A DNA stretch of 64,000 nucleotides. It comes from Lacunisphaera limnophila. GTDB taxonomy: Bacteria; Verrucomicrobiota; Verrucomicrobiia; Opitutales; Opitutaceae. Location of the stretch: contig NZ_CP016094.1 in assembly GCF_001746835.1 (NCBI RefSeq), positions 1,426,001 to 1,490,000 on the forward strand. The letters are read 5' to 3'. The position numbers and the translations under genes are program-made. The notes below the pieces were generated by a model that made no database searches, was not told the origin of the DNA, and saw only the letters and a program-made list of their open reading frames with translations. This document shows positions 1 through 64,000 of this stretch, piece after piece (position 1 is the first letter of the stretch; each line of letters begins with the position of its first letter).

Positions 1-169
1 AGCCGGCGCTGCCGGTGAAGGTCGAGGCCGGGGTGGCGGACGTCTCGGCCGGGGTGGCCGTGTAAGGCAGGGGCGCGGGCGGCTTCGGGCCGTAGCGCGC
101 GGTGAAGATCATGCTGGCCACGGCGGCGACGAGGAGCAGCACACCGATGATCGTATTCTTTTTATCCAT
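1..169 (-). CDS. yidC: Membrane protein insertase YidC, N-terminal fragment
   Basis: Only about the first 56 residues lie in the window; the gene runs off the left edge. They show a short charged start (MDKKNT), one hydrophobic segment at about residues 7-23, then a Pro/Ala/Thr-rich linker. This fits TM1 and the start of the periplasmic region of Gram-negative YidC. The identification rests mainly on context, because the gene closes the conserved rpmH-rnpA-yidD-yidC run on one strand. YidC inserts and folds inner-membrane proteins, alone or with SecYEG. The ATG is 43 bases after the yidD stop and is preceded by a C/T-rich tract with no Shine-Dalgarno. Confidence 0.8.
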   Translation of the reverse strand, partial: MDKKNTIIGVLLLVAAVASMIFTARYGPKPPAPLPYTATPAETSATPASTFTGSAG

Positions 170-212
170 GAATGAGGAAGTGGAAGTGAAGGGGAGGGTG
201 AAAGGGGGGGGC

Positions 213-557
213 TTAGGCTTGGCGGCGGACGGCGGTGCAGACGGGGCGGGACCGGGGGGGCACGGGGTCTTCGCCGCCGGGGTGCCAGGGGCCGCACTTG
301 GCGAGGCGCACGACGGTCAGGCCGAGGCCGGTGAAGAGGCCATGTTCGCGCAGGGCCCCACGGGCGTAGTGCGAGCAGGTGGGGGCAAAGCGGCAACCCA
401 TCGAGGGGTTGAGCGCGCTGAGGGCGGGCGAGACGGTGTGCTGGTAGACCCAGAGCAGGGCGTCGAGGAGACGGACGGGGACGGCGGCAACCCATGCGAA
501 CACGGACGGCGCCGGGGTCGGCGCCGCGCCATGGACGGTGGGAGCGGACTCAGGCAT
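213..557 (-). CDS. yidD: Membrane protein insertion efficiency factor YidD
   Basis: A 114-residue protein carrying the YidD core: an amphipathic helix (LLDALLWVYQHTVSPAL), then CRFAPTCSHYA, the G-x-G-L-T-x-x-RLAKC stretch and PWHPGGEDPVP. These cysteine-containing motifs are diagnostic. YidD is a small peripheral inner-membrane protein that assists YidC-dependent insertion. The chosen ATG overlaps the rnpA stop by 8 bases, the usual translational coupling here. The same frame stays open far upstream through rnpA, but that extension is compositional and does not resemble YidD. Confidence 0.92.
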   Translation of the reverse strand: MPESAPTVHGAAPTPAPSVFAWVAAVPVRLLDALLWVYQHTVSPALSALNPSMGCRFAPTCSHYARGALREHGLFTGLGLTVVRLAKCGPWHPGGEDPVPPRSRPVCTAVRRQA

Positions 558-918
558 GGGTCGGGGACGGCGGCGGGAGTTTGCCGCAGGCGTGGATGAA
601 GCGCTGGGCGGCTTCGGCGAAATCGATGCGCAGGAGGGATCCGCGGGCGGTGAGGACGAGGTCGACCGTGGGCGGCACCAGGTGCTGGTGTTTGCGGTAG
701 AGCTCGCGGAGGCGGCGTTTGGCGCGGGCGCGCATGACCGCGTTGCCGACGGAGGCCCGGGAGGCGACGACGCCCACGCGGGCAGGGGTGGCGGATTCGC
801 CGGGGGGACGGACGCGCCACGTGAACTGGAACACCCCGCAGTCGAGGCGGCGGCCCTGTTCACGGACGGCGCGGAAGTCACCATTGCGCCGCAGGCGCTG
901 CCCGGCGCGGAGACGCAT
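550..918 (-). CDS. rnpA: Ribonuclease P protein component
   Basis: A 122-residue basic protein. It opens with the typical RLRRNGDFRAVREQGRR and contains the RNase P signature RAKRRLRELYRKHQ, preceded by VGVVASRASVGNAVMRAR. It binds the catalytic RNase P RNA and helps process the 5' ends of pre-tRNAs. It lies two bases after the rpmH stop and overlaps yidD, so rpmH, rnpA and yidD are probably one transcript. The RNA subunit gene (rnpB) is not in the window. Confidence 0.95.
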   Translation of the reverse strand: MRLRAGQRLRRNGDFRAVREQGRRLDCGVFQFTWRVRPPGESATPARVGVVASRASVGNAVMRARAKRRLRELYRKHQHLVPPTVDLVLTARGSLLRIDFAEAAQRFIHACGKLPPPSPTHA

Positions 919-920
919 GA

Positions 921-1058
921 TCAGACGACGGTGAGCCGCTTGCGACCCTTGCGGCGGCGGGCGACGAGGACCTTGCGGCCGCCGCGGGTGGCCTTGCGGG
1001 CGCGATAACCGATCTTGCGGGCGCGTTTCTTACGGTGCGGGCGGAATGTAGGCTTCAT
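921..1058 (-). CDS. rpmH: 50S ribosomal protein L34
   Basis: A 45-residue protein, almost half Arg and Lys, beginning [19 protein letters not shown] and ending [12 protein letters not shown]. This is the full L34 family pattern and normal length. It is a structural protein of the large ribosomal subunit and the first gene of the rpmH-rnpA-yidD-yidC run. In many bacteria dnaA lies just upstream of rpmH on the other strand; here the upstream neighbour is an unrelated gene. Confidence 0.97.
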
Positions 1059-1253
1059 AGTTTTATGGCAAAAGAGGGTCAGGTTCGCCCGGGGGCGGGG
1101 GGGGTGTCAAGCGAGAGGTTTTGTCCGTAAAAGGGCCCGGCGCAAGCCCCGGGGGGTTACTTTATCGTCCGGGCTTTCCTTTGTGAACAGCCTGCGCACA
1201 AATAGTTTTTGCGTTCAGGCGCGGTCCCGCGACCTTGGGCGCATGGCCGAGCC

Positions 1254-2186
1254 ATGCCCGCAACCGACCCCTTCACCGGACACCCCTCCCACCTCCAAGG
1301 CCCCCGCCTCCCCGGCGCGGAAGGATGGTCCGCTGTTCTGGACGGTCACAGGCAACGACTTCGGGCGCTCGATCAGCTGGGCGAAAAGGCAGCCCAATGC
1401 GGTATCCGAACAGATCCGGACCGTGCTCTCGTCATCGCCGAAGCCGACGAAGTAGGCCTGTTGGAGTTTGCGGAGGAGCGTTGGCGGGACTTGGGCGAGG
1501 CCATCCGGGCGTTCCGGGCCACCCTGCCGCTGGTGCGGTTGGAGGATTTCGGATTCAGTTCGGAGGCGGAGGATCCCTTTGAGGCCAACACCACGCAGTT
1601 GCGGCGGATCGGCGGCGGCGTGGAGGCGCTGGCCTTTGCGGACCCGGGGCTCTCCGTCTACAAGTTCTTCCTGTTTCGCGAGGGTGGGGCCGTCGGGGCG
1701 ACCTTTGCGTTCGCCCGGGGGGAGGGCGAACTGCTGCAGGCGCGGGCGGTGCCCGGGAGTTACCGGCGGTTGTTCGAGAAGCTGCGGCTGACGCACCTTT
1801 TGGGCATGCCGACCGAGATCGCGGGGATCACGCGCGAGGGCATCCTGGTGGTCAAACAGACCCACGGCCGCCTGTTGCCCGAGAAAACCGACATGTCGCA
1901 GCTCGATCCCACGCGACTCATGCCGATTCCCTCGCGTTTTTTGCGCTCCGATCGTGATCACCCGCGGCTGCATTTTCTTGATGGCGAGCCGTGGCTGGTG
2001 GGGGACACGCATGACCGCAACGTGGTTGTGGCGGAAGACGGGACCTGGCGGGTGATTGATCTGGTGGCGGCGCCGTTGCCGCCGGAGTGGCTCGGGCAGA
2101 GCGCGCTGTTCGCCGGCTGGATCGAACGGGCGCGGCGTGACCCGCGGGCGGAGGCGCTGGCGGCGGGGAATGATGACGAGTTGTGA
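1254..2186 (+). CDS. Uncharacterised protein, possible kinase-like fold
   Basis: A 310-residue soluble protein with no signal peptide or membrane segment. I do not recognise it as a whole. The C-terminal third contains GDTHDRNVVVAEDGTWRVIDL, shaped like the catalytic loop and metal-binding site of kinase-fold proteins (HD-x-x-N ... V-x-D), and earlier parts could be the N-lobe (FFLFREGGAVGATFAF). The nearest family I can suggest is the polyvalent-protein type of Ser/Thr/Tyr kinase domain; this is inference. The ATG at 1254 is chosen; an in-frame TTG 45 bases upstream gives a longer version. It is transcribed divergently from rpmH. Confidence 0.6.
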   Translation: MPATDPFTGHPSHLQGPRLPGAEGWSAVLDGHRQRLRALDQLGEKAAQCGIRTDPDRALVIAEADEVGLLEFAEERWRDLGEAIRAFRATLPLVRLEDFGFSSEAEDPFEANTTQLRRIGGGVEALAFADPGLSVYKFFLFREGGAVGATFAFARGEGELLQARAVPGSYRRLFEKLRLTHLLGMPTEIAGITREGILVVKQTHGRLLPEKTDMSQLDPTRLMPIPSRFLRSDRDHPRLHFLDGEPWLVGDTHDRNVVVAEDGTWRVIDLVAAPLPPEWLGQSALFAGWIERARRDPRAEALAAGNDDEL

Positions 2187-2215
2187 GTGCCGGAGGGTGG
2201 GCGGCCAGCTTGCCC

Positions 2216-2249
2216 GTTCGACAGCTCAGGGCCTTGAGCCCGCCGAAAG
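2216..2249. repeat. Dispersed inverted repeat (TTCGACAGCTCA type)
   Basis: An imperfect palindrome with arms TTCGACAGCTCA and TGAGCCCGCCGAA around GGGCCT. It resembles the second copy found inside the heparinase-family gene near 53.67 kb. It lies in the gap between the convergent kinase-like and peroxiredoxin genes. Confidence 0.55.
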
Positions 2250-2280
2250 TCTGGCGCCACGCGAACGGTAACTGCTTCGT

Positions 2281-2300
2281 GGCGTGAGCAAGCTCACCGC
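2281..2300. repeat. Small palindrome, GTGAGCAAGCTCACC type
   Basis: The sequence GGCGTGAGCAAGCTCACCGC is almost perfectly self-complementary. A near copy (GTGAGCTAGCTCACC) lies at 35109-35129, also between genes. It sits directly before the peroxiredoxin terminator. Confidence 0.5.
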
Positions 2301-2302
2301 GC

Positions 2303-2334
2303 ACAAAGAAAAAGGCGGGGTCAGCGACCCCGCC
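2303..2334 (-). terminator. Rho-independent terminator of the peroxiredoxin gene
   Basis: A perfect 9-bp stem (GGCGGGGTC / GACCCCGCC) with a 3-base loop is followed on the minus strand by TTTTTCTTT. The gene's stop codon is 27 bases away. There is no T-run on the plus-strand side, so it terminates minus-strand transcription. Confidence 0.85.
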
Positions 2335-2360
2335 CGAAAGTTAAGAAGGTGAGATTGCGC

Positions 2361-2873
2361 TCAGCTCTTCTTGTCGCTGGCGAGGAAGGCGAGGACGTTG
2401 GCGGCCTGCTGGTCGGTCACGCCGGTGTCCTTGTAGACGATCTTGCCACCCTTGATCACATAGCACTCGCGCGAGGCGAACATCATGGCGGACTGGCCGA
2501 AGGCCTTCAGGACCTTCTTGTCGGTGTCGGCGAGGAGCGGGAAGGGGAAGTTGTTCGTCTCCTTGAATTTCTTCTGGGCGGCGACGTCATCGGTGCTCAC
2601 GCCGACGACGGCGGCGCCATGCTTGGTGAGTTCGGCGCTGGCATCGCGGAGCGAGCAACCCTGTTTGGTGCAGCCGCCGGTGAGGGCCTTCGGGTAGAAC
2701 CACACCACGGTGTAGGCGTGTTGGGTGTAGACGTCGCCGAGGTTGAGGGTGACGCCGGCATCGGTGACGGCGGAGACGACCGGGGCGGCGTCGCCGACCT
2801 TGAGCGATTCGCCGAAAAGGGTGGTGAAGGAAAACATGGCCAGGAGGGGGAGGAGGAAGCGGAGGGATTTCAT
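2361..2873 (-). CDS. Exported thiol peroxidase, Bcp/AhpC-TSA family
   Basis: A 170-residue peroxiredoxin. Residues 1-21 form a signal peptide (MKSLRFLLPLLAMFSFTTLFG). The redox domain follows, with VVWFYPKALTGGCTKQGC; Cys68 is the expected peroxidatic cysteine and Cys73 the resolving one, as in Bcp/PrxQ-type atypical 2-Cys enzymes. It would reduce hydrogen peroxide and organic hydroperoxides. Periplasmic placement is inferred from the signal peptide; most Bcp proteins are cytosolic. The family's usual TPGCT reads TGGCT here. It ends at a strong terminator. Confidence 0.88.
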   Translation of the reverse strand: MKSLRFLLPLLAMFSFTTLFGESLKVGDAAPVVSAVTDAGVTLNLGDVYTQHAYTVVWFYPKALTGGCTKQGCSLRDASAELTKHGAAVVGVSTDDVAAQKKFKETNNFPFPLLADTDKKVLKAFGQSAMMFASRECYVIKGGKIVYKDTGVTDQQAANVLAFLASDKKS

Positions 2874-3079
2874 GACGTACGGAGGCTACCCACGAGCGAA
2901 GGATACGCAAGCGACGGAAAAACCGGCGCCGGACAGGTGGCCGGGCGAGACGGTTCCGTCAAACCGGCATAAATTTCCGGGAATCCGCCCCGGGCGGAAC
3001 CGGAGGCCCGTCACGGTGTTTCTCTCCCTGTCAGCTGCGCGCCCTTTGGGTGCAGCGGGCAACACAAACCAATACCTCC

Positions 3080-3742
3080 ATGAAACAGAACCTAAACCTG
3101 AAAAACTACCTTATGGCCGCGACCCTGTCGCTCGGCCTCTTCACCCTGGCCCGCGCCGACGACAGCATCCTGACGAACCAGGTGCCGGCCGAGTCGGCGT
3201 CCGTGGCCGGCAATCTCAGCCTGCTGGGCCAGACCTACGGCACCCTTACCTACAGCTACATTGACCTCGATGACACCTCGGTGCACGCGGACAGCTACAC
3301 CTTTGAGCTGAACCAGGCGCTGGCGGCCGGGCTCGACGGGGTCTTCGCGTATGATTACTCGCGGACGGGCTCGTTCGCGGGATCGCATGTCTCCCAGCAC
3401 ACCGTGAGTGCGGCGCTGCGGGCGTTCAGCACGAGCTACACCTGGGGCAAGCCCTACGTCGAGGCCGGGGTCGGTCACGCGTGGAGCCGCTTTGCCGGCG
3501 CGCGGGACAATTCGTTCCTCTGGGAAGTCGCCGTGGGCGCGGAGTTCCAGGTGCTGCCGCGGGCGACGGTCACGCCCTACGTCCAGTACGTGGACGCGCC
3601 CGACCTCGCGGGTGACGGCGTGTGGAACTACGGCGTGAAAGGCAGCTACTGGATCGACACCTCGTGGGCGGTCACGGCCGGCTTTGAGCGCGACGACGAG
3701 CAGAACACGGCCTTCACGGTCGGCACGAACTTCCGGTTCTAA
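3080..3742 (+). CDS. Outer-membrane beta-barrel protein of unknown role
   Basis: A 220-residue protein with a signal peptide at about residues 1-26 (LMAATLSLGLFTLARA). Alternating, aromatic-rich strands follow, such as GTLTYSYIDLD, VFAYDYSRTGSF, PYVEAGVGHAWSRF and VTPYVQYVDAPD. It ends in Phe (TVGTNFRF), the classic C-terminal signal for outer-membrane barrel assembly. The size fits an 8- to 10-stranded barrel; no transport or enzymatic function can be read off. The ATG at 3080 is chosen because the signal peptide starts there; a longer in-frame start 30 bases upstream adds nothing recognisable. Confidence 0.8.
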   Translation: MKQNLNLKNYLMAATLSLGLFTLARADDSILTNQVPAESASVAGNLSLLGQTYGTLTYSYIDLDDTSVHADSYTFELNQALAAGLDGVFAYDYSRTGSFAGSHVSQHTVSAALRAFSTSYTWGKPYVEAGVGHAWSRFAGARDNSFLWEVAVGAEFQVLPRATVTPYVQYVDAPDLAGDGVWNYGVKGSYWIDTSWAVTAGFERDDEQNTAFTVGTNFRF

Positions 3743-3784
3743 AAATCCGGACGCCGCCATGGGGCGGAGACCGCGATAGGTCAC

Positions 3785-3823
3785 GGGCCGCGGCGCAGCG
3801 ATGCGCGGCGGCCCTTGTTTTTT
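3785..3823 (+). terminator. Probable rho-independent terminator after the barrel gene
   Basis: A long GC-rich stem (GGGCCGCGGCGCA pairing with TGCGCGGCGGCCC, with small mismatches) is followed by TTGTTTTTTG. It lies about 40 bases after the barrel stop codon. Confidence 0.7.
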
Positions 3824-3997
3824 GCCGTCCGGTCCGGCGCGTGCCGGCGCCAGCCGTCCGCCCGACAAACCGCCGGTCCCGGGGCGCTTGAACGGCGGGG
3901 CAAAGTGGATTGCTAATCGGCGCATGAGTGCGAACCACACCGGGGCGGTTGAGGCGGGGGGCGGAGGGATCCAGGGTATCAGCCTGGGGCCGCCCCG

Positions 3998-5155
3998 GTG
4001 CGACCGGAGGCGGTGCGGAAGTTCACGTGGCGGCAGGTGGCGGTGACCGGCGCGCTGGCCCTCGTCGGAGCCGCCCTGGGCTTTTTCGCGGCCCGCGATG
4101 GGGCCGGGTTGCTGCTGCCGTTGCCGCACAAGCTCCACAAGCTCATCCCACTGGCGGCGCTGCCGCTGGTCTGGCTGGTGGTGGTGGGATTCCATGAGTT
4201 GGGCCATCTGGTGGGCGGGTGGCTGACCGGCGGGCGGTTTCTGCTCTGGGTGGTGGGGCCCGGCATGATCCGGCGCACGCCGGCGGGCTTGAAGGTGGCT
4301 TGGAACCGGAACGTGAACCTGGCCGGGGGCATGGCCGCGTGCCTGCCGTTGGAGCCGGGGCGGATGACCCCGCGGCGGGCGGCGGTGATGATCCTGGGCG
4401 GCCCCGTGTTTTCGCTGGTCCTGGTGGTCGCGGCGCTCGGACTCGCGGCGGGGCTCGTGTCGTTGCCCGAACCGGTCCCACTCGGCCGGGCGCTCGCGCA
4501 GCATCTGGCGATGAGCACGGCCGGCTTGTCGCTGCTGATCTTCGGGGTGACGGCCTTTCCCGGCACTGCGGGCGGCTTCAAGACGGATGGGAAGCGGGTG
4601 ATCGACCTGCTGCGCGGTGACCACCGCTCGGACCAGGAGGCGGCGCTGCTCACGCTGTCGACGGCCGGTCTCGCCGGAGTGCGGCCGGCGGATTACGATC
4701 CGGTGGTGGTGGCGCGTACGGTGGCGTTGGGCGACGGATCACTCTTCGATTTGTACGGGCATCTCACGGTTTATTATCATGCGGCCGACCGCGGGGATTG
4801 GGCGGCGGCGCAGGGCCACCTCGACCGCGTACTCGCGGGGGAGGAGAAGCTGGTGCCTTTCATGCGCGACACGGTGCGGAGCGAGTATGCCTGGCTGCTG
4901 GCGACGGTGGGCGGGGTGGAGGCGGCGGGGTGGGCGCGGGCGTGGTTGGACACGGCGGGCCGGCTCGATTTTGACCCGGCGACGCGGCTGCGGGCCGAGG
5001 CTGCGGTGTTGGCGGCCGAGGGCAAAGCGGCGGAGGCGGCGGCCAAAGCCCGGGAGGGGCTGCACGCCCTCGAGCACCGCAGCCTCAGTCCGGTGAAGAA
5101 CCAGTTCGCCGCCGAGGCATTGGCGGCGATCCGTGATCGGGCGGCGACCGGCTGA
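3998..5155 (+). CDS. M50-type membrane metalloprotease with helical C-terminal domain
   Basis: A 385-residue protein. Hydrophobic segments lie at about residues 13-30 and 50-65; the latter runs into the zinc motif HELGH (His66, Glu67, His70). Another segment lies near residues 130-155, and an Asp-containing TDGKRVIDLL stretch near 195 could supply the third metal ligand. This is the layout of site-2-protease-like enzymes. The last 170 residues are soluble, Ala-rich and helical, possibly TPR-like. The substrate is unknown. The gene starts with GTG; a second GTG 15 bases downstream is a possible alternative. Confidence 0.72.
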   Translation: MRPEAVRKFTWRQVAVTGALALVGAALGFFAARDGAGLLLPLPHKLHKLIPLAALPLVWLVVVGFHELGHLVGGWLTGGRFLLWVVGPGMIRRTPAGLKVAWNRNVNLAGGMAACLPLEPGRMTPRRAAVMILGGPVFSLVLVVAALGLAAGLVSLPEPVPLGRALAQHLAMSTAGLSLLIFGVTAFPGTAGGFKTDGKRVIDLLRGDHRSDQEAALLTLSTAGLAGVRPADYDPVVVARTVALGDGSLFDLYGHLTVYYHAADRGDWAAAQGHLDRVLAGEEKLVPFMRDTVRSEYAWLLATVGGVEAAGWARAWLDTAGRLDFDPATRLRAEAAVLAAEGKAAEAAAKAREGLHALEHRSLSPVKNQFAAEALAAIRDRAATG

Positions 5156-5160
5156 GGCCG

Positions 5161-5640
5161 TCAGGGCCGCAGCAGGCGGTCGAGCCACGCCGAGGCCAGC
5201 TGGGTGGCGACGACGGAAAACGTGAACAGGTAGAGGCCGGAGCCGATATGGATCTCGGCGACGGCGGCGGACTTCATTGCGACGATGAGAATGGCGACGA
5301 CGAACACATCGAGCATGGACCACTTGCTGAGCGTGGCCACCCAGCCGTGCAACCGGCGGACCCGGGCGAGGTCGTGCGCGCGTTCCAGCCAGACGATCGC
5401 CAGCAAGCCGAGCTTGGCGCAGGGGAACACGAGGGTGAACAGGCTGAGCACCGCGAAGAGGAAATACTCGCCCTCCTGGAACAGGGTGAGGATGCCGCCC
5501 ACGACGGAGACCCCGCTGTTGAAAACCCAGAACTTAGTGACGTGGAAGAAGGGGAAGAAGATGCCGGTGCCGAAAAGCAAGACGGCGACGACGATCATGA
5601 CAGGGATGCCGCGGGAAGCGGGCGGCGTGGACTCGGGCAT
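5161..5640 (-). CDS. PqiA-family inner-membrane protein
   Basis: A 159-residue protein with four hydrophobic segments and the PqiA-domain hallmark KWSMLDVFVVAILIVAMKS near its centre. Full PqiA proteins carry two such domains and zinc-ribbon cysteines; this is a single domain without the ribbon. PqiA/YebS proteins act with MCE proteins in envelope lipid transport, but no MCE gene is nearby, so the role is open. The ATG at 5638-5640 begins MPESTPP; an 18-residue extension is possible. It follows the Rrf2 gene by 67 bases and is convergent with the M50 gene. Confidence 0.75.
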   Translation of the reverse strand: MPESTPPASRGIPVMIVVAVLLFGTGIFFPFFHVTKFWVFNSGVSVVGGILTLFQEGEYFLFAVLSLFTLVFPCAKLGLLAIVWLERAHDLARVRRLHGWVATLSKWSMLDVFVVAILIVAMKSAAVAEIHIGSGLYLFTFSVVATQLASAWLDRLLRP

Positions 5641-5707
5641 GGCGGGTTTGTAAGGCGGGCGAGGAGGTGCCGCCAGCGGCAAAACGGGTTCCACCTGGGG
5701 CCGGCCC

Positions 5708-6121
5708 TCAGATGTAGTACATCTCGCTGGGGTTCTTGGCGGCGATCTGGTCGAGGGTGTAGCTCTTCACCTTGTCGGCGAGGGCGGCGCGGACCTCGCT
5801 CCAAACCTGCTTGAGGCGGCGGCCGCTCTGGCCCTGGAAGTTACCGCTCAGGCCGAGGCAGTCGCCCTCGGTGGCCACCATGATGTCGTAGAGCGAGATC
5901 TCCTCGGGGGGGCGGGAGAGCTTGTAGCCGCCGAGGTTGCCGCGGCGGCTGATGATGAGGCCGTGCGTGCGGAGCTTGCCCAGGATCTGGGCGAGGAAGT
6001 TGGCGGGCACAGCCTCGGTGCGCGCCAGGTGCTCGATCTGCGCCAGCTCGCCGGAGCCGTCGAGCCGGGCGAGTTCGGCCATCACGCGGCAGGCGTAGTC
6101 GACTTTGACGGAGATCTTCAT
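5708..6121 (-). CDS. Rrf2-family transcriptional regulator, CymR-like
   Basis: A 137-residue winged-helix protein beginning MKISVKVDYACRVMAELARL and containing the Rrf2 recognition region SRRGNLGGYKLSRPPEEISL. It has only two cysteines (about residues 11 and 88) and lacks the three-cysteine cluster motif of IscR and NsrR. That places it with cluster-free members such as CymR, the cysteine-metabolism repressor. It is the last regulatory gene of the sulfate-assimilation run, 35 bases after cysN, so control of the cys genes is the obvious inference; no operator was proven. Confidence 0.87.
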   Translation of the reverse strand: MKISVKVDYACRVMAELARLDGSGELAQIEHLARTEAVPANFLAQILGKLRTHGLIISRRGNLGGYKLSRPPEEISLYDIMVATEGDCLGLSGNFQGQSGRRLKQVWSEVRAALADKVKSYTLDQIAAKNPSEMYYI

Positions 6122-6156
6122 GGAGAGGGCTGGAGCGGGTTAGGGGTGATCCAGCT

Positions 6157-7506
6157 TCAGATCGCGTAGTCGGTGATCTCGGGCTTCACGAGCTCGGTGG
6201 GGGCGAGCAGCATGCCGGCGGCGACGGTGGCGTTGGTACCCTGCTCGATCAGGATGAAGGAGCCGGTGAGGCGGTTGGTCGCGTAGCCGTCGTAGTAGAG
6301 CGGTTTGGCGGTGCGCAGGCGGATCTCGCCGAGGTCATTGACGGCGAGGTCGGCGGGGGCGGGCTGGGCCTCGAGCGTGGCCATGTCGAGGCGGCTTTCG
6401 ATTTCGGTGACAATCGCCTGGACGGTGCTCGTGGTGTGCTTGAGGAAGAATTTCTTGCCGCGCTGCAGGGCACGCGGGTGCATCCAGCAGACCTTGGCGT
6501 GCAACTCGGTGGCGCCGCCGGGGAGGGCGTCGACGCCGACCAGCATGCTGCCGCGGCTGACGTCCACATCGTGCTCAAGCACGACCGAGACGGATTGCGG
6601 GCAGAAGGCCTCGGGGACGGCGCCGTCGTAGGTGTGGATTTCCTTCACCGTCGTGACCACGCCGCCGGGGAGGGCCATGACCTTCTGACCAACCTTGACG
6701 ATGCCGCCGGCAATCTGGCCGCTGAAGCCCCGGAAGTCGTGGAGGGTTTTGTCGGTGGGGTTGTTCGGGCGGTTGACCCACTGGACGGGGAGGCGGAAGG
6801 CGCCGAGGTTCCAGTCGCTGGCGATGTGGACGGTCTCGAGGTGGCCGAGGAGGGTTGGGCCCACGTACCAGGGCGTATGGGGGGACGGCTCGACGACGTT
6901 GTCGCCGTTGAGTGCGCTCAACGGGATGAACTTCACGTCCTTGATGTCGAGGCGCGGGAGGAATTCCTCAAACTGTGCACGGATCTCGTTGAAGCGGGCT
7001 TCGCTCCAGTCGACGAGGTCCATCTTGTTGACAGCGACGACGAGGTGCGGGATGCGCAGAAGTGACGCGATGGCGGTGTGGCGGCGGCTTTGCTCGATCA
7101 CGCCGAGACGGGCGTCGACGAGGACGATGGACAGGTTGGCCGTCGAGGCGCCCGTGACCATGTTGCGGGTGTATTGGACGTGGCCCGGGGTGTCGGCGAT
7201 GATGAACTTGCGGCGCGGGGTCGCGAAGTATCGGTAGGCGACGTCGATCGTGATGCCCTGCTCGCGTTCGGCGCGGAGGCCGTCGGTGAGGTTGGCGAGG
7301 TTGATCTGGCCGCCGCCGGTGATGTCGGCGGAGCGCTCGAGGGCCTCGATCTGGTCCTCCATGAGCGACTTCGAGTCGTAGAGGAGGCGGCCGATGAGCG
7401 TGGACTTGCCGTCATCGACGGAGCCGCAGGTGTTGAGGCGGAGGATGTCGACGACGGGCACGGGCGCGCGGGGGGTGGAAAGGGAGGAGGAGGCGACCAC
7501 GGACAT
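6157..7506 (-). CDS. cysN: Sulfate adenylyltransferase subunit 1 (GTPase)
   Basis: A 449-residue EF-Tu-like GTPase. It has the P-loop GSVDDGKST (residues 28-36), DTPGH in the switch region and NKMD for guanine specificity, followed by beta-barrel domains. With CysD it makes APS from ATP and sulfate, with GTP hydrolysis driving the reaction. The length shows that it is not fused to an APS kinase, unlike CysNC/NodQ proteins. It begins 24 bases after cysD. Confidence 0.96.
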   Translation of the reverse strand: MSVVASSSLSTPRAPVPVVDILRLNTCGSVDDGKSTLIGRLLYDSKSLMEDQIEALERSADITGGGQINLANLTDGLRAEREQGITIDVAYRYFATPRRKFIIADTPGHVQYTRNMVTGASTANLSIVLVDARLGVIEQSRRHTAIASLLRIPHLVVAVNKMDLVDWSEARFNEIRAQFEEFLPRLDIKDVKFIPLSALNGDNVVEPSPHTPWYVGPTLLGHLETVHIASDWNLGAFRLPVQWVNRPNNPTDKTLHDFRGFSGQIAGGIVKVGQKVMALPGGVVTTVKEIHTYDGAVPEAFCPQSVSVVLEHDVDVSRGSMLVGVDALPGGATELHAKVCWMHPRALQRGKKFFLKHTTSTVQAIVTEIESRLDMATLEAQPAPADLAVNDLGEIRLRTAKPLYYDGYATNRLTGSFILIEQGTNATVAAGMLLAPTELVKPEITDYAI

Positions 7507-7530
7507 GAAAGGTTGGGAGTTGGCTGGGTT

Positions 7531-8469
7531 CTAGAAGTAGCCCGCTTTCTTGCGGTCTTCCATGGCGGCCTCAGAGGCCTTGTCGTCGGCGCGGGAGCCG
7601 CGCTCGGTGACGCGGGCGGCGGCGACCTCGCCGATGATGTCGTCGACGGTGCTCGCCGGGCTTTCGACCATGCCGGTGCTGATCATGTCGGCGATGGTGC
7701 GGACGCGGCAGACCATGGTCTTGCGGGCCTCGGTCGGCTTGGGCCGGGCGCCGGCGTAGGGATCGGGCTTGGTCGCGTCGGTGTGCGGCGGGGGCACGGG
7801 CAGCCACTGGCCGCCGCGGCGGAAGCACTCGCGGGTGTGGCTGAAGTAGATGTTGGGGACCTCGAGCTTCTCCTTCTTGATGTATTCCCAGACGTCCATC
7901 TCGGTCCAGTTGCTCAGCGGGAAGACGCGCATGTTTTCGCCGGCGTTGAGGCGGGCGTTGTAGAGGTTCCAGATTTCGGGGCGCTGGTTCTTGGGGTCCC
8001 ACTGGCCGAAGCTGTCGCGGAAGCTGAAGAAGCGTTCCTTGGCGCGGGCCTTTTCCTCGTCCCGGCGGGCGCCGCCGATGGCGCAGTCGAAGCGGAATTC
8101 CTCGATGGCGCCGAGGAGGACGGGGATCTGGAGCTTGTTGCGGCTGACCTCGCCGGGCGCCGGGGTGGCGGTGCCGTTGGCGATGGCCTGGTCCACGGTG
8201 CGGACGATGAGCTTGGCGCCGAGCTCCCGGGCGCGGCGGTCGCGAAACTCGATCAGCTCCGGGAATTCGTGGCCGGTTTCAACGTTGAGGAACGGCATCG
8301 GGAGATCCGACGGGCGGAAAGCCTTCTCCGCCAGGCGCAGGAGACAGATGGAGTCCTTGCCGCCGGAAAAGAGCAGCACCGGGCGCTCGAACTCCGAGGC
8401 GACCTCGCGCATGATGTGGATGGCCTCGGTCTCAAGGTGAGCGAGGTGATCGAGATGGTAGCTGCTCAT
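7531..8469 (-). CDS. cysD: Sulfate adenylyltransferase subunit 2
   Basis: A 312-residue PP-loop ATP pyrophosphatase-family protein. It has SGGKDS at residues 35-40, the conserved VDTGHEFPE-like segment (NVETGHEFPELIEFRD) and the C-terminal ISTGMVESPASTVDDIIGE stretch. It forms the catalytic ATP sulfurylase with CysN. The start ATG (MSSYHLDHLAHLE) overlaps the cysH stop in an ATGA arrangement. The frame stays open 96 bases upstream, but that part lies inside cysH and is not CysD-like. Confidence 0.96.
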   Translation of the reverse strand: MSSYHLDHLAHLETEAIHIMREVASEFERPVLLFSGGKDSICLLRLAEKAFRPSDLPMPFLNVETGHEFPELIEFRDRRARELGAKLIVRTVDQAIANGTATPAPGEVSRNKLQIPVLLGAIEEFRFDCAIGGARRDEEKARAKERFFSFRDSFGQWDPKNQRPEIWNLYNARLNAGENMRVFPLSNWTEMDVWEYIKKEKLEVPNIYFSHTRECFRRGGQWLPVPPPHTDATKPDPYAGARPKPTEARKTMVCRVRTIADMISTGMVESPASTVDDIIGEVAAARVTERGSRADDKASEAAMEDRKKAGYF

Positions 8470-9140
8470 GAGGCGGAGGCGGTCTGAGCGGCGTGTTTGC
8501 CCCAGGCGGCGTGGAGGCCGCACTCGCGTTTCTCGTCGGCCTTGGCCGGGTCGAAGTAGTCCCACTCGTTGGGCAATTTATATTCGGCGAGGTAGGCTTC
8601 CATCTGGGCGTCGGTGAAGGTGAAGACCGGGCTGACCTTCAGGGCGCCGAAGTTCGCGTCGAGGGAGACGATGTCGAGGCCGGCGCGGTTCGGGTTTTGC
8701 ACCTTGCGCAGGGCGGTGATCCAGACGGTCGGGGCAAGTTCCTTCATGCCGCGCTGGAAGGGCTCCAGCTTCATGATGCCGCTGAACTGCTTCAGGCCGG
8801 CCTCATCGTCGAGCGAAGGGATGGGGCCGTGCACGGCGTCGCGGTGCGCAGGCGTCATCCGCGGGAGGAAGGGCTTGAGGTTGAGCTTCAGCTGCGCGCG
8901 GAGCTGCTCGGCGTGTTTATAGGTCGCCGGGCGGTTGTAGCCGTGGTCGACCCAGAGCACGGGGATGTCGGCCTGCGCCTGCGTGGCGAGGTGGAGGACG
9001 ACGGCCTCGTAGGGGCGGAAGTTGGTCGAGACGATCGCGCGACCGGCGGCTTGGGCGATGGCCCAGCGGACGACCTCGAGCGGGGACTTGGTGGCGAGCT
9101 CGGCGTTGAGTTGCGTGAGTTGATCGGGCGTGAAGGACAT
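8466..9140 (-). CDS. cysH: Phosphoadenylylsulfate reductase-family protein, divergent
   Basis: A 224-residue protein in the PAPS/APS reductase family. It ends in the catalytic ECGLH motif, and this is its only cysteine. The CC and CxxC pairs that bind 4Fe-4S in APS reductases are absent, which points to PAPS as substrate. Usual CysH motifs are altered: the loop reads STNFRPYEAV, and the tyrosine segment reads VLWVDHGYNRPATY rather than a FLDTGY form. It lies between cysI and cysD and overlaps cysD by 4 bases. Function is strongly supported by context. Confidence 0.88.
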   Translation of the reverse strand: MSFTPDQLTQLNAELATKSPLEVVRWAIAQAAGRAIVSTNFRPYEAVVLHLATQAQADIPVLWVDHGYNRPATYKHAEQLRAQLKLNLKPFLPRMTPAHRDAVHGPIPSLDDEAGLKQFSGIMKLEPFQRGMKELAPTVWITALRKVQNPNRAGLDIVSLDANFGALKVSPVFTFTDAQMEAYLAEYKLPNEWDYFDPAKADEKRECGLHAAWGKHAAQTASAS

Positions 9141-9224
9141 GGAAGAGGGGAAAAGGGAGGGAGGAAGAGCCGGCTTGCCGGCGACCGGTGAGGGATCGCC
9201 TTCAGGGAAGCTCCGCCGCGGGGA

Positions 9225-10940
9225 TCACGTTGCGGCCGGAGCGGCGGTTTGGGCGGCGGCCGCGGCGCGGGCGGCCTCGGGCAGGAGGATGCGGGTGGAG
9301 AAGTCGCCGAAGCGTTCGCCGGTGAGGCGTTCGTTCTTCCAGCGGGTGAGGAGCGGGCGCAGCTCGGCCTCGAGCTCGGCTTCCTTGATGACTTCCTTGT
9401 AGACCTGGTTGAGGCGGGTGCCGGAGCCGTTGCCGCCGAGCCAGAGCTGGTACTTGCCGGGGGCCTTGCCGACGAAGCCGAGCTCGGCCATGTAGGGGCG
9501 GGCGCAGCCGTTGGGGCAGCCGGTGGAGCGGATGATGATCTCCTCGCCGGCGAGCCCGAGCTCGGCGGCGACTTTCTCGATGCGGTTGATCAGGCCGGGC
9601 AGGGCGCGTTCGGACTCGGCGAGGCCGAGGCCGCAGGTGGGCAGCGACGGGCAGGCCATCGAGGCCGCGTGGAGGATGGACGTCTGGTTCTCCGTCTTCA
9701 CGCCGTGCGTGGCGAGGAGGGCGGTGATGCCGGCCTGGTCGGCGGGCGGGACGTTGGCGAGGATGACGTTCTGGTTGGCGCTGATCCGGAACTCAATGTG
9801 CGGGAATTTCTCCGCAACGGCGCGCAGGGCGGACTTCATCGCGTGGCCGGGGACGTCCTTGATGCGGCCGGTCTGGACGAAAAGCGTGAGGAACTGCGAA
9901 CCGTCGACGGCGCGGTGCCAGCCGAGGAGGTCGCCGGTGGAGGTGAACTCGAAGCGGCGCACGCCGGCGAGGGCGTTGCCGGTGCGGCGGTTGAGCTCGG
10001 CGGTCAGCCACGCGACGCCGCGCTCGGCGACGACGTACTTGAGGCGGGCATGCTTGCGGTTGGTGCGGTCACCGAAGTCGCGGTGGATGGTGAGGACGGC
10101 GCGGGCGACCTCCACGACCTTGTCCCGCGGGATGAAGCCGATCACGTCGGCGAGGCGGGTGTAGGTCTGGTCGTTGCCGTGGCTGCGGCCGAGGCCTCCG
10201 CCGACCGCGAGGTTGTAGCCGAGGAGCCGGTCGCCCTCGACGACGGCGATGAAGCCGAGGTCGTTGGTGTAGACGTCCATGTCGTTGACCGGCGGGATGA
10301 CGAAGGAGGTCTTGAACTTGCGGGGCAGGTAGGTCTGGCCGTAGAGCGGATCGGTGAACGCGGTGTTCTCCGGGGCGTCGAGGTTGAGCTGGACGTTGTC
10401 GACCCAGATGGAGTGGTAGGCGGGGGTTTTCGGGGCGAGGGCCTCGGTGACGAGGTAGGCGTCCTCGATGACCTGGGCGCGGGCCTGGGTGTAGGCGGGC
10501 GTGGGCGAGGCGGTGATGTTGCGGTTGACGTCGCCGCAGGCCGCGAGGGTGGAGAGGAGGGAGTCGTTGATCCGCTTGATGAGCGGACCGAGGCCGTTCT
10601 TCACCACGCCGTGGAACTGGATGCTTTGGCGGGTGGTGAGGCGGAGGGTGTTGTTGCCGTACTGGGTGGCGAGGTCGTCGAAGACCTGCCACTGGGCGGA
10701 GGTCATGATGCCGCCGGGGATGCGGCCGCGGATCATGACGAGCCACTTCTTGCCGGTCTTGCGGAGGTCGCGGTCGTCCTGTTGGTAGATGCCGTGAAAC
10801 TTGATGAACTGCTCATCATCCTCGGAGAACTTCTCGAGGGCCGGGTCGTTGATCGTGGCGGCGATATTGCCGGCCAGTGTGGGAATGCGCTGCTTGAGGA
10901 GCTCGTTCTTGGCGAGGGGGGCGGTGGTGGTTTCGGACAT
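9225..10940 (-). CDS. cysI: Assimilatory sulfite reductase hemoprotein
   Basis: A 571-residue siroheme/4Fe-4S reductase built of two nitrite/sulfite reductase repeats. The cluster and siroheme cysteines are visible in CPSLPTCGLGLAESER and STGCPNGCARPYMAELGFVG. It reduces sulfite to sulfide. The TGCPNGCARPY form resembles ferredoxin-linked enzymes, and no CysJ flavoprotein gene is present, so the electron donor is uncertain. The start MSETTTAP is chosen over a 50-residue hydrophobic upstream extension, which runs through the promoter region. It is the first gene of the cys run and divergent from cobA. Confidence 0.95.
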   Translation of the reverse strand: MSETTTAPLAKNELLKQRIPTLAGNIAATINDPALEKFSEDDEQFIKFHGIYQQDDRDLRKTGKKWLVMIRGRIPGGIMTSAQWQVFDDLATQYGNNTLRLTTRQSIQFHGVVKNGLGPLIKRINDSLLSTLAACGDVNRNITASPTPAYTQARAQVIEDAYLVTEALAPKTPAYHSIWVDNVQLNLDAPENTAFTDPLYGQTYLPRKFKTSFVIPPVNDMDVYTNDLGFIAVVEGDRLLGYNLAVGGGLGRSHGNDQTYTRLADVIGFIPRDKVVEVARAVLTIHRDFGDRTNRKHARLKYVVAERGVAWLTAELNRRTGNALAGVRRFEFTSTGDLLGWHRAVDGSQFLTLFVQTGRIKDVPGHAMKSALRAVAEKFPHIEFRISANQNVILANVPPADQAGITALLATHGVKTENQTSILHAASMACPSLPTCGLGLAESERALPGLINRIEKVAAELGLAGEEIIIRSTGCPNGCARPYMAELGFVGKAPGKYQLWLGGNGSGTRLNQVYKEVIKEAELEAELRPLLTRWKNERLTGERFGDFSTRILLPEAARAAAAAQTAAPAAT

Positions 10941-11010
10941 GACTAAGAGAACGCTTGCCACTATACCGAAAAGATAAAGAATAAAAGAGGTCATACTTAC
11001 TAAAGAAGTC
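10941..11010. promoter_or_regulatory. Divergent cysI / cobA promoter region
   Basis: A 70-base AT-rich gap in an otherwise very GC-rich area. Reading toward cysI there is a good -10-like hexamer TATAGT (complement of 10960-10965) about 20 bases from the ATG, implying a very short leader. No convincing -35 is seen. Because it serves both sulfite reductase and its siroheme cofactor gene, it is the likeliest site for the nearby Rrf2 regulator. Confidence 0.5.
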
Positions 11011-11796
11011 ATGTTAACAACACAAGATGCTGCCAAAAAAGGATTTGTCTGGCTCGTTGGAGCCGGTCCTGGGGCGGCTGACTTGATCACTTTGCGGGGT
11101 TTGAAGCTGCTGCAAGGCGCCGAGGCCGTGGTCTATGACGAGTTGGCCAACGGGGATTTGCTGCAGAACTGCCCGGCCGGCTGCGAGCTGCACGCGGTCG
11201 GAAAGCGGGCGGGAAAGCACAGCGCCACGCAGGGCGAGATCAACGCCCTGCTGGTCAGCTTGGGGTCCGCCGGGAAGAAAGTGGTGCGCCTCAAGGGTGG
11301 CGATCCGCTGGTGTTTGGCCGGGCCGGCGAAGAGATCGAGGCGCTGCGGGCCGCCGGTCTGAGCTTTGAGATCGTGCCGGGTGTGACGGCGGCGACGGCT
11401 TCGGCGGCGGCGCTGGGGCTGCCGCTGACGCATCGCGATTTTTCCTCGGCCGTGGTCTTCGTGACCGGACACCAGTGCGCCGCCAACACGGATGCGCTCG
11501 ATTGGGGCGCGTTGGCCCGGCTGCGGGCGACGCTTTGTTTCTACATGGGGGTGCGACGCCTGCCGGAGATCGCGCACAACCTGCTCCACCACGGAATGGC
11601 CGCGGCCATGCCGCTGGCGCTCATCAGCGAGGCCACGCGGTCGACCCAAAAAATCACGATCACCACGCTCGGGGAGGCGGAGCGGATGGCGCCGGAGGAA
11701 ATCGTGCAGCCCGCGCTCGTCGTGATCGGCGAGGTGGTACGGCTGGCGGATTTTGCGGACCGGGTGCCGGGGATGGTGGCAAAAGCCGCGGGCTGA
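11011..11796 (+). CDS. cobA: Uroporphyrinogen-III C-methyltransferase
   Basis: A 261-residue SUMT-family enzyme. It has the family's GAGPGAADLITLRG loop near the N terminus, VVYDELAN, the VRLKGGDPLVFGRAGEE signature and EIVPGVTAATASAAALGLPLTHR. It methylates uroporphyrinogen III twice with SAM to give precorrin-2, the branch to siroheme and cobalamin. It is the single-domain form, not fused to CysG-type dehydrogenase/chelatase. Pairing with sulfite reductase across a shared promoter points to siroheme supply. Confidence 0.95.
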   Translation: MLTTQDAAKKGFVWLVGAGPGAADLITLRGLKLLQGAEAVVYDELANGDLLQNCPAGCELHAVGKRAGKHSATQGEINALLVSLGSAGKKVVRLKGGDPLVFGRAGEEIEALRAAGLSFEIVPGVTAATASAAALGLPLTHRDFSSAVVFVTGHQCAANTDALDWGALARLRATLCFYMGVRRLPEIAHNLLHHGMAAAMPLALISEATRSTQKITITTLGEAERMAPEEIVQPALVVIGEVVRLADFADRVPGMVAKAAG

Positions 11797-11812
11797 ATCC
11801 AACCGACGGCGA

Positions 11813-11853
11813 GGTCGCCGTCGCTCCAAAGAGGAAATGGAGCGTGGGCGACC
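11813..11853. repeat. Inverted repeat, GGTCGCCGTCGCTCCA family
   Basis: Two 16-base arms, GGTCGCCGTCGCTCCA and TGGAGCGTGGGCGACC, pair at 14 of 16 positions around a 9-base loop. Related copies lie at 25459-25508 and 62657-62720. The element sits between the convergent cobA and CbiX-like genes and could act as a two-way terminator, but it has no T-run. Confidence 0.65.
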
Positions 11854-11866
11854 CCGCCCGCGGGGA

Positions 11867-12670
11867 TTATCGCGCCGCTGCCCGCCAGCGGTCGGCGAGG
11901 ATGTCGAGCAGCAGCGGGTGTTCCGCGACCAAGGCGGTCATCGTCGTGTGCAGGGCGCCACCGCTGGCGGTCTCGGCCTCGCGGCAGATCTCCGCGACAT
12001 CGCCGGTCGGGCCGGCATGGCGGCCGGGCAGGAGGAACTGCATCGCGATGGTTACATCGCCGGCGTGCCAACCGGGTTGACGCAGCAGGCGAGCCAGCAA
12101 GGGCTCACAGAAATCATAGGCCGAGCCCTCCCGGCGTTCCATGCTGCAGGGGGCGACGGTGTAGGCGGGGCCGAGTTGCCCCGCCAGCTGGCAGGCGAGT
12201 TCGTTGCGGACCTCCGTGACGGCTCGGGCGGGGCTGCCGTGGTCGACGAGGGCGACGCGGCGGGAGGGGAGGGCGCGGACCTGGTCGGCGAGGATGCGGG
12301 CGAGGCGGTCGTCCTCGGCGGCGAAGAGAGGGGCGGCCACCGTCACGTTCAGGGCGGGGTATTTCGTGCGCAGGTGGGCCAGGCGCTTGGGCAGGTAGTC
12401 GGTCAGGGCGCCGCTCGGGCCGAAGAACAGGGGGACAAGCACGAATTCATGCTGGCCGGCGGCGAGCCGGCGCTCGAGGGCGGGCTCGAAGATCTCCGCC
12501 GGGGTGCCGTCGAGTTTCTCCGCGGGGACCGCGCTGGAGTGGAGCAGTGAGATGGGTTCGACGGGCTGCCCGATGCACGCGGCGAGGGCCGCTGCCAACC
12601 GGCGCAGGCCGAGCGTGGCGGCCGGCTCGAGCGAGCCGTTGTCCATGAGGATCGTGAGTGAGGCGGGCAT
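11867..12670 (-). CDS. CbiX-like sirohydrochlorin chelatase
   Basis: A 267-residue protein made of two similar halves, each starting with a strand ending in a G-S motif: TILMDNGS at the N terminus and VALVDHGSPAR in the second half. Each half also has a metal-site-like stretch (FVLVPLFFGPSGALTDYLP; VTIAMQFLLPGRHAGPTGD). This is the CbiX/SirB chelatase pattern, in long two-domain form. Next to cobA and cysI it most likely inserts iron into sirohydrochlorin, although the first half has Asn where chelatases usually have the catalytic His (HGS). The start MPASLTI is chosen; 11 more residues are possible. Confidence 0.72.
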   Translation of the reverse strand: MPASLTILMDNGSLEPAATLGLRRLAAALAACIGQPVEPISLLHSSAVPAEKLDGTPAEIFEPALERRLAAGQHEFVLVPLFFGPSGALTDYLPKRLAHLRTKYPALNVTVAAPLFAAEDDRLARILADQVRALPSRRVALVDHGSPARAVTEVRNELACQLAGQLGPAYTVAPCSMERREGSAYDFCEPLLARLLRQPGWHAGDVTIAMQFLLPGRHAGPTGDVAEICREAETASGGALHTTMTALVAEHPLLLDILADRWRAAAR

Positions 12671-12712
12671 GGGTTCTGGCTGACGCTTAACCAGTGGCGT
12701 CACATGTCAAAT

Positions 12713-12793
12713 TGTAGGGCGGGGACTCCGATCCCCGCCGGCCTGCGTAGGCGTCAACACGGTCGAGGCGGGGTGCGGAGACCCCGCCCTACA
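12713..12793. repeat. Palindromic repeat, TGTAGGGCGGGG family
   Basis: The 81-bp element starts TGTAGGGCGGGG and ends with the complement CCCCGCCCTACA. Inside are two smaller hairpins built from GGGGA/TCCCC and GCGGGGT/ACCCCGC arms. Larger relatives lie at 23886-23992 and 50624-50717. It fills most of the gap upstream of the chelatase gene. Confidence 0.8.
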
Positions 12794-12800
12794 GGGAGAA

Positions 12801-14489
12801 TCACTCCAAACCCGCGACATTCACGTCGTTGTCGTGCTCGATGGTGAACTTCACCGTGAGCTCGCGCTTCTCGCCGGGCTTGAGGTCGAGGGTCCACTTG
12901 AGCGTGCCCTCGTCGGTGGGCTTCACTTCCTTGGCGTCGGGGGAGAGGAGCTTCACCACGATCTTCTCGTTGCGGGAGAGCGGCACTTGATCGGCGACGA
13001 TCACGCGCTCGCTGGTCTTCTTGTTGTTCTGGACGGTGATCAGGTATTCGTAGGTGATCCGCTTGCCCGAGTTGGTCAGGCCGGTGTCCTCGGTGAACTT
13101 GGTCACGCGCTTGTGCTTGATGGCGATGCCGTCGTCCACGCCGAGGGCGAGGTCGAATTTCTCGCCGCTCATGACGGTGCGCAGGGCGCTGGTGGCGACG
13201 AAGGTGCCGTCGAGGAAGACGTTCATCGCGCCGGCGAGCAGCGGGAACTCGGAGCTGTTGACTACCTTCGAGGTGAGGAAGGCCGCGGCCTGGCGCTTCG
13301 GCACGGTGAGGTACTCGGGCACGGCCTTGAGGCTCGCCGTCGTGACCGGGACTTTCTGGGGCGAGTTGTCGCTGGGGATGCTGGTGCTGACGGCGATCTT
13401 GAACGAGGCACTGGTGGCGCCGGCCTCGAGGGTGGCGGTGGCGAAGGCGGCATCCTGCATCTCCTCGGCCATGCCCCCGGCGTTGCTGGTGAGGGTTTGC
13501 ATGTTCACCGCCGATGGCGCGCTGGCCATTTTGGCCATCCGCTGTTCGTCACGGCGGGAGCGCTCGGCCTGCTCGCGCAGGGCGATGGGATTGTAGATAT
13601 CCAGCTGCCATACGTTCAGTACGGGGGCGGCGCCGCCGAGAGACGGGCGGGCGGTGGAGAGGGTGAGGGCGACATCCTGCCAGTCTTCGCCGGTGCTTTG
13701 GCGGACAAGGCCGAAGTAGTCGAGCTGCACGAGGCGTTCGCTGCTGGCGACGCGCGCGTCGTAGCCCGGCACCCAGGAGGCACCGGGGACGGTGTAGGCG
13801 AGCGAGACATCAAGCGAGCCGGCCTGGGCGGCGGCGACGCGGACGGTCACCGTCTTGAAGGCCCGGCCGCCGGCGCCGCGCAGCTCGTTGAGCTGGTTTT
13901 GCACGGTGTTGGTCCGGTTCTGCAGCTCCTCGCGCTGTTCATCGAGGGTGGCGCGGTCGGTGGTGATCTTGGCTTTCTGTTCGGAGAGGTAGGCGAGGGC
14001 GGTGGTGAACTGGTTGAGTTCGGGCCGGGGCACATCCTTGGTCGGTGGGGCGAAGAGGGCGGTCTCCATGCGGTCGAGCGAGGCGGCGGAGGCGTTGAGG
14101 AGATTGTGGCGGTCGTCGAGGCCGCGCATTTGTTTGCCGAGGCTGCGGAGCTGGTCCTCGAGTTCCTTCACGCGGGCGTCGGGCGTGTAGTCGACGTAGG
14201 TCTGGCGCGTGCTGACATCGAGGATGGTGGCCTGGGCGGTACCCGTGCCGCTGACCTGCAGCGACTGCTCGTTGAGGGCCTGGGGCAGGTTGGAGAAGAC
14301 GAGCTCGACGGTGCCGGGGGTGAGCTGGGCCGTGGCGGTGCGGGTGACGACGGCGCGATCCTGGTAGACGGTGACGGCGGAGATGCGGGAGTCGACGGCG
14401 CGGCCGGTCTCGGGGCTGGCCGGCGCGGCGGACAAGCGGAGGCCGGAGGAAAGAAGACAGAGAGACAGAAGCAGACGGGAGGTTTTCAT
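12801..14489 (-). CDS. Mucoidy inhibitor MuiA-family protein (DUF4140/DUF4139)
   Basis: A 562-residue exported protein. A signal peptide spans residues 1-22. A DUF4140-like beta domain follows (ISAVTVYQDRAVVTRTATAQL), then a coiled coil at about 105-200 and the DUF4139 domain (VSLAYTVPGASWVPGYDARV ... GEDWQDVALTLSTARPSLG). The C terminus is an Ig-like sandwich (GTLKWTLDLKPGEKRELTVKF). Family members are widespread envelope proteins of unknown biochemical role. It stands alone between the repeat-filled gap and the acetylesterase gene. Confidence 0.88.
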   Translation of the reverse strand: MKTSRLLLSLCLLSSGLRLSAAPASPETGRAVDSRISAVTVYQDRAVVTRTATAQLTPGTVELVFSNLPQALNEQSLQVSGTGTAQATILDVSTRQTYVDYTPDARVKELEDQLRSLGKQMRGLDDRHNLLNASAASLDRMETALFAPPTKDVPRPELNQFTTALAYLSEQKAKITTDRATLDEQREELQNRTNTVQNQLNELRGAGGRAFKTVTVRVAAAQAGSLDVSLAYTVPGASWVPGYDARVASSERLVQLDYFGLVRQSTGEDWQDVALTLSTARPSLGGAAPVLNVWQLDIYNPIALREQAERSRRDEQRMAKMASAPSAVNMQTLTSNAGGMAEEMQDAAFATATLEAGATSASFKIAVSTSIPSDNSPQKVPVTTASLKAVPEYLTVPKRQAAAFLTSKVVNSSEFPLLAGAMNVFLDGTFVATSALRTVMSGEKFDLALGVDDGIAIKHKRVTKFTEDTGLTNSGKRITYEYLITVQNNKKTSERVIVADQVPLSRNEKIVVKLLSPDAKEVKPTDEGTLKWTLDLKPGEKRELTVKFTIEHDNDVNVAGLE

Positions 14490-14565
14490 GAAGGGAGAGA
14501 TAAGACGGTGAGGGGGAGACGCGTCGTGGAACCTTTCCTTAGGCGGATCGGTCGTGAAAAAACAA

Positions 14566-16110
14566 TTACTCCCAATCGTCCGTGCGGAAGGGAACGGCGG
14601 GCAGACCGGCGGCGTTGTACAGGGACACGGTCGGGGTGTTGGTGAAGGCGTGGCGCACGGCCACCGGCTCGGGGACCGCGGGTGAGCTCACGAGCACGGA
14701 GGTGCCCTCGATTGTCACGGTGGCCGGGTGGAACACGCGGTCGGCGCCGGCGATCGTGAAGCCGGTGATCGCGGGGGTCCGGCTGTTCAGGCCGGTGGCG
14801 TCGGTGAAGCGTACGCGGAGGGCGGCGCCCTCGCGGGTGACGGCCTGCGGGGCCGGGCCCGAGTCGACGACGTCGCGCACGCCGTGGATGCGCGCGAGGG
14901 CGAGGCGGGCGAGGCGGTCGCCGACCGGGACCTTGTCCTGCGGGTGCAGATCGAGGGGCTCCGTGCCGTCGATGATCACAGCCAGGCCGGCGGCAGGCGT
15001 GCGGTGCACGGCGAGTTCCTGCGCCTCGCGCAGGTAGGCCCAGCCCGTGCCGGTTTCCTTGTCCCAGCCCTCGAAGTTGGGCAGTTGCACGACGAGGAAC
15101 GGGAAATCGCCCTGCGGCCAGGCTGCGCGCCACGCACCGATCATCGCGGGCAGCAAGTCCGCGTAGTCGCGGTGGCGGCCGACGTTGGACTCGCCCTGGT
15201 ACCAGAGGGCGCCGCGGAGGGCGTAGGGAGCGAACGGGGCGATCATGCCGTTGAAGAGCCGGGCGGGGGCGAAGCCGGAGCCGGGGCCCATGGGCGGGCG
15301 CGGCCACGCCATCGTGACGGGTGTGCCTTTGATCCGGTAATCCTCCTGCGCCTGCTGCCACGCGGCGTCGAGAGCGGGCTGAACCGCGTAACGCTCGGGC
15401 CACACGGCCAGCGACTCCTGCCATTGCTTGTTCAGGGCCGGCCAGCCGCGCGTGGTACGCAGGACCGGCTCGGGGATCCAGGACTCGATGGCCGTGCCGC
15501 CCCAAGAGGCGTTGATCAGGCCGACGGGCACCTGGAGTTTTTCGGCCAGCTGTTGCGCAAAGTAGTACCCCACCGCGGTGAAGGCGCCGAGCGTATCGGG
15601 TCCGGCGACCTGCCAACCGCTATGGTTCACGCGGGACACGGGCAGATCGGCGCCGACGTGGTCCACGCGAAGGTGGCGGAGCAGCGGGTTGGCGGGTTTG
15701 TTCTGCTCGACCGCAAAAAGCTTCGGTGAGCTGTGCATGCCCCACTCCATGTTGGACTGGCCCGAAGCGAGCCAGACCTCGCCCACCACCACGTCGCGCA
15801 GGGTGATGTGGGTGTGGCCGCGGGTCACCACGAGGTCGGCGCCGGTGGCGTTGGCCGGCATCGCGGCAAGGTCGGCGCGCCACAGACCGCTGGCGTTGAC
15901 CTGGGTGCGCACGGTCTGGCCGGCAAAGGTGATGGTCACGGTGGCGCCGGGCTGGTCGTCCCAACCCCAGACCGGGACGGCGACCTCGCGCTGGAGCACG
16001 GCGTGGTCGGTGAAGGGCGGGGCAATTTCAAGGGCGGCGGCGAGGCCGGGCAGAAGGGCGAGGACGGAAAACAGCGGGGGGAGCAACCGGAGCGGGCGGG
16101 ACGGTTTCAT
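14566..16110 (-). CDS. Sialate O-acetylesterase-family SGNH hydrolase
   Basis: A 514-residue exported enzyme. It has a signal peptide (about 1-26), an N-terminal beta domain (FTDHAVLQREVAVPVWGW), then the SGNH block with nucleophile Ser119 in WLASGQSNMEW. GSNVG-type and DxxH-type blocks are seen further on (ALWYQGESNVGRH; VIIDGTEPLDLHPQDKVPVGDRLA). The family removes O-acetyl groups from sialic acid or plant glycans. No sialic acid genes are nearby, so deacetylation of plant or algal glycan fragments is equally likely. The start MKPSRPLRLL is chosen for its signal peptide. Confidence 0.9.
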   Translation of the reverse strand: MKPSRPLRLLPPLFSVLALLPGLAAALEIAPPFTDHAVLQREVAVPVWGWDDQPGATVTITFAGQTVRTQVNASGLWRADLAAMPANATGADLVVTRGHTHITLRDVVVGEVWLASGQSNMEWGMHSSPKLFAVEQNKPANPLLRHLRVDHVGADLPVSRVNHSGWQVAGPDTLGAFTAVGYYFAQQLAEKLQVPVGLINASWGGTAIESWIPEPVLRTTRGWPALNKQWQESLAVWPERYAVQPALDAAWQQAQEDYRIKGTPVTMAWPRPPMGPGSGFAPARLFNGMIAPFAPYALRGALWYQGESNVGRHRDYADLLPAMIGAWRAAWPQGDFPFLVVQLPNFEGWDKETGTGWAYLREAQELAVHRTPAAGLAVIIDGTEPLDLHPQDKVPVGDRLARLALARIHGVRDVVDSGPAPQAVTREGAALRVRFTDATGLNSRTPAITGFTIAGADRVFHPATVTIEGTSVLVSSPAVPEPVAVRHAFTNTPTVSLYNAAGLPAVPFRTDDWE

Positions 16111-16193
16111 GGGGTGCACCAGCCAAGCCGGAGGTCGCGGGACTCGCAATAGGCATTTGCCACCGCGCGCGCCCGGTGTTTCCTCGGGGGACC

Positions 16194-16493
16194 ATGCTTT
16201 ACCACTGTGTTTACTTCTGGCTGAAACCCGAGCTCACCGCGGAGCAGCGCGCGGAATTCCGCCGCGGCGTCGAGACCCTCAAGGGGATCAAGAGCGCCGC
16301 TCAGGTGGCGGTCGGGGTGCCCGCCAAGACCACGCCGCGGCCGGTGATCGACGCGAGCTACGACGTGGCACTCGTCGTGGTGTGCGCAGATGTCGCCGCC
16401 GAGGCCGCCTACCAGGTGGATCCGCTGCACCTCGCCTTCGTGGCGAATTTCAAGACCTATTGGACGCGGGTGCAGATCTACGATTCGGAATAA
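16194..16493 (+). CDS. Dabb-family (stress-responsive A/B barrel) protein
   Basis: A 99-residue protein starting MLYHCVYFWLKPELTAEQRAEF and ending with a dimeric alpha-beta barrel pattern (YQVDPLHLAFVANFKTYWTRVQIYDSE). These small ferredoxin-like barrels dimerise; some have enzymatic roles but most are unassigned. The ATG at 16194 matches the family start. It is divergent from the acetylesterase. Confidence 0.85.
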   Translation: MLYHCVYFWLKPELTAEQRAEFRRGVETLKGIKSAAQVAVGVPAKTTPRPVIDASYDVALVVVCADVAAEAAYQVDPLHLAFVANFKTYWTRVQIYDSE

Positions 16494-16589
16494 GGCCTCC
16501 GGTTGAACCACGAAGTCCCGAAGAGACAAAGCAGACCCCCAGCCCCGGGCCCTGAGGTTCGGATTGAATAGCAGGAAAACCCAACCCAC

Positions 16590-17432
16590 ATGCCCGCCCT
16601 CACCACCCAGGTCGTGATCGTCACCGGCGCCTCTTCCGGCATCGGCGAGGCCACGGTGCGGCGGCTGGTGCGCGGCGGCGCGCGGGTGGTTATCACGGCG
16701 CGGCGGCAGGACCGGTTGGAGGCGCTGGCGCGCGAGGTGGACCAGACGGGCATCTCGGTGCTGGCCGTGGCGGGTGACATCACCAGCGACGCCGATCGGC
16801 AAAAAATCCTGGCGGCCGCGCTGGCCAAGTTCGGCCGGGTGGACGCGCTGGTGAACAACGCCGGCTACGGCACGCGCGGCCCGGTCGAGATTGTCCCGGT
16901 CGACCTGATCCGACAAAACTACGAGACCAACCTCTTTGCGCTGATCGCGCTCACGCAGCTCGTGCTGCCGGGCATGCGGGAGCGCGGCACGGGTTGCATC
17001 GTGAACATCGGCTCCGTGGCCGGCCGGATCGCGCGGCCGCTCTCGAGCGTCTACGACTCGACCAAGCACGCCCTCGAGGCGATCACCGACGGACTGCGCG
17101 GCGAACTGCAACCCTTCGGCGTGCGCGTGAGCCTCATCCGGCCGGGCTTCATCCTCACGGAGTTCATCGAGGCGGCGAACGCCGTGTCGGCCGAGGTGAT
17201 CGCGCAGGCCGGACCGTACGCGCCGTATTACCGCGGCTACCACGAGGGCACGACCAAGCTCCGCGCCTTCGCCGGCACGCCCGACGACATCGCGCGGCTG
17301 GTGGAAAAGGCGCTGGTGAGCGACAACCCCGCGCCGCGCTACAACGGACCTTTCCACGCGAAGGTTTTCCTGTTCCTCCGCTGGCTGCTGCCGAGGCGAG
17401 TCATTGGCTGGATGACGCGGCTGAAGACTTGA
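16590..17432 (+). CDS. SDR-family oxidoreductase
   Basis: A 280-residue classical short-chain dehydrogenase: TGASSGIG cofactor loop near the N terminus, NNAGYG, then catalytic Ser in IGSVAG and Y-x-x-x-K in VYDSTKHALEA. Arg39 in TARRQDRL suggests NADP(H). The tail ends in a basic, hydrophobic stretch (FLFLRWLLPRRVIGWMTRL) that may touch the membrane. The substrate is unknown. The start follows CCAACCCACATG with no Shine-Dalgarno. Confidence 0.9.
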   Translation: MPALTTQVVIVTGASSGIGEATVRRLVRGGARVVITARRQDRLEALAREVDQTGISVLAVAGDITSDADRQKILAAALAKFGRVDALVNNAGYGTRGPVEIVPVDLIRQNYETNLFALIALTQLVLPGMRERGTGCIVNIGSVAGRIARPLSSVYDSTKHALEAITDGLRGELQPFGVRVSLIRPGFILTEFIEAANAVSAEVIAQAGPYAPYYRGYHEGTTKLRAFAGTPDDIARLVEKALVSDNPAPRYNGPFHAKVFLFLRWLLPRRVIGWMTRLKT

Positions 17433-17584
17433 GCGGTTGGCCACCAAAAACACGGGAAAGGCAAAAAGAGCATGAAGCTGCCGCGGCCGGCGGTTCTCCC
17501 AGGGTTCGATTTTATGATTCTCGTGTTTTTTTGGGCCAAACCCTGCGTGAATCTGTCGGAAGCTCTCGGACGTAGTCCAAAACG

Positions 17585-18064
17585 ATGAATGTTTCCTCTG
17601 CCCGTGGCTCCTGGTTCGTGCTGGCCGGTTTTATCACCGCCGCTTTCGTGGCGGGAGCCATCGGCTCGGCGGCGACGTTCGAAAACGTCCGCACGTGGTA
17701 TCCGACCCTCACGAAGCCGTCATGGAACCCGCCCGGCTGGATCTTCGGCCCGGTGTGGACGACGTTGTATGGGCTGATGGGCGTGGCGGTCTGGCGGGCG
17801 TGGCGCACCGGCCCGGCGGCGCGGCCGTTGGTGAGGCTCTATTTCGTGCAGCTGGTGTGCAACGCGCTCTGGTCGGTGCTGTTCTTCGGCCTCAAGCAAC
17901 CGGCGTGGGCTCTGGTCGACATCCTTGCGCTGCTGGGGTGCCTCCTCTGGCTGCAACGCGGCTTCTGGCGGACGGACCGTCTGGCCGGCGCGCTCTGGGT
18001 ACCTTATGTGCTGTGGGTGAGCTTCGCGACGGTGCTCAATGCGACAATCGTGCGGCTGAATTGA
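17585..18064 (+). CDS. TspO/MBR-family membrane protein
   Basis: A 159-residue protein with five hydrophobic helices. It carries the family signatures WYPTLTKPSWNPPGWIFGPVWTTLY and WSVLFFGLKQPAWALVDI, plus the conserved Trp-rich end (LWVPYVLWVSFATVLNATIVRLN). TspO binds porphyrins and related ligands and affects tetrapyrrole handling and stress responses. No partner gene is evident next to it. Confidence 0.93.
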   Translation: MNVSSARGSWFVLAGFITAAFVAGAIGSAATFENVRTWYPTLTKPSWNPPGWIFGPVWTTLYGLMGVAVWRAWRTGPAARPLVRLYFVQLVCNALWSVLFFGLKQPAWALVDILALLGCLLWLQRGFWRTDRLAGALWVPYVLWVSFATVLNATIVRLN

Positions 18065-18065
18065 C

Positions 18066-18085
18066 GGCCCGCAGGGACGCGGGCC
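18066..18085. repeat. Small inverted repeat, GGCCC...GGGCCCTCCC family
   Basis: Perfect 7-base arms GGCCCGC/GCGGGCC around AGGGAC, followed by CTCCC. The same layout recurs at 22327-22346. It is in the gap between convergent tspO-like and uvrC genes, where it may help end both transcripts. Confidence 0.5.
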
Positions 18086-18127
18086 CTCCCGTTGGAGGCA
18101 GGCGTGGGATTCGGGGCTGAGGGCGGA

Positions 18128-19615
18128 TCAGTCCGGGATCACCGTGGTGGGTTTGGCTTCGTGGAGGAAAGCGTGCAGCTCGGCGGCGAATTTAGCGCCG
18201 AAGCCATCGAGTTCGGCGATCTGGTCGGCACTGGCGCTGCGGAGCCGGTCGATGGAGCCGAAGTGGGCGAGGAGCGCGGTTTTCCGCTTTTCGCCGAGGC
18301 CGGGGAAGTCGTCCAGGATGCTCTCCCGGATCTTCCGCGAGCGGAGGTCGGCGTTGTAGGTGTTGGCGAAACGGTGGGCCTCGTCGCGCAAGCGCTGGAG
18401 CAGGTTCAGGCCGGGGTGGCCGAGCGGAAGGTTGAGCGGGGCGCGCGCGTCGGGGAAGATGATCGTCTCGTGCTTTTTCGCGAGGCCGATGAGGGCCGGC
18501 GGCGGCGAGTCGAGCGCGACGAAGGCCTTGAGCGCGGCGGCAATCTGGCCGCGGCCGCCGTCGATCACGATGAGGTCGGGGAAAAGTTTTTGCTCAGCGA
18601 GCAGGCGCCGGTAGCGGCGGCCCACGACCTCCTCCATGGCGCGGAAGTCGTCGTTACCGATGAAGCTCTTGATCTGGAAGCGCCGGTAGTGGTCCTTGTC
18701 CGGTGAGCCGTCGGTGAAGTGCACCATGGACGCCACGACGAAGGTGCCGCTGATGTGCGAGATGTCGAAGCACTCCATGTGCACCGGCGGCGACTCCAGG
18801 CCGAGGGCCTCCTGCAGGGCGCGCAGGGCCTCGGCGTTGGGCTGCAGCTTCGTCAGGTCACGGGTGAACTTGCGCGTGCGGGCCAGCGTGCGCTCGAGCG
18901 CGAGCACCACGTCGCGCAACTCGGCGGCCTTCTCGAACTCCTGTTTATCGGACCGGGCCTGCATTTCGTCGCGCAGGGCCTTGAGCCATTCGCGCGACTT
19001 GCCGTCGAGGAAGGCGCAGGCCTGCGCCACGCGTTCCTGGTAATCCGCGGCGCTGACCTCGTTGGGCCAGGTGGTGAGCTCGGCGCGCACGTCGTCGTAA
19101 AGGCGCCAGCGGCCGTCGGGGAGCTTGACCGGGTGGGTGTCGCCGAGGAGCACGCCGAACTGTTTCCGCATGGAGGCGAGCGTGCGGCGCAGGAGCCCGG
19201 AGTGGGCGAAGGGCCCGAAGTAGCGCGAGCGGTCGTCCTTGCGGAAGCGGGTGAGGGTGAAGCGCGGCAGCTCGTCGGCGGGGTTGAGGCGGACGAGGAG
19301 GAAGCGCTTGTCGTCGGTGAAGTCGGTGTTGTATTTCGGCCGCCACTGCTTGATCAGCTTGCCCTCGAGCAGGAGGGCCTCGGGCTCGGACTTCACCTCG
19401 ATGATCTCGAAGTCCTCGATCATCTCGATCAGGGTGCGGATCTTGGGCTGGTGGCGCAGGGCGCGGGTCCGCCCGGCCTGGAAGTAGGAGGAGACGCGCT
19501 TCTTCAGGCTCTTGGCCTTGCCCACGTAGATGATGCGACCGAGGCGGTCCTTCATCAGGTAGACGCCCGGGGACTCGGGCAGGGCGCGGACTTTCTCCTT
19601 GAGGTCGACGGACAT
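18128..19615 (-). CDS. uvrC: Excinuclease UvrC, short form lacking the Cys-rich segment
   Basis: A 495-residue nucleotide-excision endonuclease (E. coli UvrC is about 610). Domains in order: GIY-YIG nuclease (GVYLMKDRLGRIIYVGKAKSL), UVR helix pair (KQEFEKAAELRDVV), RNase H-like nuclease (MECFDISHISGTF ... LIVIDGGRGQIAAAL, DEAHRFAN) and tandem helix-hairpin-helix (ILDDFPGLGEKRKTALLAHFGSI). The region between the first two domains, where other UvrCs hold four cluster-binding cysteines, has none here. It would cut damaged DNA with UvrAB. A second UvrC may exist elsewhere. Confidence 0.93.
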   Translation of the reverse strand: MSVDLKEKVRALPESPGVYLMKDRLGRIIYVGKAKSLKKRVSSYFQAGRTRALRHQPKIRTLIEMIEDFEIIEVKSEPEALLLEGKLIKQWRPKYNTDFTDDKRFLLVRLNPADELPRFTLTRFRKDDRSRYFGPFAHSGLLRRTLASMRKQFGVLLGDTHPVKLPDGRWRLYDDVRAELTTWPNEVSAADYQERVAQACAFLDGKSREWLKALRDEMQARSDKQEFEKAAELRDVVLALERTLARTRKFTRDLTKLQPNAEALRALQEALGLESPPVHMECFDISHISGTFVVASMVHFTDGSPDKDHYRRFQIKSFIGNDDFRAMEEVVGRRYRRLLAEQKLFPDLIVIDGGRGQIAAALKAFVALDSPPPALIGLAKKHETIIFPDARAPLNLPLGHPGLNLLQRLRDEAHRFANTYNADLRSRKIRESILDDFPGLGEKRKTALLAHFGSIDRLRSASADQIAELDGFGAKFAAELHAFLHEAKPTTVIPD

Positions 19616-19744
19616 CGCCGGAGAGGGAGCACGAAAGCGGGCAAAAGTCAGCTTCCGCTTGTTGGACGGGGGTATGCAGGCCGGGGCGCCCGCAGGCTGG
19701 CATTTTGCGGGAAAGGGGGTACGGTGCCCCAGTTAGTTCAGTAA

Positions 19745-21067
19745 ATGGCACACATTCCGGCACACTCCGATCCCGCGCGCCAAGGCGCGCCGACAACTTC
19801 CTCACGCTACGAACTCCTCACCCTCGGTGACGAGCTGCTGCTTGGGTTGACGGCGAATGCCCACCTCACGTGGATCGGCGCCCAGTTGGGCCGGCGCGGC
19901 GTGCAGTTGCAGCGCAACGTGACGGTGACGGACGAGGCCGACGCCATCGCCGCGCAGTTTCGCGAGAGCTGGGCGCGGGCGGATGTCGTCATCACGACGG
20001 GTGGCCTGGGCCCGACCTGCGACGACCGCACGCGCGAGGTTCTCGCCGCGGTGCTGGGTCAGAAACTGGTATTCGACCCGCGGACGGAAGAGGCCATCCG
20101 GGCCCGCTTCGCGAAGTTCCAGCGCGTGCCGACGGCGAACAACCTGAAGCAGGCCTATCGTTTTGAGCGCGGCGAGGTGCTGCCCAATGCCAACGGCACG
20201 GCCCCCGGCCTCTGGGTCGAACAAGAGGGCAAGCTGCTCATCATGCTGCCGGGCCCCCCGAACGAATTGCAGCCGATGTTCACCGAGCAGGTCATCCCGC
20301 GCCTGGCGGCGCGGGGCAAACTCTCGGACCAGGAAGCCTACATCCAGATCCGCTCGATCGGCATCGGCGAGTCGGCGCTGGAAACGATGTTCGAGTGCAC
20401 CTTCAGCCGCAGTCCGGGGCTGGGCATCGCCTTTTGCGCCCACCAGGGGCAGGTGGACTGCCGCATCAGCTCCCCCGACGGGCGGTATGGGATGGAAAAG
20501 CTCCGCGCGATCGCCAGCGAGTGCGCGGCGCTGCTCGGCGACAATCTCCTGTGTTTCGGCCATGACAGCATCGCGCAGGTGGTGGCGGACCAGCTCAAGC
20601 AGCAGGGCCGCACGCTCGCGGTGGCCGAGGCCAGCACGGGCGGCATGCTGGCCAACGCCTTCGCCGACCTCTGCGGCGCCTGCAAATTTTTCCAGGGCGG
20701 CATCGTCAGCACGAGCAATGAGGCCAAGATGCTCATGCTGGAGTGTCCGGAGTGCCTCCTGAAGCAGCATGGTGCGGTCAGCCCCGAGTGTGCCGTCGCG
20801 ATGGCGAGCGGCGTGGCGGAGAAGCTGGGCGCCGACTACGGCCTGGCGATCACCGGTTTCTCCGGCCCCTGCACGGGCGGAGGCGAGAATCCCCTCGGCA
20901 GCATCTATATCGGCCTGCACAGCCCCCACGGTGACTGGGCCAAGCAGCTGACCTACCCCGGCCCGCGCGCCGCGGTGAAGCAGCGCGCGATCAACGACGC
21001 GATCGACTGGTTGCGGCGGGAGGTGCTGAAGGAAACGCACCGCATCGCCGCCCCGCAGGTGAACTGA
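19745..21067 (+). CDS. cinA: CinA-family protein (MoaB-like plus nicotinamide-nucleotide amidase domains)
   Basis: A 440-residue two-domain protein. The N-terminal part is the MoaB/COG1058 fold (LTLGDELLLGLTANAHLTWIG; GGLGPTCDDRTRE; LLIMLPGPPNEL). The C-terminal part, from about residue 280, is the PncC amidase domain (FFQGGIVSTSNEAK; GLAITGFSGPCTGGG). The family breaks down ADP-ribose and deamidates NMN in pyridine nucleotide recycling. The usual AESCTGG active-site motif reads AEASTGG, so amidase activity needs testing. The first 20 residues are a non-conserved extension. Confidence 0.88.
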   Translation: MAHIPAHSDPARQGAPTTSSRYELLTLGDELLLGLTANAHLTWIGAQLGRRGVQLQRNVTVTDEADAIAAQFRESWARADVVITTGGLGPTCDDRTREVLAAVLGQKLVFDPRTEEAIRARFAKFQRVPTANNLKQAYRFERGEVLPNANGTAPGLWVEQEGKLLIMLPGPPNELQPMFTEQVIPRLAARGKLSDQEAYIQIRSIGIGESALETMFECTFSRSPGLGIAFCAHQGQVDCRISSPDGRYGMEKLRAIASECAALLGDNLLCFGHDSIAQVVADQLKQQGRTLAVAEASTGGMLANAFADLCGACKFFQGGIVSTSNEAKMLMLECPECLLKQHGAVSPECAVAMASGVAEKLGADYGLAITGFSGPCTGGGENPLGSIYIGLHSPHGDWAKQLTYPGPRAAVKQRAINDAIDWLRREVLKETHRIAAPQVN

Positions 21068-21080
21068 GGGGGCCTGGTTG

Positions 21081-21109
21081 CAGGGCGGGAGCTCTACATC
21101 CCGCCCTTC
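21081..21109. repeat. Short hairpin of the GGGCGGGA type
   Basis: Perfect 8-base arms GGGCGGGA/TCCCGCCC with an 8-base loop, flanked by CA and TTCA. It looks like a reduced relative of the TGTAGGGCGGGG family. It follows the cinA stop by about 15 bases and could terminate transcription, though the T-run is missing. Confidence 0.5.
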
Positions 21110-21172
21110 AGTTGAAATGCCATAAAAATTCGGCGTGCGCTTTGGGAGGATTCGTGGGCAAATCACCGACCG

Positions 21173-22288
21173 ATGCCTCCCGCCGCCACCAAAGCCTTCG
21201 TCTTCGTCTGCGGACCCGACGACTTCCTCGTCGGGCGCGTGGGCCGGGAGCGGTTCGACGCCCTGGTGGCCGAGGCGCAGGCCGACGATTTTTCCCGTGA
21301 GATCATCAACGGGTTTGCCGGCAACCTGGAGGAGGTGGAGACCGCGGTGAACCGCTTTCGCGATGCCGTGCAGACCGTGCCGATGTTCGGCGGCAAGCGC
21401 GTGGTGTGGCTCAAGGACGTGAGTTTCCTCGCGGACAACGTGACCGGCCGGGCCGAGGGCACGCTCAAGCAGGTCGAGGCACTGCAGGAGATCCTGGCCA
21501 AGGTGAATCCGGATGAGGTCTCCGTGGTGGTGACCGCGGCACCGGTGGACCGCCGCCGCAGTTTTCCGAAGTGGTGCGAGGCGAACGGCGATTTCACGCT
21601 GGCGGGCGGCGACGGGGACAATGCCGTCGAGGCCCTGGCGGGCGTGGCCCTGGCGGAGGCGCGCGCGTTTGGCGTCACGTTCGGCGAGGGGGCCGTGGAG
21701 GTGCTGCTCACCAAGGTCGGCGCCAACACGCGGCTCATCACGGAAGAGGTGCGCAAGCTGGCGACCTACGTGGGGCAGGAGGGCGGGGTGATCGAGGCGG
21801 CGCAGGTGATCGAGCTCACGCCCAACATGGCGGAGGGTGATTTCTTCGAGTCGGCCGAGCGGTTCTTTGCCGGCGACCTGCACGGCACCCTGCGCGCGCT
21901 GACGCAGCATTTCTTCACCGGCGGCGACGCCCGCCCCGTGCTCTCGTCGCTGCAGAACCGCAACCGCATCCTGATCCAGGCGCGCGTGCTGATCGATGCC
22001 GGCGACCTGCGCGCGCCCGGTCCCTACGGTTTCGACAAGGCGGCCTGGGCGCGCGCGCAGGGCGCCTACGCGAAGCACTTCGGCGGGGACGCCGAGAAAA
22101 GTGGCTACAACCTCTTCACGCAGAACCAGTGGTATGTCGGCAAGCTGGTCGGCACGGGCCGGTTGCCGCCGCTGCGCCGGCTGATCGACAACCAGCAGGA
22201 GTTCATCGCGGCGTTCGAGGAAATCATCCGCCGGCCCAATGATCAGGAAACCGTCCTGCGCGAGATGGCGGTGCGGTGTTTGACGTAA
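21173..22288 (+). CDS. holA: DNA polymerase III delta subunit
   Basis: A 371-residue clamp-loader subunit: VFVCGPDDFLVGRVGRERFDAL at the N terminus, FGGKRVVWLKDVSFL in the first domain, LLTKVGANTRLITEEVRKLATYVG in the middle, and ALTQHFFTGGDARPVLSSLQNRNRILIQARVL in the C-terminal collar. HolA opens the sliding clamp. The protein is divergent but the domain order and length fit. It lies between cinA and purB. Confidence 0.88.
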   Translation: MPPAATKAFVFVCGPDDFLVGRVGRERFDALVAEAQADDFSREIINGFAGNLEEVETAVNRFRDAVQTVPMFGGKRVVWLKDVSFLADNVTGRAEGTLKQVEALQEILAKVNPDEVSVVVTAAPVDRRRSFPKWCEANGDFTLAGGDGDNAVEALAGVALAEARAFGVTFGEGAVEVLLTKVGANTRLITEEVRKLATYVGQEGGVIEAAQVIELTPNMAEGDFFESAERFFAGDLHGTLRALTQHFFTGGDARPVLSSLQNRNRILIQARVLIDAGDLRAPGPYGFDKAAWARAQGAYAKHFGGDAEKSGYNLFTQNQWYVGKLVGTGRLPPLRRLIDNQQEFIAAFEEIIRRPNDQETVLREMAVRCLT

Positions 22289-22326
22289 GGGTCGCGGTTG
22301 ATGGGCGCACAGGGTATCACGGGCGC

Positions 22327-22346
22327 GGCCCAGCGGGAGCTGGGCC
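22327..22346. repeat. Small inverted repeat, GGCCC...GGGCCCTCCC family
   Basis: Perfect arms GGCCCAGC/GCTGGGCC around GGGA, then CTCCC, matching the layout of the copy at 18066. It is in the gap between holA and purB. Confidence 0.5.
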
Positions 22347-22431
22347 CTCCCACAAGGCAGGGGATCCCGCGGCCTACCTGACACGGTTTGCCATTGGCAA
22401 GGGGGCGGGCGGGGGCTAACGCTTTCCGGTC

Positions 22432-23877
22432 TTGAACCACCCGACGTCCACCCCCGCCACCGATCCCATTCCCAACGTGCTCGCCGAGCGTTATGCCTCG
22501 CGCGCGATGCAGGAGATCTGGTCGGCGCACGGACGCATCCTGCTGGAACGGGACTTCTGGATCGCGGTGATGAAGGCGCAGCGCGACCTCGGGGTCGCCA
22601 TCCCGGCCGAGGCGATCAAGGATTACGAGCGCGTGCGCGATGACGTCAGCCTCGAACGCATCAAGGAGCGCGAGCGGGTCACCCTCCACGACGTGAAGGC
22701 CCGCCTGGAGGAGTTTTCCGACCTGGCCAGCCGCCAGTTCATCCACCTCGGGCTGACCAGCCGCGACCTCACGGAGAACGTCGAGCAGCTGCAGGTCGCC
22801 CGCGCACTGAAGCTCGTGCAGTTCAAGGCCGTGGCCGCGCTCCATCTCCTCGCCCAGCGCGCCGCCGAATACCGCGACGTCATGCTCACCGGCCGGACGC
22901 ACAACGTGCCCGCGCAGCCGACCACGCTGGGCAAGCGCCTCGCCATGTTTGGCCAGGAGCTGCAGCTGGCCCACGACCGGCTCGATAACCTCATCGCCCG
23001 CTACCCGGTGCGCGGCCTCAAGGGCGCGGTCGGCACGCAGCTGGACCAGCTCACGCTGCTCGGGGGGGACACCGACAAGGTGGACCAGCTCGAGGGCCGC
23101 ATCATCAAGCACCTCGGTTTCAAGGCGGCCTTCGGCGCCGTGGGCCAGGTCTACCCGCGCTCGCTCGATTTCGACACGGTGAGCGCGCTGCACCAGGTGG
23201 GGGCCGCGGCCGCCAGCTGCGCGACCACGCTTCGCCTCATGGCCGGGGCGGGCCTGCTGACTGAGGGTTTCCAGGAAGGGCAGGTGGGCTCGTCCGCGAT
23301 GCCGCACAAGGTCAACGCCCGCAACTGCGAGCGCGTCTGCGGCTTTTCGACCATCCTCTCCGGTTATGTCACGATGACGGCGGCCCTCGCCGGCCACCAG
23401 TGGAACGAGGGTGATGTGTCGTGCTCGGTGGTGCGCCGCGTGGCGCTGCCCGATGCCTTCTACGCGATCGACGGCCTGTTCGAGACCTTCCTCACCGTGC
23501 TGCGCCAGCTGGAGGCGTTCCCCGCCGCCATCGCGGCCGAGAACCAGCGCAACCTGCCCTTCCTCGCCACGACCACGATCCTGATGGAGGCCGTAAAGAA
23601 CGGCGCCGGTCGCGAGACCGCCCACGAGGCGATCAAGGAACATGCGCTGGCGGCCGCCAAGGCCCTGCGTTTGGGCGGAGACGCCGATCTGCTGGCCCGC
23701 TTGGCCGGCGACAAGCGCGTCGGCCTGGGCAAGAAAAAGCTCACGGAGGTCCTGCGCCAGAACGAGCGTTTTGTCGGCGCGGCCCCGCACCAGGTGGATG
23801 CCTTTGTGGCCGCGGTCGCCCCGCTGGTGAAAAAGCACAAGGGCGCCGCCGAGTACCGGCCGGGCAAGCTGCTCTGA
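22432..23877 (+). CDS. purB: Adenylosuccinate lyase
   Basis: A 481-residue fumarase/aspartase-superfamily enzyme. The diagnostic SSAMPHKVNARNCER signature is near residue 285; HLGLTSRDLTENVEQ and TGRTHNVPAQPTTLGKRLA supply catalytic histidines. It acts twice in purine synthesis, releasing fumarate from SAICAR and adenylosuccinate. The length fits the long PurB subgroup. The start is a TTG, since no ATG or GTG lies near the conserved N terminus. Confidence 0.95.
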   Translation: MNHPTSTPATDPIPNVLAERYASRAMQEIWSAHGRILLERDFWIAVMKAQRDLGVAIPAEAIKDYERVRDDVSLERIKERERVTLHDVKARLEEFSDLASRQFIHLGLTSRDLTENVEQLQVARALKLVQFKAVAALHLLAQRAAEYRDVMLTGRTHNVPAQPTTLGKRLAMFGQELQLAHDRLDNLIARYPVRGLKGAVGTQLDQLTLLGGDTDKVDQLEGRIIKHLGFKAAFGAVGQVYPRSLDFDTVSALHQVGAAAASCATTLRLMAGAGLLTEGFQEGQVGSSAMPHKVNARNCERVCGFSTILSGYVTMTAALAGHQWNEGDVSCSVVRRVALPDAFYAIDGLFETFLTVLRQLEAFPAAIAAENQRNLPFLATTTILMEAVKNGAGRETAHEAIKEHALAAAKALRLGGDADLLARLAGDKRVGLGKKKLTEVLRQNERFVGAAPHQVDAFVAAVAPLVKKHKGAAEYRPGKLL

Positions 23878-23885
23878 CGTCATTT

Positions 23886-23992
23886 TGTAGGGCGGGGTCG
23901 CGGACCCCGCCTTGCGTTCGAACATGATAGAGCGGGAGAGGCGGGGTTGCTCCGCCCTCTCCGCCAAGCCTCCGTCGGCGCCCCGCCCTACA
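23886..23992. repeat. Palindromic repeat, TGTAGGGCGGGG family (long copy)
   Basis: A 107-bp element that starts TGTAGGGCGGGG and ends CCCCGCCCTACA, with inner hairpins (GCGGGGTCGCGGACCCCGC; GGCGGGGTTGCTCCGCC). Its right half, ending CCGCCAAGCCTCCGTCGG plus the terminal arm, is nearly identical to that of the copy at 50624-50717. It fills the gap between purB and the phosphofructokinase gene. Confidence 0.85.
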
Positions 23993-24120
23993 GTCGAGCC
24001 GTTGCGCTCGGGTCGCCCTAAATCCCCCCGGCCGGGAGATTTGGTTTGCCAGTCCCCGGGGCGGGGCCTTTTTTGACCCTTCGCGTTCATTTAGATACCA
24101 GCTTTAACCACACCCACACC

Positions 24121-25380
24121 ATGGCAGAAGAACTCCAAGGCAACTGTCTCATCGGCCAGACCGGCGGCCCGACCGCCGTCATCAACGCCAGCGTCGCCGG
24201 CGTTGTCGCCGAAGCCCTCAATCATTCGTGCATTGAGGAAGTCTACGGCGCGCTCAACGGCGTGCACGGCCTCCTGAACGAGGACCTCGTGGACCTCGCC
24301 TCCGAGTCGCAGCAGGCGATCCGCGGCCTCCGCTATACGCCCGGCGCCGCCCTGGGCTCCTGCCGCACCAAGCTCAAGAAGCCGGCCGATTTCGACCGCG
24401 TGCTCGAGGTCTTCAAGGCCCACAACATCCGTTACTATTTCCACATCGGCGACGGCGACTCCCAGGAGACCGCGGTCAAGCTCGGCGAGACCGCCGCGGC
24501 CGCCGGCTACGAGCTCCGCGTCATCGGCATCCCGAAGACGATCGAGAACGACATTTCCGCCACGGACCACTGCCCCGGCTACGGCAGCGCCGTGAAGTTC
24601 ATCGCCGCCAGCGTCAAGGAGCTCGCGCTCGACGCCGAGGCGATCGGCCAGGGCGACCTCGTGACGCTCGTCGAGGTCATGGGCCGCAACACCGGCTGGC
24701 TCGCCGCCGGCGCCTCGCTGGCCAAGCGCCGCGACCACCCGAACGATCCCCCGCACCTCGTCTATCTCCCGGAAGTCCCCTTCAGCAACGAGAAGTTCGT
24801 CGAGGATGTCCGCCGCGTGCTCAAGCGCGAGAAACACTGCGTGGTCGTCGTGGGCGAGGGCCTCGTGGACAAGGACGGCAACTACGTTTCCGTCGAGACC
24901 AGCGCGTCCGATCCGGCGGGCCATGCCCAGCTCGGCGGCGTGGGTGAGGCGCTCAAGGATCTCGTGGAGTCCCAGGTCGGCGCGAAGGCCCGCGTGGCCC
25001 GCTTCGGCGTCGCCCAGCGCGCCGCCGCCCACCTGGCGTCCAAGACCGACGCCGACGAGGCGTTCCTCGCCGGCCAGGCCGCCGTCAAGGCGGCGGTCAA
25101 CGGCGAGACCGGCAAGCTCGTCACGCTCGTGCGTGGTGACGGCGATGTCTACACCTGCGAGACCGGCCTGAGCGCCCTCAGCGATGTGGTCGGCAACCTC
25201 AAGAAGCTCCCGAAGGAGTGGGTCAATGAGGACGGTGTCAGCCTGAACTTCCAGTTCTTCCGCTACGCCACCCCGCTCATCCAGGGCGAGGTCGCGGTGC
25301 CGTTCGACAACGGCCTGCCGGCCTACGCCAAGCTCACCCGCGAGAGTGTCGACAAGACGCTCCCGGGCTACGAGGGCTGA
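24121..25380 (+). CDS. Diphosphate--fructose-6-phosphate 1-phosphotransferase
   Basis: A 419-residue phosphofructokinase. TGGPTAVINASVAGVV binds the phosphoryl donor side, and the GIPKTIEND and MGRNTGW motifs are present. The lysine of PKT and an Asp in the GDGDS loop are features of PPi-dependent rather than ATP-dependent enzymes. The catalytic TIDND motif reads TIEND, a Glu-for-Asp change. It interconverts fructose 6-phosphate and fructose 1,6-bisphosphate with pyrophosphate. The ATG at 24121 follows a C/A-rich leader and matches the family start. A strong terminator follows. Confidence 0.9.
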   Translation: MAEELQGNCLIGQTGGPTAVINASVAGVVAEALNHSCIEEVYGALNGVHGLLNEDLVDLASESQQAIRGLRYTPGAALGSCRTKLKKPADFDRVLEVFKAHNIRYYFHIGDGDSQETAVKLGETAAAAGYELRVIGIPKTIENDISATDHCPGYGSAVKFIAASVKELALDAEAIGQGDLVTLVEVMGRNTGWLAAGASLAKRRDHPNDPPHLVYLPEVPFSNEKFVEDVRRVLKREKHCVVVVGEGLVDKDGNYVSVETSASDPAGHAQLGGVGEALKDLVESQVGAKARVARFGVAQRAAAHLASKTDADEAFLAGQAAVKAAVNGETGKLVTLVRGDGDVYTCETGLSALSDVVGNLKKLPKEWVNEDGVSLNFQFFRYATPLIQGEVAVPFDNGLPAYAKLTRESVDKTLPGYEG

Positions 25381-25403
25381 GCGCCGCAACCCGATTGATT
25401 TCC

Positions 25404-25437
25404 GAGAGCCGGTCCGCGAGGGCCGGCTCTTTTTTTG
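25404..25437 (+). terminator. Rho-independent terminator after the PPi-PFK gene
   Basis: A GAGCCGG/CCGGCTC stem extended by TCC/GGG pairing around GCGA, followed by TTTTTTTT. It starts 24 bases after the stop codon. Confidence 0.93.
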
Positions 25438-25458
25438 TCAGGGCCGCGAAAATCACAT

Positions 25459-25508
25459 GGCGGGGTCGCCGTCGCGCCCAGGAATGATGGAGCGCGGGCG
25501 AACTCGCC
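25459..25508. repeat. Inverted repeat, GGTCGCCGTCGC family
   Basis: Arms GGCGGGGTCGCCGTCGCGCC and GGAGCGCGGGCGAACTCGCC pair imperfectly around a short loop. This is a copy of the element seen at 11813 and 62657. It lies between the terminator and the response-regulator gene. Confidence 0.6.
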
Positions 25509-25582
25509 CTCGGTCGGGTTGACCCTTGCCCCAAAAAACCCTCGCGTGACCCGCGCTGGCGTCGATGATGGGCGTACCCGCC

Positions 25583-26815
25583 ATGGACAGCAGCCCCATC
25601 CCGGTCCTGATTGTGGACGACGACCCGACGACCACGGCGGTGCTCCGGGGTTTGGTGCGTAACCTGGGCGGGGGCCTGACCTGCGAGGCAACCTGCGTGG
25701 CCACCGGGGCCGCGGCGCGCGTGGAATTTAAGCGCGGCGGCCATGCGCTCGTGCTGCTCGATTATCTGCTGCCGGATGAGGACGGGCTCACGCTGCTCGC
25801 GGCCGTGCACGCGCTGCCCGAGGACCGGCGCCCGGTCGTGATCATGCTGACCGGGGCGGGGAGCGAGCAGGTGGCGGTCGAGGCGATGAAGCTCGGCGCG
25901 AAGGATTACCTGGTGAAGACGGCGCTCAACCTGCCCACGCTGCGCCGGGCTATTCTCGGGGCGCTCGAGCGCCGGCGGCTCGAGGAGCAGCTGGCCGAGT
26001 CCACCGCGTTGCTGCGCCGCCAGCACGCCCAGTTGGAGGCGGATCTCACCATGGCGCGCGAGGTGCAGCAGGCGCTGCTGCCCCAGGGTTACCCGGTGTT
26101 CCCGGCTGACGCGGCCCCCGCGGACAGCCGGCTGCGGTTCTGCCACCACTGGATTCCCAGCCACCAGGTGGCGGGGGATTTTTTCACCGTGTTTCCGGTG
26201 TCGGCCACCGCGGCCGGCGTGTTCCAGTGCGATGTGATGGGGCACGGCGTGCGCGCCGCGCTGATCACGGCGTTGTTGCGCGGGTTGATCCGCGAGCAGC
26301 AGGCGCTCGCGGGCGACCCGGGCGCCTTCCTCGGCGCGCTGAACGCCCAGCTCCACGCGTTGCTCGCGCGTGTCGGCGACCTCGTCTTTGTGACCGCGGT
26401 GTATCTGGTGGCCGACGCTGCGGCCGGCGAGGTGCGCCTGGCCAACGCGGGGCATCCCACGCCGTTGCACCTGGAACGCGGGGCCGGCCGGGTGACCCCG
26501 TGCACGCTGCCCGACGGGCCCGGCCCGGCGCTCGGGCTCATGCCGGAATTTGTCTACGCCACCGCGCGGCGTCCGCTGGCGCCCGGCGACGCCGTGTTGC
26601 TGTTCACGGACGGGATCTATGAGGTGGAAGGGGGGGATGGTGAGCAGTTCGGCCAGGACCGGCTGCGCGAGGCCGTGGCCGCCCGGCTGGCCCAGCGCTC
26701 CGGCGAAGTCCTCGACGGGCTGCTGGCCGAGGTGCAGGCGTGGCGTCCTCCCGGCATCGGCGGTTTGCCCGACGACGTTTGCCTCGTGGCGGTGGATTGC
26801 GCGCCGGTCGGCTGA
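25583..26815 (+). CDS. Response regulator with RsbU/SpoIIE-type PP2C phosphatase output
   Basis: A 410-residue two-domain signalling protein. The receiver (residues 5-125) has the acidic pocket IVDDDPT, phospho-acceptor Asp60 in VLLDYLLPDEDG and the TG...K switch (MLTGAG, DYLVKTA). A coiled linker ends in LTMAREVQQALLP, then the PP2C-like domain with VAGDFF, DVMGHG, NAGHPTPLHL, LFTDGIYEVE and DDVCLVAV. Such proteins dephosphorylate anti-sigma antagonists in partner-switching systems; no STAS or anti-sigma gene is adjacent. An in-frame start 18 bases upstream is possible. Confidence 0.9.
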   Translation: MDSSPIPVLIVDDDPTTTAVLRGLVRNLGGGLTCEATCVATGAAARVEFKRGGHALVLLDYLLPDEDGLTLLAAVHALPEDRRPVVIMLTGAGSEQVAVEAMKLGAKDYLVKTALNLPTLRRAILGALERRRLEEQLAESTALLRRQHAQLEADLTMAREVQQALLPQGYPVFPADAAPADSRLRFCHHWIPSHQVAGDFFTVFPVSATAAGVFQCDVMGHGVRAALITALLRGLIREQQALAGDPGAFLGALNAQLHALLARVGDLVFVTAVYLVADAAAGEVRLANAGHPTPLHLERGAGRVTPCTLPDGPGPALGLMPEFVYATARRPLAPGDAVLLFTDGIYEVEGGDGEQFGQDRLREAVAARLAQRSGEVLDGLLAEVQAWRPPGIGGLPDDVCLVAVDCAPVG

Positions 26816-26901
26816 GCGGCGGCAATCCCGGTCTTGTGTTGCCGCGCGCGGTCGTTTTCTGTCGCGGGCCTGTTTCCTTTCCTGCCACCGTCCACCCACC
26901 C

Positions 26902-27612
26902 ATGACCCTCCACTCCCCCGTCATCCGCGCCACGCTCGCCGTCCTTGTTCTCTCCCTCACCGCCTGCGGCAAGAAGCCGGCGGAGGCCCCGGCCCCGAAG
27001 GCGGCGGTCATTGAGTCGGTCGACCAGAAGGTGAGCTATGGCATCGGTTTCAACATCGGTTCCGGCCTCGCCCGGGACCGCGCACTCGCGGTGGACCAGG
27101 CGGCGCTCTTCGCCGGCGTCAGCGACGGCCTGGCCAAGGCCGAGACCCGGGTGAAGGAAGCGGACCTCGAGGCGGCTTTCCAGGCGATGCAGCAAAAGAT
27201 GACCGCGGCGCTCGCGGCCGAGGGGGAAAAGCAGCTCGCCGAGGGGCAGGCCTATCTTGCCCAAAACAAGGCCAAGCCGGGCGTGACCGTGACGGCCTCG
27301 GGGCTCCAGTATGAGTTGCTGGCCACCGGCACCGGCGCCAAGCCGAAGGAAACCGACACGGTGAAGGTCCACTATCACGGCATGCTGACGAACGGCACCG
27401 TCTTTGACAGCTCGGTGCAACGCGGTGAGCCGGTCGAGTTCCCGCTCACCCGGGTGATCTCGGGCTGGACCGAGGCCCTCCAGCTGATGTCGGTCGGCGA
27501 CAAGTGGAAGCTCACGATCCCGGCGGGGCTGGCCTACGGCTCGCAGCCGAAGGGCGACATCCCGCCGAATTCCGTTCTGATCTTCGAGGTCGAGCTGCTC
27601 GGGATCCAGTAA
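26902..27612 (+). CDS. FKBP-type peptidyl-prolyl isomerase lipoprotein
   Basis: A 236-residue lipoprotein with the lipobox LTAC (Cys22). The helical dimerisation domain of FkpA/Mip proteins spans about 40-130 (SYGIGFNIGSGLARD ... AFQAMQQKM), and the FKBP domain about 140-236 (VKVHYHGMLTNGTVFDSS, GWTEALQLMSVGDKWKLTIPAGLAYG). It acts as a periplasmic folding catalyst or chaperone. The start is the ATG at the signal peptide, behind a C/T-rich leader; an upstream in-frame region is not conserved. Confidence 0.94.
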   Translation: MTLHSPVIRATLAVLVLSLTACGKKPAEAPAPKAAVIESVDQKVSYGIGFNIGSGLARDRALAVDQAALFAGVSDGLAKAETRVKEADLEAAFQAMQQKMTAALAAEGEKQLAEGQAYLAQNKAKPGVTVTASGLQYELLATGTGAKPKETDTVKVHYHGMLTNGTVFDSSVQRGEPVEFPLTRVISGWTEALQLMSVGDKWKLTIPAGLAYGSQPKGDIPPNSVLIFEVELLGIQ

Positions 27613-27662
27613 GGATCTGACAGGCGTTTCCGCGACCGCGGCTACACGTCGTTCAGGCCGCG

Positions 27663-29402
27663 CTACGGGGCGGCCTCGGCGACGAGTTCGCCGACGGTGC
27701 CGGCCTGGTGGCCGCTGAGCTCCGTGCGCAGGCGGCCGCACTGGGCGTGGATCTTCGCCTCGAAATTCGGCAGGTTGAAGCTGGGGTAGAGTCCCTCGCT
27801 GAGAACGCGCCACTGCGCGGTCGCCTCAATCGGCTTGGCGGTGTCGAGGACCGGATCCCCGCTGGCGCCGACGCCGTTCTGACGGCAGAGCTTGCGGGCG
27901 AGCGACACGATGGCGGCGAGCTGTATGTCCTCGGTGATGGCGGCCGGATCGTCGATGCCGCGGAGGACATTGATGAAGCGGCGGGAGAGCCCGAAGCGTT
28001 CGCCGAAGTGCACGCCCAGGTGGTTGCCGGTGCAGCCGAGAAAGAGTTTTTCCGCGTCGTGGAGGCGGAGGCGCTGGGTGTGGGCGTGCTGGAGGATGGC
28101 CTGGAAGCCGGCGGGGTGGAGGTGGGCGAGGATCAGCCGGCCGATGTCGTGGAGCTGGCCGGCGACGCGGGCCACGGGCTCGAGGCTGTAGAACTCGAGG
28201 TCGTGGCAGATGGCCTGGGCGATGCGCGCGACGCCGCGCTGGAAGGTCCAGTAATGCGGCCAGTTGAACGTGGGAGGCAGGTTGAGCCGGCGTTCCTCCA
28301 CGACGACCAATCCGCGCGCCTGCTGCTCGAGCCGCAGTTCGCCGAGCTGGCCGACGGCGAGCCGGGCGTCCTCGATGAAGTTGTCGCCGGCCTGCGGGGG
28401 ATGGGCCTGGTTGGCCGCGATCAGCATCTGGACGGTCAGGCCGGGGTCGCGGGCGACCAGGTCCATGAGCGGGTTGATGCAGGAGGGATGGCCGTTGGCG
28501 ATCATCTGGAACGCGGCGGCGGCGGAGTCGATCACCGGGCAGCCGGGCAGGGCCTCGATCTCGCGCTGGAGCTGGGCCCAGGGCAGGACCGGGCAGCGTC
28601 CTTCCGCGGGGGCGGCGAGCCAGTTGGCCCGGTCCTGGGCCTCCTCGACGGTCATGTCGGTGGTCTCGACGTAGAAATCGGGCGACGCCGCGTGGTCGGG
28701 ATCGAGCCGGCTGGCGAGGAGAAGGATGGCGTAGTCGAGATTCTCGAGGTCACTGGACCAGAGGGACCAGCGGTTCTCCCCGGCGTGTTCGATCATCTGG
28801 GTCAGGGCCTCCACGACGGCCCAGGCGCCGGCGGCCTCGGCCTGCTGGCGCAGGGGGGTCACCCGGTTGGAGGCGAGGCGGCTGTCGGCCATGGCCTCGC
28901 ATTGTTGGAGGGGCAGGCGCGCGAGGCCGAGGTCGCGATGCAGCGCCGCGAGCTGGTCATGCAGGGCGGCGGGCGTGAGGCCCATGAGGCGGCAGAATGA
29001 TTTTTCCTCCTCGAAGAAGCGGTTGCGCCACGGGTCGATCGCGGCCTTGTCGATCTCGGCGAAGATGTCCTCGTCGTGATACGGTTTCACGAGGAAGTTC
29101 TGGACGCGGAGATTGACGGCGAGGCGCACGGCATCGCGGTCGCCATGACCGGTGTAGACGACGACCGGGAGGTGTTGCAGGCAGGGATCGGCGCGCAGTT
29201 TCTGGACGAGGGACAGGCCGTTGCCGCTGCCCTCGAGCTTCAAGCCGGTGAAGAGCAGGTCCACCCCGGGATTCCGGCGGAGGAAGGTCCAGGCGGCGCC
29301 GGGGCTGTCGACGGCGACGAAACGATGCTCCCCGCGGGCGAGGATGCCATGCATGGCTCGCCTCGCCGTCTCGCTGGGGTCGACAAGTAGAATGCGGGCC
29401 AT
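27663..29402 (-). CDS. HDOD-domain protein with degenerate receiver domain
   Basis: A 579-residue protein. The N-terminal ~120 residues have a receiver fold (ARILLVDPSETARRAM ... VVVYTGHGDRDAVRLAVN ... QNFLVKPYHDEDI), but the position of the phospho-accepting Asp is Gly53 (DLLFTGLKL). A middle region of about 150 residues has no clear match. The C-terminal half is an HDOD domain (INPLMDLVARDPGLTVQMLIAAN, VAGQLHDIGRLILAHLHP, LGCTGNHLGVHFGERFGL). HDOD proteins are signalling adaptors without HD-phosphohydrolase chemistry. The start MARILLVDPSE is chosen. Confidence 0.85.
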   Translation of the reverse strand: MARILLVDPSETARRAMHGILARGEHRFVAVDSPGAAWTFLRRNPGVDLLFTGLKLEGSGNGLSLVQKLRADPCLQHLPVVVYTGHGDRDAVRLAVNLRVQNFLVKPYHDEDIFAEIDKAAIDPWRNRFFEEEKSFCRLMGLTPAALHDQLAALHRDLGLARLPLQQCEAMADSRLASNRVTPLRQQAEAAGAWAVVEALTQMIEHAGENRWSLWSSDLENLDYAILLLASRLDPDHAASPDFYVETTDMTVEEAQDRANWLAAPAEGRCPVLPWAQLQREIEALPGCPVIDSAAAAFQMIANGHPSCINPLMDLVARDPGLTVQMLIAANQAHPPQAGDNFIEDARLAVGQLGELRLEQQARGLVVVEERRLNLPPTFNWPHYWTFQRGVARIAQAICHDLEFYSLEPVARVAGQLHDIGRLILAHLHPAGFQAILQHAHTQRLRLHDAEKLFLGCTGNHLGVHFGERFGLSRRFINVLRGIDDPAAITEDIQLAAIVSLARKLCRQNGVGASGDPVLDTAKPIEATAQWRVLSEGLYPSFNLPNFEAKIHAQCGRLRTELSGHQAGTVGELVAEAAP

Positions 29403-29519
29403 GGGACGGGGTAACGCAGTGGCGTCCGCCAGCGACGGGGCCGAGGGCGGACATTTGTGCGTCAGGGAAGCCATCGTCTCCCGCCGGGCGGGGCTTGAGG
29501 TAAAAACCCGGTCTAGTCC

Positions 29520-29537
29520 GGCCGGGCGCGCCCGGCC
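29520..29537. promoter_or_regulatory. Perfect 18-bp palindrome in a divergent gap
   Basis: GGCCGGGCGCGCCCGGCC is fully self-complementary and lies midway in the 229-base gap between the HDOD gene and the divergent serine hydrolase. It could be an operator or just a GC-rich hairpin; nothing else decides. Confidence 0.3.
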
Positions 29538-29631
29538 AACGGCTTCGGATTGTAAAATGCGCCCGACCCGCCGGGTGCTGGGGTCGCTCGGACTTTGACA
29601 ATACCCGGGTGGGGTGGGAAATCATGAGGTC

Positions 29632-31215
29632 ATGAAGATGATCCTGCGGGCGGTTCTGGTATGCGTCGTCGGGTTGACTGGCCTACGGGCAGCGGAGCGC
29701 CCCGCGGGGCTCCATGATTTCGACGCCTATGTGGCGCGGGTGCAGCAGGAGTTCGACGTGCCGGGCCTGGCGGTGGCGATCGTCAAGGACGGCGAGGTGG
29801 TGCTGGCGCAGGGTTACGGCGTGCGCGAACTGGGCCGGCCCGAGCCGGTGGATGGGCGCACGCTGTTCGCGATCGCGTCGAACACCAAGGCCTTCACCGC
29901 GGCCGGGCTCGCGATCCTGATGGACGAAGGGAAGGTGGCTTGGGATGACCGCGTGACGGAGCGCCTGCCGTGGTTCCGGATGAGCGACCCGTACGTGACG
30001 GCCGAGATGACCGTGCGCGACCTGCTCACGCACCGCAGCGGCCTGGCCCTCGGGGCGGGCGACCTGCTGTTCTGGCCGGCGACGGATCTCACGACCCGCG
30101 AGGTGGTGGAGCGGCTGCGGTTCGTGCCGCTGGCGAACAGTTTCCGCGCCGAGTACGCCTACGACAACATCCTGTACGCCGCGGCCGGGCTGGTGCTCGA
30201 GGAAGTGTCGGGGATGAGCTGGAAGGATTTCATGCGGCAGCGGATCTTCGCGCCGGTAGGCATGACGGACTCGCTGGTGAACTGGCTGGACCTGCCTCCC
30301 GGTGGCAACGCCGCGATGGGGCACGCCAAATACGATTTCAAGGATCTCAAGCCCGTGCCGCCGCTGGCGTGGGACAACGCGTCGGCCGCCGGCGGCATCT
30401 ATTCGAGCGCGCAGGACATGGCCAAGTGGGTGCGGGTGCAGCTCGCCGGCGGCCGGTTGCCGGCGGGCGCCGACGGCAAGGAGGCGGTGCTGTTCCAGCC
30501 GGCCCGACAGAAGGCGATGTGGTCGCTCGTGACGCCCATGGGGATCGGCGAACCCAAGATCGAGGCGCTCAAGGTCACGCGGCCGAACTTCCGCGGTTAC
30601 GGCCTGGGGTGGGACCTCGCGGACTACCGCGGCCGCAAGGTGGTTTCGCATACCGGCGGCTGGCCGGGGCAGGTGTCGAAGGTTGCGCTCATCCCCGAGC
30701 TGGGGCTGGGCGTGGTGGTGCTGACCAACGCTGAGTCGGGCGCGGCGTTCCAGGCGGTGAGCCTGCGGGTGCTCGACGCCTACCTCGGGGCGCCGGCGAC
30801 CGACTGGGTGGCGGCCTACGCCGAGCTGATGAAGCAGGGGCAGGGCAACGCGGACGAGTCGTGGGCGAAGCTGGTGGCCGGGCGCGCGGCGGACTCGACG
30901 CCCTCGCTGCCGCTGGCGAAGTACGCCGGCACCTACCGCGACGTGTGGCGCGGGGATGTCTTCATCGAGGAAAAGGACGGGAAGCTCGCGATGCGTTTCA
31001 GCCGGACGGAGAAGCTCACCGGCGACTTGGAGCACTGGCAGCACGACACCTTCATCGTGCGCTGGCACGACCGGTCGCACAACGCGGACGCCTTCGTGAC
31101 CTTCGCCCTGACGCCCGCCGGCGGGATCGACCAAGTGAAGATGGAGGCGATTTCGCCGCTGACGGACTTCAGCTTCGATTTCCACGACCTCGTGCTGAAG
31201 CCGGTGGCGCCGTGA
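29632..31215 (+). CDS. Exported serine hydrolase, class C beta-lactamase/D-Ala carboxypeptidase fold
   Basis: A 527-residue protein. The signal peptide is about residues 1-21. The penicillin-binding fold has nucleophile Ser83 in SNTK and a YDN tyrosine motif (EYAYDNILYAAAG); an HTGG box (VVSHTGGWPGQ) corresponds to KTG. The last ~100 residues look like a DUF3471-type beta domain (YAGTYRDVWRGDVFIEEKDGKL). Members hydrolyse peptides, esters or lactams; this is not evidence of antibiotic resistance. The second of two nearby ATGs is used because it starts the signal peptide. Confidence 0.9.
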   Translation: MKMILRAVLVCVVGLTGLRAAERPAGLHDFDAYVARVQQEFDVPGLAVAIVKDGEVVLAQGYGVRELGRPEPVDGRTLFAIASNTKAFTAAGLAILMDEGKVAWDDRVTERLPWFRMSDPYVTAEMTVRDLLTHRSGLALGAGDLLFWPATDLTTREVVERLRFVPLANSFRAEYAYDNILYAAAGLVLEEVSGMSWKDFMRQRIFAPVGMTDSLVNWLDLPPGGNAAMGHAKYDFKDLKPVPPLAWDNASAAGGIYSSAQDMAKWVRVQLAGGRLPAGADGKEAVLFQPARQKAMWSLVTPMGIGEPKIEALKVTRPNFRGYGLGWDLADYRGRKVVSHTGGWPGQVSKVALIPELGLGVVVLTNAESGAAFQAVSLRVLDAYLGAPATDWVAAYAELMKQGQGNADESWAKLVAGRAADSTPSLPLAKYAGTYRDVWRGDVFIEEKDGKLAMRFSRTEKLTGDLEHWQHDTFIVRWHDRSHNADAFVTFALTPAGGIDQVKMEAISPLTDFSFDFHDLVLKPVAP

Positions 31216-31218
31216 CGC

Positions 31219-31254
31219 CCGGCCGGCCACGCGGCCGGAGCCTGACTGTTTTTT
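31219..31254 (+). terminator. Possible terminator after the serine hydrolase gene
   Basis: A perfect 7-bp stem CCGGCCG/CGGCCGG with a 6-base loop lies just past the stop codon. The TTTTTT run follows about 10 bases later, further than usual, so this is tentative. Confidence 0.4.
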
Positions 31255-31318
31255 GGCATTTTGCCTCCTGATTCCGAAGGAGGGTTGACGCCGGCGTGGG
31301 CCGGGTTTGCGATCCGGC

Positions 31319-31840
31319 ATGTCCTCCGACCCCACCTCGCGCTACGACGACGAAATTGTCATTTCCTGGGCCGAGTTGCACCGGGACGCCCGGTACCTGT
31401 CCAAGCAGCTCCATGCGCTGGGCAGCTGGCGAGGGATCATCGCGATCACGCGCGGCGGCCTGGTGCCGGCGGCGCTGGTGGCGCGCGAGCTGGAGATCCG
31501 TCTGATCGACACGGTGTGTGTCACGAGCTACGGCGCGGCCGGTGGCGGCGCCGAGCAGCACCAGGGCGAGGCCACGGTGCTGAAGGGCGTGACGGGCGAC
31601 GGCGACGGTTTTCTGCTGGTGGACGACCTGGTGGACACGGGGCGCACGGCGAAGATCGTGCGGCAGATGCTGCCCAAGGCGCATTTCGCGACCCTCTACG
31701 CCAAGCCCCTCGGGCGGCCGATCGTCGACACCTGCGTGAAGGAATTCAAACAGAACAAGTGGATCTTCTTTCCCTGGGACATCGAGTACCGCTTCGCGCG
31801 CCCGATCAAAGACGGCGGCGGGGACACGGCGAAGGGCTGA
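31319..31840 (+). CDS. gpt: Xanthine/guanine phosphoribosyltransferase (Gpt type)
   Basis: A 173-residue type I PRTase with the PRPP-binding motif LLVDDLVDTGRTA. The N-terminal part matches Gpt (VISWAELHRDARYLSKQL, IAITRGGLVPAALVARELEI) and the C terminus has KWIFFPWDIEYRF. It salvages xanthine and guanine to their monophosphates. It is slightly longer than E. coli Gpt. The start MSSDPTS gives the best match. Confidence 0.88.
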   Translation: MSSDPTSRYDDEIVISWAELHRDARYLSKQLHALGSWRGIIAITRGGLVPAALVARELEIRLIDTVCVTSYGAAGGGAEQHQGEATVLKGVTGDGDGFLLVDDLVDTGRTAKIVRQMLPKAHFATLYAKPLGRPIVDTCVKEFKQNKWIFFPWDIEYRFARPIKDGGGDTAKG

Positions 31841-31872
31841 GGCGAGGGGAGCCCGTTGGGGCCAGAACGGGA

Positions 31873-32334
31873 TCAGCCCGGTTCCGGCAGCGTGTAGTCG
31901 AAGGTGTAGGTGTGGCTGCCGTCGGCGGCGATCTGTATGTCCATCGTGCCGGTGAGGCCGGTGAGCCCGGCGGTGCCGGAGTCCGGCACGACGGTGATGC
32001 TTAATGAGGGGGTTCCGCGGTTCATCGTGCCCGTGTGCTGCAGATAAAATGTGCCGCTGCGGCCGGCGATCGAACCGGTCACCTTTTCGATGGCGACATA
32101 GCCGGCCGAACCCTTGGTCGTGGTCATGGCGACGAGCATCTCGCCCGTGGCGGTGGCGGTGAGGTCGCCGGTGTAGCTTTTGTCGAGGGTGAAGCGGGCC
32201 TCGCCGGCCGGGGTCATCTTCACTTCGAAAGCCCCGGCGGCGCGGGTCGGGCCGGGGGCCGCGATGGGCTGGGCGGACGACAGGGCCGCAGTGGCCAGGC
32301 CGAGGGCCAGGGTGGCGAGAAGGGGTTTGGTCAT
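31873..32334 (-). CDS. Exported DUF3224-family protein
   Basis: A 153-residue protein with a signal peptide (about 1-21) and a DUF3224-type beta barrel: FEVKMTPAGEARFTLDKSYTGDLTATATGEML, GYVAIEKVTGSIAGRSGTFYLQHTGTM, GTAGLTGLTGTMDIQIAADGSHTYTFDYTLP. The function of the family is unknown. An unusual 18-bp palindrome lies 24 bases upstream of the ATG, shared with the SnoaL-like gene at 36 kb. Confidence 0.85.
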   Translation of the reverse strand: MTKPLLATLALGLATAALSSAQPIAAPGPTRAAGAFEVKMTPAGEARFTLDKSYTGDLTATATGEMLVAMTTTKGSAGYVAIEKVTGSIAGRSGTFYLQHTGTMNRGTPSLSITVVPDSGTAGLTGLTGTMDIQIAADGSHTYTFDYTLPEPG

Positions 32335-32357
32335 GACGGTCAGCCTAGCACAGGGGT

Positions 32358-32375
32358 CTGACAGCGTGATGTCAG
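32358..32375 (-). promoter_or_regulatory. CTGACA-N6-TGTCAG palindrome upstream of the DUF3224 gene
   Basis: The sequence CTGACAGCGTGATGTCAG has perfect 6-base arms and is followed by GAG. Its twin, CTGACAAGCTTGTGTCAG, is at 36355-36372. Both lie 23-24 bases before an ATG on the minus strand, and both have a TAGCA stretch at the same distance in between, so an operator or alternative-sigma promoter is plausible. Confidence 0.5.
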
Positions 32376-32400
32376 GAGCAATTTTAGCCGCCGGCCCGAT

Positions 32401-32793
32401 TCAGAAGAGGCCGCGCCACCGACCCACCAGCCACGGGGCAAAAAACAGCACGAGCATGCCGAAGCCCAGCAAGCCGCCCCGGCGCAGGTCGAAGTCCGAC
32501 AAGATGCGTTCCCAGCTCGCATGAAAGACGAAACGCCCGAGGGAGATTTCAAAGGTTAGCATGCCCGCGAGCCACAGGCCACCGATGGCCCAGGCGTCGG
32601 AGGGGGTGGCTGGCGCGAGCCAGGGCAGCGTGAACCAGGCGATGGTCAGGATGAGAAGGGAGGCGGTGCCGACACTGAGCTGACGGGCCCGATGGTCGCC
32701 CACGCGGCGGTTGAGCAGCCGGACGCGCAGGATGCCATGCACGGTCTCGGCCAGTGCAATCAACCCACAGACGAGCAGGGCCCGTATAAGCAT
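32401..32793 (-). CDS. Small integral membrane protein of unknown function
   Basis: A 130-residue protein with about four hydrophobic segments (ALLVCGLIALAETV; ASLLILTIAWFTLPWLA; AIGGLWLAGMLTFEISL; LLGFGMLVLFFAPWLV). I do not recognise a family. The coding potential is convincing because the frame is well used and the hydrophobic pattern regular. It lies just upstream of the DUF3224 gene on the same strand, 66 bases away. Confidence 0.65.
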   Translation of the reverse strand: MLIRALLVCGLIALAETVHGILRVRLLNRRVGDHRARQLSVGTASLLILTIAWFTLPWLAPATPSDAWAIGGLWLAGMLTFEISLGRFVFHASWERILSDFDLRRGGLLGFGMLVLFFAPWLVGRWRGLF

Positions 32794-32995
32794 CAGGGTT
32801 CCAGGCTAGGCGAGGAAAGACACGGGGTCGAGGCCGGGGCGAGTGCTTGAGCGGGCGCGACGCCGGCCAGGACCGCGTGAAATCCCGGCAGCGTGAAAAT
32901 CGTCGCCTGATTGTCACGCGACGCCACTGGACAGGAAGGGCCCCGGCGCTTGGAGTGCAGGGGCCGTCCATGGGCCGTCCATCACCTTGCCAGTC

Positions 32996-33808
32996 ATGAG
33001 ATTCCGTCTCCTCGCGCTTTTCTTTGCGGGTCTGGGGTGGAATGTCGGCGCGGTGGAACCCGATCAGGCGGTGGTACTCTATCGGGCAGGGCGTCAGGCG
33101 GAGGCCGAGATCGTTTTCCGGCAGCGGCTCGCCGAACGACCGGAGTGTGCCGAAACGCGGTGCTATCTCGGCAAGCTCGCCATCCGGCGCGGGGACTATC
33201 CGGCCGCCACGGAGTTACTGGAGCAGGCGGTCGCGCTCGCGCCGCGGGAGTCGGAGTATCACCACTGGCTGGGCAACAGCCTGGCGTGGGCGGCGGCGGG
33301 GGCGCCGTTCCGCGAGAAGGCGGCGTTGGGCCGACGGTGTCTGGCGGCTTATCGCCACGCGCTCGAGTTGGATCCGGACAATCTCCGGGCGCGTTTCAGC
33401 CTGATGAATTTTTATCGGCATGTCCCGCGGCTGTTGGGCGGCGGGCTGGGTCGCGCGCGGGAGGAGGCGGCCGAAATTCACCGCCGGGATCCGGTGGAGG
33501 GCGCCTATGCGCGGGCCGTGTTGCAGGCACAGGAGGAGGATTTCGCCGCGGCGTTCAGTTCCTTGCGGGAGGTATTGGCGCGGCAGCCGGGGCATTATGC
33601 GGCGAATCATCTGCTGGGCCAAGTGGCGCTCGCCTCCGGGGAGCGGCTCGCCGAGGGGGCGTACGCCCTCCGCCGTTGTCTCGAGCTCGAACCGACCGAA
33701 ACCGATGCTGGGCACGAGGCGGTGGTGCGGTGCCTCGGCGAACTGAGGGCGCGGGGAGCCGGAACCGAACCCAGTGAGGTCGCGCGGCGGGTGGGCGCCA
33801 GCGGATGA
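32996..33808 (+). CDS. Exported TPR-repeat protein
   Basis: A 270-residue protein with a signal peptide (about 1-20) and at least five tetratricopeptide units, for example AVVLYRAGRQAEAEIVFRQRLAERP, YLGKLAIRRGDYPAATELLEQAVALAP and AYRHALELDPDNLRARFSLMNFY. TPRs mediate protein contacts; no partner is evident. Likely periplasmic. Confidence 0.85.
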   Translation: MRFRLLALFFAGLGWNVGAVEPDQAVVLYRAGRQAEAEIVFRQRLAERPECAETRCYLGKLAIRRGDYPAATELLEQAVALAPRESEYHHWLGNSLAWAAAGAPFREKAALGRRCLAAYRHALELDPDNLRARFSLMNFYRHVPRLLGGGLGRAREEAAEIHRRDPVEGAYARAVLQAQEEDFAAAFSSLREVLARQPGHYAANHLLGQVALASGERLAEGAYALRRCLELEPTETDAGHEAVVRCLGELRARGAGTEPSEVARRVGASG

Positions 33809-33834
33809 ACCCCATCAATTGAGGCTGATCCCCG

Positions 33835-35037
33835 TTATTTCTTCCTGGCGTTGAAGTGCAGCACGGGCCCGTGGCCGGCCGGGTTCTCCGAGGCGTAGAT
33901 CGTGCCGGAAAGGGCGCCGAGCGGGCGGATGAGGAGGCCCTTGCTCTGGCCGTCGAGCAAGCGCTGCAGCACCGGGCGAGGAAGGGTGAAAAACGCCGGG
34001 GCACCCGGCTGGTCCGCGAGCTCGAGATCGATGATCATCTGGGTGTTGAAGACGTCGGCGTAAGCCCGACCCTGCAGGAGGCTCTGGTAGGTGACGGTTT
34101 CCTGGTCCCAGGCCGGGTCGCCGCCGAGGATCTCGATGACGTGGATCTTGCCGAATTCCTCGCCCAAGTCCCTGCCCATGGCGGCCTGGTATCGGCCGCC
34201 GAGGGCCAGCGAGCTGGTGGTCAGCTCCAGCACGCCGCCGCCGTCGGCCTGGAGGCCACGGAACGCCGCGACATCCCAGCGGAGGACGATCCACTGCGTG
34301 CCGTTGACGGTGAGAACGCGGGCCGGACCGGCGGGTTCGCGGACGCGCCAGTCGTTGAAATTCACGTCGGGGAAATCGGTGCTGATCACGCTGTCGTGCG
34401 TGACGGGCGCGTGATGGGAGAAGGTGGCGACGGGTGGCACCGGCGGGTGATAGGCGAGCGGTTCGCCCAGGTCGGGGGCAGCCTCATCCCGGCGCACGAC
34501 GTCGGCGCGATAGTAGTCGATATCGACCTCGTAGTGGTCCGGGCCGAAGTCGGTGGCGCAGAGCTGGACGAAGACGGAGTCGCCGGGACCGGCGTCGAAA
34601 TTGCGGGTGGTCATGCTGATGACGTACCAGGTGTTGGGCTCGGCGAGGTCGTACTCACGCAGGTGCTCGTGGTAGTCGGTCGTACGCTGGGTATTCAGCA
34701 TGAAATTAACGCGGCGGGGGGCGTGGCTGGAGCGGACGCGGGCCTCCACGCGCAGCTCGTAGACGGGGTCCCGGAGCTTCGCGAGGTCGAGGCCGGCGGA
34801 GACATCGCGCTTGATGAGGGTGTACCAGACGCCGTGTTGGTCAGCGGTGGCGTCGATCGTGAGGCGGGCGAAGCCGTCCTGGGGGACGAGGGTGGCCTGG
34901 GCGGCGCCGTCGCCGGTCATGGTGAACCAGCCCTCGATCTTGGGTCCATCGAAGCCATCGATCCACTGGGCCCGGCCGGGAACGACGGGGATGAGAATCA
35001 AGAGGAAGAGGGTGAGCAGACGGGGCGGGGTAAGCAT
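33835..35037 (-). CDS. Exported protein with DNRLRE-like C-terminal domain
   Basis: A 400-residue protein with a signal peptide (about 1-24). The first half is a beta-rich, carbohydrate-binding-like region (WIDGFDGPKIEGWFTMTGDG ... NFMLNTQRTTDYHEHLREYDL). The second half resembles DNRLRE/CBM96-type domains (VTYQSLLQGRAYADVF ... FFTLPRPVLQRLLDG ... LIRPLGALSGTIYASEN). No catalytic motif is visible. A glycan-binding or cell-surface role is inferred. It starts at the ATG of the signal peptide. Confidence 0.65.
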   Translation of the reverse strand: MLTPPRLLTLFLLILIPVVPGRAQWIDGFDGPKIEGWFTMTGDGAAQATLVPQDGFARLTIDATADQHGVWYTLIKRDVSAGLDLAKLRDPVYELRVEARVRSSHAPRRVNFMLNTQRTTDYHEHLREYDLAEPNTWYVISMTTRNFDAGPGDSVFVQLCATDFGPDHYEVDIDYYRADVVRRDEAAPDLGEPLAYHPPVPPVATFSHHAPVTHDSVISTDFPDVNFNDWRVREPAGPARVLTVNGTQWIVLRWDVAAFRGLQADGGGVLELTTSSLALGGRYQAAMGRDLGEEFGKIHVIEILGGDPAWDQETVTYQSLLQGRAYADVFNTQMIIDLELADQPGAPAFFTLPRPVLQRLLDGQSKGLLIRPLGALSGTIYASENPAGHGPVLHFNARKK

Positions 35038-35108
35038 GGCCCGGGTGATACTTCCGCCTTGGTCCGGGTGCAAATGTGGCCTGAGGCTCTATATAGACTG
35101 GAGGGCGC

Positions 35109-35129
35109 GGCGTGAGCTAGCTCACCGCC
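35109..35129. repeat. Small palindrome, GTGAGCTAGCTCACC type
   Basis: GGCGTGAGCTAGCTCACCGCC pairs with itself except at one position and resembles the element at 2281-2300. It is in the divergent gap between the DNRLRE-like protein gene and yceH. Confidence 0.5.
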
Positions 35130-35183
35130 CACGGCTAGTGAAGCGGTGGTTGCAACGGGCGGAGGCGGAGGTGGAATGAAGGC

Positions 35184-35900
35184 ATGGACACCCTGGATCA
35201 ATCCCCGCCGGAAGGAACGCCGCCGCCGGTCGCGCTCGATTTTGTGGAGGCCCGGGTGCTGGGCTGCCTGATCGAAAAGGAGGCGACGACGCCGGATGCG
35301 TACCCGCTGTCGCTCAATGCGCTGGTGAACGCGTGCAACCAGAAGAACAACCGGGCGCCGGTGACGGAGCTGGGCGAGCGGGAGGTCGAGGGCGCGCTGG
35401 ACCGGCTGAGGGGGAAGCGGCTCGTGACCGCGTTCAGCGGGGCAAACGCGCGGGCGATCAAATTCAAGCACCGCTTCGGGGAAAGGTTTCCCGTGGAGCC
35501 ACTGGCGCAGGCGATGCTGGCCGAGTTGATGTTGCGCGGACCGCAGACGACGGCGGGGTTGCGCGGGAACTGCGAGCGCATGGCGGCCGTGCCGGATCTG
35601 GCGGGGTGTGAGGTGCTGCTGGCTCATCTGGGTGAGCGGGCAGAACCGCTGGTCCGCAAACTGCCGCGTCAGGCCGGACAGAAGGAGGCACGCTGGGTGC
35701 AGCTGCTGACGGGCGAGCCGTCGGCGGAAGACGTGGCGGGTGCGGCCGGAGCCGAGGGGGCGCGCGAACCGCTCAAGGTGGCGGTGGCGCTGACGTTGCC
35801 GCCGGAAATAGAGGCGAGAGTGGCGGCGCTGGAGGCGGAGGTCGCGGGCCTGAAGACTGAACTGGCGCGGTTGCGGAAGGCGCTGGGCGAGACGGGCTGA
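35184..35900 (+). CDS. YceH-family (DUF480) protein
   Basis: A 238-residue protein with the DUF480 pair of winged helices: EARVLGCLIEKEATTPDAYPLSLNALVNACNQKNNRAPV, then LAQAMLAELMLRGPQTTAGLRGNCERMA. A C-terminal coiled coil follows (EIEARVAALEAEVAGLKTELARLRKALG). Biochemical function is not established for the family. The start is the ATG ten residues before the domain. Confidence 0.92.
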   Translation: MDTLDQSPPEGTPPPVALDFVEARVLGCLIEKEATTPDAYPLSLNALVNACNQKNNRAPVTELGEREVEGALDRLRGKRLVTAFSGANARAIKFKHRFGERFPVEPLAQAMLAELMLRGPQTTAGLRGNCERMAAVPDLAGCEVLLAHLGERAEPLVRKLPRQAGQKEARWVQLLTGEPSAEDVAGAAGAEGAREPLKVAVALTLPPEIEARVAALEAEVAGLKTELARLRKALGETG

Positions 35901-35906
35901 GGCAGA

Positions 35907-35996
35907 TTAACCACAGAGACGCAGGGAGTCCCGAAGTAGCGATAGGGAAAGCCGAGGTCGGGTGTTACTATTCCGACCGCTGTTAGTCGCTAGCTG
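35907..35996. repeat. Convergent gap with an ACCACAGAG half-element
   Basis: The gap between yceH and the SnoaL-like gene holds one arm of the ACCACAGAG family (TTAACCACAGAGACGCAGGGAG) followed by a local hairpin (GTCGG/CCGAC). The partner arm of the palindrome is missing. Confidence 0.4.
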
Positions 35997-35999
35997 GAT

Positions 36000-36332
36000 T
36001 CAGTCGGAGGTTATCTCCAAGGCTGCGATTTTATCGTCCTTGAGCGTCAAGTGATACTGGAAGGGGAAAGGGCTGCCGGGGAAGTCGCCGGAGACTTCGG
36101 CGGTCAGCACGGTTTTTCCGCCCTGTTTCTCGATGGCGGTCACGCTCATCCGGGTGCGATATTTGCGGGATACTTCCTCGAACCAGGCCTGGATGGCGGA
36201 GGCGCCCCGGTGGGTCTGCTGTTCGTCGCGCACGATTGCATCGGCTGCAAAGCAGGCGGTGAACGCGATGCTGTCGTGGTCGTTCTTCGCCGCGACAAAC
36301 GCGGCCAGCAGGGGCGGGAGAGGTGGTTTCAT
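36000..36332 (-). CDS. SnoaL-like (NTF2-fold) protein
   Basis: A 110-residue NTF2-fold protein: LLAAFVAAKNDHDSIAFTACFAADAIVRDEQQTHRGASAIQAWFEEV, then strands ending YHLTLKDDKIAALEITSD. Such domains range from isomerases to ligand-binding or regulatory modules; nothing fixes the role here. It has the same 18-bp palindrome at the same upstream distance as the DUF3224 gene. Confidence 0.8.
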   Translation of the reverse strand: MKPPLPPLLAAFVAAKNDHDSIAFTACFAADAIVRDEQQTHRGASAIQAWFEEVSRKYRTRMSVTAIEKQGGKTVLTAEVSGDFPGSPFPFQYHLTLKDDKIAALEITSD

Positions 36333-36354
36333 GCACGCAACATAGCATGAACAG

Positions 36355-36372
36355 CTGACAAGCTTGTGTCAG
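36355..36372 (-). promoter_or_regulatory. CTGACA-N6-TGTCAG palindrome upstream of the SnoaL-like gene
   Basis: CTGACAAGCTTGTGTCAG, followed by GAG, lies 23 bases before the ATG. It matches the element at 32358 in both arms and in spacing; only the six central bases differ. Confidence 0.5.
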
Positions 36373-36419
36373 GAGGGAGTGCCATGGGAAAGGCGAACGT
36401 GAATTGCCGCCGTCACGCC

Positions 36420-37244
36420 TCAGAGGCGGGGAATGGTCAAACCACCGTCGACCATGACGACTTGCCCAGTTGAGAACGGAAAATCACCGCGGGCCAGCCC
36501 GGCGACGGCCTTGCCGATATCGTCGGGGAAACCCCAACGTGGCTGCACGCAGAGGCCGCCGGCAATCAGTTTGTCGTATTTCTCGGTCACCCCTGCGGTC
36601 ATGTCGGTTTTGATGACGCCGGGGCGGACTTCGTAAACGGGGATGCCGGCGGGGCCGAGGCGGGTGGCGAAGAGCTGGCTCAGCATGCTCAGGCCGGCCT
36701 TGGCGATGCAGTACTCGCCGCGGTTGATCGAGACCACCGTGGCTGAGATCGAGGTGATGTTGATAATCGTGCCGCTGAAGGCGGGATCAGCCTGCTTGGC
36801 GGCGACCATGTCGCGGGCGAAGGCTTGGGTGAGAAAGAACACGCCGCGGAGGTTCGTGTTCATGACGTAGTCGTAGCTTTCCTCGGAGGTTTCGAGGAGA
36901 TCGGCGCGGACCTTTGGCGCCACCCCCGCATTGTTCACGAGGAGGAAGGAGCGAGTAGCGAGTAGCGGGTAGCGAGCAGGGTCGAGCCCGGAAGCCTCCG
37001 GCGCGGCAGCGAGAAAGGCCTTCGTCGCCGCGACGATTGACGCCCGTCCTTCGACGGAGCCGACGTCGCCGCGGGCGTAGCCGACGCGGACGCCGTGCTT
37101 GCGCAGGGCCTCGAGTGGCTCGGTCACCGCGTCCGCGGGACGGACGCCGTTGATGACGAGGTCCCATTTCTCGGCGGCAAGTTTCTCGGCGATGCCGAAA
37201 CCGATGCCGCGACTGCCGCCGGTTACTAAGGCTACTTTAGTCAT
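36420..37244 (-). CDS. SDR oxidoreductase, 3-ketoacyl-ACP reductase-like, with a repeat-encoded insert
   Basis: A 274-residue short-chain dehydrogenase: VTGGSRGIGFGIA, VNNAGVAPKVRADLLE, ITSISATVV, Y-x-x-x-K in EYCIAKAGLSML, and VYEVRPGVIKTDMTAGV. It resembles the sugar-cluster SDRs annotated as 3-ketoacyl-ACP reductases, usually about 256 residues. The extra length is mainly a segment before VNNAG (PARYPLLATRSF) encoded by a 7-bp tandem repeat. A role in sugar acid oxidation fits the cluster. It is the last gene of the ara-linked run. Confidence 0.88.
   Translation of the reverse strand: MTKVALVTGGSRGIGFGIAEKLAAEKWDLVINGVRPADAVTEPLEALRKHGVRVGYARGDVGSVEGRASIVAATKAFLAAAPEASGLDPARYPLLATRSFLLVNNAGVAPKVRADLLETSEESYDYVMNTNLRGVFFLTQAFARDMVAAKQADPAFSGTIINITSISATVVSINRGEYCIAKAGLSMLSQLFATRLGPAGIPVYEVRPGVIKTDMTAGVTEKYDKLIAGGLCVQPRWGFPDDIGKAVAGLARGDFPFSTGQVVMVDGGLTIPRL
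36951..36980. repeat. 7-bp tandem repeat (GCGAGTA) inside the SDR gene
   Basis: Four tandem units read GCGAGTA, GCGAGTA, GCGGGTA, GCGAGCA, then decay. The same 7-bp period and sequence occurs between araA and araB (44146-44181). Here it is translated, giving an insert absent from related SDRs. Confidence 0.75.
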
Positions 37245-37308
37245 GGTAAGAATCCGTAAGTTTAAACTGGCGTTGAAGATGCCGAGTGAGCGGGGGGCGG
37301 CGAAGGAT

Positions 37309-37384
37309 GAAGTAAGAATTAAGAAGGAAGAAAGGAGGCCTCGGGCGCTGATTTCATAATTCTTCCTTCTTACTTCTTCCTTCC
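37309..37384. repeat. A/G-rich inverted repeat between Gfo/Idh and SDR genes
   Basis: The left arm GAAGTAAGAATTAAGAAGGA pairs imperfectly with the right arm around AATTCTTCCTTCTTACTTC, with about 20 bases between. It occupies the middle of the 147-base gap. No second copy is seen in the window. Confidence 0.6.
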
Positions 37385-37391
37385 CGCGCGC

Positions 37392-38540
37392 TCACTTGAG
37401 CGCGGGGACGTCGAGCCAGCGGCGTTGGGCCCAGCTGTCGAGGGCGACTTCGGCCAACTGCACGCCCTTGGCGCCCTCGTGAAGGGACCAGGGGAAGGCG
37501 GAGCCGGTGACGACATGCTTGAGGAAGAGCTCCCACTGGATCTTGAAGGCGTTGTCGTAGAAGCCCTGGTCGGGAACGCGGACCCAGCCGTCCTTGTATT
37601 TGATCGAGCTGTCGATGTCAGGATTCCAGACGCAACGCGGGGTGGCGGCGAGAGCCTGGGCCTTGCAGTCGCGGAGGCCGGCGACGGCGGAACCGTGCGT
37701 ACCGTCCACCTGGAGCGTGAGCAGGTCGTCACGGTCGACGCGGACGTCCCACGAGGAATTGAAGTGGCAGATGACGCCGTTCTTCAGCTCGAAGGTGGCG
37801 TAGGCGGAGTCGTCGGCCGTGCACTTGTAGGGTTTCCCGGCCTCGTCCCAGCGCTGCGGGATGTGGGTGGCGCCGAGGCAGGTGAGGCTCTTGATGTCAC
37901 CGAAGAGATTCTGGATCACGTACTGCCAGTGGCAGACCATGTCCACGATGATGCCGCCGTCGTCCTCCTTGCGGTAGTTCCACGAGGGGCGCTGGAGTTT
38001 CTCGTGCTCGCCGGTGAAGACCCAGTAGCCGAACTCGCCGCGGACAGAGAGGATTTTGCCGAAGAAGCCCTGGTCGATGAGCCACTTGAGCTTAACGAGG
38101 CCAGGGAGCCAAAGCTTGTCCTGCACGACGCCGTTCTTGAGGCCGGCGGCGACGACCTCGTCGGCGAGGGCGAGGGCCTCCTTGGACGTGGTGGCGGTGG
38201 GCTTCTCGCAGTAGATGTGTTTCTTGGCGGCGATGGCCTTGCGGACGCCCATCGGGCGCTGGCCGGTGAGGGTGGAGTCGAAGTAGATCTGGTTGTCGGG
38301 CTTGGCCAGTTCGGCGTCGAGGTTGGTGGAGACGCGGGTGACGCCGACACGGGCGGCGAGGGCCTTCAATTTGGCCTCGCTGCGGCCGACGAGCACCGGG
38401 TCGGGCATGATGACCTCGTCATCGGAGAGCTTCACGCCGCCCTGGTCGATGATGGCCTTGATGGAGCGGATGAGGTGCTGGTTGGTGCCCATGCGTCCGG
38501 TGACGCCGTTCATGATGATGCCGATTTTGTGGGTTTTCAT
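37392..38540 (-). CDS. Gfo/Idh/MocA-family oxidoreductase
   Basis: A 382-residue protein: nucleotide-binding start KIGIIMNGVTGRMGTNQH, the EKP motif (HIYCEKPTATT), and a C-terminal alpha/beta domain with GGIIVDMVCHWQYVIQNLFGD, which holds the catalytic-type D...H pair. It would oxidise or reduce a sugar or inositol derivative with NAD(P). In this cluster it sits between a TIM-barrel isomerase and an SDR, a common trio in sugar acid or inositol-type pathways. Confidence 0.9.
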   Translation of the reverse strand: MKTHKIGIIMNGVTGRMGTNQHLIRSIKAIIDQGGVKLSDDEVIMPDPVLVGRSEAKLKALAARVGVTRVSTNLDAELAKPDNQIYFDSTLTGQRPMGVRKAIAAKKHIYCEKPTATTSKEALALADEVVAAGLKNGVVQDKLWLPGLVKLKWLIDQGFFGKILSVRGEFGYWVFTGEHEKLQRPSWNYRKEDDGGIIVDMVCHWQYVIQNLFGDIKSLTCLGATHIPQRWDEAGKPYKCTADDSAYATFELKNGVICHFNSSWDVRVDRDDLLTLQVDGTHGSAVAGLRDCKAQALAATPRCVWNPDIDSSIKYKDGWVRVPDQGFYDNAFKIQWELFLKHVVTGSAFPWSLHEGAKGVQLAEVALDSWAQRRWLDVPALK

Positions 38541-38568
38541 AAAGGGAGGGGTTGATGGATGAAGTTAT

Positions 38569-38631
38569 GAACCGCAGAGGCACAGAGAGCACCGAGGCAG
38601 GAATGGTGTTTCTCTGTGTCGCTGTGGTTAA
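38569..38631. repeat. ACCACAGAG-family inverted repeat
   Basis: The left arm GAACCGCAGAGGCACAGAGA pairs with the right arm TCTCTGTGTCGCTGTGGTTA across about 20 bases. Two further full copies lie at 39479 and 40979, each between consecutive genes of the cluster. Confidence 0.8.
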
Positions 38632-38639
38632 AAGGTGAG

Positions 38640-39464
38640 TTAAACGTGGTCCTTGTAGGCCTGGACGATCTTTGCGAGGTACTCATCCTGGTCGGTGGCC
38701 CAGAGGCGGGTGCTGAAGACTTCGACTTCGTTGAAGCCGTTGAAGCCGGTGGCTTCGACCCAGGAGCGGATCTGTTTCAGGGGGATGCAGCCCTCGCCCA
38801 TGAGACCGCGGTCGAGGAGGAGATCCGTGGTCGGGGTGCGCCAGTCGCAGACGTGGTAGGCGAAGAGGGCGTTGAGTCGGCCGCAGCGGGCGATCTCGGC
38901 TTCGAGCGCGGGGTCCCACCAGAGGTGATAGACGTCGGCGGCGACGCCGACGTAGGGCGACTTGAGCTGCTCGACCATGTCGTTGGCCTGGCCGAGGGTG
39001 TTCACGGCGGAGCGGCTGTCGGCGTACATCGGGTGGAGGGGCTCGATGGCGAGCTTTACGCCGGCGGCCTGGCACTCAGGGAGGAGGGCGGCGATGCCGT
39101 CGGTGATCTGTTTCCGCGATTCGGTGAGCGGCTGGCCGGGGACGGCGCCGCAGACGAGGACGATGAGCGGCGCGCCGAGCGCGTGGGCCTCGGCGATGGC
39201 CTTGCGGTTGTCGTCGAGCGCCTTGGTGCGGTCGGCGTCGGTGGTGGCGGGGAAGAAACCGCCGCGGCAAAGCGAGACGATGGAGAGGCCGTGGTCGCGG
39301 AGGAGTTGGCCGGTTTTGGCGATGTCGCGGCCGGCGAGGGTATCGCGCCAGACGGTGATGCCCTTCACGCCGGCGGCGGCGAACTTCGCGGCCGAGGTCT
39401 CGATCGCCCACGGCTTGGTGGTGATCGTGTGGATGCAGAGTTTATCGAGGGACGCGGGGGTCAT
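38640..39464 (-). CDS. Sugar phosphate isomerase/epimerase (TIM barrel)
   Basis: A 274-residue xylose-isomerase-like TIM barrel. Metal-site acidic and His residues are recognisable in LAIEPLHPMYADSRSAVNTL, VGVAADVYHLWWDP, YHVCDWR and NEVEVFS. The family includes inosose and hydroxypyruvate isomerases and tagatose or ribulose 3-epimerases; the substrate cannot be fixed. The start MTPASLDK is chosen over one 21 bases upstream. It lies between the GH88-like and Gfo/Idh genes. Confidence 0.88.
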   Translation of the reverse strand: MTPASLDKLCIHTITTKPWAIETSAAKFAAAGVKGITVWRDTLAGRDIAKTGQLLRDHGLSIVSLCRGGFFPATTDADRTKALDDNRKAIAEAHALGAPLIVLVCGAVPGQPLTESRKQITDGIAALLPECQAAGVKLAIEPLHPMYADSRSAVNTLGQANDMVEQLKSPYVGVAADVYHLWWDPALEAEIARCGRLNALFAYHVCDWRTPTTDLLLDRGLMGEGCIPLKQIRSWVEATGFNGFNEVEVFSTRLWATDQDEYLAKIVQAYKDHV

Positions 39465-39478
39465 CGGAAGGAGGGGAC

Positions 39479-39564
39479 TAACCACAGAGGCACAGAGGAC
39501 ACAGAGGAGAGAGATTTTGAAGCAGGGGGGATTGTTCTCTGTGTTCTCTGTGTCTCCGTGGGTA
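39479..39564. repeat. ACCACAGAG-family inverted repeat (longest copy)
   Basis: The left arm TAACCACAGAGGCACAGAGG continues into a repeated ACAGAGGA; the right arm is TTCTCTGTGTCTCCGTGGGTA. The two arms can form a stem of about 30 bp with a few mismatches. It fills nearly the whole gap between the TIM-barrel and GH88-like genes. Confidence 0.85.
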
Positions 39565-39570
39565 AAAAAA

Positions 39571-40953
39571 TCAGGTCTTCAGGCAGCCGAAGAAGGTGTA
39601 GTGGGGCTTGCCCTCGATGAGGCGCTGGAGGGTGAGGGCGGCTTCGCGGAGGTGGTAGTCGCCCCACATGCAGGCTTCGCCGCAGGGGACCTTCTGGCCG
39701 GGGGGAATGAAGTCCCAGCCGTTCGGGCGGTGGTAGACGCTGTGGAGGAGGAGGCCCTGGTGTTTCGGGTCAATGCCCAGGTAGGCGTCGCTGAGAAGCG
39801 TGCGCATCGTGGTGAGACCGGCCTGCCAGTATTTTTTGCCCGCGGGGGTGGACTCACCGAGGTAGCGGCCGAGGCGGAGCAGGCCCTGCACGCCGATGGC
39901 GGCGGCGGAGCTGTCGACCGGTTCGTGGTCGTTGAAGATCTCGGCATTGCGGGTGCGCCAGTCGCCGAGCTTGTGCAGATTCGGCGCGCCGCCGTCCCAG
40001 TAGGGGATGCCGTCGAGGGCAGTGTTGGCGATGAACCAGTCGCAGGTGGCGGTGGCGCCCTTGAGGAGGAGGGCCTCCCACTTGGCGCGGCCGCCGAGGG
40101 GGGCGAGGTCGGCGTCGGCGAGAGTTTTCAGGAACTCGAGCTCCTCGGCGAAGCCGACCATGGCCCAGGCGAGGCCGCGGGTCCAGGTGGTGAAGCCGGA
40201 GAAGCCCTGCTGGGAGTTGGGGCAGCGGAAGCGGCCGTCGTTGCGGTTGAAGATGGCCTCGTGCGTGGTGCGGCCGCGCTCGGCGGGGACGTCGTAGCTG
40301 TCGCGGCCCTCGCCGTAGTAAATCGAATATTTGGCGGTGGCCTCGATGTGCTGCAGGCCGCGCTCGAGGAGGGAGTGCGGGGCGTCGTTCTCGCCCATGA
40401 GGCGGTGGCCGAGCTGGTGCGCGACCATGAGGATGCGGACGGAGCGGATGGTGTCGACGAAGAGGGAGTGCGGGCCGTTGAAAGAATAGATATAGCCACC
40501 ACCGCCGTGGATCGGGGACCAGCGCGCGGCCTGGACGGCGCCGGAGGCTTTGATCGCCAGTTCGCAGAAGTCGACCTGGGTGGCGGGGAGCTTGCCCTCG
40601 CGCTGGAGGCGGAGCCAGTTGCCGTAGGTGGAGAGGTTGTTGAACCCGTGGTCGTGGACGCCGGTGTGGGAAACGTGCGAGGCCATGCGGTCGACCGTGA
40701 GCTTCGCGGCCGCGTCGGCGTAGCGCTGTTCGCCGGTGGCGTCGAACTGGAGGAAACCGGAGCCGTAGTTGAAGCCCTCGGTCCACTCGGTCCAGCCGCG
40801 GGCGGTGTACTGGCCGGCGACGGTGAAGACGGGCGAGCCCTTGACCGGGTCGTAGTGCTTGAAGATCAGGTCGATCTTCGTGCCGGAGAGCTGCCAGAAA
40901 TTCCGGAGCGCGGGGGTGAGGGCGGTGGCTTGCAGCTGGTCGTCAATTTTCAT
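39571..40953 (-). CDS. GH88-like unsaturated glucuronyl hydrolase family protein
   Basis: A 460-residue protein with the (alpha/alpha)6 landmarks of GH88: WTEGFNYGSGFLQFDATGEQRYADAA, HDHGFNNLSTYG, FTTWTRGLAWAMVGFAEEL, DSSAAAIGVQGLLRLGRYL and the C-terminal GEACMWGDYHLREAAL. No signal peptide is seen, so it is cytosolic. Family enzymes hydrate and open the unsaturated uronic acid left by polysaccharide lyases. Its presence beside ara genes suggests use of pectic or other arabinose-containing acidic glycans. Confidence 0.8.
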   Translation of the reverse strand: MKIDDQLQATALTPALRNFWQLSGTKIDLIFKHYDPVKGSPVFTVAGQYTARGWTEWTEGFNYGSGFLQFDATGEQRYADAAAKLTVDRMASHVSHTGVHDHGFNNLSTYGNWLRLQREGKLPATQVDFCELAIKASGAVQAARWSPIHGGGGYIYSFNGPHSLFVDTIRSVRILMVAHQLGHRLMGENDAPHSLLERGLQHIEATAKYSIYYGEGRDSYDVPAERGRTTHEAIFNRNDGRFRCPNSQQGFSGFTTWTRGLAWAMVGFAEELEFLKTLADADLAPLGGRAKWEALLLKGATATCDWFIANTALDGIPYWDGGAPNLHKLGDWRTRNAEIFNDHEPVDSSAAAIGVQGLLRLGRYLGESTPAGKKYWQAGLTTMRTLLSDAYLGIDPKHQGLLLHSVYHRPNGWDFIPPGQKVPCGEACMWGDYHLREAALTLQRLIEGKPHYTFFGCLKT

Positions 40954-40978
40954 GAGGGCAGGGGAAGAGGAAGGTTTT

Positions 40979-41060
40979 GAACCACAGAGACACAGAGGTC
41001 ACGGAGGTGGTGATACAGTCAAAGGGCTTTGGCTCTGTGATCTCGGTGTCGCCGTGGTTA
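40979..41060. repeat. ACCACAGAG-family inverted repeat
   Basis: The left arm GAACCACAGAGACACAGAGG pairs with the right arm ending TCGGTGTCGCCGTGGTTA. The right arm includes the stop codon of the XRE-cupin gene, so the element overlaps coding sequence by three bases. Confidence 0.8.
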
Positions 41061-41594
41061 GTACCGTTTGTCTTTGCGGAGGTGGAGGATCACGAATTCG
41101 GAGTCGGCGAGGGACTCGTACGCGTGCTGCTGGATGGCGTCGAACTGGATGCTCTCGCCCTCGCCGAGCTCGACGGTCTCGTGGGGGAGGGTGACGCGGA
41201 GCCGGCCGGAGGTGACCCAGCAGACCTCGGTGTCGTCGTGGTGGATCTCGGGGCGGTTGACCTTGGCGCCGGCGGGGGCGGAGCCGAGGTGGGCGACGAC
41301 GTTGGCGTATTTGACCTGGCGGAATTTGAAGTCGCCGGAGCGGTAGGTTTTCTCGGCGGTGCGATGGACGAGCTCGGATTCGCAGAGGGCGAGGAGGTCG
41401 GTGGCACTGAGGCCGAAGGCGCGGGCGAGGCGGTAGAGGGTGTCGAGCTCGGCCGACTGCTGGTTGCGCTCGAGCTTGGAGATGACGCCGACGGAGACGC
41501 CGGAGGCCTCGGAGAGGGCGGCGAGGGTCAGCTCATGCTGGTCGCGGAGGGTGCGCAGCACCGAGAAGTCAAACTTGGGGGCAGCGGGGGGCAT
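41058..41594 (-). CDS. XRE-family regulator with cupin domain
   Basis: A 178-residue protein. Residues about 10-65 form an XRE helix-turn-helix (LRTLRDQHELTLAALSEASGVSVGVISKLERNQQS). Residues about 95-175 form a cupin (HHDDTEVCWVTSGRLRVTLPHETVELGEGESIQFDA). This architecture is typical of one-component regulators that sense a small ligand in the cupin. It sits inside the ara-GH88 gene run, with a 239-base gap upstream that can hold its own promoter. Confidence 0.92.
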   Translation of the reverse strand: MPPAAPKFDFSVLRTLRDQHELTLAALSEASGVSVGVISKLERNQQSAELDTLYRLARAFGLSATDLLALCESELVHRTAEKTYRSGDFKFRQVKYANVVAHLGSAPAGAKVNRPEIHHDDTEVCWVTSGRLRVTLPHETVELGEGESIQFDAIQQHAYESLADSEFVILHLRKDKRY

Positions 41595-41755
41595 GTTTCG
41601 CCGGAAGACAAAAACAAGCTGAATATAGTCGTCAACGAAATAGATTCCCTCTGGGGATGTAAAAATGAGAGGGGGCCGAGGCGGGTCGAGCCAGACCTCC
41701 AGCCGTAGCCAAGGCTAAGGCTTGCAGGCAGGCCGGGCTGATTACCGGCGGACAA

Positions 41756-41783
41756 AACCTGCCCGGAGGTCAGGTTCCACCCC
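41756..41783. repeat. AACCTG...CAGGTTCCACCC element
   Basis: AACCTG and CAGGTT arms flank CCCGGAGGT, followed by CCACCCC. A longer-stemmed copy abuts the stop codon of the Gfo/Idh gene at 62734-62760. This one lies about 50 bases past the araD stop, as the other lies at the stop of its gene, so a transcript-end role is possible. Confidence 0.55.
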
Positions 41784-41833
41784 AAGTCAAAAACCCGCGG
41801 TCCGCCGGCGCGCGGCGACCTTACGGGAATGTT

Positions 41834-42535
41834 TTAGCAGTGGCCGGGCTGGCCGTAGTAGGCGCCGGGGCCGTGCTTGCGCTTGAAGTGCTTGGCCAGA
41901 AGCGCGGGCTCGATGGTCTTGAGCTTGGGTTCGAGCGAGAGCGACATCAGCGCCATGTGGGCGATGCACTCGACGGCGACGGCGACCTCGACGGCCTTGG
42001 CGACCGATTTGCCCCACGTGAAGGGGGCGTGGCGGTTGACGAGAACGGCGGGGAAGTCGGCGGGATCGAGTTTTTTGAAACGCTCGACGATGACATTGCC
42101 CGTTTCCCATTCGTAGGCGCCGCCGCCGATTTCCTGGGCGGACATCTTGCGGGTGACAGGGATGTTGCCGTTGAAGTAGTCGGCGTGCGTCGTGCCGAAG
42201 ATCGGGATCTCGCGGCCGGCCTGGGCGAAGCTGGTGGCGTGGGAGCTGTGCGTGTGGACCACGCCGCCGATGTCGGCGAAGGCGAGAAAGAGCCGGCGGT
42301 GCGTAGGCGTGTCGGAGGAGGGGTTGAGCTTCCCCTCGACTTTCTTCCCCTCGAGGTCGATGAGGACCATGTCGGCGGGCTTCAGGTCGGCGTAGGCCAC
42401 GCCGCTGGGTTTGATGGCGAAGATGCCTTTGGCGCGGTCGATGGCGCTGGCGTTGCCAAAGGTGAGGTTGATCAGCCCGTGCCGCGGCAGGGCGAGGTTG
42501 GCCTCATAGGCCTCGCGTTTAAGCTCTTTGAGCAC
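41834..42535 (-). CDS. araD: L-ribulose-5-phosphate 4-epimerase
   Basis: A 233-residue class II aldolase-fold enzyme: LVLPRHGLINLTFGN-like start (LALPRHGLINLTFGNAS), IKPSGVAYADL, the zinc site GGVVHTHSSHATSFAQAG, and HAPFTWG. It converts L-ribulose 5-phosphate to D-xylulose 5-phosphate, the last step of the L-arabinose pathway. It follows araA on the same strand after a 91-base gap filled by an inverted repeat. Confidence 0.96.
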   Translation of the reverse strand: MLKELKREAYEANLALPRHGLINLTFGNASAIDRAKGIFAIKPSGVAYADLKPADMVLIDLEGKKVEGKLNPSSDTPTHRRLFLAFADIGGVVHTHSSHATSFAQAGREIPIFGTTHADYFNGNIPVTRKMSAQEIGGGAYEWETGNVIVERFKKLDPADFPAVLVNRHAPFTWGKSVAKAVEVAVAVECIAHMALMSLSLEPKLKTIEPALLAKHFKRKHGPGAYYGQPGHC

Positions 42536-42539
42536 GTTT

Positions 42540-42614
42540 AAGTCCTAAGTTTAAGTTGAAGAGAAAGACAGGAGGAAAGCGGGAGTCTTAAACTTCAACT
42601 TTCCCCTTCAACTG
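42540..42614. repeat. AAGTTTAAGTTGAAG inverted repeat between araA and araD
   Basis: The left arm AAGTTTAAGTTGAAGAGAAA and the right arm TCTTAAACTTCAACTTTCCC pair imperfectly around a 20-base purine-rich centre. Both arms also contain repeated TTAAGTTGAAG-like words. It fills the araA-araD gap. Confidence 0.7.
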
Positions 42615-42626
42615 GTTTTCGGGCCC

Positions 42627-44135
42627 TCAAGCCCGGAAGCCGTCGTTCAGGTGGTAATAGACCTCGTTGTTGCGGAGGTCCTGCTTGAGCTGCGGGAGCG
42701 TGGTGCCGGCGTTGATGACGACGGTCTCGAGGCCGGCGATGGTGGCGAAGTCCTCGAGCATCTCGGTGGTGACCGAGTAGCTGTAGCCGGTGTGGTGGGC
42801 GCCGCCGGCGTAGATCCACGCCGCACAGGCGGTTTTGAAGTCGGGTTTGCATTCCCAGACGGCGCGGGCGACGGGGAGGTTGGGCAACTTGGGCGGCTTG
42901 ACGGCCTTGACCTCGTTGACGATGAGGCGGAAGCGGTTGCCGAGGTCGACGAGCGATGCGTTGAGGGCGTCGCCGGCGGGGGCGTTGAACACGAGGCGCA
43001 CGGGGTCCTCCTTGCCGCCGATGCCGAGCGGGTGGATTTCGACGGCGGGTTTGCCGGCGGCGATGGACGGGCAGATCTCGAGCATGTGCGCGCCGAGGAC
43101 CTGGTGGCCCTTGGGTGACATATGGTACGTGTAGTCCTCCATGAAGGAGGTGCCGCCGGGCAGGCCGGCGTTCATGACCTTCATGGCGCGGACCAGGGCG
43201 GAGGTCTTCCAGTCGCCCTCGCCGCCGAAGCCGTAGCCGGCGCCCATCAGGCGCTGCGTGGCCATGCCGGGGAGTTGCTTGAGGCCGTGCAGGTCCTCGA
43301 AGGTGTCGGTGAAACCCTTGTAGCCTCCCTGCTCGAGGAAGGCGCCCATGCCGAGTTCGAGGCGCGCGCTGTAGCGGAGTTCCTCGTGGCGTTTGCCGCC
43401 TTTCTTGAGGGCGGGAACCACGGCGTAAGTCTTCTCGTAGTCGGCGCAGAGGGCGGTGATGTCGGCGGCACTGACCGCATCCACGACGGAGACGAGGTCG
43501 CCGACGCCGTGGGTGTTGACGGCGAAGCCGAGTTTCATCTCGGCGGAGACCTTGTCGCCCTCGGTGACGGCGACGTTGCGCATGTTGTCGCCGAAGCGGA
43601 CGAACTTCGCGCCCTGCCAGTCGTGCCAGGCGCGGGCGGCGCGCTGCCAGGCGCCGATGCGCTCAAGCACCTCGGCGTCGGTCCAGTGGCCGACGACGAC
43701 CTTGCGGGCGAGGCGCATGCGCGTGTGGATGAACCCGGCCTCGCGGTCGCCGTGGGCGGCCTGGTTGAGGTTCATGAAGTCCATGTCGATCGTGCCCCAG
43801 GGCAGGTCGCGGTTGAACTGGGTGTGCAGGTGCAGGAAGGGTTTCTTCAGCACGCTGAGGCCACGGATCCACATCTTCGACGGGGAGAACGTGTGCATCC
43901 ACAGGACGAGGCCGGCACAGTTGGCGTCGTTGTTGGCGGCGAGCATCACGTTGGTGATCTCGTCGGGCGTGGTGAGCAGGGCCTTGAAGACGGTCTTGAG
44001 CGGGAGCTGCTGCGAGGCGGCGAGGCCGGCGGCGACCTTTTGGGCGTTGGCGGCGACCTGCTGGAGAGGGCCGGGGCCGTAGAGGTGCTGGGAGCCGCAG
44101 ACGAACCAGATTTCAGGGGAGGCGAGGAGTTTCAT
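42627..44135 (-). CDS. araA: L-arabinose isomerase
   Basis: A 502-residue enzyme with the AraA hallmarks: [67 protein letters not shown] and [11 protein letters not shown]. Catalytic Glu and His residues are in these blocks. It converts L-arabinose to L-ribulose. Length is normal. The ATG follows TTTCCCTTCTC with no Shine-Dalgarno. Confidence 0.97.
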
Positions 44136-44145
44136 GAGAAGGGAA

Positions 44146-44181
44146 AGTAGCTAGTAGCGGGTAGTGGGTAGCGAGTAGGGG
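44146..44181. repeat. 7-bp tandem repeat (GTAGCGG) between araA and araB
   Basis: Five units with period 7: GTAGCTA, GTAGCGG, GTAGTGG, GTAGCGA, GTAGGGG. It is the intergenic relative of the coding tandem repeat at 36951. Confidence 0.7.
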
Positions 44182-44253
44182 AATCGTTATCGTTCTCTTC
44201 ATCGTTATCCTAATCTCGGCCGAGGAGAGAACGATTACGAGAACGAGAATGAT
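44182..44253. repeat. ATCGTTATCGTTCTC inverted repeat between araA and araB
   Basis: The left half begins AATCGTTATCGTTCTCTTC and ends CTCGG. The right half begins CCGAG and continues AGAGAACGATTACGAGAACG. They form a long imperfect stem with almost no loop. Each half is also internally repetitive (ATCGTT words). It reaches the araB stop codon. Confidence 0.75.
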
Positions 44254-45911
44254 CAGGACCGGACGGATTCCTTGATCGTGAGGAGTTCCTTCATGACGCC
44301 GCCGAGATCGGCGGCTTTGGTGCGACCACCGAGGCTGTCGTGGAGCTGGCGGTAGAGAACGTAGAGCCGGTCGTAGGTCTTCTGGGCGGGGGGCTTGGGC
44401 CGGTAGGCGACCTTTTTTAGGGAGGTCATCTTCCGTTGGGCGGTGGGGAAGTCCGGGTGGGCGCCGGCCAACACGGCGGCGCTGACGGCCGAGCCGAGGG
44501 CGCAGGCTTGGGAGGAACCGGCGACCAGCATGGTGCAGCCGGTGATGTCGGCGTAGATCTGCATGAGCAGCGGGTTCTTCTCGGCAATGCCGCCGGCGCA
44601 GACGACGCGGTCGAGGGGGACGCCGTATTCCTTGATCCGCTCGATGATGGCGCGGGCGCCGAAGGCCGTGGCCTCGATGAGCGCGCGGTAGATCTCGGCC
44701 TGGGTGGTGTAGAGCGTCTGGCCGACGAGCAGGCCGGTGAGGCGCTGGTCGACGAGGATGGTACGATTGCCGTTGTTCCAGTCGAGGGCGAGCAGGCCAC
44801 TCTGGCCGGGCTTCAGCTTCGCGGCGTCGGCGGTCAGCGTGGCGTGGAGCTTGGCGTCACCCAGGACGCCCTCGACGAACCACTTGAAGATGTCGCCCAC
44901 GGCGCTCTGGCCGGCCTCGATGCCATAGAAGCCGGGGAGGATGGCGCCTTTGACGATGCCGCAGATGCCGGGGATGTCGGGCACGGTCCGGGCGGCGGAG
45001 ACCACGCCGCAATCGCAGGTGGAGGTGCCGATGACCTTGACCAGCGTGCCCTCGGCCACGCCGCAGCCGATGGCGCCGTAGTGGACATCGAACTCGCCGA
45101 TGGCGATTGGGATGCCGGCGCGCAGGCCGAGTTTCCTGGCCCATTCGGGGGAAAGATTGCCGGCGGATTCGCTGGCGTCGTGGGCCTTCTCGTACAGGCG
45201 GTCGCGGAGGTCGGCCAGGCGCGGGTCGAGGAGGGCGAGGAACTCCTTGTCGGGCAGGCCGCCCCAGTCTTCGGCGTAGAGGGCCTTGTGGCCGGCGGCG
45301 CAGACGCCGCGTTTCACGGCCCGCGGGTCGGTGACGCCGGCGAGCACGGACGGGACCCAGTCGCAGAGTTCGACCCACGAGTAGGCGGCGGAGAAGACCT
45401 TCGGGTCCACCGCGAGGCAGTGCCAGAGCTTGGCCCAGAACCACTCGGAGGAATAGGTGTTGCCGCACTTGGCGATGAAATGGGGACGGTGTTGCGCGGC
45501 GAGGGCGGTAATCTTCGCAGCCTCGCGCCAGCCGGTGTGGTCCTTCCAGAGCCAGCACTGGGCGTTGAGGTTCTTCGCCCATTTCTTGTCGGTGGCGAGG
45601 GCGCGGTTCTGTGCGTCGACGGGGATCGGGCTGGAGCCGGTGGTGTCCACGCCGAGACCGATCACCTTCGAGGCATCGAAGCCCTTCTGCTTCCGGGCTT
45701 GGGCGAGGGCGCCCTTCACGGATTTCTCGAGACCGAAGAGGTAGTCGGCGGGCGACTGGCGGGCGACGTTGTGGTCGCGCGGGTCGAGCAACACGCCCTG
45801 GGTGCCGCTGGGGTAGTTGACCACGCTGGTGCCGAATTCCTTGCCGTCCTTGCAGCGCACCACGAGGGCGCGGACGGAGTTGGTGCCGTAATCAATGCCG
45901 AGGGTGAACAT
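44253..45911 (-). CDS. araB: Ribulokinase
   Basis: A 552-residue FGGY-family kinase: N-terminal FTLGIDYGTNSVRALVV phosphate loop, GLGVDTTGSSPIPVD, GTSTCDCGVV and the C-terminal RVVCAGGIAEKNPLLMQIYADI signature. It phosphorylates L-ribulose using ATP. The start MFTLGIDYG is used; 20 upstream residues are not conserved. It is the first gene of the ara run and is divergent from a LacI regulator. Confidence 0.96.
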   Translation of the reverse strand: MFTLGIDYGTNSVRALVVRCKDGKEFGTSVVNYPSGTQGVLLDPRDHNVARQSPADYLFGLEKSVKGALAQARKQKGFDASKVIGLGVDTTGSSPIPVDAQNRALATDKKWAKNLNAQCWLWKDHTGWREAAKITALAAQHRPHFIAKCGNTYSSEWFWAKLWHCLAVDPKVFSAAYSWVELCDWVPSVLAGVTDPRAVKRGVCAAGHKALYAEDWGGLPDKEFLALLDPRLADLRDRLYEKAHDASESAGNLSPEWARKLGLRAGIPIAIGEFDVHYGAIGCGVAEGTLVKVIGTSTCDCGVVSAARTVPDIPGICGIVKGAILPGFYGIEAGQSAVGDIFKWFVEGVLGDAKLHATLTADAAKLKPGQSGLLALDWNNGNRTILVDQRLTGLLVGQTLYTTQAEIYRALIEATAFGARAIIERIKEYGVPLDRVVCAGGIAEKNPLLMQIYADITGCTMLVAGSSQACALGSAVSAAVLAGAHPDFPTAQRKMTSLKKVAYRPKPPAQKTYDRLYVLYRQLHDSLGGRTKAADLGGVMKELLTIKESVRS

Positions 45912-46105
45912 GGGGTAAGAAGGGTGAGGTGTAGGGGCGGATGGGAGACCGGTCAACAGGAGGGTAGGCATGACCGTAATGTGGGGGGGACGGGGGGACG
46001 GCGGCGCGCGCCGAACAGCCTGTCCAGAGGCCAGGCGCCACCTGCCTGCATGACTTACTTGACGGTTACATGATTTGGGGGAAACAGTGCAGGCCTGTCA
46101 TTCCC
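45912..46105. promoter_or_regulatory. Divergent araB / LacI regulator control region
   Basis: A 194-base gap. Near 46059-46070 it holds TTGACGGTTACA, where GGTTACA is a typical LacI-family half-operator, and a related CATGACCGTAATG word lies near 45970. A degenerate AACCTG/CAGGTT-like hairpin sits around 46018-46042. No complete symmetric operator is evident, so exact sites are uncertain. Confidence 0.4.
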
Positions 46106-47188
46106 ATGGCCCGTCCCACCCTGAACGACATCGCCCGCCAGGTCGGTTTCTCGAAGAACACCGTCTCGCTGGCGTTGCGGGGCGACCGGCAGATCCCGGA
46201 GGAGACGCGCGAGCGCATCCGGAAAGCGGCGGCGAAGCTGGGTTACCAGCCCAACGCGGTCGTCTCCCACCTGATGGCACAGCTGCGGGCCAGCCGGACG
46301 ACGCGGCTGCAGGCGAAGCTCGCGCTGGTTAACGCCAACCGCGACCCGCAGGCGTTCCGGGCGCACCCGACCATCCCGACCTATGTGGAGGGCTGCGAGA
46401 GCCGGGCCGAGAAACTGGGCTACGGCTTCGACCGGTTCTGGCTGCACGACCCCACGCTCAACGCCCAGCGCTGGCTGCGCATCCTCCACACGCGGGGCAT
46501 CAAGGGGCTCGTGCTGGTCGGCCTGATGGACACGACGCACCTGCCCGACGAACTCGCCCCGGTCTGGGCGCAGTTGCCGACCGTGGTGACCGGCGTGCGC
46601 ACGCGCGACCCGGCGCTGTCCTTTTGTTGCGTGGATCACCACCACCTGGCGCTGACCGCCTTCGAGCGGGCGCTGGCGCTCGGTTACAAGCGGCCCGGCC
46701 TGGTGCTCGACGATGTGATCGACGCGCTGGTGGAGCGGCGGTTTTCCGCCGGCTACCTGACCGGCCAGCGGACGCTGTTGCCGCGGGCGCAGCATGTGCC
46801 GGTGTTCAGCGAGGAGACCGGCGCGCAGGCCGAGCCGAAGGGGTTCCGGGCGTGGTTGGACAAACACCAGCCGGACGTGATCTTCACGCTCTACAACAAT
46901 GTCATCGCCTGGCTGAAGGAAGCCGGACGGCGGGTACCGGAGGACATCGGCGTGATCCAGCTGGAGTGGCGTTCCACCCGTCCGGAGATCGCGGGGATGA
47001 ACCAGCACAATCTCGTCACGGGCGAGGCCGCGGTGGACATGGTGGTGAGCCAGATCCACAACAACGAGACCGGCGTGCAGGAGTTCCCGCGCGCGACGCT
47101 GATCGGCGCGACGTGGGTGGACGGGCAGAGCGTGCGCCCGCAGGCCGCACCGGCCGCGCGGCCGGCCCGGGTCCGGGCGGGCCGCTGA
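46106..47188 (+). CDS. LacI-family transcriptional regulator
   Basis: A 360-residue regulator. The HTH covers residues 1-60 (RPTLNDIARQVGFSKNTVSLALRGDRQIPEETRERIRKAAAKLGYQP split over helix, turn and hinge). A periplasmic-binding-protein-like sensor domain follows (LARGIKGLVLVG-type strands, AFERALALGYKRPGLVLDD). It is divergent from araB and directly upstream of a TonB receptor gene, so it may control either or both. The start MARPTLND is preferred to an ATG 36 bases upstream. Confidence 0.9.
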   Translation: MARPTLNDIARQVGFSKNTVSLALRGDRQIPEETRERIRKAAAKLGYQPNAVVSHLMAQLRASRTTRLQAKLALVNANRDPQAFRAHPTIPTYVEGCESRAEKLGYGFDRFWLHDPTLNAQRWLRILHTRGIKGLVLVGLMDTTHLPDELAPVWAQLPTVVTGVRTRDPALSFCCVDHHHLALTAFERALALGYKRPGLVLDDVIDALVERRFSAGYLTGQRTLLPRAQHVPVFSEETGAQAEPKGFRAWLDKHQPDVIFTLYNNVIAWLKEAGRRVPEDIGVIQLEWRSTRPEIAGMNQHNLVTGEAAVDMVVSQIHNNETGVQEFPRATLIGATWVDGQSVRPQAAPAARPARVRAGR

Positions 47189-47314
47189 GCGGAACTCCAA
47201 TCCTGCCGGGCGGGATCATAACTATCGGCAGGGTCCATAACTCTGACAAATGGGCTTGATCTCATTTGCTACTTATATTTATTAAGTATTAGTTTCCACC
47301 CCAACCCCAAGCGT

Positions 47315-49711
47315 ATGACCCCACGTATTCCCGTCGTATTCACGCGGGCCCGGGCAGCAGGTTGCTGCTGCCTGGCCCTTTTTGCCCTCTCGGCCCAGGC
47401 CCAGACCACCCCCACCACCCCCACCGCCGCGCCGGCGCCAGTCGGGGAGACCGTCGTGCTCCCCACCTTCTCGGTGTCGACGAACAAGGACAGCGGCTAC
47501 CGGGCCGCCAACTCCGTGTCGGCCACCCGGGTGGACACCGCGATCAAGGACCTGCCGTTCGCGATCAGCGCCTTCACCGAGCAGTTCATCACCGACGTCG
47601 GGGCGCGCGACCTCTTCGATGTGGTGCAGTACGCACCCAGCGTGACCAGTGCGGGCAAGGAGTTCAACTCCGGCAACTCGGTCTATGCGATCCGCGGCTT
47701 TGACCAGGCGCCGCAGCACAACGGTTTTGTGGGCGAGGGTTACGTGGACACCGCGACGATCGAGCGCGTCGAGGTGGTGAAGGGGCCGTCGTCGCTCCTC
47801 TACGGCCAGGTCGCCCCCGGCGGCACGGTCAACTACATCACCAAACGCGCGCACGCCAAGGCCCGCACGTCGATCAACGCCCAGTTCGGCACCCACAACT
47901 TCTGGCGCACAGGCCTGGACGTGAACCAGCCGTTGGTGGGCGACAAGCTGCTGTTCCGTTTCAACGGCGTGTATGAGAACGGCCTCGAGTTTCTCAACCC
48001 CGGCGCGCAGAAGACCCGCGTGCTGGCGCCGACCCTCACCTGGAACATCAGCGACCGGGTCGCGCTGACCGTCGACTACCAGTGGTTCCGCCGCCGGGAG
48101 AACCCGCCGCAGGCGCAGCTCAAGCCCAACGTCGAGATCGTCGGTCTCCCGCCGGCCAGCGGCATCCTCAGTGCGAGCGGGCTGCTGATCAATCCGCTCA
48201 ACAACATCGATCCCGGCTTCCTGACCTACTATCCGCTCCCGCGTGATTTCAACTACGTCTCCCGAAGCGACTATCGCGACTCGGATTACGAGTCGGTCAA
48301 CGCCGAGCTCACGGCCCGTCTGAACGACCACTGGACGGCGCGGGCCAACTTCAATTGGAACACGCGCCGGGTGGCCCACAAGCTGACGGGCCTCGGCGCC
48401 GTCAGCATCACCGTGCCGACCAGCTACTACCCGACCGGCGCCACCCTGCCGATCTCCGCGGCCAACTACCGGCTCGCCGCCATCGCCTACGCCGAGGACC
48501 TGCTCACGAACATTGATCTCGCGCTCCTCGCGCCCCAAGCCCAGCTGGGCCGCCGCAAGCGCCTCCAGGAGGACTGGGGCTTCGGCCGCACGTCCCAACT
48601 CGAGTTCGCCGGCAGCTATGTCACCCATGGCGTGAAGCTGAAGCCGCTCGTCGGCTTCTTCTACAACGAGTCCGTCAGCCGGGGCCTGCTGCGCTCCAGC
48701 CCGACCGCCAGCTTCTTCCCGGTCTGGGACATGAAGAACCCGGCCACGTGGAACTACGACACCGACTTCGACCCGGGCGCACAGCCCATCACCACGAACT
48801 CCCGTTCTCCCGGCCGCAACTCGGCCGCCTACGCCATCATGAACGCGAGCTTCCTTGAGGACCGCCTCAACGTCGTGGCGGGCGCCCGGTACAACAAGTC
48901 CTCGGGGGCGACCGACAATCTCCTGAACCCCGCCGCCAGCGTGGCCAAGGTCTCGGCCAAAAAGATCACGCCCCAGGCTGGCATGGGTTGGAAGATCACC
49001 CGCGACATGATGATCTATGCCTCGTACAGCCAGTCCTACGTCAACAATGCGGCCGCCCTCCAGCGGGCCAACGTGCCGATCGGGCCCGCCAAGCCCACCA
49101 CGGCTGAGGGCTACGAACTCGGCCTGAAGACCGATTTCCTCGGCGGGCGCGTGTCGTCCACCGTCGCGATCTTCCAGATCGACCAGAAGGACCGCATCCT
49201 GCGCTTCAACTCCTTCAACTCCTCGGGCGTGACGGTCACGAACAGCCTTCAAGACACCATCGATCGCAGCAAGGGCATCGAGGCCGAGCTGACCTGGTCG
49301 CCGGTCGACAACTGGCAGGTCTATCTCAGCGGGGCCATGAACGACATCCGCGTCATCCAGGTTCCCCCGGGCATGGAGGCCTTCATCGGCAGCCACCCCG
49401 AGGCGACGGTCAAGGCGCTCTTCAACCTGTGGACGCGCTACAGCTTCACGCAGGACGCGGTGAAGGGCCTGTGGGTGGGCGGTGGCTTCAATCACACCGG
49501 CCGGAAGGCGCAACGCACCAACAACCCGCGGCTCTTTCTGCCCGCCGACACGCTCTGGAACTCGGCCATCGGCTACGACTGGAAGCGGGGGGACCGCGAC
49601 ATGAGCGTGGTCGTGAACTGGCAGAACATGGAGGACATCGAATACTATCCGGCCAACCAGCAACGCGGCCTGCCCGGTCGCGCCACGGTCTCCTTCACCA
49701 CCCGCTTCTAA
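47315..49711 (+). CDS. TonB-dependent outer-membrane receptor
   Basis: A 798-residue receptor. It has a signal peptide (to about residue 30), a Pro/Thr linker, a possible TonB box (VVLPTFSVST), a plug domain (PFAISAFTEQFITDVGARDLFDVVQYAPSV, VEVVKGPSSLLYGQVAPGGTVNYITKR) and a 22-stranded barrel ending in Phe (RATVSFTTRF). The plug is most like siderophore-type receptors, but the position between a LacI regulator and sugar genes suggests a carbohydrate ligand. No SusD partner is present. A strong terminator follows. Confidence 0.9.
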   Translation: MTPRIPVVFTRARAAGCCCLALFALSAQAQTTPTTPTAAPAPVGETVVLPTFSVSTNKDSGYRAANSVSATRVDTAIKDLPFAISAFTEQFITDVGARDLFDVVQYAPSVTSAGKEFNSGNSVYAIRGFDQAPQHNGFVGEGYVDTATIERVEVVKGPSSLLYGQVAPGGTVNYITKRAHAKARTSINAQFGTHNFWRTGLDVNQPLVGDKLLFRFNGVYENGLEFLNPGAQKTRVLAPTLTWNISDRVALTVDYQWFRRRENPPQAQLKPNVEIVGLPPASGILSASGLLINPLNNIDPGFLTYYPLPRDFNYVSRSDYRDSDYESVNAELTARLNDHWTARANFNWNTRRVAHKLTGLGAVSITVPTSYYPTGATLPISAANYRLAAIAYAEDLLTNIDLALLAPQAQLGRRKRLQEDWGFGRTSQLEFAGSYVTHGVKLKPLVGFFYNESVSRGLLRSSPTASFFPVWDMKNPATWNYDTDFDPGAQPITTNSRSPGRNSAAYAIMNASFLEDRLNVVAGARYNKSSGATDNLLNPAASVAKVSAKKITPQAGMGWKITRDMMIYASYSQSYVNNAAALQRANVPIGPAKPTTAEGYELGLKTDFLGGRVSSTVAIFQIDQKDRILRFNSFNSSGVTVTNSLQDTIDRSKGIEAELTWSPVDNWQVYLSGAMNDIRVIQVPPGMEAFIGSHPEATVKALFNLWTRYSFTQDAVKGLWVGGGFNHTGRKAQRTNNPRLFLPADTLWNSAIGYDWKRGDRDMSVVVNWQNMEDIEYYPANQQRGLPGRATVSFTTRF

Positions 49712-49727
49712 GCGGGTCATCGTCCCA

Positions 49728-49757
49728 GGGGCGCCGGCCAGGCCGGCGCCCTTTTTT
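49728..49757 (+). terminator. Rho-independent terminator after the TonB receptor
   Basis: GGGCGCCGGCC and GGCCGGCGCCC form a near-perfect stem with a one-base loop, followed by TTTTTT. It starts 17 bases after the stop codon. Confidence 0.95.
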
Positions 49758-49822
49758 ATGCCGGTGCCCGACGGTTGGATTTGGCCTCGTCAGGTCCCGG
49801 ACCTTTTCCGCACCATGACGCG

Positions 49823-50614
49823 TTGAGCTACACCCGCATTATTTCCACCCTGGGCTGTCCCGACCTCGCGCTGACCGGGGTGGGGGCGCTGGTCCGCGGC
49901 CATGGCCTTGACGGCTGCGAGTTACGCGCCCTCGGCGGCTCGCTGGACCTGCACGCCCATTTCACGGCGGAGTACGGCTCACCGGCGGGGCTGGCGGCCC
50001 GGCGGCCCGCGGAACCGGTCACGGCTTTCTGCACCTCGCTCAAGGCGGTCGGTGCGACCGCGGTGGAGCGGGAGCAGTTTCTCCAACTCATCCCGTGGGC
50101 GGAGGCGCTCGGGGTGTGCGGGCTGCGGGTGTTCGACGGCGGCACCACGGGCGACGCGGCGGAACTGGCGGCCATGGCGGACACCGTGCGGTGGTGGCGC
50201 GAGCTCCGCGCCCAGCACGGTTGGAAAACGGACATCATGATCGAGACGCACGACACGCTGCTCACGGGCGCGGCGGTACGGCGGTTGCTCGCGGTGGCGC
50301 CGGGCACGGCGATCCGCTGGGATTCGCACCACACGTGGAAGAAGGGCGGCGAGGATCCGTGCGTGACCTGGGCCGCGATCAAGGACGCGGTGGCGGCGAT
50401 CGATGTTAAGGACAGCATCAGCCGGCCTTCCGCTAAACACGCCTGGACCTATGTGTTGCCGGGCGCGGGAGAATTTCCGATGGCGCCGTTGCGGAAAGTA
50501 CTGGCGGCCGAGTTTGCCGGGCCGGTGAGCCTGGAGTGGGAAAAGCTCTGGCACGCGTATCTGCCCACGCTCGACGAGGCGCTTGTCGCGGCGGAGAAGA
50601 GCCGGTGGTGGTGA
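49823..50614 (+). CDS. Sugar phosphate isomerase/epimerase-like TIM-barrel protein
   Basis: A 263-residue xylose-isomerase-like TIM barrel: YTRIISTLGCPDLALTGV at the start, GVCGLRVFDGGT, TDIMIETHDTL (metal Glu/His), RWDSHHTWKKGGED, IDVKDSIS and VSLEWEKLWH. The substrate is unknown. The likely start is a TTG just before SYTRI, because the nearest ATG is out of frame. It follows the TonB receptor terminator, so it has its own promoter or depends on read-through. Confidence 0.8.
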   Translation: MSYTRIISTLGCPDLALTGVGALVRGHGLDGCELRALGGSLDLHAHFTAEYGSPAGLAARRPAEPVTAFCTSLKAVGATAVEREQFLQLIPWAEALGVCGLRVFDGGTTGDAAELAAMADTVRWWRELRAQHGWKTDIMIETHDTLLTGAAVRRLLAVAPGTAIRWDSHHTWKKGGEDPCVTWAAIKDAVAAIDVKDSISRPSAKHAWTYVLPGAGEFPMAPLRKVLAAEFAGPVSLEWEKLWHAYLPTLDEALVAAEKSRWW

Positions 50615-50623
50615 GGAATTGTT

Positions 50624-50717
50624 TGTAGGGCGGGATCTCCTAATCCCGCGGCGAACGCGTCTTGGCGGGGTTGCTTCGCCATCTCCGCCAAGCCTCCGTC
50701 GGAGACCCCGCCCTACA
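50624..50717. repeat. Palindromic repeat, TGTAGGGCGGG family (long copy)
   Basis: A 94-bp element starting TGTAGGGCGGGATC and ending CCCCGCCCTACA. The right half, from GGCGGGGTTGCTTCGCC to the end, is nearly identical to that of the copy at 23886-23992. It lies exactly between two convergent genes, one base from the stop of the alpha/beta hydrolase. Confidence 0.85.
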
Positions 50718-50718
50718 G

Positions 50719-51621
50719 CTAAGGCAATCCCGGCTGCACCGGCAGAATCTTCAGCCGTTCGAGGAAGGCATTGGATTTCGCGGCGATGATCGCGCGTTCC
50801 TCCTGGGTGCCGAGGTTGTGGGCGCCGCCGGGGAGGGTGACGAATTCGCAGGCGTTGCCGGTGGCACGCAGTTTTTCGTCCAGGGCCACGGCATACTGGT
50901 AGGGTACGACGGTGTCGGCGTCGCCGTGAAACATCAGCACCGGCGGCATGCGGGCGTCGAGTTGGTGCTGAGGGGAAAGGGCGAGGCCGTGGCCGGCGAA
51001 GCGGTCGGAGCGCTGGCCGCCGGATTCGGAGGTGTCGGCGGCGGCGCTGAGCAGGATCAAGGCGGCGGGTGGGTGGAGCGGGGCCGTGGCCGGGTCACTG
51101 CCCCAGGGCGTGGCGGTGATGGCGGTCCAGAGCGCGAGATGACCGCCGGCGGAGGAGCCGCTGACGACCACGCGCTGCGGGTCGATCCCGAGCTCGGTGG
51201 CGTGGGTCTGGACCCAGTGCAGGGCGGCACGGGCGTCGGCGACGCATTGGGTGGCATCGGTGCCGTGGCGGTTTTTCACGCGGTAATCCACGGCGATGCC
51301 GACGAGGCCGAGCTTGGCGGCGTTGCGGCCGTAGCCGGCGGATTGGAGCGGGGTGCCGTTCAGGAAGCCGCCGCCGAAGAAATGGATCCAGGCCGGGCGC
51401 CGGTCCGCGGCCGACCAGCCGGCGGGTTTGAACACGTGGAGCCGCATGGGCTCCGGCGGCAACTCCTGATAGATGAAGGTTTCGGCGCCGGGGAGGGTGA
51501 GAGGGGTTTCCACGGATTTGAGCGGCGCTAGCGCGCGGGTGGACGCCTGACTTTCGGCTGAGCTCAAGGCCGGCGGCAGGCAGGCACTGACCAGCAGAGT
51601 GGCGAGGAGGCGGATCAGCAT
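50719..51621 (-). CDS. Exported alpha/beta hydrolase (esterase/acetylesterase-like)
   Basis: A 300-residue enzyme with a signal peptide (about 1-22). It has an HFFGGGF oxyanion motif and nucleophile Ser157 in GSSAGGH. The acid is probably in MFHGDADTVVPYQYA and the His in PGGAHNLG. This is the BD-FAE/acetyl-esterase type that often removes acetyl or feruloyl groups from glycans. It is the last gene of the eight-gene operon, 6 bases after the alginate-lyase-family gene. Confidence 0.88.
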   Translation of the reverse strand: MLIRLLATLLVSACLPPALSSAESQASTRALAPLKSVETPLTLPGAETFIYQELPPEPMRLHVFKPAGWSAADRRPAWIHFFGGGFLNGTPLQSAGYGRNAAKLGLVGIAVDYRVKNRHGTDATQCVADARAALHWVQTHATELGIDPQRVVVSGSSAGGHLALWTAITATPWGSDPATAPLHPPAALILLSAAADTSESGGQRSDRFAGHGLALSPQHQLDARMPPVLMFHGDADTVVPYQYAVALDEKLRATGNACEFVTLPGGAHNLGTQEERAIIAAKSNAFLERLKILPVQPGLP

Positions 51622-51627
51622 GGCGGA

Positions 51628-52764
51628 TTACCTCGGGTTGGCGGCGGCCTCGGCGAGCAGGTGATCAAGAAAGCCCGGTGCCAGTTTTTCGTTCTGCCGG
51701 TGAGGCCAGGTCTCGGGCGCCGTGTTGTAGGGGCGGAGGAATTCGACGGCGCGGCGCAGGCTCGCGCCGTTGGGCGCGGTGTAGGCCCAGAAGTCGGTCC
51801 CGAGCCCGGCGGCATGCCGGGCGGCGACGGCGAGGGCCTCCAGGTTGAAGACGCTGTAGCCCAGGCCGTCCGCGCGACGGATTTCCTCCGGCTGGCTGCC
51901 GTCGGGCTGGATCTGGTGGACGATGAGCGCCCGGGCTTCCTCCATCAGCGCGCGGGCCAACGTGTCCTGACCGGTGTAGCGGGCCAGGGGGATGGCCTGG
52001 GCGAAATACCACGAGCCATGGTTGTTCTTCGCCGCCCGCTCCTCGAGCGCGACCGGGGCGGTGGTGAACCAGTGCAGGAAAGCCGTGAACCACGTGCGGA
52101 TGACGGTTTTCTCGTCGTGGGCGAGGGCCGGGGAATCGTCGAGCAGGCGGAGCGCGTCGACGACCTGCGCGAAGCCGCGGGAGTCAAGCAAGCCGGTGGG
52201 GTTGCCGCGGTTCCGGTCATGGCCGAGACGGACCTGGGCGTAGTCCAGGTGCGGGTTCATGCGCGTGGCCGGCGTGACGAACCACGCGCGCAGCCACGCG
52301 CCGGCGCGGCGCGCGGCGGTTTCATCCCGGTGCACGTGCCAGGCCGCGGCGAGTTGCTCGACCGTGTCACAGAATTCCCCGATGCGCTGCCGGTCACCGC
52401 GGGCGACCTGTTCGCGGTTGTGTCGGCCGTCATGCCGGACAAAGGGCAGACCGTCGGGCTTGGCCGGGTCCGGCCACCAGTAGCGCGCGTAGCTCACGTA
52501 GTCGTGCGGATCACCGCTCGGCGGCAGGACGGTTTTGTCGGTGACGGTCGTGATGGGGACGGTGAGGGCGGCTGGCGCGTGCTTGGCGAGGGTGGCCAGT
52601 TCGGCAGGGGTGTGCTGCCAGGAGTCGAGGGCGAAAGAGGGGACGGACCAGAGGACGCAGGCGAAAGCCAGCAGGGCTCCTCGTGGGCCCGCGAGCTTGC
52701 TCGCGCCAAGCCCGCGCCCGCGAGCGGGCTGCGAACAGCTTTTAGCGGAGCTGGATCGAGTCAT
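51628..52764 (-). CDS. Alginate lyase-family protein
   Basis: A 378-residue exported protein with an (alpha/alpha) toroid of the Alginate_lyase (PL5-like) type. Landmarks are DYVSYARYWWPDPAKPDGLPFVRHDG, TRMNPHLDYAQVRLG, the catalytic-type NNHGSWYFAQAIPLARYTGQ and the Tyr-containing LGYSVFNLEALAVAARHA. It probably cleaves a polyuronate by beta-elimination. The start is uncertain: the ATG used overlaps the upstream gene by 23 bases, and the residues before the hydrophobic LLAFACVLWSVPSFA come from a palindromic DNA repeat. Confidence 0.82.
   Translation of the reverse strand: MTRSSSAKSCSQPARGRGLGASKLAGPRGALLAFACVLWSVPSFALDSWQHTPAELATLAKHAPAALTVPITTVTDKTVLPPSGDPHDYVSYARYWWPDPAKPDGLPFVRHDGRHNREQVARGDRQRIGEFCDTVEQLAAAWHVHRDETAARRAGAWLRAWFVTPATRMNPHLDYAQVRLGHDRNRGNPTGLLDSRGFAQVVDALRLLDDSPALAHDEKTVIRTWFTAFLHWFTTAPVALEERAAKNNHGSWYFAQAIPLARYTGQDTLARALMEEARALIVHQIQPDGSQPEEIRRADGLGYSVFNLEALAVAARHAAGLGTDFWAYTAPNGASLRRAVEFLRPYNTAPETWPHRQNEKLAPGFLDHLLAEAAANPR
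52684..52733. repeat. GCGAGC/GCTCGC palindromes at the start of the alginate-lyase gene
   Basis: GCGAGCTTGCTCGC (perfect 6-base arms) is followed by a second hairpin, AGCCCG...CGGGCT. Both lie inside the predicted N-terminal coding region, upstream of the signal peptide core. Confidence 0.55.
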
Positions 52765-54931
52765 CAGTGAGGGTGAGGAGGATTTCGGTGCCGCCGTGGG
52801 TGATGGCGAGGGATCCATCGGGCGTGAGCGTCGCATCCACGAAAGCCAGACGCAGAGGCGCTCCCTCCGGGCTGACTGAGCGATAAGGGAAGAGCACGGC
52901 GTAGACGGTGTAGGTTTGGGCGGGCGCGGTGCTTTCGAGGGTGAGGTGCGTCTGGTTGTGCCATTTGCCGGTGAGGTAGGAACCGCTGATCTCGCCCGAG
53001 GCATACTTGGGATCGACTGGGACGGGGAACCGGTCGGTGACCGTGGCCTGCCAGGCGACGCCGGGGGAGACGAGCTTCACCTGCAGGGCCGTCTGACCGC
53101 CGCTGCCCTCGAGGTGGAGGCGGTTGTCCCCCAGCCACTCGATGCCCTTTTCGCCGTGCAGCAGCCACGACAGCTTGCCCGGCGTGGCGAGTTCGACGCG
53201 GTCGCGGAGAACGAGGTAGCGTTGGTCGATGAAGACGAGGTCGCGGGTGACACGCTGCACGCGACCCTTCGGCTGAAGCGTTTGGTAGGCGGCGGTGGCG
53301 TCGCCGGTGGTGAGCACGTAACGATCGCCGGTCTCGAAGCGGGTGATGCGGCCGGTGGCGTCCTTACTCTGGGCCTTTTGGCCGAGGCCGTCGATGAGCA
53401 GCGTGTTTTTGGAAATCGTCTGGCGGGTCCAGTCGCGGTGGTGCGGGGAATTGTGGAATTCGCGATAGGCGGAATTGATTGCGAGGCCTTCGCCGTACGC
53501 GTTCAGGATGAAGCTATTTTGATCCGCGTGGCTGTGGCTGAAGGAGCCGTAGGGCGAGGATTTGAAGGTGACGTGGATGTCATTCGCCGGATCGCCGAGT
53601 GCGCTATGGAGCGAGACCCAGCCGACGTCGGCGAAGTGGCGTTGCGGCGGGAGCCCCGCGACAGGCTCGGGGCCTTGAGCTTGTCGAGACGGTTCGTTGA
53701 GCGGACGGGCGGCGGGCAGAGGGTAGGCGGAGGCGATGAAGTTGCGGACAAGAAACTCAGCGGCGGTGGGGTAGGTGCGGCTGAGATCGTCGAGGCCCTT
53801 GTCGATGGGGCGGGGGCGGCGGTCGGTGCAGAGCTCGGCGTAGGTGCGCAGGAATCCGTTCTGCTGCACGCGCGCGAGGTGTTCCATGTAGTCGGCGATG
53901 ACGGGCTCGAGGTTGAAACGGCCGGCGTTGGAGGTGTCGCCGAAGGTCGTGTGGAGGTAGGGCTGGACATGGTAGACCGCGAAGAGCGGGGAGTTCCGCC
54001 AGAACGGCGACGCGTAGGCGGCGGGATCGCCGAGGGCGAGGAGGGCGTCCTGGAAAGCCGCGTGCTCGAAGGTGCCGCGCCAGTAGGCGGTGCCCTCGCC
54101 CCAGCCGCCGTCGTCGCCGCCCCAGGGACTGAACTGGTCGCGGTAGAATTGGTAGGCGTAGGTCCACCAGTCGCGCGCCTCGGGTAAGTCGTCCCACAGC
54201 GCGAGGGCGGTGAGGCCGGTCATCGGCATGAAGCGCACGGGATGCGAGGAGAGGTCGGCCGCGATGGAGTTGCGGGTGATCTGCGAGATGTTGCCCTCGT
54301 GTTCGATCCACTCGACAGAGCGGCGGCCGCGCTCGCGGAAGTGGGCGAGGATGGCGGACTTCTCGGCGGGGGTCAGCTGGTCGCGGAGCTGGTCGTAGAC
54401 CAGGGGCAATTTGCGCCACAAACGGAAGTGGGCCTCATCGTTGTAGTAGATGTCGGTGGCGCCGACGACGGCGCCGGATTTCCAGTCGGGGGCGAAGTGC
54501 CAGGCGGCCGCGCCGAGGAGGAAATCGCGGGCCTTGGTGAGGTACTTTTCCTCGCCGGTGACGATCCAGCAGAGGCTGGCGGCCTCGGCGACGGCGGAGA
54601 TCACGCCACAGGTGTCCTGGACCGCGCGCCACTGGTCGGCCATGGCGGAGGTGCGTTTCGAGGGGGCCGGGTCGCCGTAGGTGACGGGTTCGGCGGGAAA
54701 GGGGAGGGCGAGGTACTTGGCGTCGAGGTCGGCCTTGAGCTTGGCGAAGGCCTTCGCGCCCTCGCCGGTGGTGCAGTAGGCGCGGAAGGCGTCGTGCCGG
54801 CCGGCGAGTACGTTGGTGCGCGGGGCAGCGGCGGGGACGATCGAGGCCGGCTCGGTTGCGGCTTGGGCCCATGGGCCCCATAAGGCGGATAGGCCCCATA
54901 GAAGAAACGCCGTGCGGCGAAGTGAGCGCAT
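52742..54931 (-). CDS. Heparinase II/III-family polysaccharide lyase
   Basis: A 729-residue exported lyase. It has a signal peptide (about 1-24), an alpha/alpha toroid (AHFRLWRKLPLVYDQLRDQLTPAEK, GWGEGTAYWRGTFEHAAFQDALLALG) and then the heparinase II/III beta domain with SHSHADQNSFILNAYGEGLAINSAYRE and TRQTISKNTLLIDG. It resembles PL15/PL17-type uronate lyases, but the exact glycan cannot be read off. A stretch near residue 420 (NEPSRQAQGPEPVAG) is encoded by a dispersed palindrome. The start MRSLRRTAF is one base after the DUF2264 stop. Confidence 0.88.
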   Translation of the reverse strand: MRSLRRTAFLLWGLSALWGPWAQAATEPASIVPAAAPRTNVLAGRHDAFRAYCTTGEGAKAFAKLKADLDAKYLALPFPAEPVTYGDPAPSKRTSAMADQWRAVQDTCGVISAVAEAASLCWIVTGEEKYLTKARDFLLGAAAWHFAPDWKSGAVVGATDIYYNDEAHFRLWRKLPLVYDQLRDQLTPAEKSAILAHFRERGRRSVEWIEHEGNISQITRNSIAADLSSHPVRFMPMTGLTALALWDDLPEARDWWTYAYQFYRDQFSPWGGDDGGWGEGTAYWRGTFEHAAFQDALLALGDPAAYASPFWRNSPLFAVYHVQPYLHTTFGDTSNAGRFNLEPVIADYMEHLARVQQNGFLRTYAELCTDRRPRPIDKGLDDLSRTYPTAAEFLVRNFIASAYPLPAARPLNEPSRQAQGPEPVAGLPPQRHFADVGWVSLHSALGDPANDIHVTFKSSPYGSFSHSHADQNSFILNAYGEGLAINSAYREFHNSPHHRDWTRQTISKNTLLIDGLGQKAQSKDATGRITRFETGDRYVLTTGDATAAYQTLQPKGRVQRVTRDLVFIDQRYLVLRDRVELATPGKLSWLLHGEKGIEWLGDNRLHLEGSGGQTALQVKLVSPGVAWQATVTDRFPVPVDPKYASGEISGSYLTGKWHNQTHLTLESTAPAQTYTVYAVLFPYRSVSPEGAPLRLAFVDATLTPDGSLAITHGGTEILLTLTDDSIQLR
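53659..53686. repeat. CGACAGGCTC...GAGCTTGTCG repeat inside the lyase gene
   Basis: Ten-base arms CGACAGGCTC and GAGCTTGTCG pair with one mismatch around GGGGCCTT. It is related to the intergenic element at 2216. Here it is translated in frame between the toroid and beta domains. Confidence 0.7.
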
Positions 54932-54932
54932 A

Positions 54933-56798
54933 TCAGGAAAGGGCGGGCAACGACCAGTGACGCAGATCCCAGTCGCCGAGTTTGGGGTGGTGGAGTTTCC
55001 AAGTGCCGGCGGGCGCGGCGAGAATTTGCCAGGGGGCGGAGGCCGCGCGGTCGGAACCACTCCAGGACAGGGCGGCGAGGAGGCCTGGGCCGTCGTGGCG
55101 GTGGGTCGTGGCGATGGGCGTGACGTGATAGGGGGCGGCGACGTGGCGGCGCTCGGTGGTGTCGTCGAGGCGTGTGTCCCAGTCCGTGGCGGTGAAACCC
55201 AGGAGGGGCTGGAGGGCGGTGCCGCGGTGGTCGGGGGAAAACGCGGTGAGGGCAGCGCGTTCCACCGGCGGAGCCGTCAGCGGCAGGGCGAAGCCCCCGA
55301 GGCTGAGGACGACCGGTTGGCGGGCCTCGTAGCGGTGGACGTGCAGCAGCCAGCCGGCGCGCCAGAAGACGAAGGTTTCGACGGAGGTGTTCACCTGGCC
55401 GGTCTTGGCGCCGAGGTTCCAGCTGTAGCCGAGGTGGTCGTCGGCGAGCTCGACGGCGACGGTCGAGTGACGGCCGAAGACGCGGCCGTCGTCGACCCGG
55501 GCCGTGAGCGCGCTGTCGGGAGAGACGGCCGAGATTTCGGGAAAGGCGTAGCAGAAGTGGACCCCGGTGCGGTAGCTGAGCTTGCTCCACTTCCACGCGC
55601 CATAGCGGAGCTGGGTGTTGCCGACCATGGAGCCGGCGTTGAGGATCTCGACCTCACCGTCGGGGAGGCTGCGGGTGACCAGGCCCGGCGCGGGCATGAC
55701 CCGGACGAAGCCACGCTCGGCGGGCAGGGGTTGTTCGGGGTCGTGCCAGAAGGCGTGATCCGGCGGCAAGAGCAGCGGGGTGAAGCCCTTGGCGGCCCAG
55801 TAGGGTGAAGCGGGGGCAGAATACGGCTCGATGATCCGCGGGAAGACGTCAGTGAACCCGGGGGCCAGCGCGCCCTGCGCGGTGTAGATCGGGCGGGAGA
55901 GAAAGAAGTCGAGGTTGCGCGTGCAGAGGCGGCGCAGCAGGCCGGGGGCGAGGTCGGTGCAGGCTTCGGCGAGGGCCAGGCCGAAGACGTTCAGACAGTT
56001 GAAACGGTAGGTGATGGAGCGGCCGAACGCCGGGTGTTCCCCGCTGGCGGCAAAGAAGTGCTGGTAGTCGGCAACGAACAGGCGCGCCCAGTCGCGCCAG
56101 CGGGTGGCCCGGGCCGGGTCCGCGGGACCATGCAGATGGGTCCACATGAGGCCGTAGAAGTGGAAGGCGTAGGCGTTGTAGTGGTCGTAGGCCTGGTTGA
56201 TGCCGTCCTCGAACCAGCCGCCGCCGCGGTGCATGGTCTCGAGCTGGTTGAGGTGGGCGGTGATGACGGCGCGGTCGGTGCGATGCGCGGCCCCCTGGGT
56301 TCCGAGGAACTCCAGGATGTGGACCGACATGAAAAGGTGGTTGTTATTGACGATGCCGCCGCCGCGGCAGGTGGCGAACCAGCGGAGCACCTGCGCCTGG
56401 TCGGTGGGAGCGAGCGGAGCCCAGAGGTCGCGCGGGGCTAGCTGCAGCGCGATGGCGAGCAGGCCCATCTCGACGTGGTGCTGGTGGTAGGAGGCGTCGG
56501 GCCCCCAGTATTGCGGGTGGGCGGGGTCAGTGCCGGCGACCAGGCCGGCGCGAAACCAGCGGGCGAGCTGCGCGCGGAGCGCGGCATCCTCCGGGTGCGG
56601 CGCCGACTGCAGCCAGAATGCGGCCAGCGTCAGCGGGCGGGCGAAGCTCTCGAGCCGGTCGGCCTGGGCGTCGTGGTCGGAGGGTGCGCCGGCCAGCGGC
56701 AGGTCGGCCCGGCCCGGCTGCATGAGGCCGGCCAGCGGTTCGAGCAGGCGGCGGGCGGCGTCCTGCCAGTGGCGGTAGGCGGGCGGCAGGTCGCTCAT
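54933..56798 (-). CDS. DUF2264-domain protein
   Basis: A 621-residue cytosolic protein with the DUF2264 alpha/alpha-barrel region over the first ~370 residues (RPLTLAAFWLQSAPHPED, YWGPDASYHQHHVEMGLLAIALQL, NNNHLFMSVHILEFLG, GGWFEDGINQAYDHYNAYAFHFYGLMW), followed by a beta-rich C-terminal domain. These proteins occur in polysaccharide-degradation clusters; the H-x-x-H and D-H-Y-N motifs suggest an enzyme, but chemistry is not established. It overlaps the upstream dehydrogenase gene by 4 bases. Confidence 0.87.
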   Translation of the reverse strand: MSDLPPAYRHWQDAARRLLEPLAGLMQPGRADLPLAGAPSDHDAQADRLESFARPLTLAAFWLQSAPHPEDAALRAQLARWFRAGLVAGTDPAHPQYWGPDASYHQHHVEMGLLAIALQLAPRDLWAPLAPTDQAQVLRWFATCRGGGIVNNNHLFMSVHILEFLGTQGAAHRTDRAVITAHLNQLETMHRGGGWFEDGINQAYDHYNAYAFHFYGLMWTHLHGPADPARATRWRDWARLFVADYQHFFAASGEHPAFGRSITYRFNCLNVFGLALAEACTDLAPGLLRRLCTRNLDFFLSRPIYTAQGALAPGFTDVFPRIIEPYSAPASPYWAAKGFTPLLLPPDHAFWHDPEQPLPAERGFVRVMPAPGLVTRSLPDGEVEILNAGSMVGNTQLRYGAWKWSKLSYRTGVHFCYAFPEISAVSPDSALTARVDDGRVFGRHSTVAVELADDHLGYSWNLGAKTGQVNTSVETFVFWRAGWLLHVHRYEARQPVVLSLGGFALPLTAPPVERAALTAFSPDHRGTALQPLLGFTATDWDTRLDDTTERRHVAAPYHVTPIATTHRHDGPGLLAALSWSGSDRAASAPWQILAAPAGTWKLHHPKLGDWDLRHWSLPALS

Positions 56799-57799
56799 GT
56801 CGAGGTGTCGTAGACCGTTGGGGTGATGACGGCGCGCAGCGGGCGGTCCTCGGCGTAGGCGACGAGGTTTTCGACGGCGAAGGCACCGGCGTCGCAGCGG
56901 CGGTCCGTTGTCGGGCCGGCGATGTGCGGGGTGAGCGACACGTTGCGCAGGCCGCGGAAGGGCGAGTCGGCGGGCAGCGGCTCGACCCCGTAGACATCAA
57001 GGCCGACCATGATCCGGCCTTCCTGCGCGACCCGCAGCAGCGCGGCCTCGTCGACGACGGCGCCGCGGCCGACGTTGACGAACACGCCGCCGGGCCGGAT
57101 GAGTCGGAGGTGTTTTTCCTGCACAAGGCCAGCGGTGGAGGGATTGAGCGGGGCGAGCTCGACGATGATGTCGTTCTCCGCGAACAAGGACTCGAGGGAG
57201 GCGGCGCGGCGGATGCCGTGGGCGGCCTCGACCTCCGGGGTCACGTCAGGGGCGAAGCTGGTAATCGTGACATGAAACGGACGCAGCAGCTGAACGAGCT
57301 CGCGGGCGATCTGGCCGTAGCCATGTAAACCGATGCGGCGACCGAAGAGCGAGGCGGTTTCGGTGCCGCCGTTTTTCCAGGCGCCTTCCGTATGCATGGC
57401 GATGGTCCAGTGCGGCGCGCGGCGGAGGCAGGCCAGGATGTGGAACAGGGCCCATTCGGCGACGACGCGGCTGATGGAGCCGCCCCAGTTGGTGACGACT
57501 AGGCCGGCCTCCAGCTGGTCGCGGCGGACGAGCCGGCGGACGGAACCGCAGAGGTAGCAGACATAACGGAGGCGGGGCGGGAGGACGGGAGGCAGGGGCG
57601 GGGTTTTCCAGCAGGCCAGCAACACCTCGGGATCCGCGGCGGCGAGGGCGGAGGCAAAATCCGCAGCGCTTTGTCCGGTCGGATCCCAGACGGTAAAGCG
57701 CGGCGTGACAGCCCGGGCCTGGCCGAGCAACGGCTCGGGGAGGAAATCACGGAGCTCCTCGGCGGTCAGCGAGGCAAGGATGGCGACGGGGCGCGGCAT
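56795..57799 (-). CDS. D-2-hydroxyacid dehydrogenase family protein
   Basis: A 334-residue NAD-dependent dehydrogenase: GRRIGLHGYGQIARELVQLLRPF as the Rossmann loop, catalytic Arg in FVNVGRGAVVDEAALL, Glu in GLDVYGVEPLP and His in NVSLTPHIAGPT. This is the phosphoglycerate/D-lactate dehydrogenase superfamily. In this operon it most likely reduces or oxidises a sugar-acid-derived keto acid, which is inference. It is 30 bases after the ManA-like gene. Confidence 0.88.
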   Translation of the reverse strand: MPRPVAILASLTAEELRDFLPEPLLGQARAVTPRFTVWDPTGQSAADFASALAAADPEVLLACWKTPPLPPVLPPRLRYVCYLCGSVRRLVRRDQLEAGLVVTNWGGSISRVVAEWALFHILACLRRAPHWTIAMHTEGAWKNGGTETASLFGRRIGLHGYGQIARELVQLLRPFHVTITSFAPDVTPEVEAAHGIRRAASLESLFAENDIIVELAPLNPSTAGLVQEKHLRLIRPGGVFVNVGRGAVVDEAALLRVAQEGRIMVGLDVYGVEPLPADSPFRGLRNVSLTPHIAGPTTDRRCDAGAFAVENLVAYAEDRPLRAVITPTVYDTST

Positions 57800-57829
57800 G
57801 GGAGAATGGGTCGGGGCGGGGGGAGAGGG

Positions 57830-58936
57830 TCAGGCGACCGGTTGGCCCGGGGCGGGGGCGTCCGGCGGGTAGCATTCCAGGATCGAGGCGACGGGCCCGG
57901 GGGTGATGGCCAGCGGGCCGAGGCCGGCGGGCGCGAAAAACTTGTCGTAGAGTCCGAGGTGGTGCGTCTCGCCGCCGACCTGGACGGTGCAGGCGCCGGC
58001 CGTGACAATGCCGATGTGTGCGGCGGGTTCGATCTTGGTGGCCGGGCCGCGGTAGTGCGAATGGCGCATCCGGAAGCAGGGCGTGCGTTCGGGCCCGATG
58101 AGGTCATCCTGATGCGAGTCCGGCCCGAGGGCGCGGCGCCGGCGCGGGGGACAGACGGCCTCGGTCTGAACGCGGTGGAGCGGCCAGGGGGCGGGGTCGA
58201 AGACATCGAGGCAGAAGTCGAGTCCGCGGCCCATGAAGCGCGCGGACTCCGGCAGCACGTAGCCGCCGCGCTCGAACTCGAAACGGACGACGAGGTCGCT
58301 GGGTTCCTGGACTTCGACGAGCAGGATGCCTTCGCCCAAGGCGTGGGGCACGCCGCCGGGCACGAGAAAGGTGTCGCCGGGCTGAACCGGAATCCGGTCG
58401 AAGCAGGCCTCGAGGGCAGCGAGGTCCTGGGTCTCGATCAGGCGGCGGAGTGTCGCCCGGCCGGGGGGGCGCTGGAAGCCGAGATAAATATAGGGGGCCG
58501 CGACCTCCGGACGGGTGGCGAGGACGTGATAGGCCTCGGTCTTGCCCGAGGGTGAATTCAGGAAGCGGCGGGCGAAGGCGGCGGTCGGGTGGACCTGAAA
58601 GTGCAAGCGGATCGACGGGTCCAGCAGCTTGACCAGCAGGTGGGGCGAGGCGCCGTGGGCCGCCGCATGGTCGGCCCCGAGGAAATAGGCGGGGTCGGTG
58701 GCGAGCAGGGGGGCGAAATCGTGGAGCTCACCGCCCACGCGCACCGTCGAGCGGCCCTCAGGAATGGCTTCGCGACCGGGATTGACGGCGCGGGTGGTGG
58801 AGGCGACCCAGTCCTCGGGAAAGTGGCTGTCCGCGGGGGCGGCGGCCGCGGCGAGCCGGTCGAGGTTTTGCCCGCCCTGGTAGGTGCGCCAGACGCGGTT
58901 GGGGGGGAGGAGGACGAGTTTACCGCGGGGGTCCAT
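57830..58936 (-). CDS. ManA-like class I phosphomannose isomerase
   Basis: A 368-residue cupin-type protein with the zinc site residues of class I mannose-6-phosphate isomerase: LHFQVHPTAAFA (Gln/His pair), KTEAYHVLA (Glu), and GGVPHALGEGILLVEVQEPSDLVVRFE (His). The C-terminal cupin half is PATKIEPAAHIGIVTAGACTVQVGG. It may isomerise mannose or fructose 6-phosphate, or a related sugar in this pathway. It starts 6 bases after the SDR stop, within the operon. Confidence 0.85.
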   Translation of the reverse strand: MDPRGKLVLLPPNRVWRTYQGGQNLDRLAAAAAPADSHFPEDWVASTTRAVNPGREAIPEGRSTVRVGGELHDFAPLLATDPAYFLGADHAAAHGASPHLLVKLLDPSIRLHFQVHPTAAFARRFLNSPSGKTEAYHVLATRPEVAAPYIYLGFQRPPGRATLRRLIETQDLAALEACFDRIPVQPGDTFLVPGGVPHALGEGILLVEVQEPSDLVVRFEFERGGYVLPESARFMGRGLDFCLDVFDPAPWPLHRVQTEAVCPPRRRRALGPDSHQDDLIGPERTPCFRMRHSHYRGPATKIEPAAHIGIVTAGACTVQVGGETHHLGLYDKFFAPAGLGPLAITPGPVASILECYPPDAPAPGQPVA

Positions 58937-58942
58937 GGAGGT

Positions 58943-59701
58943 TCAGATGACGGCGCTGAGGCCGCCGTCGACGGTGAGGATCTGGCCGTTGATGAAATCG
59001 GCGGCGGGCGAGGCGAGAAAGACACAGGCGCCGGTGAGGTCGTCAGCGCAGCCCCAGCGGCCGGCGGGGGTGCGGCCCTTGATCCAGGCGTCGAATTTCG
59101 GATCACCCGCGAGCGGGGCGGTGAGCTCGGTGAGGATATAGCCGGGGGCGAGGCCGTTGACCTGGATGTTATGCTGCGCCCACTCGGCGCACATGGCGCG
59201 CGTGAGCATCTTGAGGCCGCCCTTGGCGGCGGCGTAGTTGCCAGTCGTGGGCCGCGCGAGGTCGCTCATCAGCGAGCAGATGTTGATGATCTTGCCGCGG
59301 CGGCGGGCGATCATGCCCGGGGCGACGGCGCGGGTGACGAGGAAGGCGGAGGTGAGGTTGGTCTGGAGCACGGCGTGCCAGTCGGCCAGGGGCATGGACT
59401 CGAGCGGACCGCGGCGTTGGATGCCGGTGTTGTTGACGAGGATGTCGACGGCGCCGAGGCCGGCAGCCGCGGCCTGCACGGCGGATTCATCGGTGACGTC
59501 GAAGGCGGCGACCTCGATCGCGGCGTGGCCGGCGGCGCGCAGACCGGTGGCGGCGGTGGCGAGCCGCGCGGGGTCACGGCCGTTGAGGACGACCTGGGCG
59601 CCGGCGGCGGCCAGGGCCTGGGCGAGGGCGAGACCGATGCCCTGGGAAGAGCCGGTGACGAGGGCGCGGCGGCCCGCGAGGCTGAAGGAGGGCGCGTTCA
59701 T
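58943..59701 (-). CDS. SDR oxidoreductase, gluconate 5-dehydrogenase/KduD-like
   Basis: A 252-residue dehydrogenase: LVTGSSQGIGLALAQALA, LVNNTGIQRRGPLESM (the GIQRRG stretch is typical of gluconate 5-dehydrogenases), catalytic Ser in ICSLMSDLARP and YAAAKGGLKML, then VNGLAPGYILTELTAPL. NNTG replaces the common NNAG. Likely acts on a keto-gluconate or keto-deoxyuronate. It overlaps the symporter stop by 4 bases. Confidence 0.9.
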   Translation of the reverse strand: MNAPSFSLAGRRALVTGSSQGIGLALAQALAAAGAQVVLNGRDPARLATAATGLRAAGHAAIEVAAFDVTDESAVQAAAAGLGAVDILVNNTGIQRRGPLESMPLADWHAVLQTNLTSAFLVTRAVAPGMIARRRGKIINICSLMSDLARPTTGNYAAAKGGLKMLTRAMCAEWAQHNIQVNGLAPGYILTELTAPLAGDPKFDAWIKGRTPAGRWGCADDLTGACVFLASPAADFINGQILTVDGGLSAVI

Positions 59702-61446
59702 GCTTTGAGGGGGCGGCCGGAGCGGATCAGCAGGACGCCGATCAGCACGACCGTGCCACCGCAACCGAGGAAGGCAAGGCGACCGACCAGCGGGTTGGGG
59801 ATGAACGCGAGCAGGCAGACGAACACCCCGTACGCGAAGGAGAGCCAGCCCACCGCGGAGGACTGTTGGGTGTCATTGGCGTTGGCGGCGCCCTCCTCGC
59901 GGTCAAAATCAACCGGTGTGGTCATCTGGGTGAAGAATGCGTCAACCTGCGCGCGATGTTCCGGCGCACAGCGCGACCAGAACAGCTTGGTGCCGATGAA
60001 CCAGGTGGAGGCGAGGATGACATTGGCGAAGAACTGGAAGCCCTGGATCCAGTATTCGCGGGAGGCGGCGTCCAGGGGCAGCGGGTGGTTGAACAGGGCC
60101 GCACCCCACTCCGGCGTGAAGAACTGGCCGACGACCATCGAGCCGAAAAACCCGACCAGCACGGTGCTCCACGCTGACCACGGCGGGGTGTGGCGGATCA
60201 CGAGGCCGAGCAGCAGCGGCACGGTGACCGGCACGCCGATCAGGATGCTCACGCGCTGCATCATCAGGAAGAGGCCGAGTTCCTTGATCTCCGCCATGCG
60301 GATGGCGATGGAGATCACCAGCACGCCCAGCACGAAGGTGGCGAGGCGGCCGACCCGGAGCAACTGCCGTTCCGTGGCCTGCGGCCGGAAGAGCGGCTGG
60401 TAGAAGTTCTTCACGAAAAAGCCCGCGTTCTTGTTCAGGCCCGAGTCCATGCCCGACATGGTGGCCGCGAAGATGCCGCTCACGAGCAGCCCGAGCATGC
60501 CGACCGGCATGACCACCTGGGAGATGGCGATGAACGAGGCCTCGTCGGGGGACTTGAGGGTGGGGAAAATAGCGGCGAGGTCGATCTGCAGCGCCCGGGC
60601 GGCCATGGGCGGGAGAAACCAGATGAAGATGCCGACCACGAAGAGCCCGGCGCCGAGGTAGCCGGCCCAGCGGGCGTGACGGCTGTCCTTCACGCTGAGG
60701 TAGCGGCCGGCCTCGAAGAGGTTGTTCGTGCTGATGATCTGCTTGAGCAGCATCGCGGTGCACCAGAGGCCGAGGAACTCCTTGGTGAAAATCTCGCCGA
60801 GGTTGAGGTGGGCCACGGGCAGGCCGGCGACAAACCCGTCCCAGCCGCCGAGCCGCAGCAGGGCGAGGACGGTTACCGCCGCACACACCGGCATGAGGAT
60901 CAGCACCTGGATGAAGTCGGCCGCCAGCACGGCCCAGCTGCCGCCGAGAAGGGTCATCACGAGCACCACCACACCCGTGACGAGGAGCGTCCAGGTGAGG
61001 TCGAGGCCGAAGATGGCGGCGAAGAAGACGCCGAGGGCGTTGAGGTGGATGGCCGCCTGCAGGGTGCTGAGGGGGATCTGGAGCCACATCATGACCTGCT
61101 CGCTCACGGCGCCGAAGCGCTGGCGGATGGCCTCGACGGAGGTGATGACGCGCGTCTGCCGGAACCGCGGGGCGAAGAACACTGCGTTGAGCACGAAGCC
61201 CACGGCGTTGGCGACGAAGATGGCCATGACCGGCCAGCCATCGAGGTAGGCCTTGCTGGCGGCGCCGGTGAAAGTCCACGCGCTGAAGGCCGCCATGAAG
61301 GCAGAGCCCCCCACCATCCACCACACCGCCTTGCCGCCGCCCCGGAAGTAGTCGCTGATGTTCGTCACGAACTTCCGGAAGACCCAGCTGATCGCCAGCA
61401 TGTAGCCAAAGTAGAAAACGAGCACGGCGTAGTCGAAGCGGGTCAT
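59698..61446 (-). CDS. Sodium:solute symporter
   Basis: A 582-residue SSS-family transporter with about 14 hydrophobic helices. Family landmarks include SDYFRGGGKAVWWMVGGSAFMAAFSAWTFTG split over helix 1 and 2, and LGLLVSGIFAATMSGMDSGLNKNAGFFVKNFY, which corresponds to the family's SALSS region. It imports a sugar, uronate or oligosaccharide product with Na+. It is the first gene of the catabolic operon, about 100 bases after the LacI gene. Confidence 0.9.
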   Translation of the reverse strand: MTRFDYAVLVFYFGYMLAISWVFRKFVTNISDYFRGGGKAVWWMVGGSAFMAAFSAWTFTGAASKAYLDGWPVMAIFVANAVGFVLNAVFFAPRFRQTRVITSVEAIRQRFGAVSEQVMMWLQIPLSTLQAAIHLNALGVFFAAIFGLDLTWTLLVTGVVVLVMTLLGGSWAVLAADFIQVLILMPVCAAVTVLALLRLGGWDGFVAGLPVAHLNLGEIFTKEFLGLWCTAMLLKQIISTNNLFEAGRYLSVKDSRHARWAGYLGAGLFVVGIFIWFLPPMAARALQIDLAAIFPTLKSPDEASFIAISQVVMPVGMLGLLVSGIFAATMSGMDSGLNKNAGFFVKNFYQPLFRPQATERQLLRVGRLATFVLGVLVISIAIRMAEIKELGLFLMMQRVSILIGVPVTVPLLLGLVIRHTPPWSAWSTVLVGFFGSMVVGQFFTPEWGAALFNHPLPLDAASREYWIQGFQFFANVILASTWFIGTKLFWSRCAPEHRAQVDAFFTQMTTPVDFDREEGAANANDTQQSSAVGWLSFAYGVFVCLLAFIPNPLVGRLAFLGCGGTVVLIGVLLIRSGRPLKA

Positions 61447-61548
61447 GGGGTGGGGTCGTTCAAGACAATATAATAATTATTAAAGGCCAAGCCAAAAAAC
61501 CGCCGGGCAGCGGCGCGGGGCCGGGCGCGGCGGGCCGGGGTCATGGGA
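61447..61548 (-). promoter_or_regulatory. Promoter/operator region of the catabolic operon
   Basis: The 102-base gap before the symporter contains an AT-rich island in GC-rich surroundings, with the perfect palindrome TAATAATTATTA at 61471-61482, about 25 bases from the symporter ATG. It may be the -10 region, an operator for the adjacent LacI protein, or both. Confidence 0.45.
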
Positions 61549-62592
61549 TCACCGGGCGGGGCCGGTGGAGTTGCCGACCACGAGGGGGGCGGGGAGGACG
61601 AGGTCGCTGAAACCCTCGGCGGGGGTGCCCTCGCCGGCGACGAGGCGGGCGGCGGCCTCGCCGAGCTTGTCGGGGCTCGTGCCTGCGCCGGTGATGCGCA
61701 GCGCCCCTTCCACGCTCAGGCGGGAGACGTCGGCCGAGGCCAGGCTGATGTCGCCGGGCACGCGCCAGCCCGCGCGCTGCAGGGTGAGGGCGGCGCCGTA
61801 GGCCATCTGGGAGTTGTAGGTGACGAAGGCGGTGGGGAAGTCCTTGCGCTTGGCGTGGCGCAGCAGGGTGTGGATGGCTTCGGCGCCCTCGGCGCGGTCC
61901 GCCTGGTTGACAATGACGGTGTAGCGCGGATCCAGGGCCAGGCCGAGCGGTTGCAGGGCGGCGGTGAAAGCGGCGAGGCGGGCGTTGTGCCGGCCGAGGC
62001 CCGCGTTGCCGCCGAGCCAGCCGAAGCGCTGATGGCCCAGGTTGAAGAGGTGGCGGACCAGCTCGGTGAGGGCGCCGGGCTCGTTGCCAAGCACGGAGTG
62101 GCAAAGCCCGTGGTAGCGGGCGGACACGGCGACGACGCGCCGGGTGTGCCGGCACAACTCACCCAGAAAGGGCCGGGCTACTTCACCCAGCACGACGACG
62201 CCGCCCAGGCGGTTGCTGGGATGGAAACACTGGCCGAGCTTGGCCGGGCTGAGTTCGTCCTCGGCCCCGAGATAGACCAGGCGCTGGCCGAGCCGCTCGA
62301 GTTCCTGGTGCAGGCCATGCTGGACGTGGCCAAAGTAGGTGCTGGGAATGTAGAGGCGCAGCGGGGCGCGCAGGATGTAGCCGATCTGCCCGAGGCGCGA
62401 GGCCTCCGGGGTGGAGTCGACGCGCATGCCCTTGGGCAGGTAGCCCTGGCTGATGGCGCGATCCCAGATGCGCTGGTAGGTGTCGGGGTTGATGCCCGCG
62501 CTGCGTCCGTTGAGGGCGAGGGAAACGAGGGCCTGGGAGACGCCGAGCTCCTTGGCGAGGAGGGTTTGGGAGATTTTTTTCTTCGGCCGCAC
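61549..62592 (-). CDS. LacI-family transcriptional regulator
   Basis: A 347-residue regulator: HTH at residues 3-55 (KKISQTLLAKELGVSQALVSLALNGRSAGI), then a sugar-binding sensor domain (GGVVVLGEVARPFLGELC, LVRHLFNLGHQRFGWLGG, AFVTYNSQMAYGAALTLQRAGWRVPGDISLAS). It lies directly upstream of, and co-directional with, the lyase operon and is its likely local repressor. The start ATG is followed by RPKKK, as is usual. Confidence 0.9.
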   Translation of the reverse strand: MRPKKKISQTLLAKELGVSQALVSLALNGRSAGINPDTYQRIWDRAISQGYLPKGMRVDSTPEASRLGQIGYILRAPLRLYIPSTYFGHVQHGLHQELERLGQRLVYLGAEDELSPAKLGQCFHPSNRLGGVVVLGEVARPFLGELCRHTRRVVAVSARYHGLCHSVLGNEPGALTELVRHLFNLGHQRFGWLGGNAGLGRHNARLAAFTAALQPLGLALDPRYTVIVNQADRAEGAEAIHTLLRHAKRKDFPTAFVTYNSQMAYGAALTLQRAGWRVPGDISLASADVSRLSVEGALRITGAGTSPDKLGEAAARLVAGEGTPAEGFSDLVLPAPLVVGNSTGPAR

Positions 62593-62656
62593 GCTCCAGC
62601 TCTTGATAAGTATGACCGGAGGTTCAACGCCTTATTGGCCAGGAGGGCGCGGGAAT

Positions 62657-62720
62657 CTGGAGCCACGGCGACCCCGCCATGGTTTGGACGAAGACCGCAG
62701 CGAGGTTGCCGCGGCTCCAG
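62657..62720. repeat. Inverted repeat, CTGGAGCC...GGCTCCAG copy of the GGTCGCC family
   Basis: The arm CTGGAGCCACGGCGACCCC pairs with GAGGTTGCCGCGGCTCCAG across about 25 bases. It is a third copy of the family seen at 11813 and 25459. It lies in the 168-base gap between the Gfo/Idh and LacI genes. Confidence 0.6.
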
Positions 62721-62733
62721 AATTTCCGAGGCA

Positions 62734-62760
62734 AACCTGCGCGGAGCGCAGGTTCCACCC
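62734..62760 (-). repeat. AACCTGCGC...GCGCAGGTT hairpin at the end of the Gfo/Idh gene
   Basis: A perfect 9-base stem AACCTGCGC/GCGCAGGTT with a 3-base loop, then CCACCC, ending directly at the stop codon. It matches the element at 41756. There is no T-run, so a rho-independent terminator is not proven. Confidence 0.6.
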
Positions 62761-64000
62761 TCAAACCAGCTGACTGAGCTTGGTCGCCTCGGGGCGGAGG
62801 GAGACCAGGTCAGTGAGATTCACCGGCTGGTTGCGCCGGATCGACTCGAGGCCGGCGATGCCGACGAGGATGGAGGCGGCGCCCTGTTCGTGACCGGCGA
62901 AGCGGCCCCAGGCGTCGGCGTCAGTGGCACCCGGGGCGTAGAAGGAGCGGTTGAGAATTTCGTCGGCCCCGCCATGGGCCGCCTTGATGACGGGCATCGG
63001 CACGGTGTAGCCGGTCTGGAAGTGCGGATAGACCTTGATCCACTCGCCCTCCGCCTCCTGGCCGGGGCGGTCGTCCTCCAGCTTGAAATCCTTCGGGCGG
63101 ACGGCGCGGTTCATGTGCGAGCCGATGAACTCGTGGTATTCGATGCGACCGCGGTCGCCGTTAAAGCACACGCGCATGCCCTCACGGGGCGAGTAGCACA
63201 CGAGCGAGTAGGTGAGCAGCTCGCCGGTGCGGTAGCGGACGTTGAGCGACATCTGGTCGGGGATGTCGATACCCTCGCGAAACACATTTTGGTCGCGGAT
63301 ATAGCCGGAGTCGGCCTCGCCGGCGCGGTAGATCCGCCGGAAGGACTCGCTCTCGTCCAGGTCGAGACGGAACGGATCGTCCTTGGCCTCGGGGTGGCCG
63401 GTGTAGCGCGGGTAGGCCGTGAGCGCGCCGTCGCCGCGGGCCACGGCGTTTTTCTTCCCGTAGAAGACTAGGTCCCCGTAGGCGAAGACCTGGGCCGGGA
63501 TGGCGTCGAGCCACCAGTTGACGAGGTCGAAGTGGTGCGTGCTCTTGTGCACGAGGAGCGTGCCGGACTCGGCGGCGTGCGAGTGCCAGCGGCGGAAGTA
63601 GTCGGCGCCGTGGTTGGTATCGAGGAGGTACTCGAGGTTGACGGAGCGGACCTTTCCGATGACGCCGCTGGCGATGAGTTCCTTCACCTTCGTGCGGAAG
63701 GGGGCCCAGCGGTAGTTGAAGGCCACCCGCACGCGCCGGCCGCTGGCGCGCTGGGCCTCCAGGATGGCGTGGCACTTCGCCGCGTCGATCGTCAGGGGCT
63801 TCTCGGTGATGACATCGCAGCCGGCGCGCAGGGCGCGGATGATGTAGTCATGATGGGTGTCGTCCTTGGAGCAGACGAAGACGGTGTCGGGCTTCGTCTC
63901 GCGCAGCATGGCGTCAAATTGCGCGGCCGGGTAGGCGGGCACGGCGTGGTAGGCCCAGTCGCCGGCGAGCAGCCCGTTGTAGTAGGCCATGCGCGCCGGG
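62761..64000 (-). CDS. Gfo/Idh/MocA-family oxidoreductase, N terminus cut by window edge
   Basis: At least 413 residues are in the window. The EKP motif (DVITEKPLTIDA), NYRWAPFRTKVKELIASGVIGKV and the catalytic-type KSTHHFDLVNWWLD segment identify the family. The N-terminal nucleotide-binding Gly motif is missing because the frame stays open through the right edge; the apparent ATG near 63990 is internal. The protein is longer than typical Gfo/Idh enzymes because of an extra C-terminal region. It precedes the LacI gene and probably belongs to the same sugar locus. Confidence 0.88.
   Translation of the reverse strand, partial: PARMAYYNGLLAGDWAYHAVPAYPAAQFDAMLRETKPDTVFVCSKDDTHHDYIIRALRAGCDVITEKPLTIDAAKCHAILEAQRASGRRVRVAFNYRWAPFRTKVKELIASGVIGKVRSVNLEYLLDTNHGADYFRRWHSHAAESGTLLVHKSTHHFDLVNWWLDAIPAQVFAYGDLVFYGKKNAVARGDGALTAYPRYTGHPEAKDDPFRLDLDESESFRRIYRAGEADSGYIRDQNVFREGIDIPDQMSLNVRYRTGELLTYSLVCYSPREGMRVCFNGDRGRIEYHEFIGSHMNRAVRPKDFKLEDDRPGQEAEGEWIKVYPHFQTGYTVPMPVIKAAHGGADEILNRSFYAPGATDADAWGRFAGHEQGAASILVGIAGLESIRRNQPVNLTDLVSLRPEATKLSQLV

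Follow-up and report, generated by a model that had tools for sequence, protein, structure and literature searches.

Two nonhomologous DHU isomerases, KduI and DhuI, are covered in the accessible part of a 2025 survey of 3,550 strains (PMC12838403), and S. agalactiae gbs1891 has been described as DhuD (PMC6837340). DUF2264, formerly GH154, is now a beta-D-glucuronate dehydratase family, of which both assayed dehydratases act on GlcA compounds (PMC12269599). A search of open-access PMC text for DUF2264 returned no paper, nor was there one that paired 5-keto-4-deoxyuronate isomerase, mannose-6-phosphate isomerase or unsaturated glucuronate with another of these three terms. The phrase 'mannuronate isomerase' was not found in the open-access PMC papers retrieved.

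Here, we describe an eight-gene operon in a 64,000-nucleotide window of the Lacunisphaera limnophila genome (the window being the whole stretch of DNA analysed). At slightly less than even confidence, based on sequence comparison and a structural model, we propose that a uronate isomerase with the PMI fold, together with a DhuD-like SDR, converts 4-deoxy-5-keto-uronate to KDG within a LacI-controlled polyuronate utilization locus.

Organization and regulation of the locus

The dense packing of the eight genes, as described in the first-pass annotation, was confirmed. With the starts chosen for the SDR (59701), PL15-like (54931) and PL38-like (52764) genes, the junctions are, in gene order, an overlap of 4 bp, gaps of 6 and 30 bp, an overlap of 4 bp, a gap of 1 bp, an overlap of 23 bp and a gap of 6 bp. 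The gene families named earlier were right in outline, the Pfam families in operon order being SSF, SDR, ManA-like cupin, 2HADH, DUF2264, Hepar_II_III_C, Alginate_lyase and BD-FAE/alpha-beta hydrolase. Chance packing is ruled out by the gene-order comparison that had been advised, in which the operon core recurs in many genera (for the low-G+C loci L083-L086, gene content was taken from tblastn matches and long ORFs). The LacI regulator gene reported ahead of the operon was also confirmed, 102 bp upstream; its best NCBIfam match is MalI, below cut-off.

Table 1. Features of the polyuronate locus (positions within the window)
Feature	Position	Strand	Details
Eight-gene operon	61446-50719	-	all genes with coding-type codon-position composition
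TonB-dependent receptor	47315..49711	+	PF00593/PF07715
Two operator-like sites, one mismatch each	47216-47227, 47273-47284		87 and 30 bp upstream of TonB receptor gene
Alpha/beta-hydrolase, signal-like N-terminus, GSSAG motif	50719..51621	-	BD-FAE PF20434, 92.2 bits
PL38-like lyase with uncertain start and a hydrophobic, signal-like stretch	51628..52764	-	PF05426, 261.6 bits
PL15-like lyase, signal-like N-terminus	52742..54931	-	best PDB match Atu3025 3a0o, 213.6 bits
DUF2264 (ex-GH154) predicted uronate dehydratase, two-domain length	54933..56798	-	PF10022
D-2-hydroxyacid dehydrogenase (2HADH)	56795..57799	-	PF02826, 144.2 bits
ManA-like (PMI-fold) protein P0003	57830..58936	-	proposed hexuronate / 4-deoxy-5-keto-hexuronate isomerase
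SDR reductase, gluconate-5-dehydrogenase/DhuD-like	58943..59701	-	best PDB matches gluconate 5-dehydrogenases, 281 bits
Sodium:solute symporter (SSF)	59698..61446	-	PF00474, 124.8 bits
Perfect operator palindrome TAATAATTATTA, AT-rich	61471..61482		25 bp before symporter start
LacI-family regulator, GTG start	61549..62592	-	Pfam Peripla_BP_3, 73.9 bits
Operator-like site, one mismatch	62604..62615		12 bp upstream of lacI

The palindrome occurs perfectly at just two places in the 4.2-Mb genome, one of which is the operon site, and the operator motif was found in 13 of the 13 LacI+SSF loci from which it was itself derived. Near-perfect sites precede lacI and a TonB-dependent receptor gene that lies outside the span first described. 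This recurrence before the operon, lacI and the receptor gene suggests one regulon, to which the receptor gene possibly belongs. A TonB receptor of the same gene cluster stands near the module in L052, L054 and L068, and in the last two of these it is likewise preceded by sites.

Lyases, probable esterase and predicted dehydratase

The earlier reading of the operon as one for a polyuronate is supported, and its lyases and esterase appear to be exported, as judged by eye from the N-termini. The catalytic His and Tyr of Atu3025 (His311, Tyr365, His531) align with H273, Y326 and H509 of the longer ORF P0006, and this homology places the protein in PL15 at the level of sequence. The PL38-like lyase matches 3nfv (249.7 bits) and 8bdq (BoPL38, 190.8 bits) and retains NNHG as well as the catalytic Tyr of its HY pair; both this lyase and 3nfv have Gly in place of the His at which chain 9fi1 differs. 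Homology to BoPL38 together with the active-site Tyr assigns it to PL38 at the level of sequence. The alpha/beta-hydrolase is likely an esterase. PL38 was found in 3 of the 45 named loci with enough flank, and PL38 and the esterase are accessory to the module. We infer a 1,4-linked polyuronate as substrate, probably partly acetylated, with alginate or glucuronan as candidate polymers; the SSF symporter likely takes up uronate or oligouronate.

The DUF2264 protein scores 318.6 bits against PF10022 (cut-off 25), with no signal peptide seen at its N-terminus. Of the active-site residues mapped and mutated in BcGDH (E74, R78, N176, N177, W178, F181, Y229, R285, Y289 and Y354; PMC12269599), 8 of 10 are kept, including Y229, R285 and Y289, while W178 is replaced by His and F181 by Met. 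The statement that DUF2264 has no fixed chemistry is not supported, the family now being one of uronate dehydratases with an active site that is largely conserved here. In Rhizobium and Agrobacterium, GH88 is the partner of DUF2264; such a partnership was considered here and does not apply to the window operon, the four GH88/GH105 matches above cut-off in the genome lying outside it.

The candidate isomerase and the two dehydrogenases

The ManA-like protein has the type I phosphomannose isomerase fold with its Q/H/E/H metal site. Its AF2 model (pLDDT 91.3) superimposes on 1qwr_B with a VIA Z of 32.9 and an rmsd of 2.7 over 307 residues, and the zinc ligands Q114, H116, E134 and H198 are invariant in 24 orthologs. 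No match to the KduI family PF04962 was obtained at E 0.001. Opitutaceae and 11 aligned gammaproteobacterial orthologs are mostly the same at 19 of 20 compared positions. These residues also recur, largely or completely, in seven ManA-like paralogs from outside the module, so that the residue signature is not module-specific. A plasmid search with P0003 gave weak matches only, phosphomannose isomerase wherever annotated.

A gap of 6 bp separates the SDR gene from the ManA-like gene that follows it; among 59 named loci whose flanks are long enough, only 11 have an SDR immediately ahead of the ManA-like gene. The SDR matched gbs1891 (4u8g) at 218 bits and the 2-deoxy-D-gluconate 3-dehydrogenases 4hp8 and 4z9y, which we take to be KduD-type chains, at 167 and 158 bits, all below the gluconate 5-dehydrogenases. 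Against the KduD model TIGR01832 it scored 215.3 bits (cut-off 338.85), compared with 371.2 for a copy in a pectin-type cluster elsewhere in the genome. The label 'KduD-like SDR' thus stands as to the SDR family but not as to KduD, and by sequence the enzyme appears closer to DhuD than to KduD. The 2HADH, in which R245, E273, H292 and G157/G160/G162 are invariant in 23 homologs, is encoded directly after the ManA-like gene in 45 of 57 named loci; the other 12 have the ManA-like gene without 2HADH.

Distribution across Opitutaceae

Among 200 Opitutaceae genomes, counted raw and with kinship ignored, the DUF2264 and ManA-like genes were both present in 45, one only in 2 and 32, and neither in 121. 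The 45 include the L. limnophila genome itself, G044 (whose ManA-like match, L090, is in another context) and G165 (counted without context). KDPG aldolase was found in all of these 45, the only genomes in which it was counted. KduI was present in 34 of the 45 versus 79 of the 155 others, in a conservative count that scored an IolB-type match plus a second match as KduI-positive, the second not always being seen; three sampled strong KduI-search matches fit the IolB model, one above its cut-off. Because L. limnophila has its own KduI and KduD, and KduI is commoner where both genes occur, the ManA-like gene is no simple KduI substitute. Eleven of the 45 gave no KduI match, and six of these also lacked GH88/GH105.

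Proposed pathway

In the proposed pathway, the PL38-like (endo) and PL15-like (exo) lyases would cut a 1,4-linked polyuronate outside the inner membrane, and the products would be imported via the TonB receptor and the SSF symporter. The cytoplasmic DUF2264 enzyme would dehydrate saturated uronate, either as a monomer or at a chain end, and so yield the 4,5-unsaturated product that the lyases also release, which would open to 4-deoxy-5-keto-uronate (DHU from GlcA, DEH from the uronate ManA). The PMI-fold protein would then isomerize this aldose to the 2-keto form (DK-II), so that GlcA- and ManA-derived material would no longer differ at C2, and the DhuD-like SDR would reduce DK-II to KDG. The 2HADH may be an additional reductase, without an assigned role in the route. 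A KdgK-like kinase and KdgA, encoded elsewhere, would complete it. The route is favoured by the fold and zinc site of the ManA-like protein, its surroundings in gammaproteobacteria (see below), the sequence and position of the SDR, the largely kept DUF2264 active site, the co-occurrence of the two genes, the genomes lacking KduI and the shared operator motif. Against it stand the genome's own KduI and KduD, the higher KduI frequency where both genes occur, the paralogs with the same residue signature, the infrequent SDR-ManA-like gene order and the frequent 2HADH, to which it gives no role.

The absence of KDG kinase and aldolase, as first noted, is true of the operon but not of the genome, in which a pectin-type cluster some 345 kb from the operon encodes KdgA, the KdgK-like kinase, KduI and KduD. 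The kinase is one of four PfkB matches and falls below every curated cut-off shown; the only PF04962 (KduI) match is at genome position 1835320. Given these genes, the end point KDG is probably standard, and the suggestion of a route that is not the textbook one is supported for the front end. Co-regulation of kdgK and kdgA, which the first-pass annotation had regarded as evidence against its reading, was checked at the motif level, and no operator with at most one mismatch was present in the two 17-kb stretches of the cluster (L015/L016).

Alternative explanations

Two monomer streams could instead be handled separately, a rather unlikely arrangement in our estimate: the ManA-like protein would be confined to saturated uronate, converting D-mannuronate or D-glucuronate to D-fructuronate, 2HADH would reduce DEH to KDG, and the polymer would be M-rich acetylated alginate. 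Such a division is favoured by 13 gammaproteobacterial loci with a ManA-like ortholog, of which 10 have UxuA, 9 UxuB and none UxaC. The ManA-like gene follows UxuB by 8 bp in a Vibrio (L195), and these orthologs appear placed as if filling the uronate-isomerase slot; their UxuB and UxuA partners imply saturated hexuronate, not DHU, as the substrate there. A beta-hydroxyacid dehydrogenase-type gene beside the ManA-like gene in Marinomonas (L190, L191, L196-L198) parallels 2HADH, a PL7 alginate lyase is nearby in both Psychromonas loci, and the best-scoring solved relatives of the PL15 and PL38 lyases are named alginate lyases, or reported as one in the case of BoPL38. However, by Pfam family the window operon has neither UxuA nor UxuB, and the verrucomicrobial loci searched gave only a UxuB-type match at the edge of L156 and UxaC- and UxuA-type matches in L113, a DUF2264 locus. 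DUF2264 is also left unexplained, because both assayed dehydratases act on GlcA compounds, and 2HADH enzymes usually reduce a keto group adjacent to the carboxylate.

Less probable still is that the pectin-cluster KduI and KduD handle the lyase product by the standard KDG route, with the ManA-like protein, SDR and 2HADH serving a side sugar or minor product. KduI, KduD, KdgA and a KdgK-like kinase are encoded in the genome and KduI is common among genomes with both genes, but the pectin-type stretches lack the operator and a quarter or so of those genomes (11/45) have no KduI-type match. An ordinary mannose-6-phosphate isomerase that is in the operon by chance seems a very improbable identity for the ManA-like protein: it has the PMI fold and zinc site, yet it reaches only 38.1 bits against the ManA model TIGR00218 (curated cut-off 116.2), and no recognized mannose gene was found among gene clusters present in three or more loci. 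The usual ManA is presumably available anyway, as 196 of the 200 genomes have some ManA-like match, L. limnophila has two, and where no ortholog is present the matches, for the most part with E values of about 1e-6 to 1e-18, are taken to be usual ManA. A glycerate route, with 2HADH as hydroxypyruvate reductase acting with glycerate kinase, may also be considered; L055 and L071 are the only loci where a glycerate kinase gene was seen close to the module, and none of the four TIM-barrel proteins scanned matched a hydroxypyruvate isomerase model.

Implications and comparison with known systems

If the proposed conversion by PMI-fold isomerase and DhuD-like SDR is correct, a third kind of DHU isomerase would join KduI and DhuI, and a protein resembling mannose-6-phosphate isomerase may take a sugar-acid isomerase step assigned to quite different textbook enzymes. 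Polyuronate use by genomes without KduI and GH88 would be explained, a widespread gene, with ManA as its closest named family, would gain a function, and the recurrent DUF2264, 2HADH and ManA-like neighbourhood in Opitutales would make sense. A broader claim, possible but doubtful, is that Verrucomicrobiota and marine gammaproteobacteria share a PMI-fold uronate isomerase class distinct from UxaC, KduI and DhuI. Its partner in Opitutaceae would be a cytoplasmic DUF2264 dehydratase whose pocket is altered (W178 to His) and which converts free hexuronate directly to the 4-deoxy-5-keto acid, bringing saturated and unsaturated uronates onto one KDG route without UxaC, UxuB, UxuA, KduI or GH88.

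Among Opitutales alginate systems, that of Verruconatronum alginivorum is similar in that its genome encodes PL15, PL38 and an SSF symporter, whereas the main text of the paper describing it mentions neither GH154 nor hydroxyacid nor mannose-6-phosphate (PMC13274419). The chondroitin PUL25 of Bacteroides caccae, with BcGDH, also pairs a former GH154 uronate dehydratase with a uronate lyase, whereas the operon here has a PL15-like lyase instead of GH88 and hexosaminidase, and its dehydratase is longer, with His and Met at the W178 and F181 positions (PMC12269599). Compared with the uxaC-uxuB-uxuA glucuronate pathway, the gammaproteobacterial ManA-like orthologs are accompanied by uxuB and uxuA in most loci but not by uxaC, and the window operon has no uxu genes. 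The kduI-kduD, dhuD-dhuI and kduI-dhuD clusters, as presented in the accessible part of the survey, similarly place an aldose-ketose isomerase gene beside an SDR reductase, with uronate lyases, leading toward KDG (PMC12838403). In comparison, the isomerase here has the PMI fold and is neither KduI/IolB nor RpiB/LacAB, 2HADH and a predicted uronate dehydratase are added, and the kinase and aldolase are encoded elsewhere.

Operon layout and the ManA-like protein

The genome is a single 4.2-Mb contig, of which the window spans 1426001-1490000. The first-pass annotation described the operon as tightly packed, and the seven junctions (gaps or overlaps of 4, 6, 30, 4, 1, 23 and 6 bases) confirm this; the gene families that it named agree in outline with the Pfam assignments.

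Features of the operon and its surroundings (window positions)
Feature	Position	Strand	Remark
Eight-gene operon	61446-50719	minus	LacI gene in front
Motif site before symporter	61471		perfect copy
Motif site before lacI	62604		found allowing <=1 mismatch
Two motif sites before TonB receptor gene	before 47315 (gene start)		found allowing <=1 mismatch
Gfo/Idh/MocA oxidoreductase gene	62761-63990		upstream of lacI
L-arabinose-type cluster	41834-47188		adjoins regulon

The ManA-like protein has a PMI fold (Z 32.9, rmsd 2.7 over 307 residues) and scores 38.1 bits with the ManA model against a cut-off of 116.2. Across 24 orthologs Q114, H116, E134, H198 and K132 are invariant, as are R110, R142 and R233. 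Full-length orthologs occur in Psychromonas, Marinomonas, Vibrio, Reinekea, Colwellia and an Alteromonadaceae MAG (48-51% identity), and in two planctomycete MAGs (52-56%). The compared active-site positions are mostly identical across groups, with R223 replaced by Lys in gammaproteobacteria, and seven paralogs outside the module (the ManA-like gene and its recurring neighbours) also have most of these residues. Searches of open-access literature turned up no account of a uronate isomerase with a PMI fold, and 'mannose', 'ManA' and 'Verrucomicrob' appear nowhere in the main text of an isomerase survey (PMC12838403).

At thresholds of E <=1.8e-64 for the ManA-like gene and E <=1.8e-142 for the DUF2264 relative, these are present in 77 and 47 of 200 family genomes, respectively, and together in 45 (Fisher p 2e-21, phylogeny left uncorrected). 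Among named verrucomicrobial loci with enough flank, a 2HADH gene directly follows the ManA-like gene in 45/57 and an SSF gene precedes it in 43/53; a heparinase II/III-type lyase, PL15-like or otherwise, occurs in 30/46, DUF2264 in 23/52, an adjacent SDR in 11/59 and PL38 in 3/45. In some relatives (L055:5217-6602, L071:3302-4468), the module has genes for a NamZ-type exo-muramidase and a glycerate kinase next to it.

Proposed route and the KDG end

The lyase product is DHU from GlcA and DEH from ManA, and the two differ at C2. Direct reduction of DEH to KDG is possible (PMC6353982), and DHU passes first through KduI or DhuI (PMC12838403). An aldose-ketose isomerase erases the C2 difference, so that the ManA-like protein and the DhuD-like SDR could serve DHU and DEH alike. 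Saturated ends or monomers would join this flow through the DUF2264 protein. The route assigns no step to the 2HADH; in the main rival reading it acts as a DEH reductase.

The KDG kinase and aldolase had been taken as absent; they are missing from the operon, but a KDPG aldolase and a KdgK-like PfkB kinase are found in the genome at 1.828-1.848 Mb. The aldolase and KduI, each matched once in the genome, share this cluster with three GH88/GH105 matches and a KduD that exceeds the TIGR01832 cut-off; the kinase, one of four PfkB matches, scores under every curated cut-off shown. All 45 genomes with both the DUF2264 relative and the ManA-like gene, our own included, have a KDPG aldolase. A KduI-type match is missing in 11 of the 45, and GH88/GH105 is missing too in six of these 11. 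KduI is nevertheless commoner with both genes (34/45) than in the remaining family genomes (79/155), which argues against simple replacement of KduI by the ManA-like gene.

Lyases and the probable DUF2264 dehydratase

The Hepar_II_III protein is PL15-like (Atu3025 match, 213.6 bits) and keeps His311, Tyr365 and His531 of Atu3025, whose catalytic roles have been described (PMC11921355). The alginate-lyase-family protein is PL38-like. The substrates of characterised PL38 enzymes are alginate, glucuronan, or hyaluronan with weak activity on chondroitin sulfate (PMC13027841), so PL38 membership is compatible with more than one polymer. The PL15-like lyase can give way to another protein of the heparinase II/III type with the module core unchanged. 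A different lyase of this type, about 720-770 aa, replaces the PL15-like one at L051, L056, L071, L081-L083, L085, L096, L126, L131, L132, L160 and L180, some of these loci being duplicates from the same genome.

DUF2264 is the former GH154, whose reclassification was proposed by Alvarez et al. (2025), who found BcGDH and BT_3677 to be active as beta-D-glucuronate dehydratases (PMC12269599). The window protein (P0005) keeps E74, R78, N176, N177, Y229, R285, Y289 and Y354 of BcGDH, with W178 replaced by His and F181 by Met. His occupies the W178 position in 28 of 36 compared sequences, all 28 from Verrucomicrobiota. The eight with Trp include the Rhizobium and Agrobacterium proteins encoded next to GH88, but four are also verrucomicrobial, and one locus of the His type (L095) likewise has a GH88-like neighbour. 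The difference thus marks a clade and only hints at partner use.

Elsewhere in the genome (G000 C1:2206590-2208464; L017:4696-13749), a LacI-DUF2264-2HADH-SSF set recurs together with a GH5-type gene, and no ManA-like, PL15-like or PL38-like gene was seen in it. Its DUF2264 dehydratase has a Tat-like N-terminus and is thus probably exported.

Operator motif and proposed regulon

Comparison of the spacer before the symporter across 13 LacI+SSF loci revealed an AT-rich palindrome against a GC-rich background. Allowing <=1 mismatch, the window holds seven matches at four places (shuffle mean 0.10 matches). Only two perfect places exist in the whole genome, the operon promoter and C1:2800787. The latter (L119:6787) is followed within a few bases by a Tat-type Gfo/Idh/MocA oxidoreductase gene, which may also belong to the regulon. 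Genome-wide one-mismatch counts (15 forward, 14 reverse) barely exceed the reversed-pattern control (16, 9), so lone weak sites carry little meaning. In 65 named verrucomicrobial loci, some of them from genomes that also served to derive the motif, 34 of 54 perfect places are <=150 bp upstream of a symporter; such a copy precedes 34 of the 45 symporters. No perfect copy was found in 15 gammaproteobacterial and planctomycete loci, and no match with <=1 mismatch in two scanned stretches of the kdg/pectin cluster.

The Gfo/Idh/MocA gene upstream of lacI may be linked to the locus, since an 85% identity relative in L180 holds the same position. The adjoining L-arabinose-type cluster is separate and comprises L-arabinose isomerase, FGGY kinase, class II aldolase and LacI genes.

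Comparison with known pathways

The fetched flanks of 13 gammaproteobacterial ManA-like loci, L192 and L204 being short, contain UxuA in 10, UxuB and TRAP DctM in nine each, PL7 alginate lyase in two and UxaC in none. In a Vibrio locus (L195), the ManA-like gene lies 8 bp after the fructuronate reductase gene. Because UxaC is the known maker of fructuronate (PMC6353982), gene context suggests that the ManA-like protein appears to take its place in these loci. In Marinomonas (L190, L191, L196-L198), a beta-hydroxyacid dehydrogenase-type gene, tartronate-semialdehyde-reductase-like at a score under cut-off, adjoins the ManA-like gene and parallels the 2HADH of Opitutaceae.
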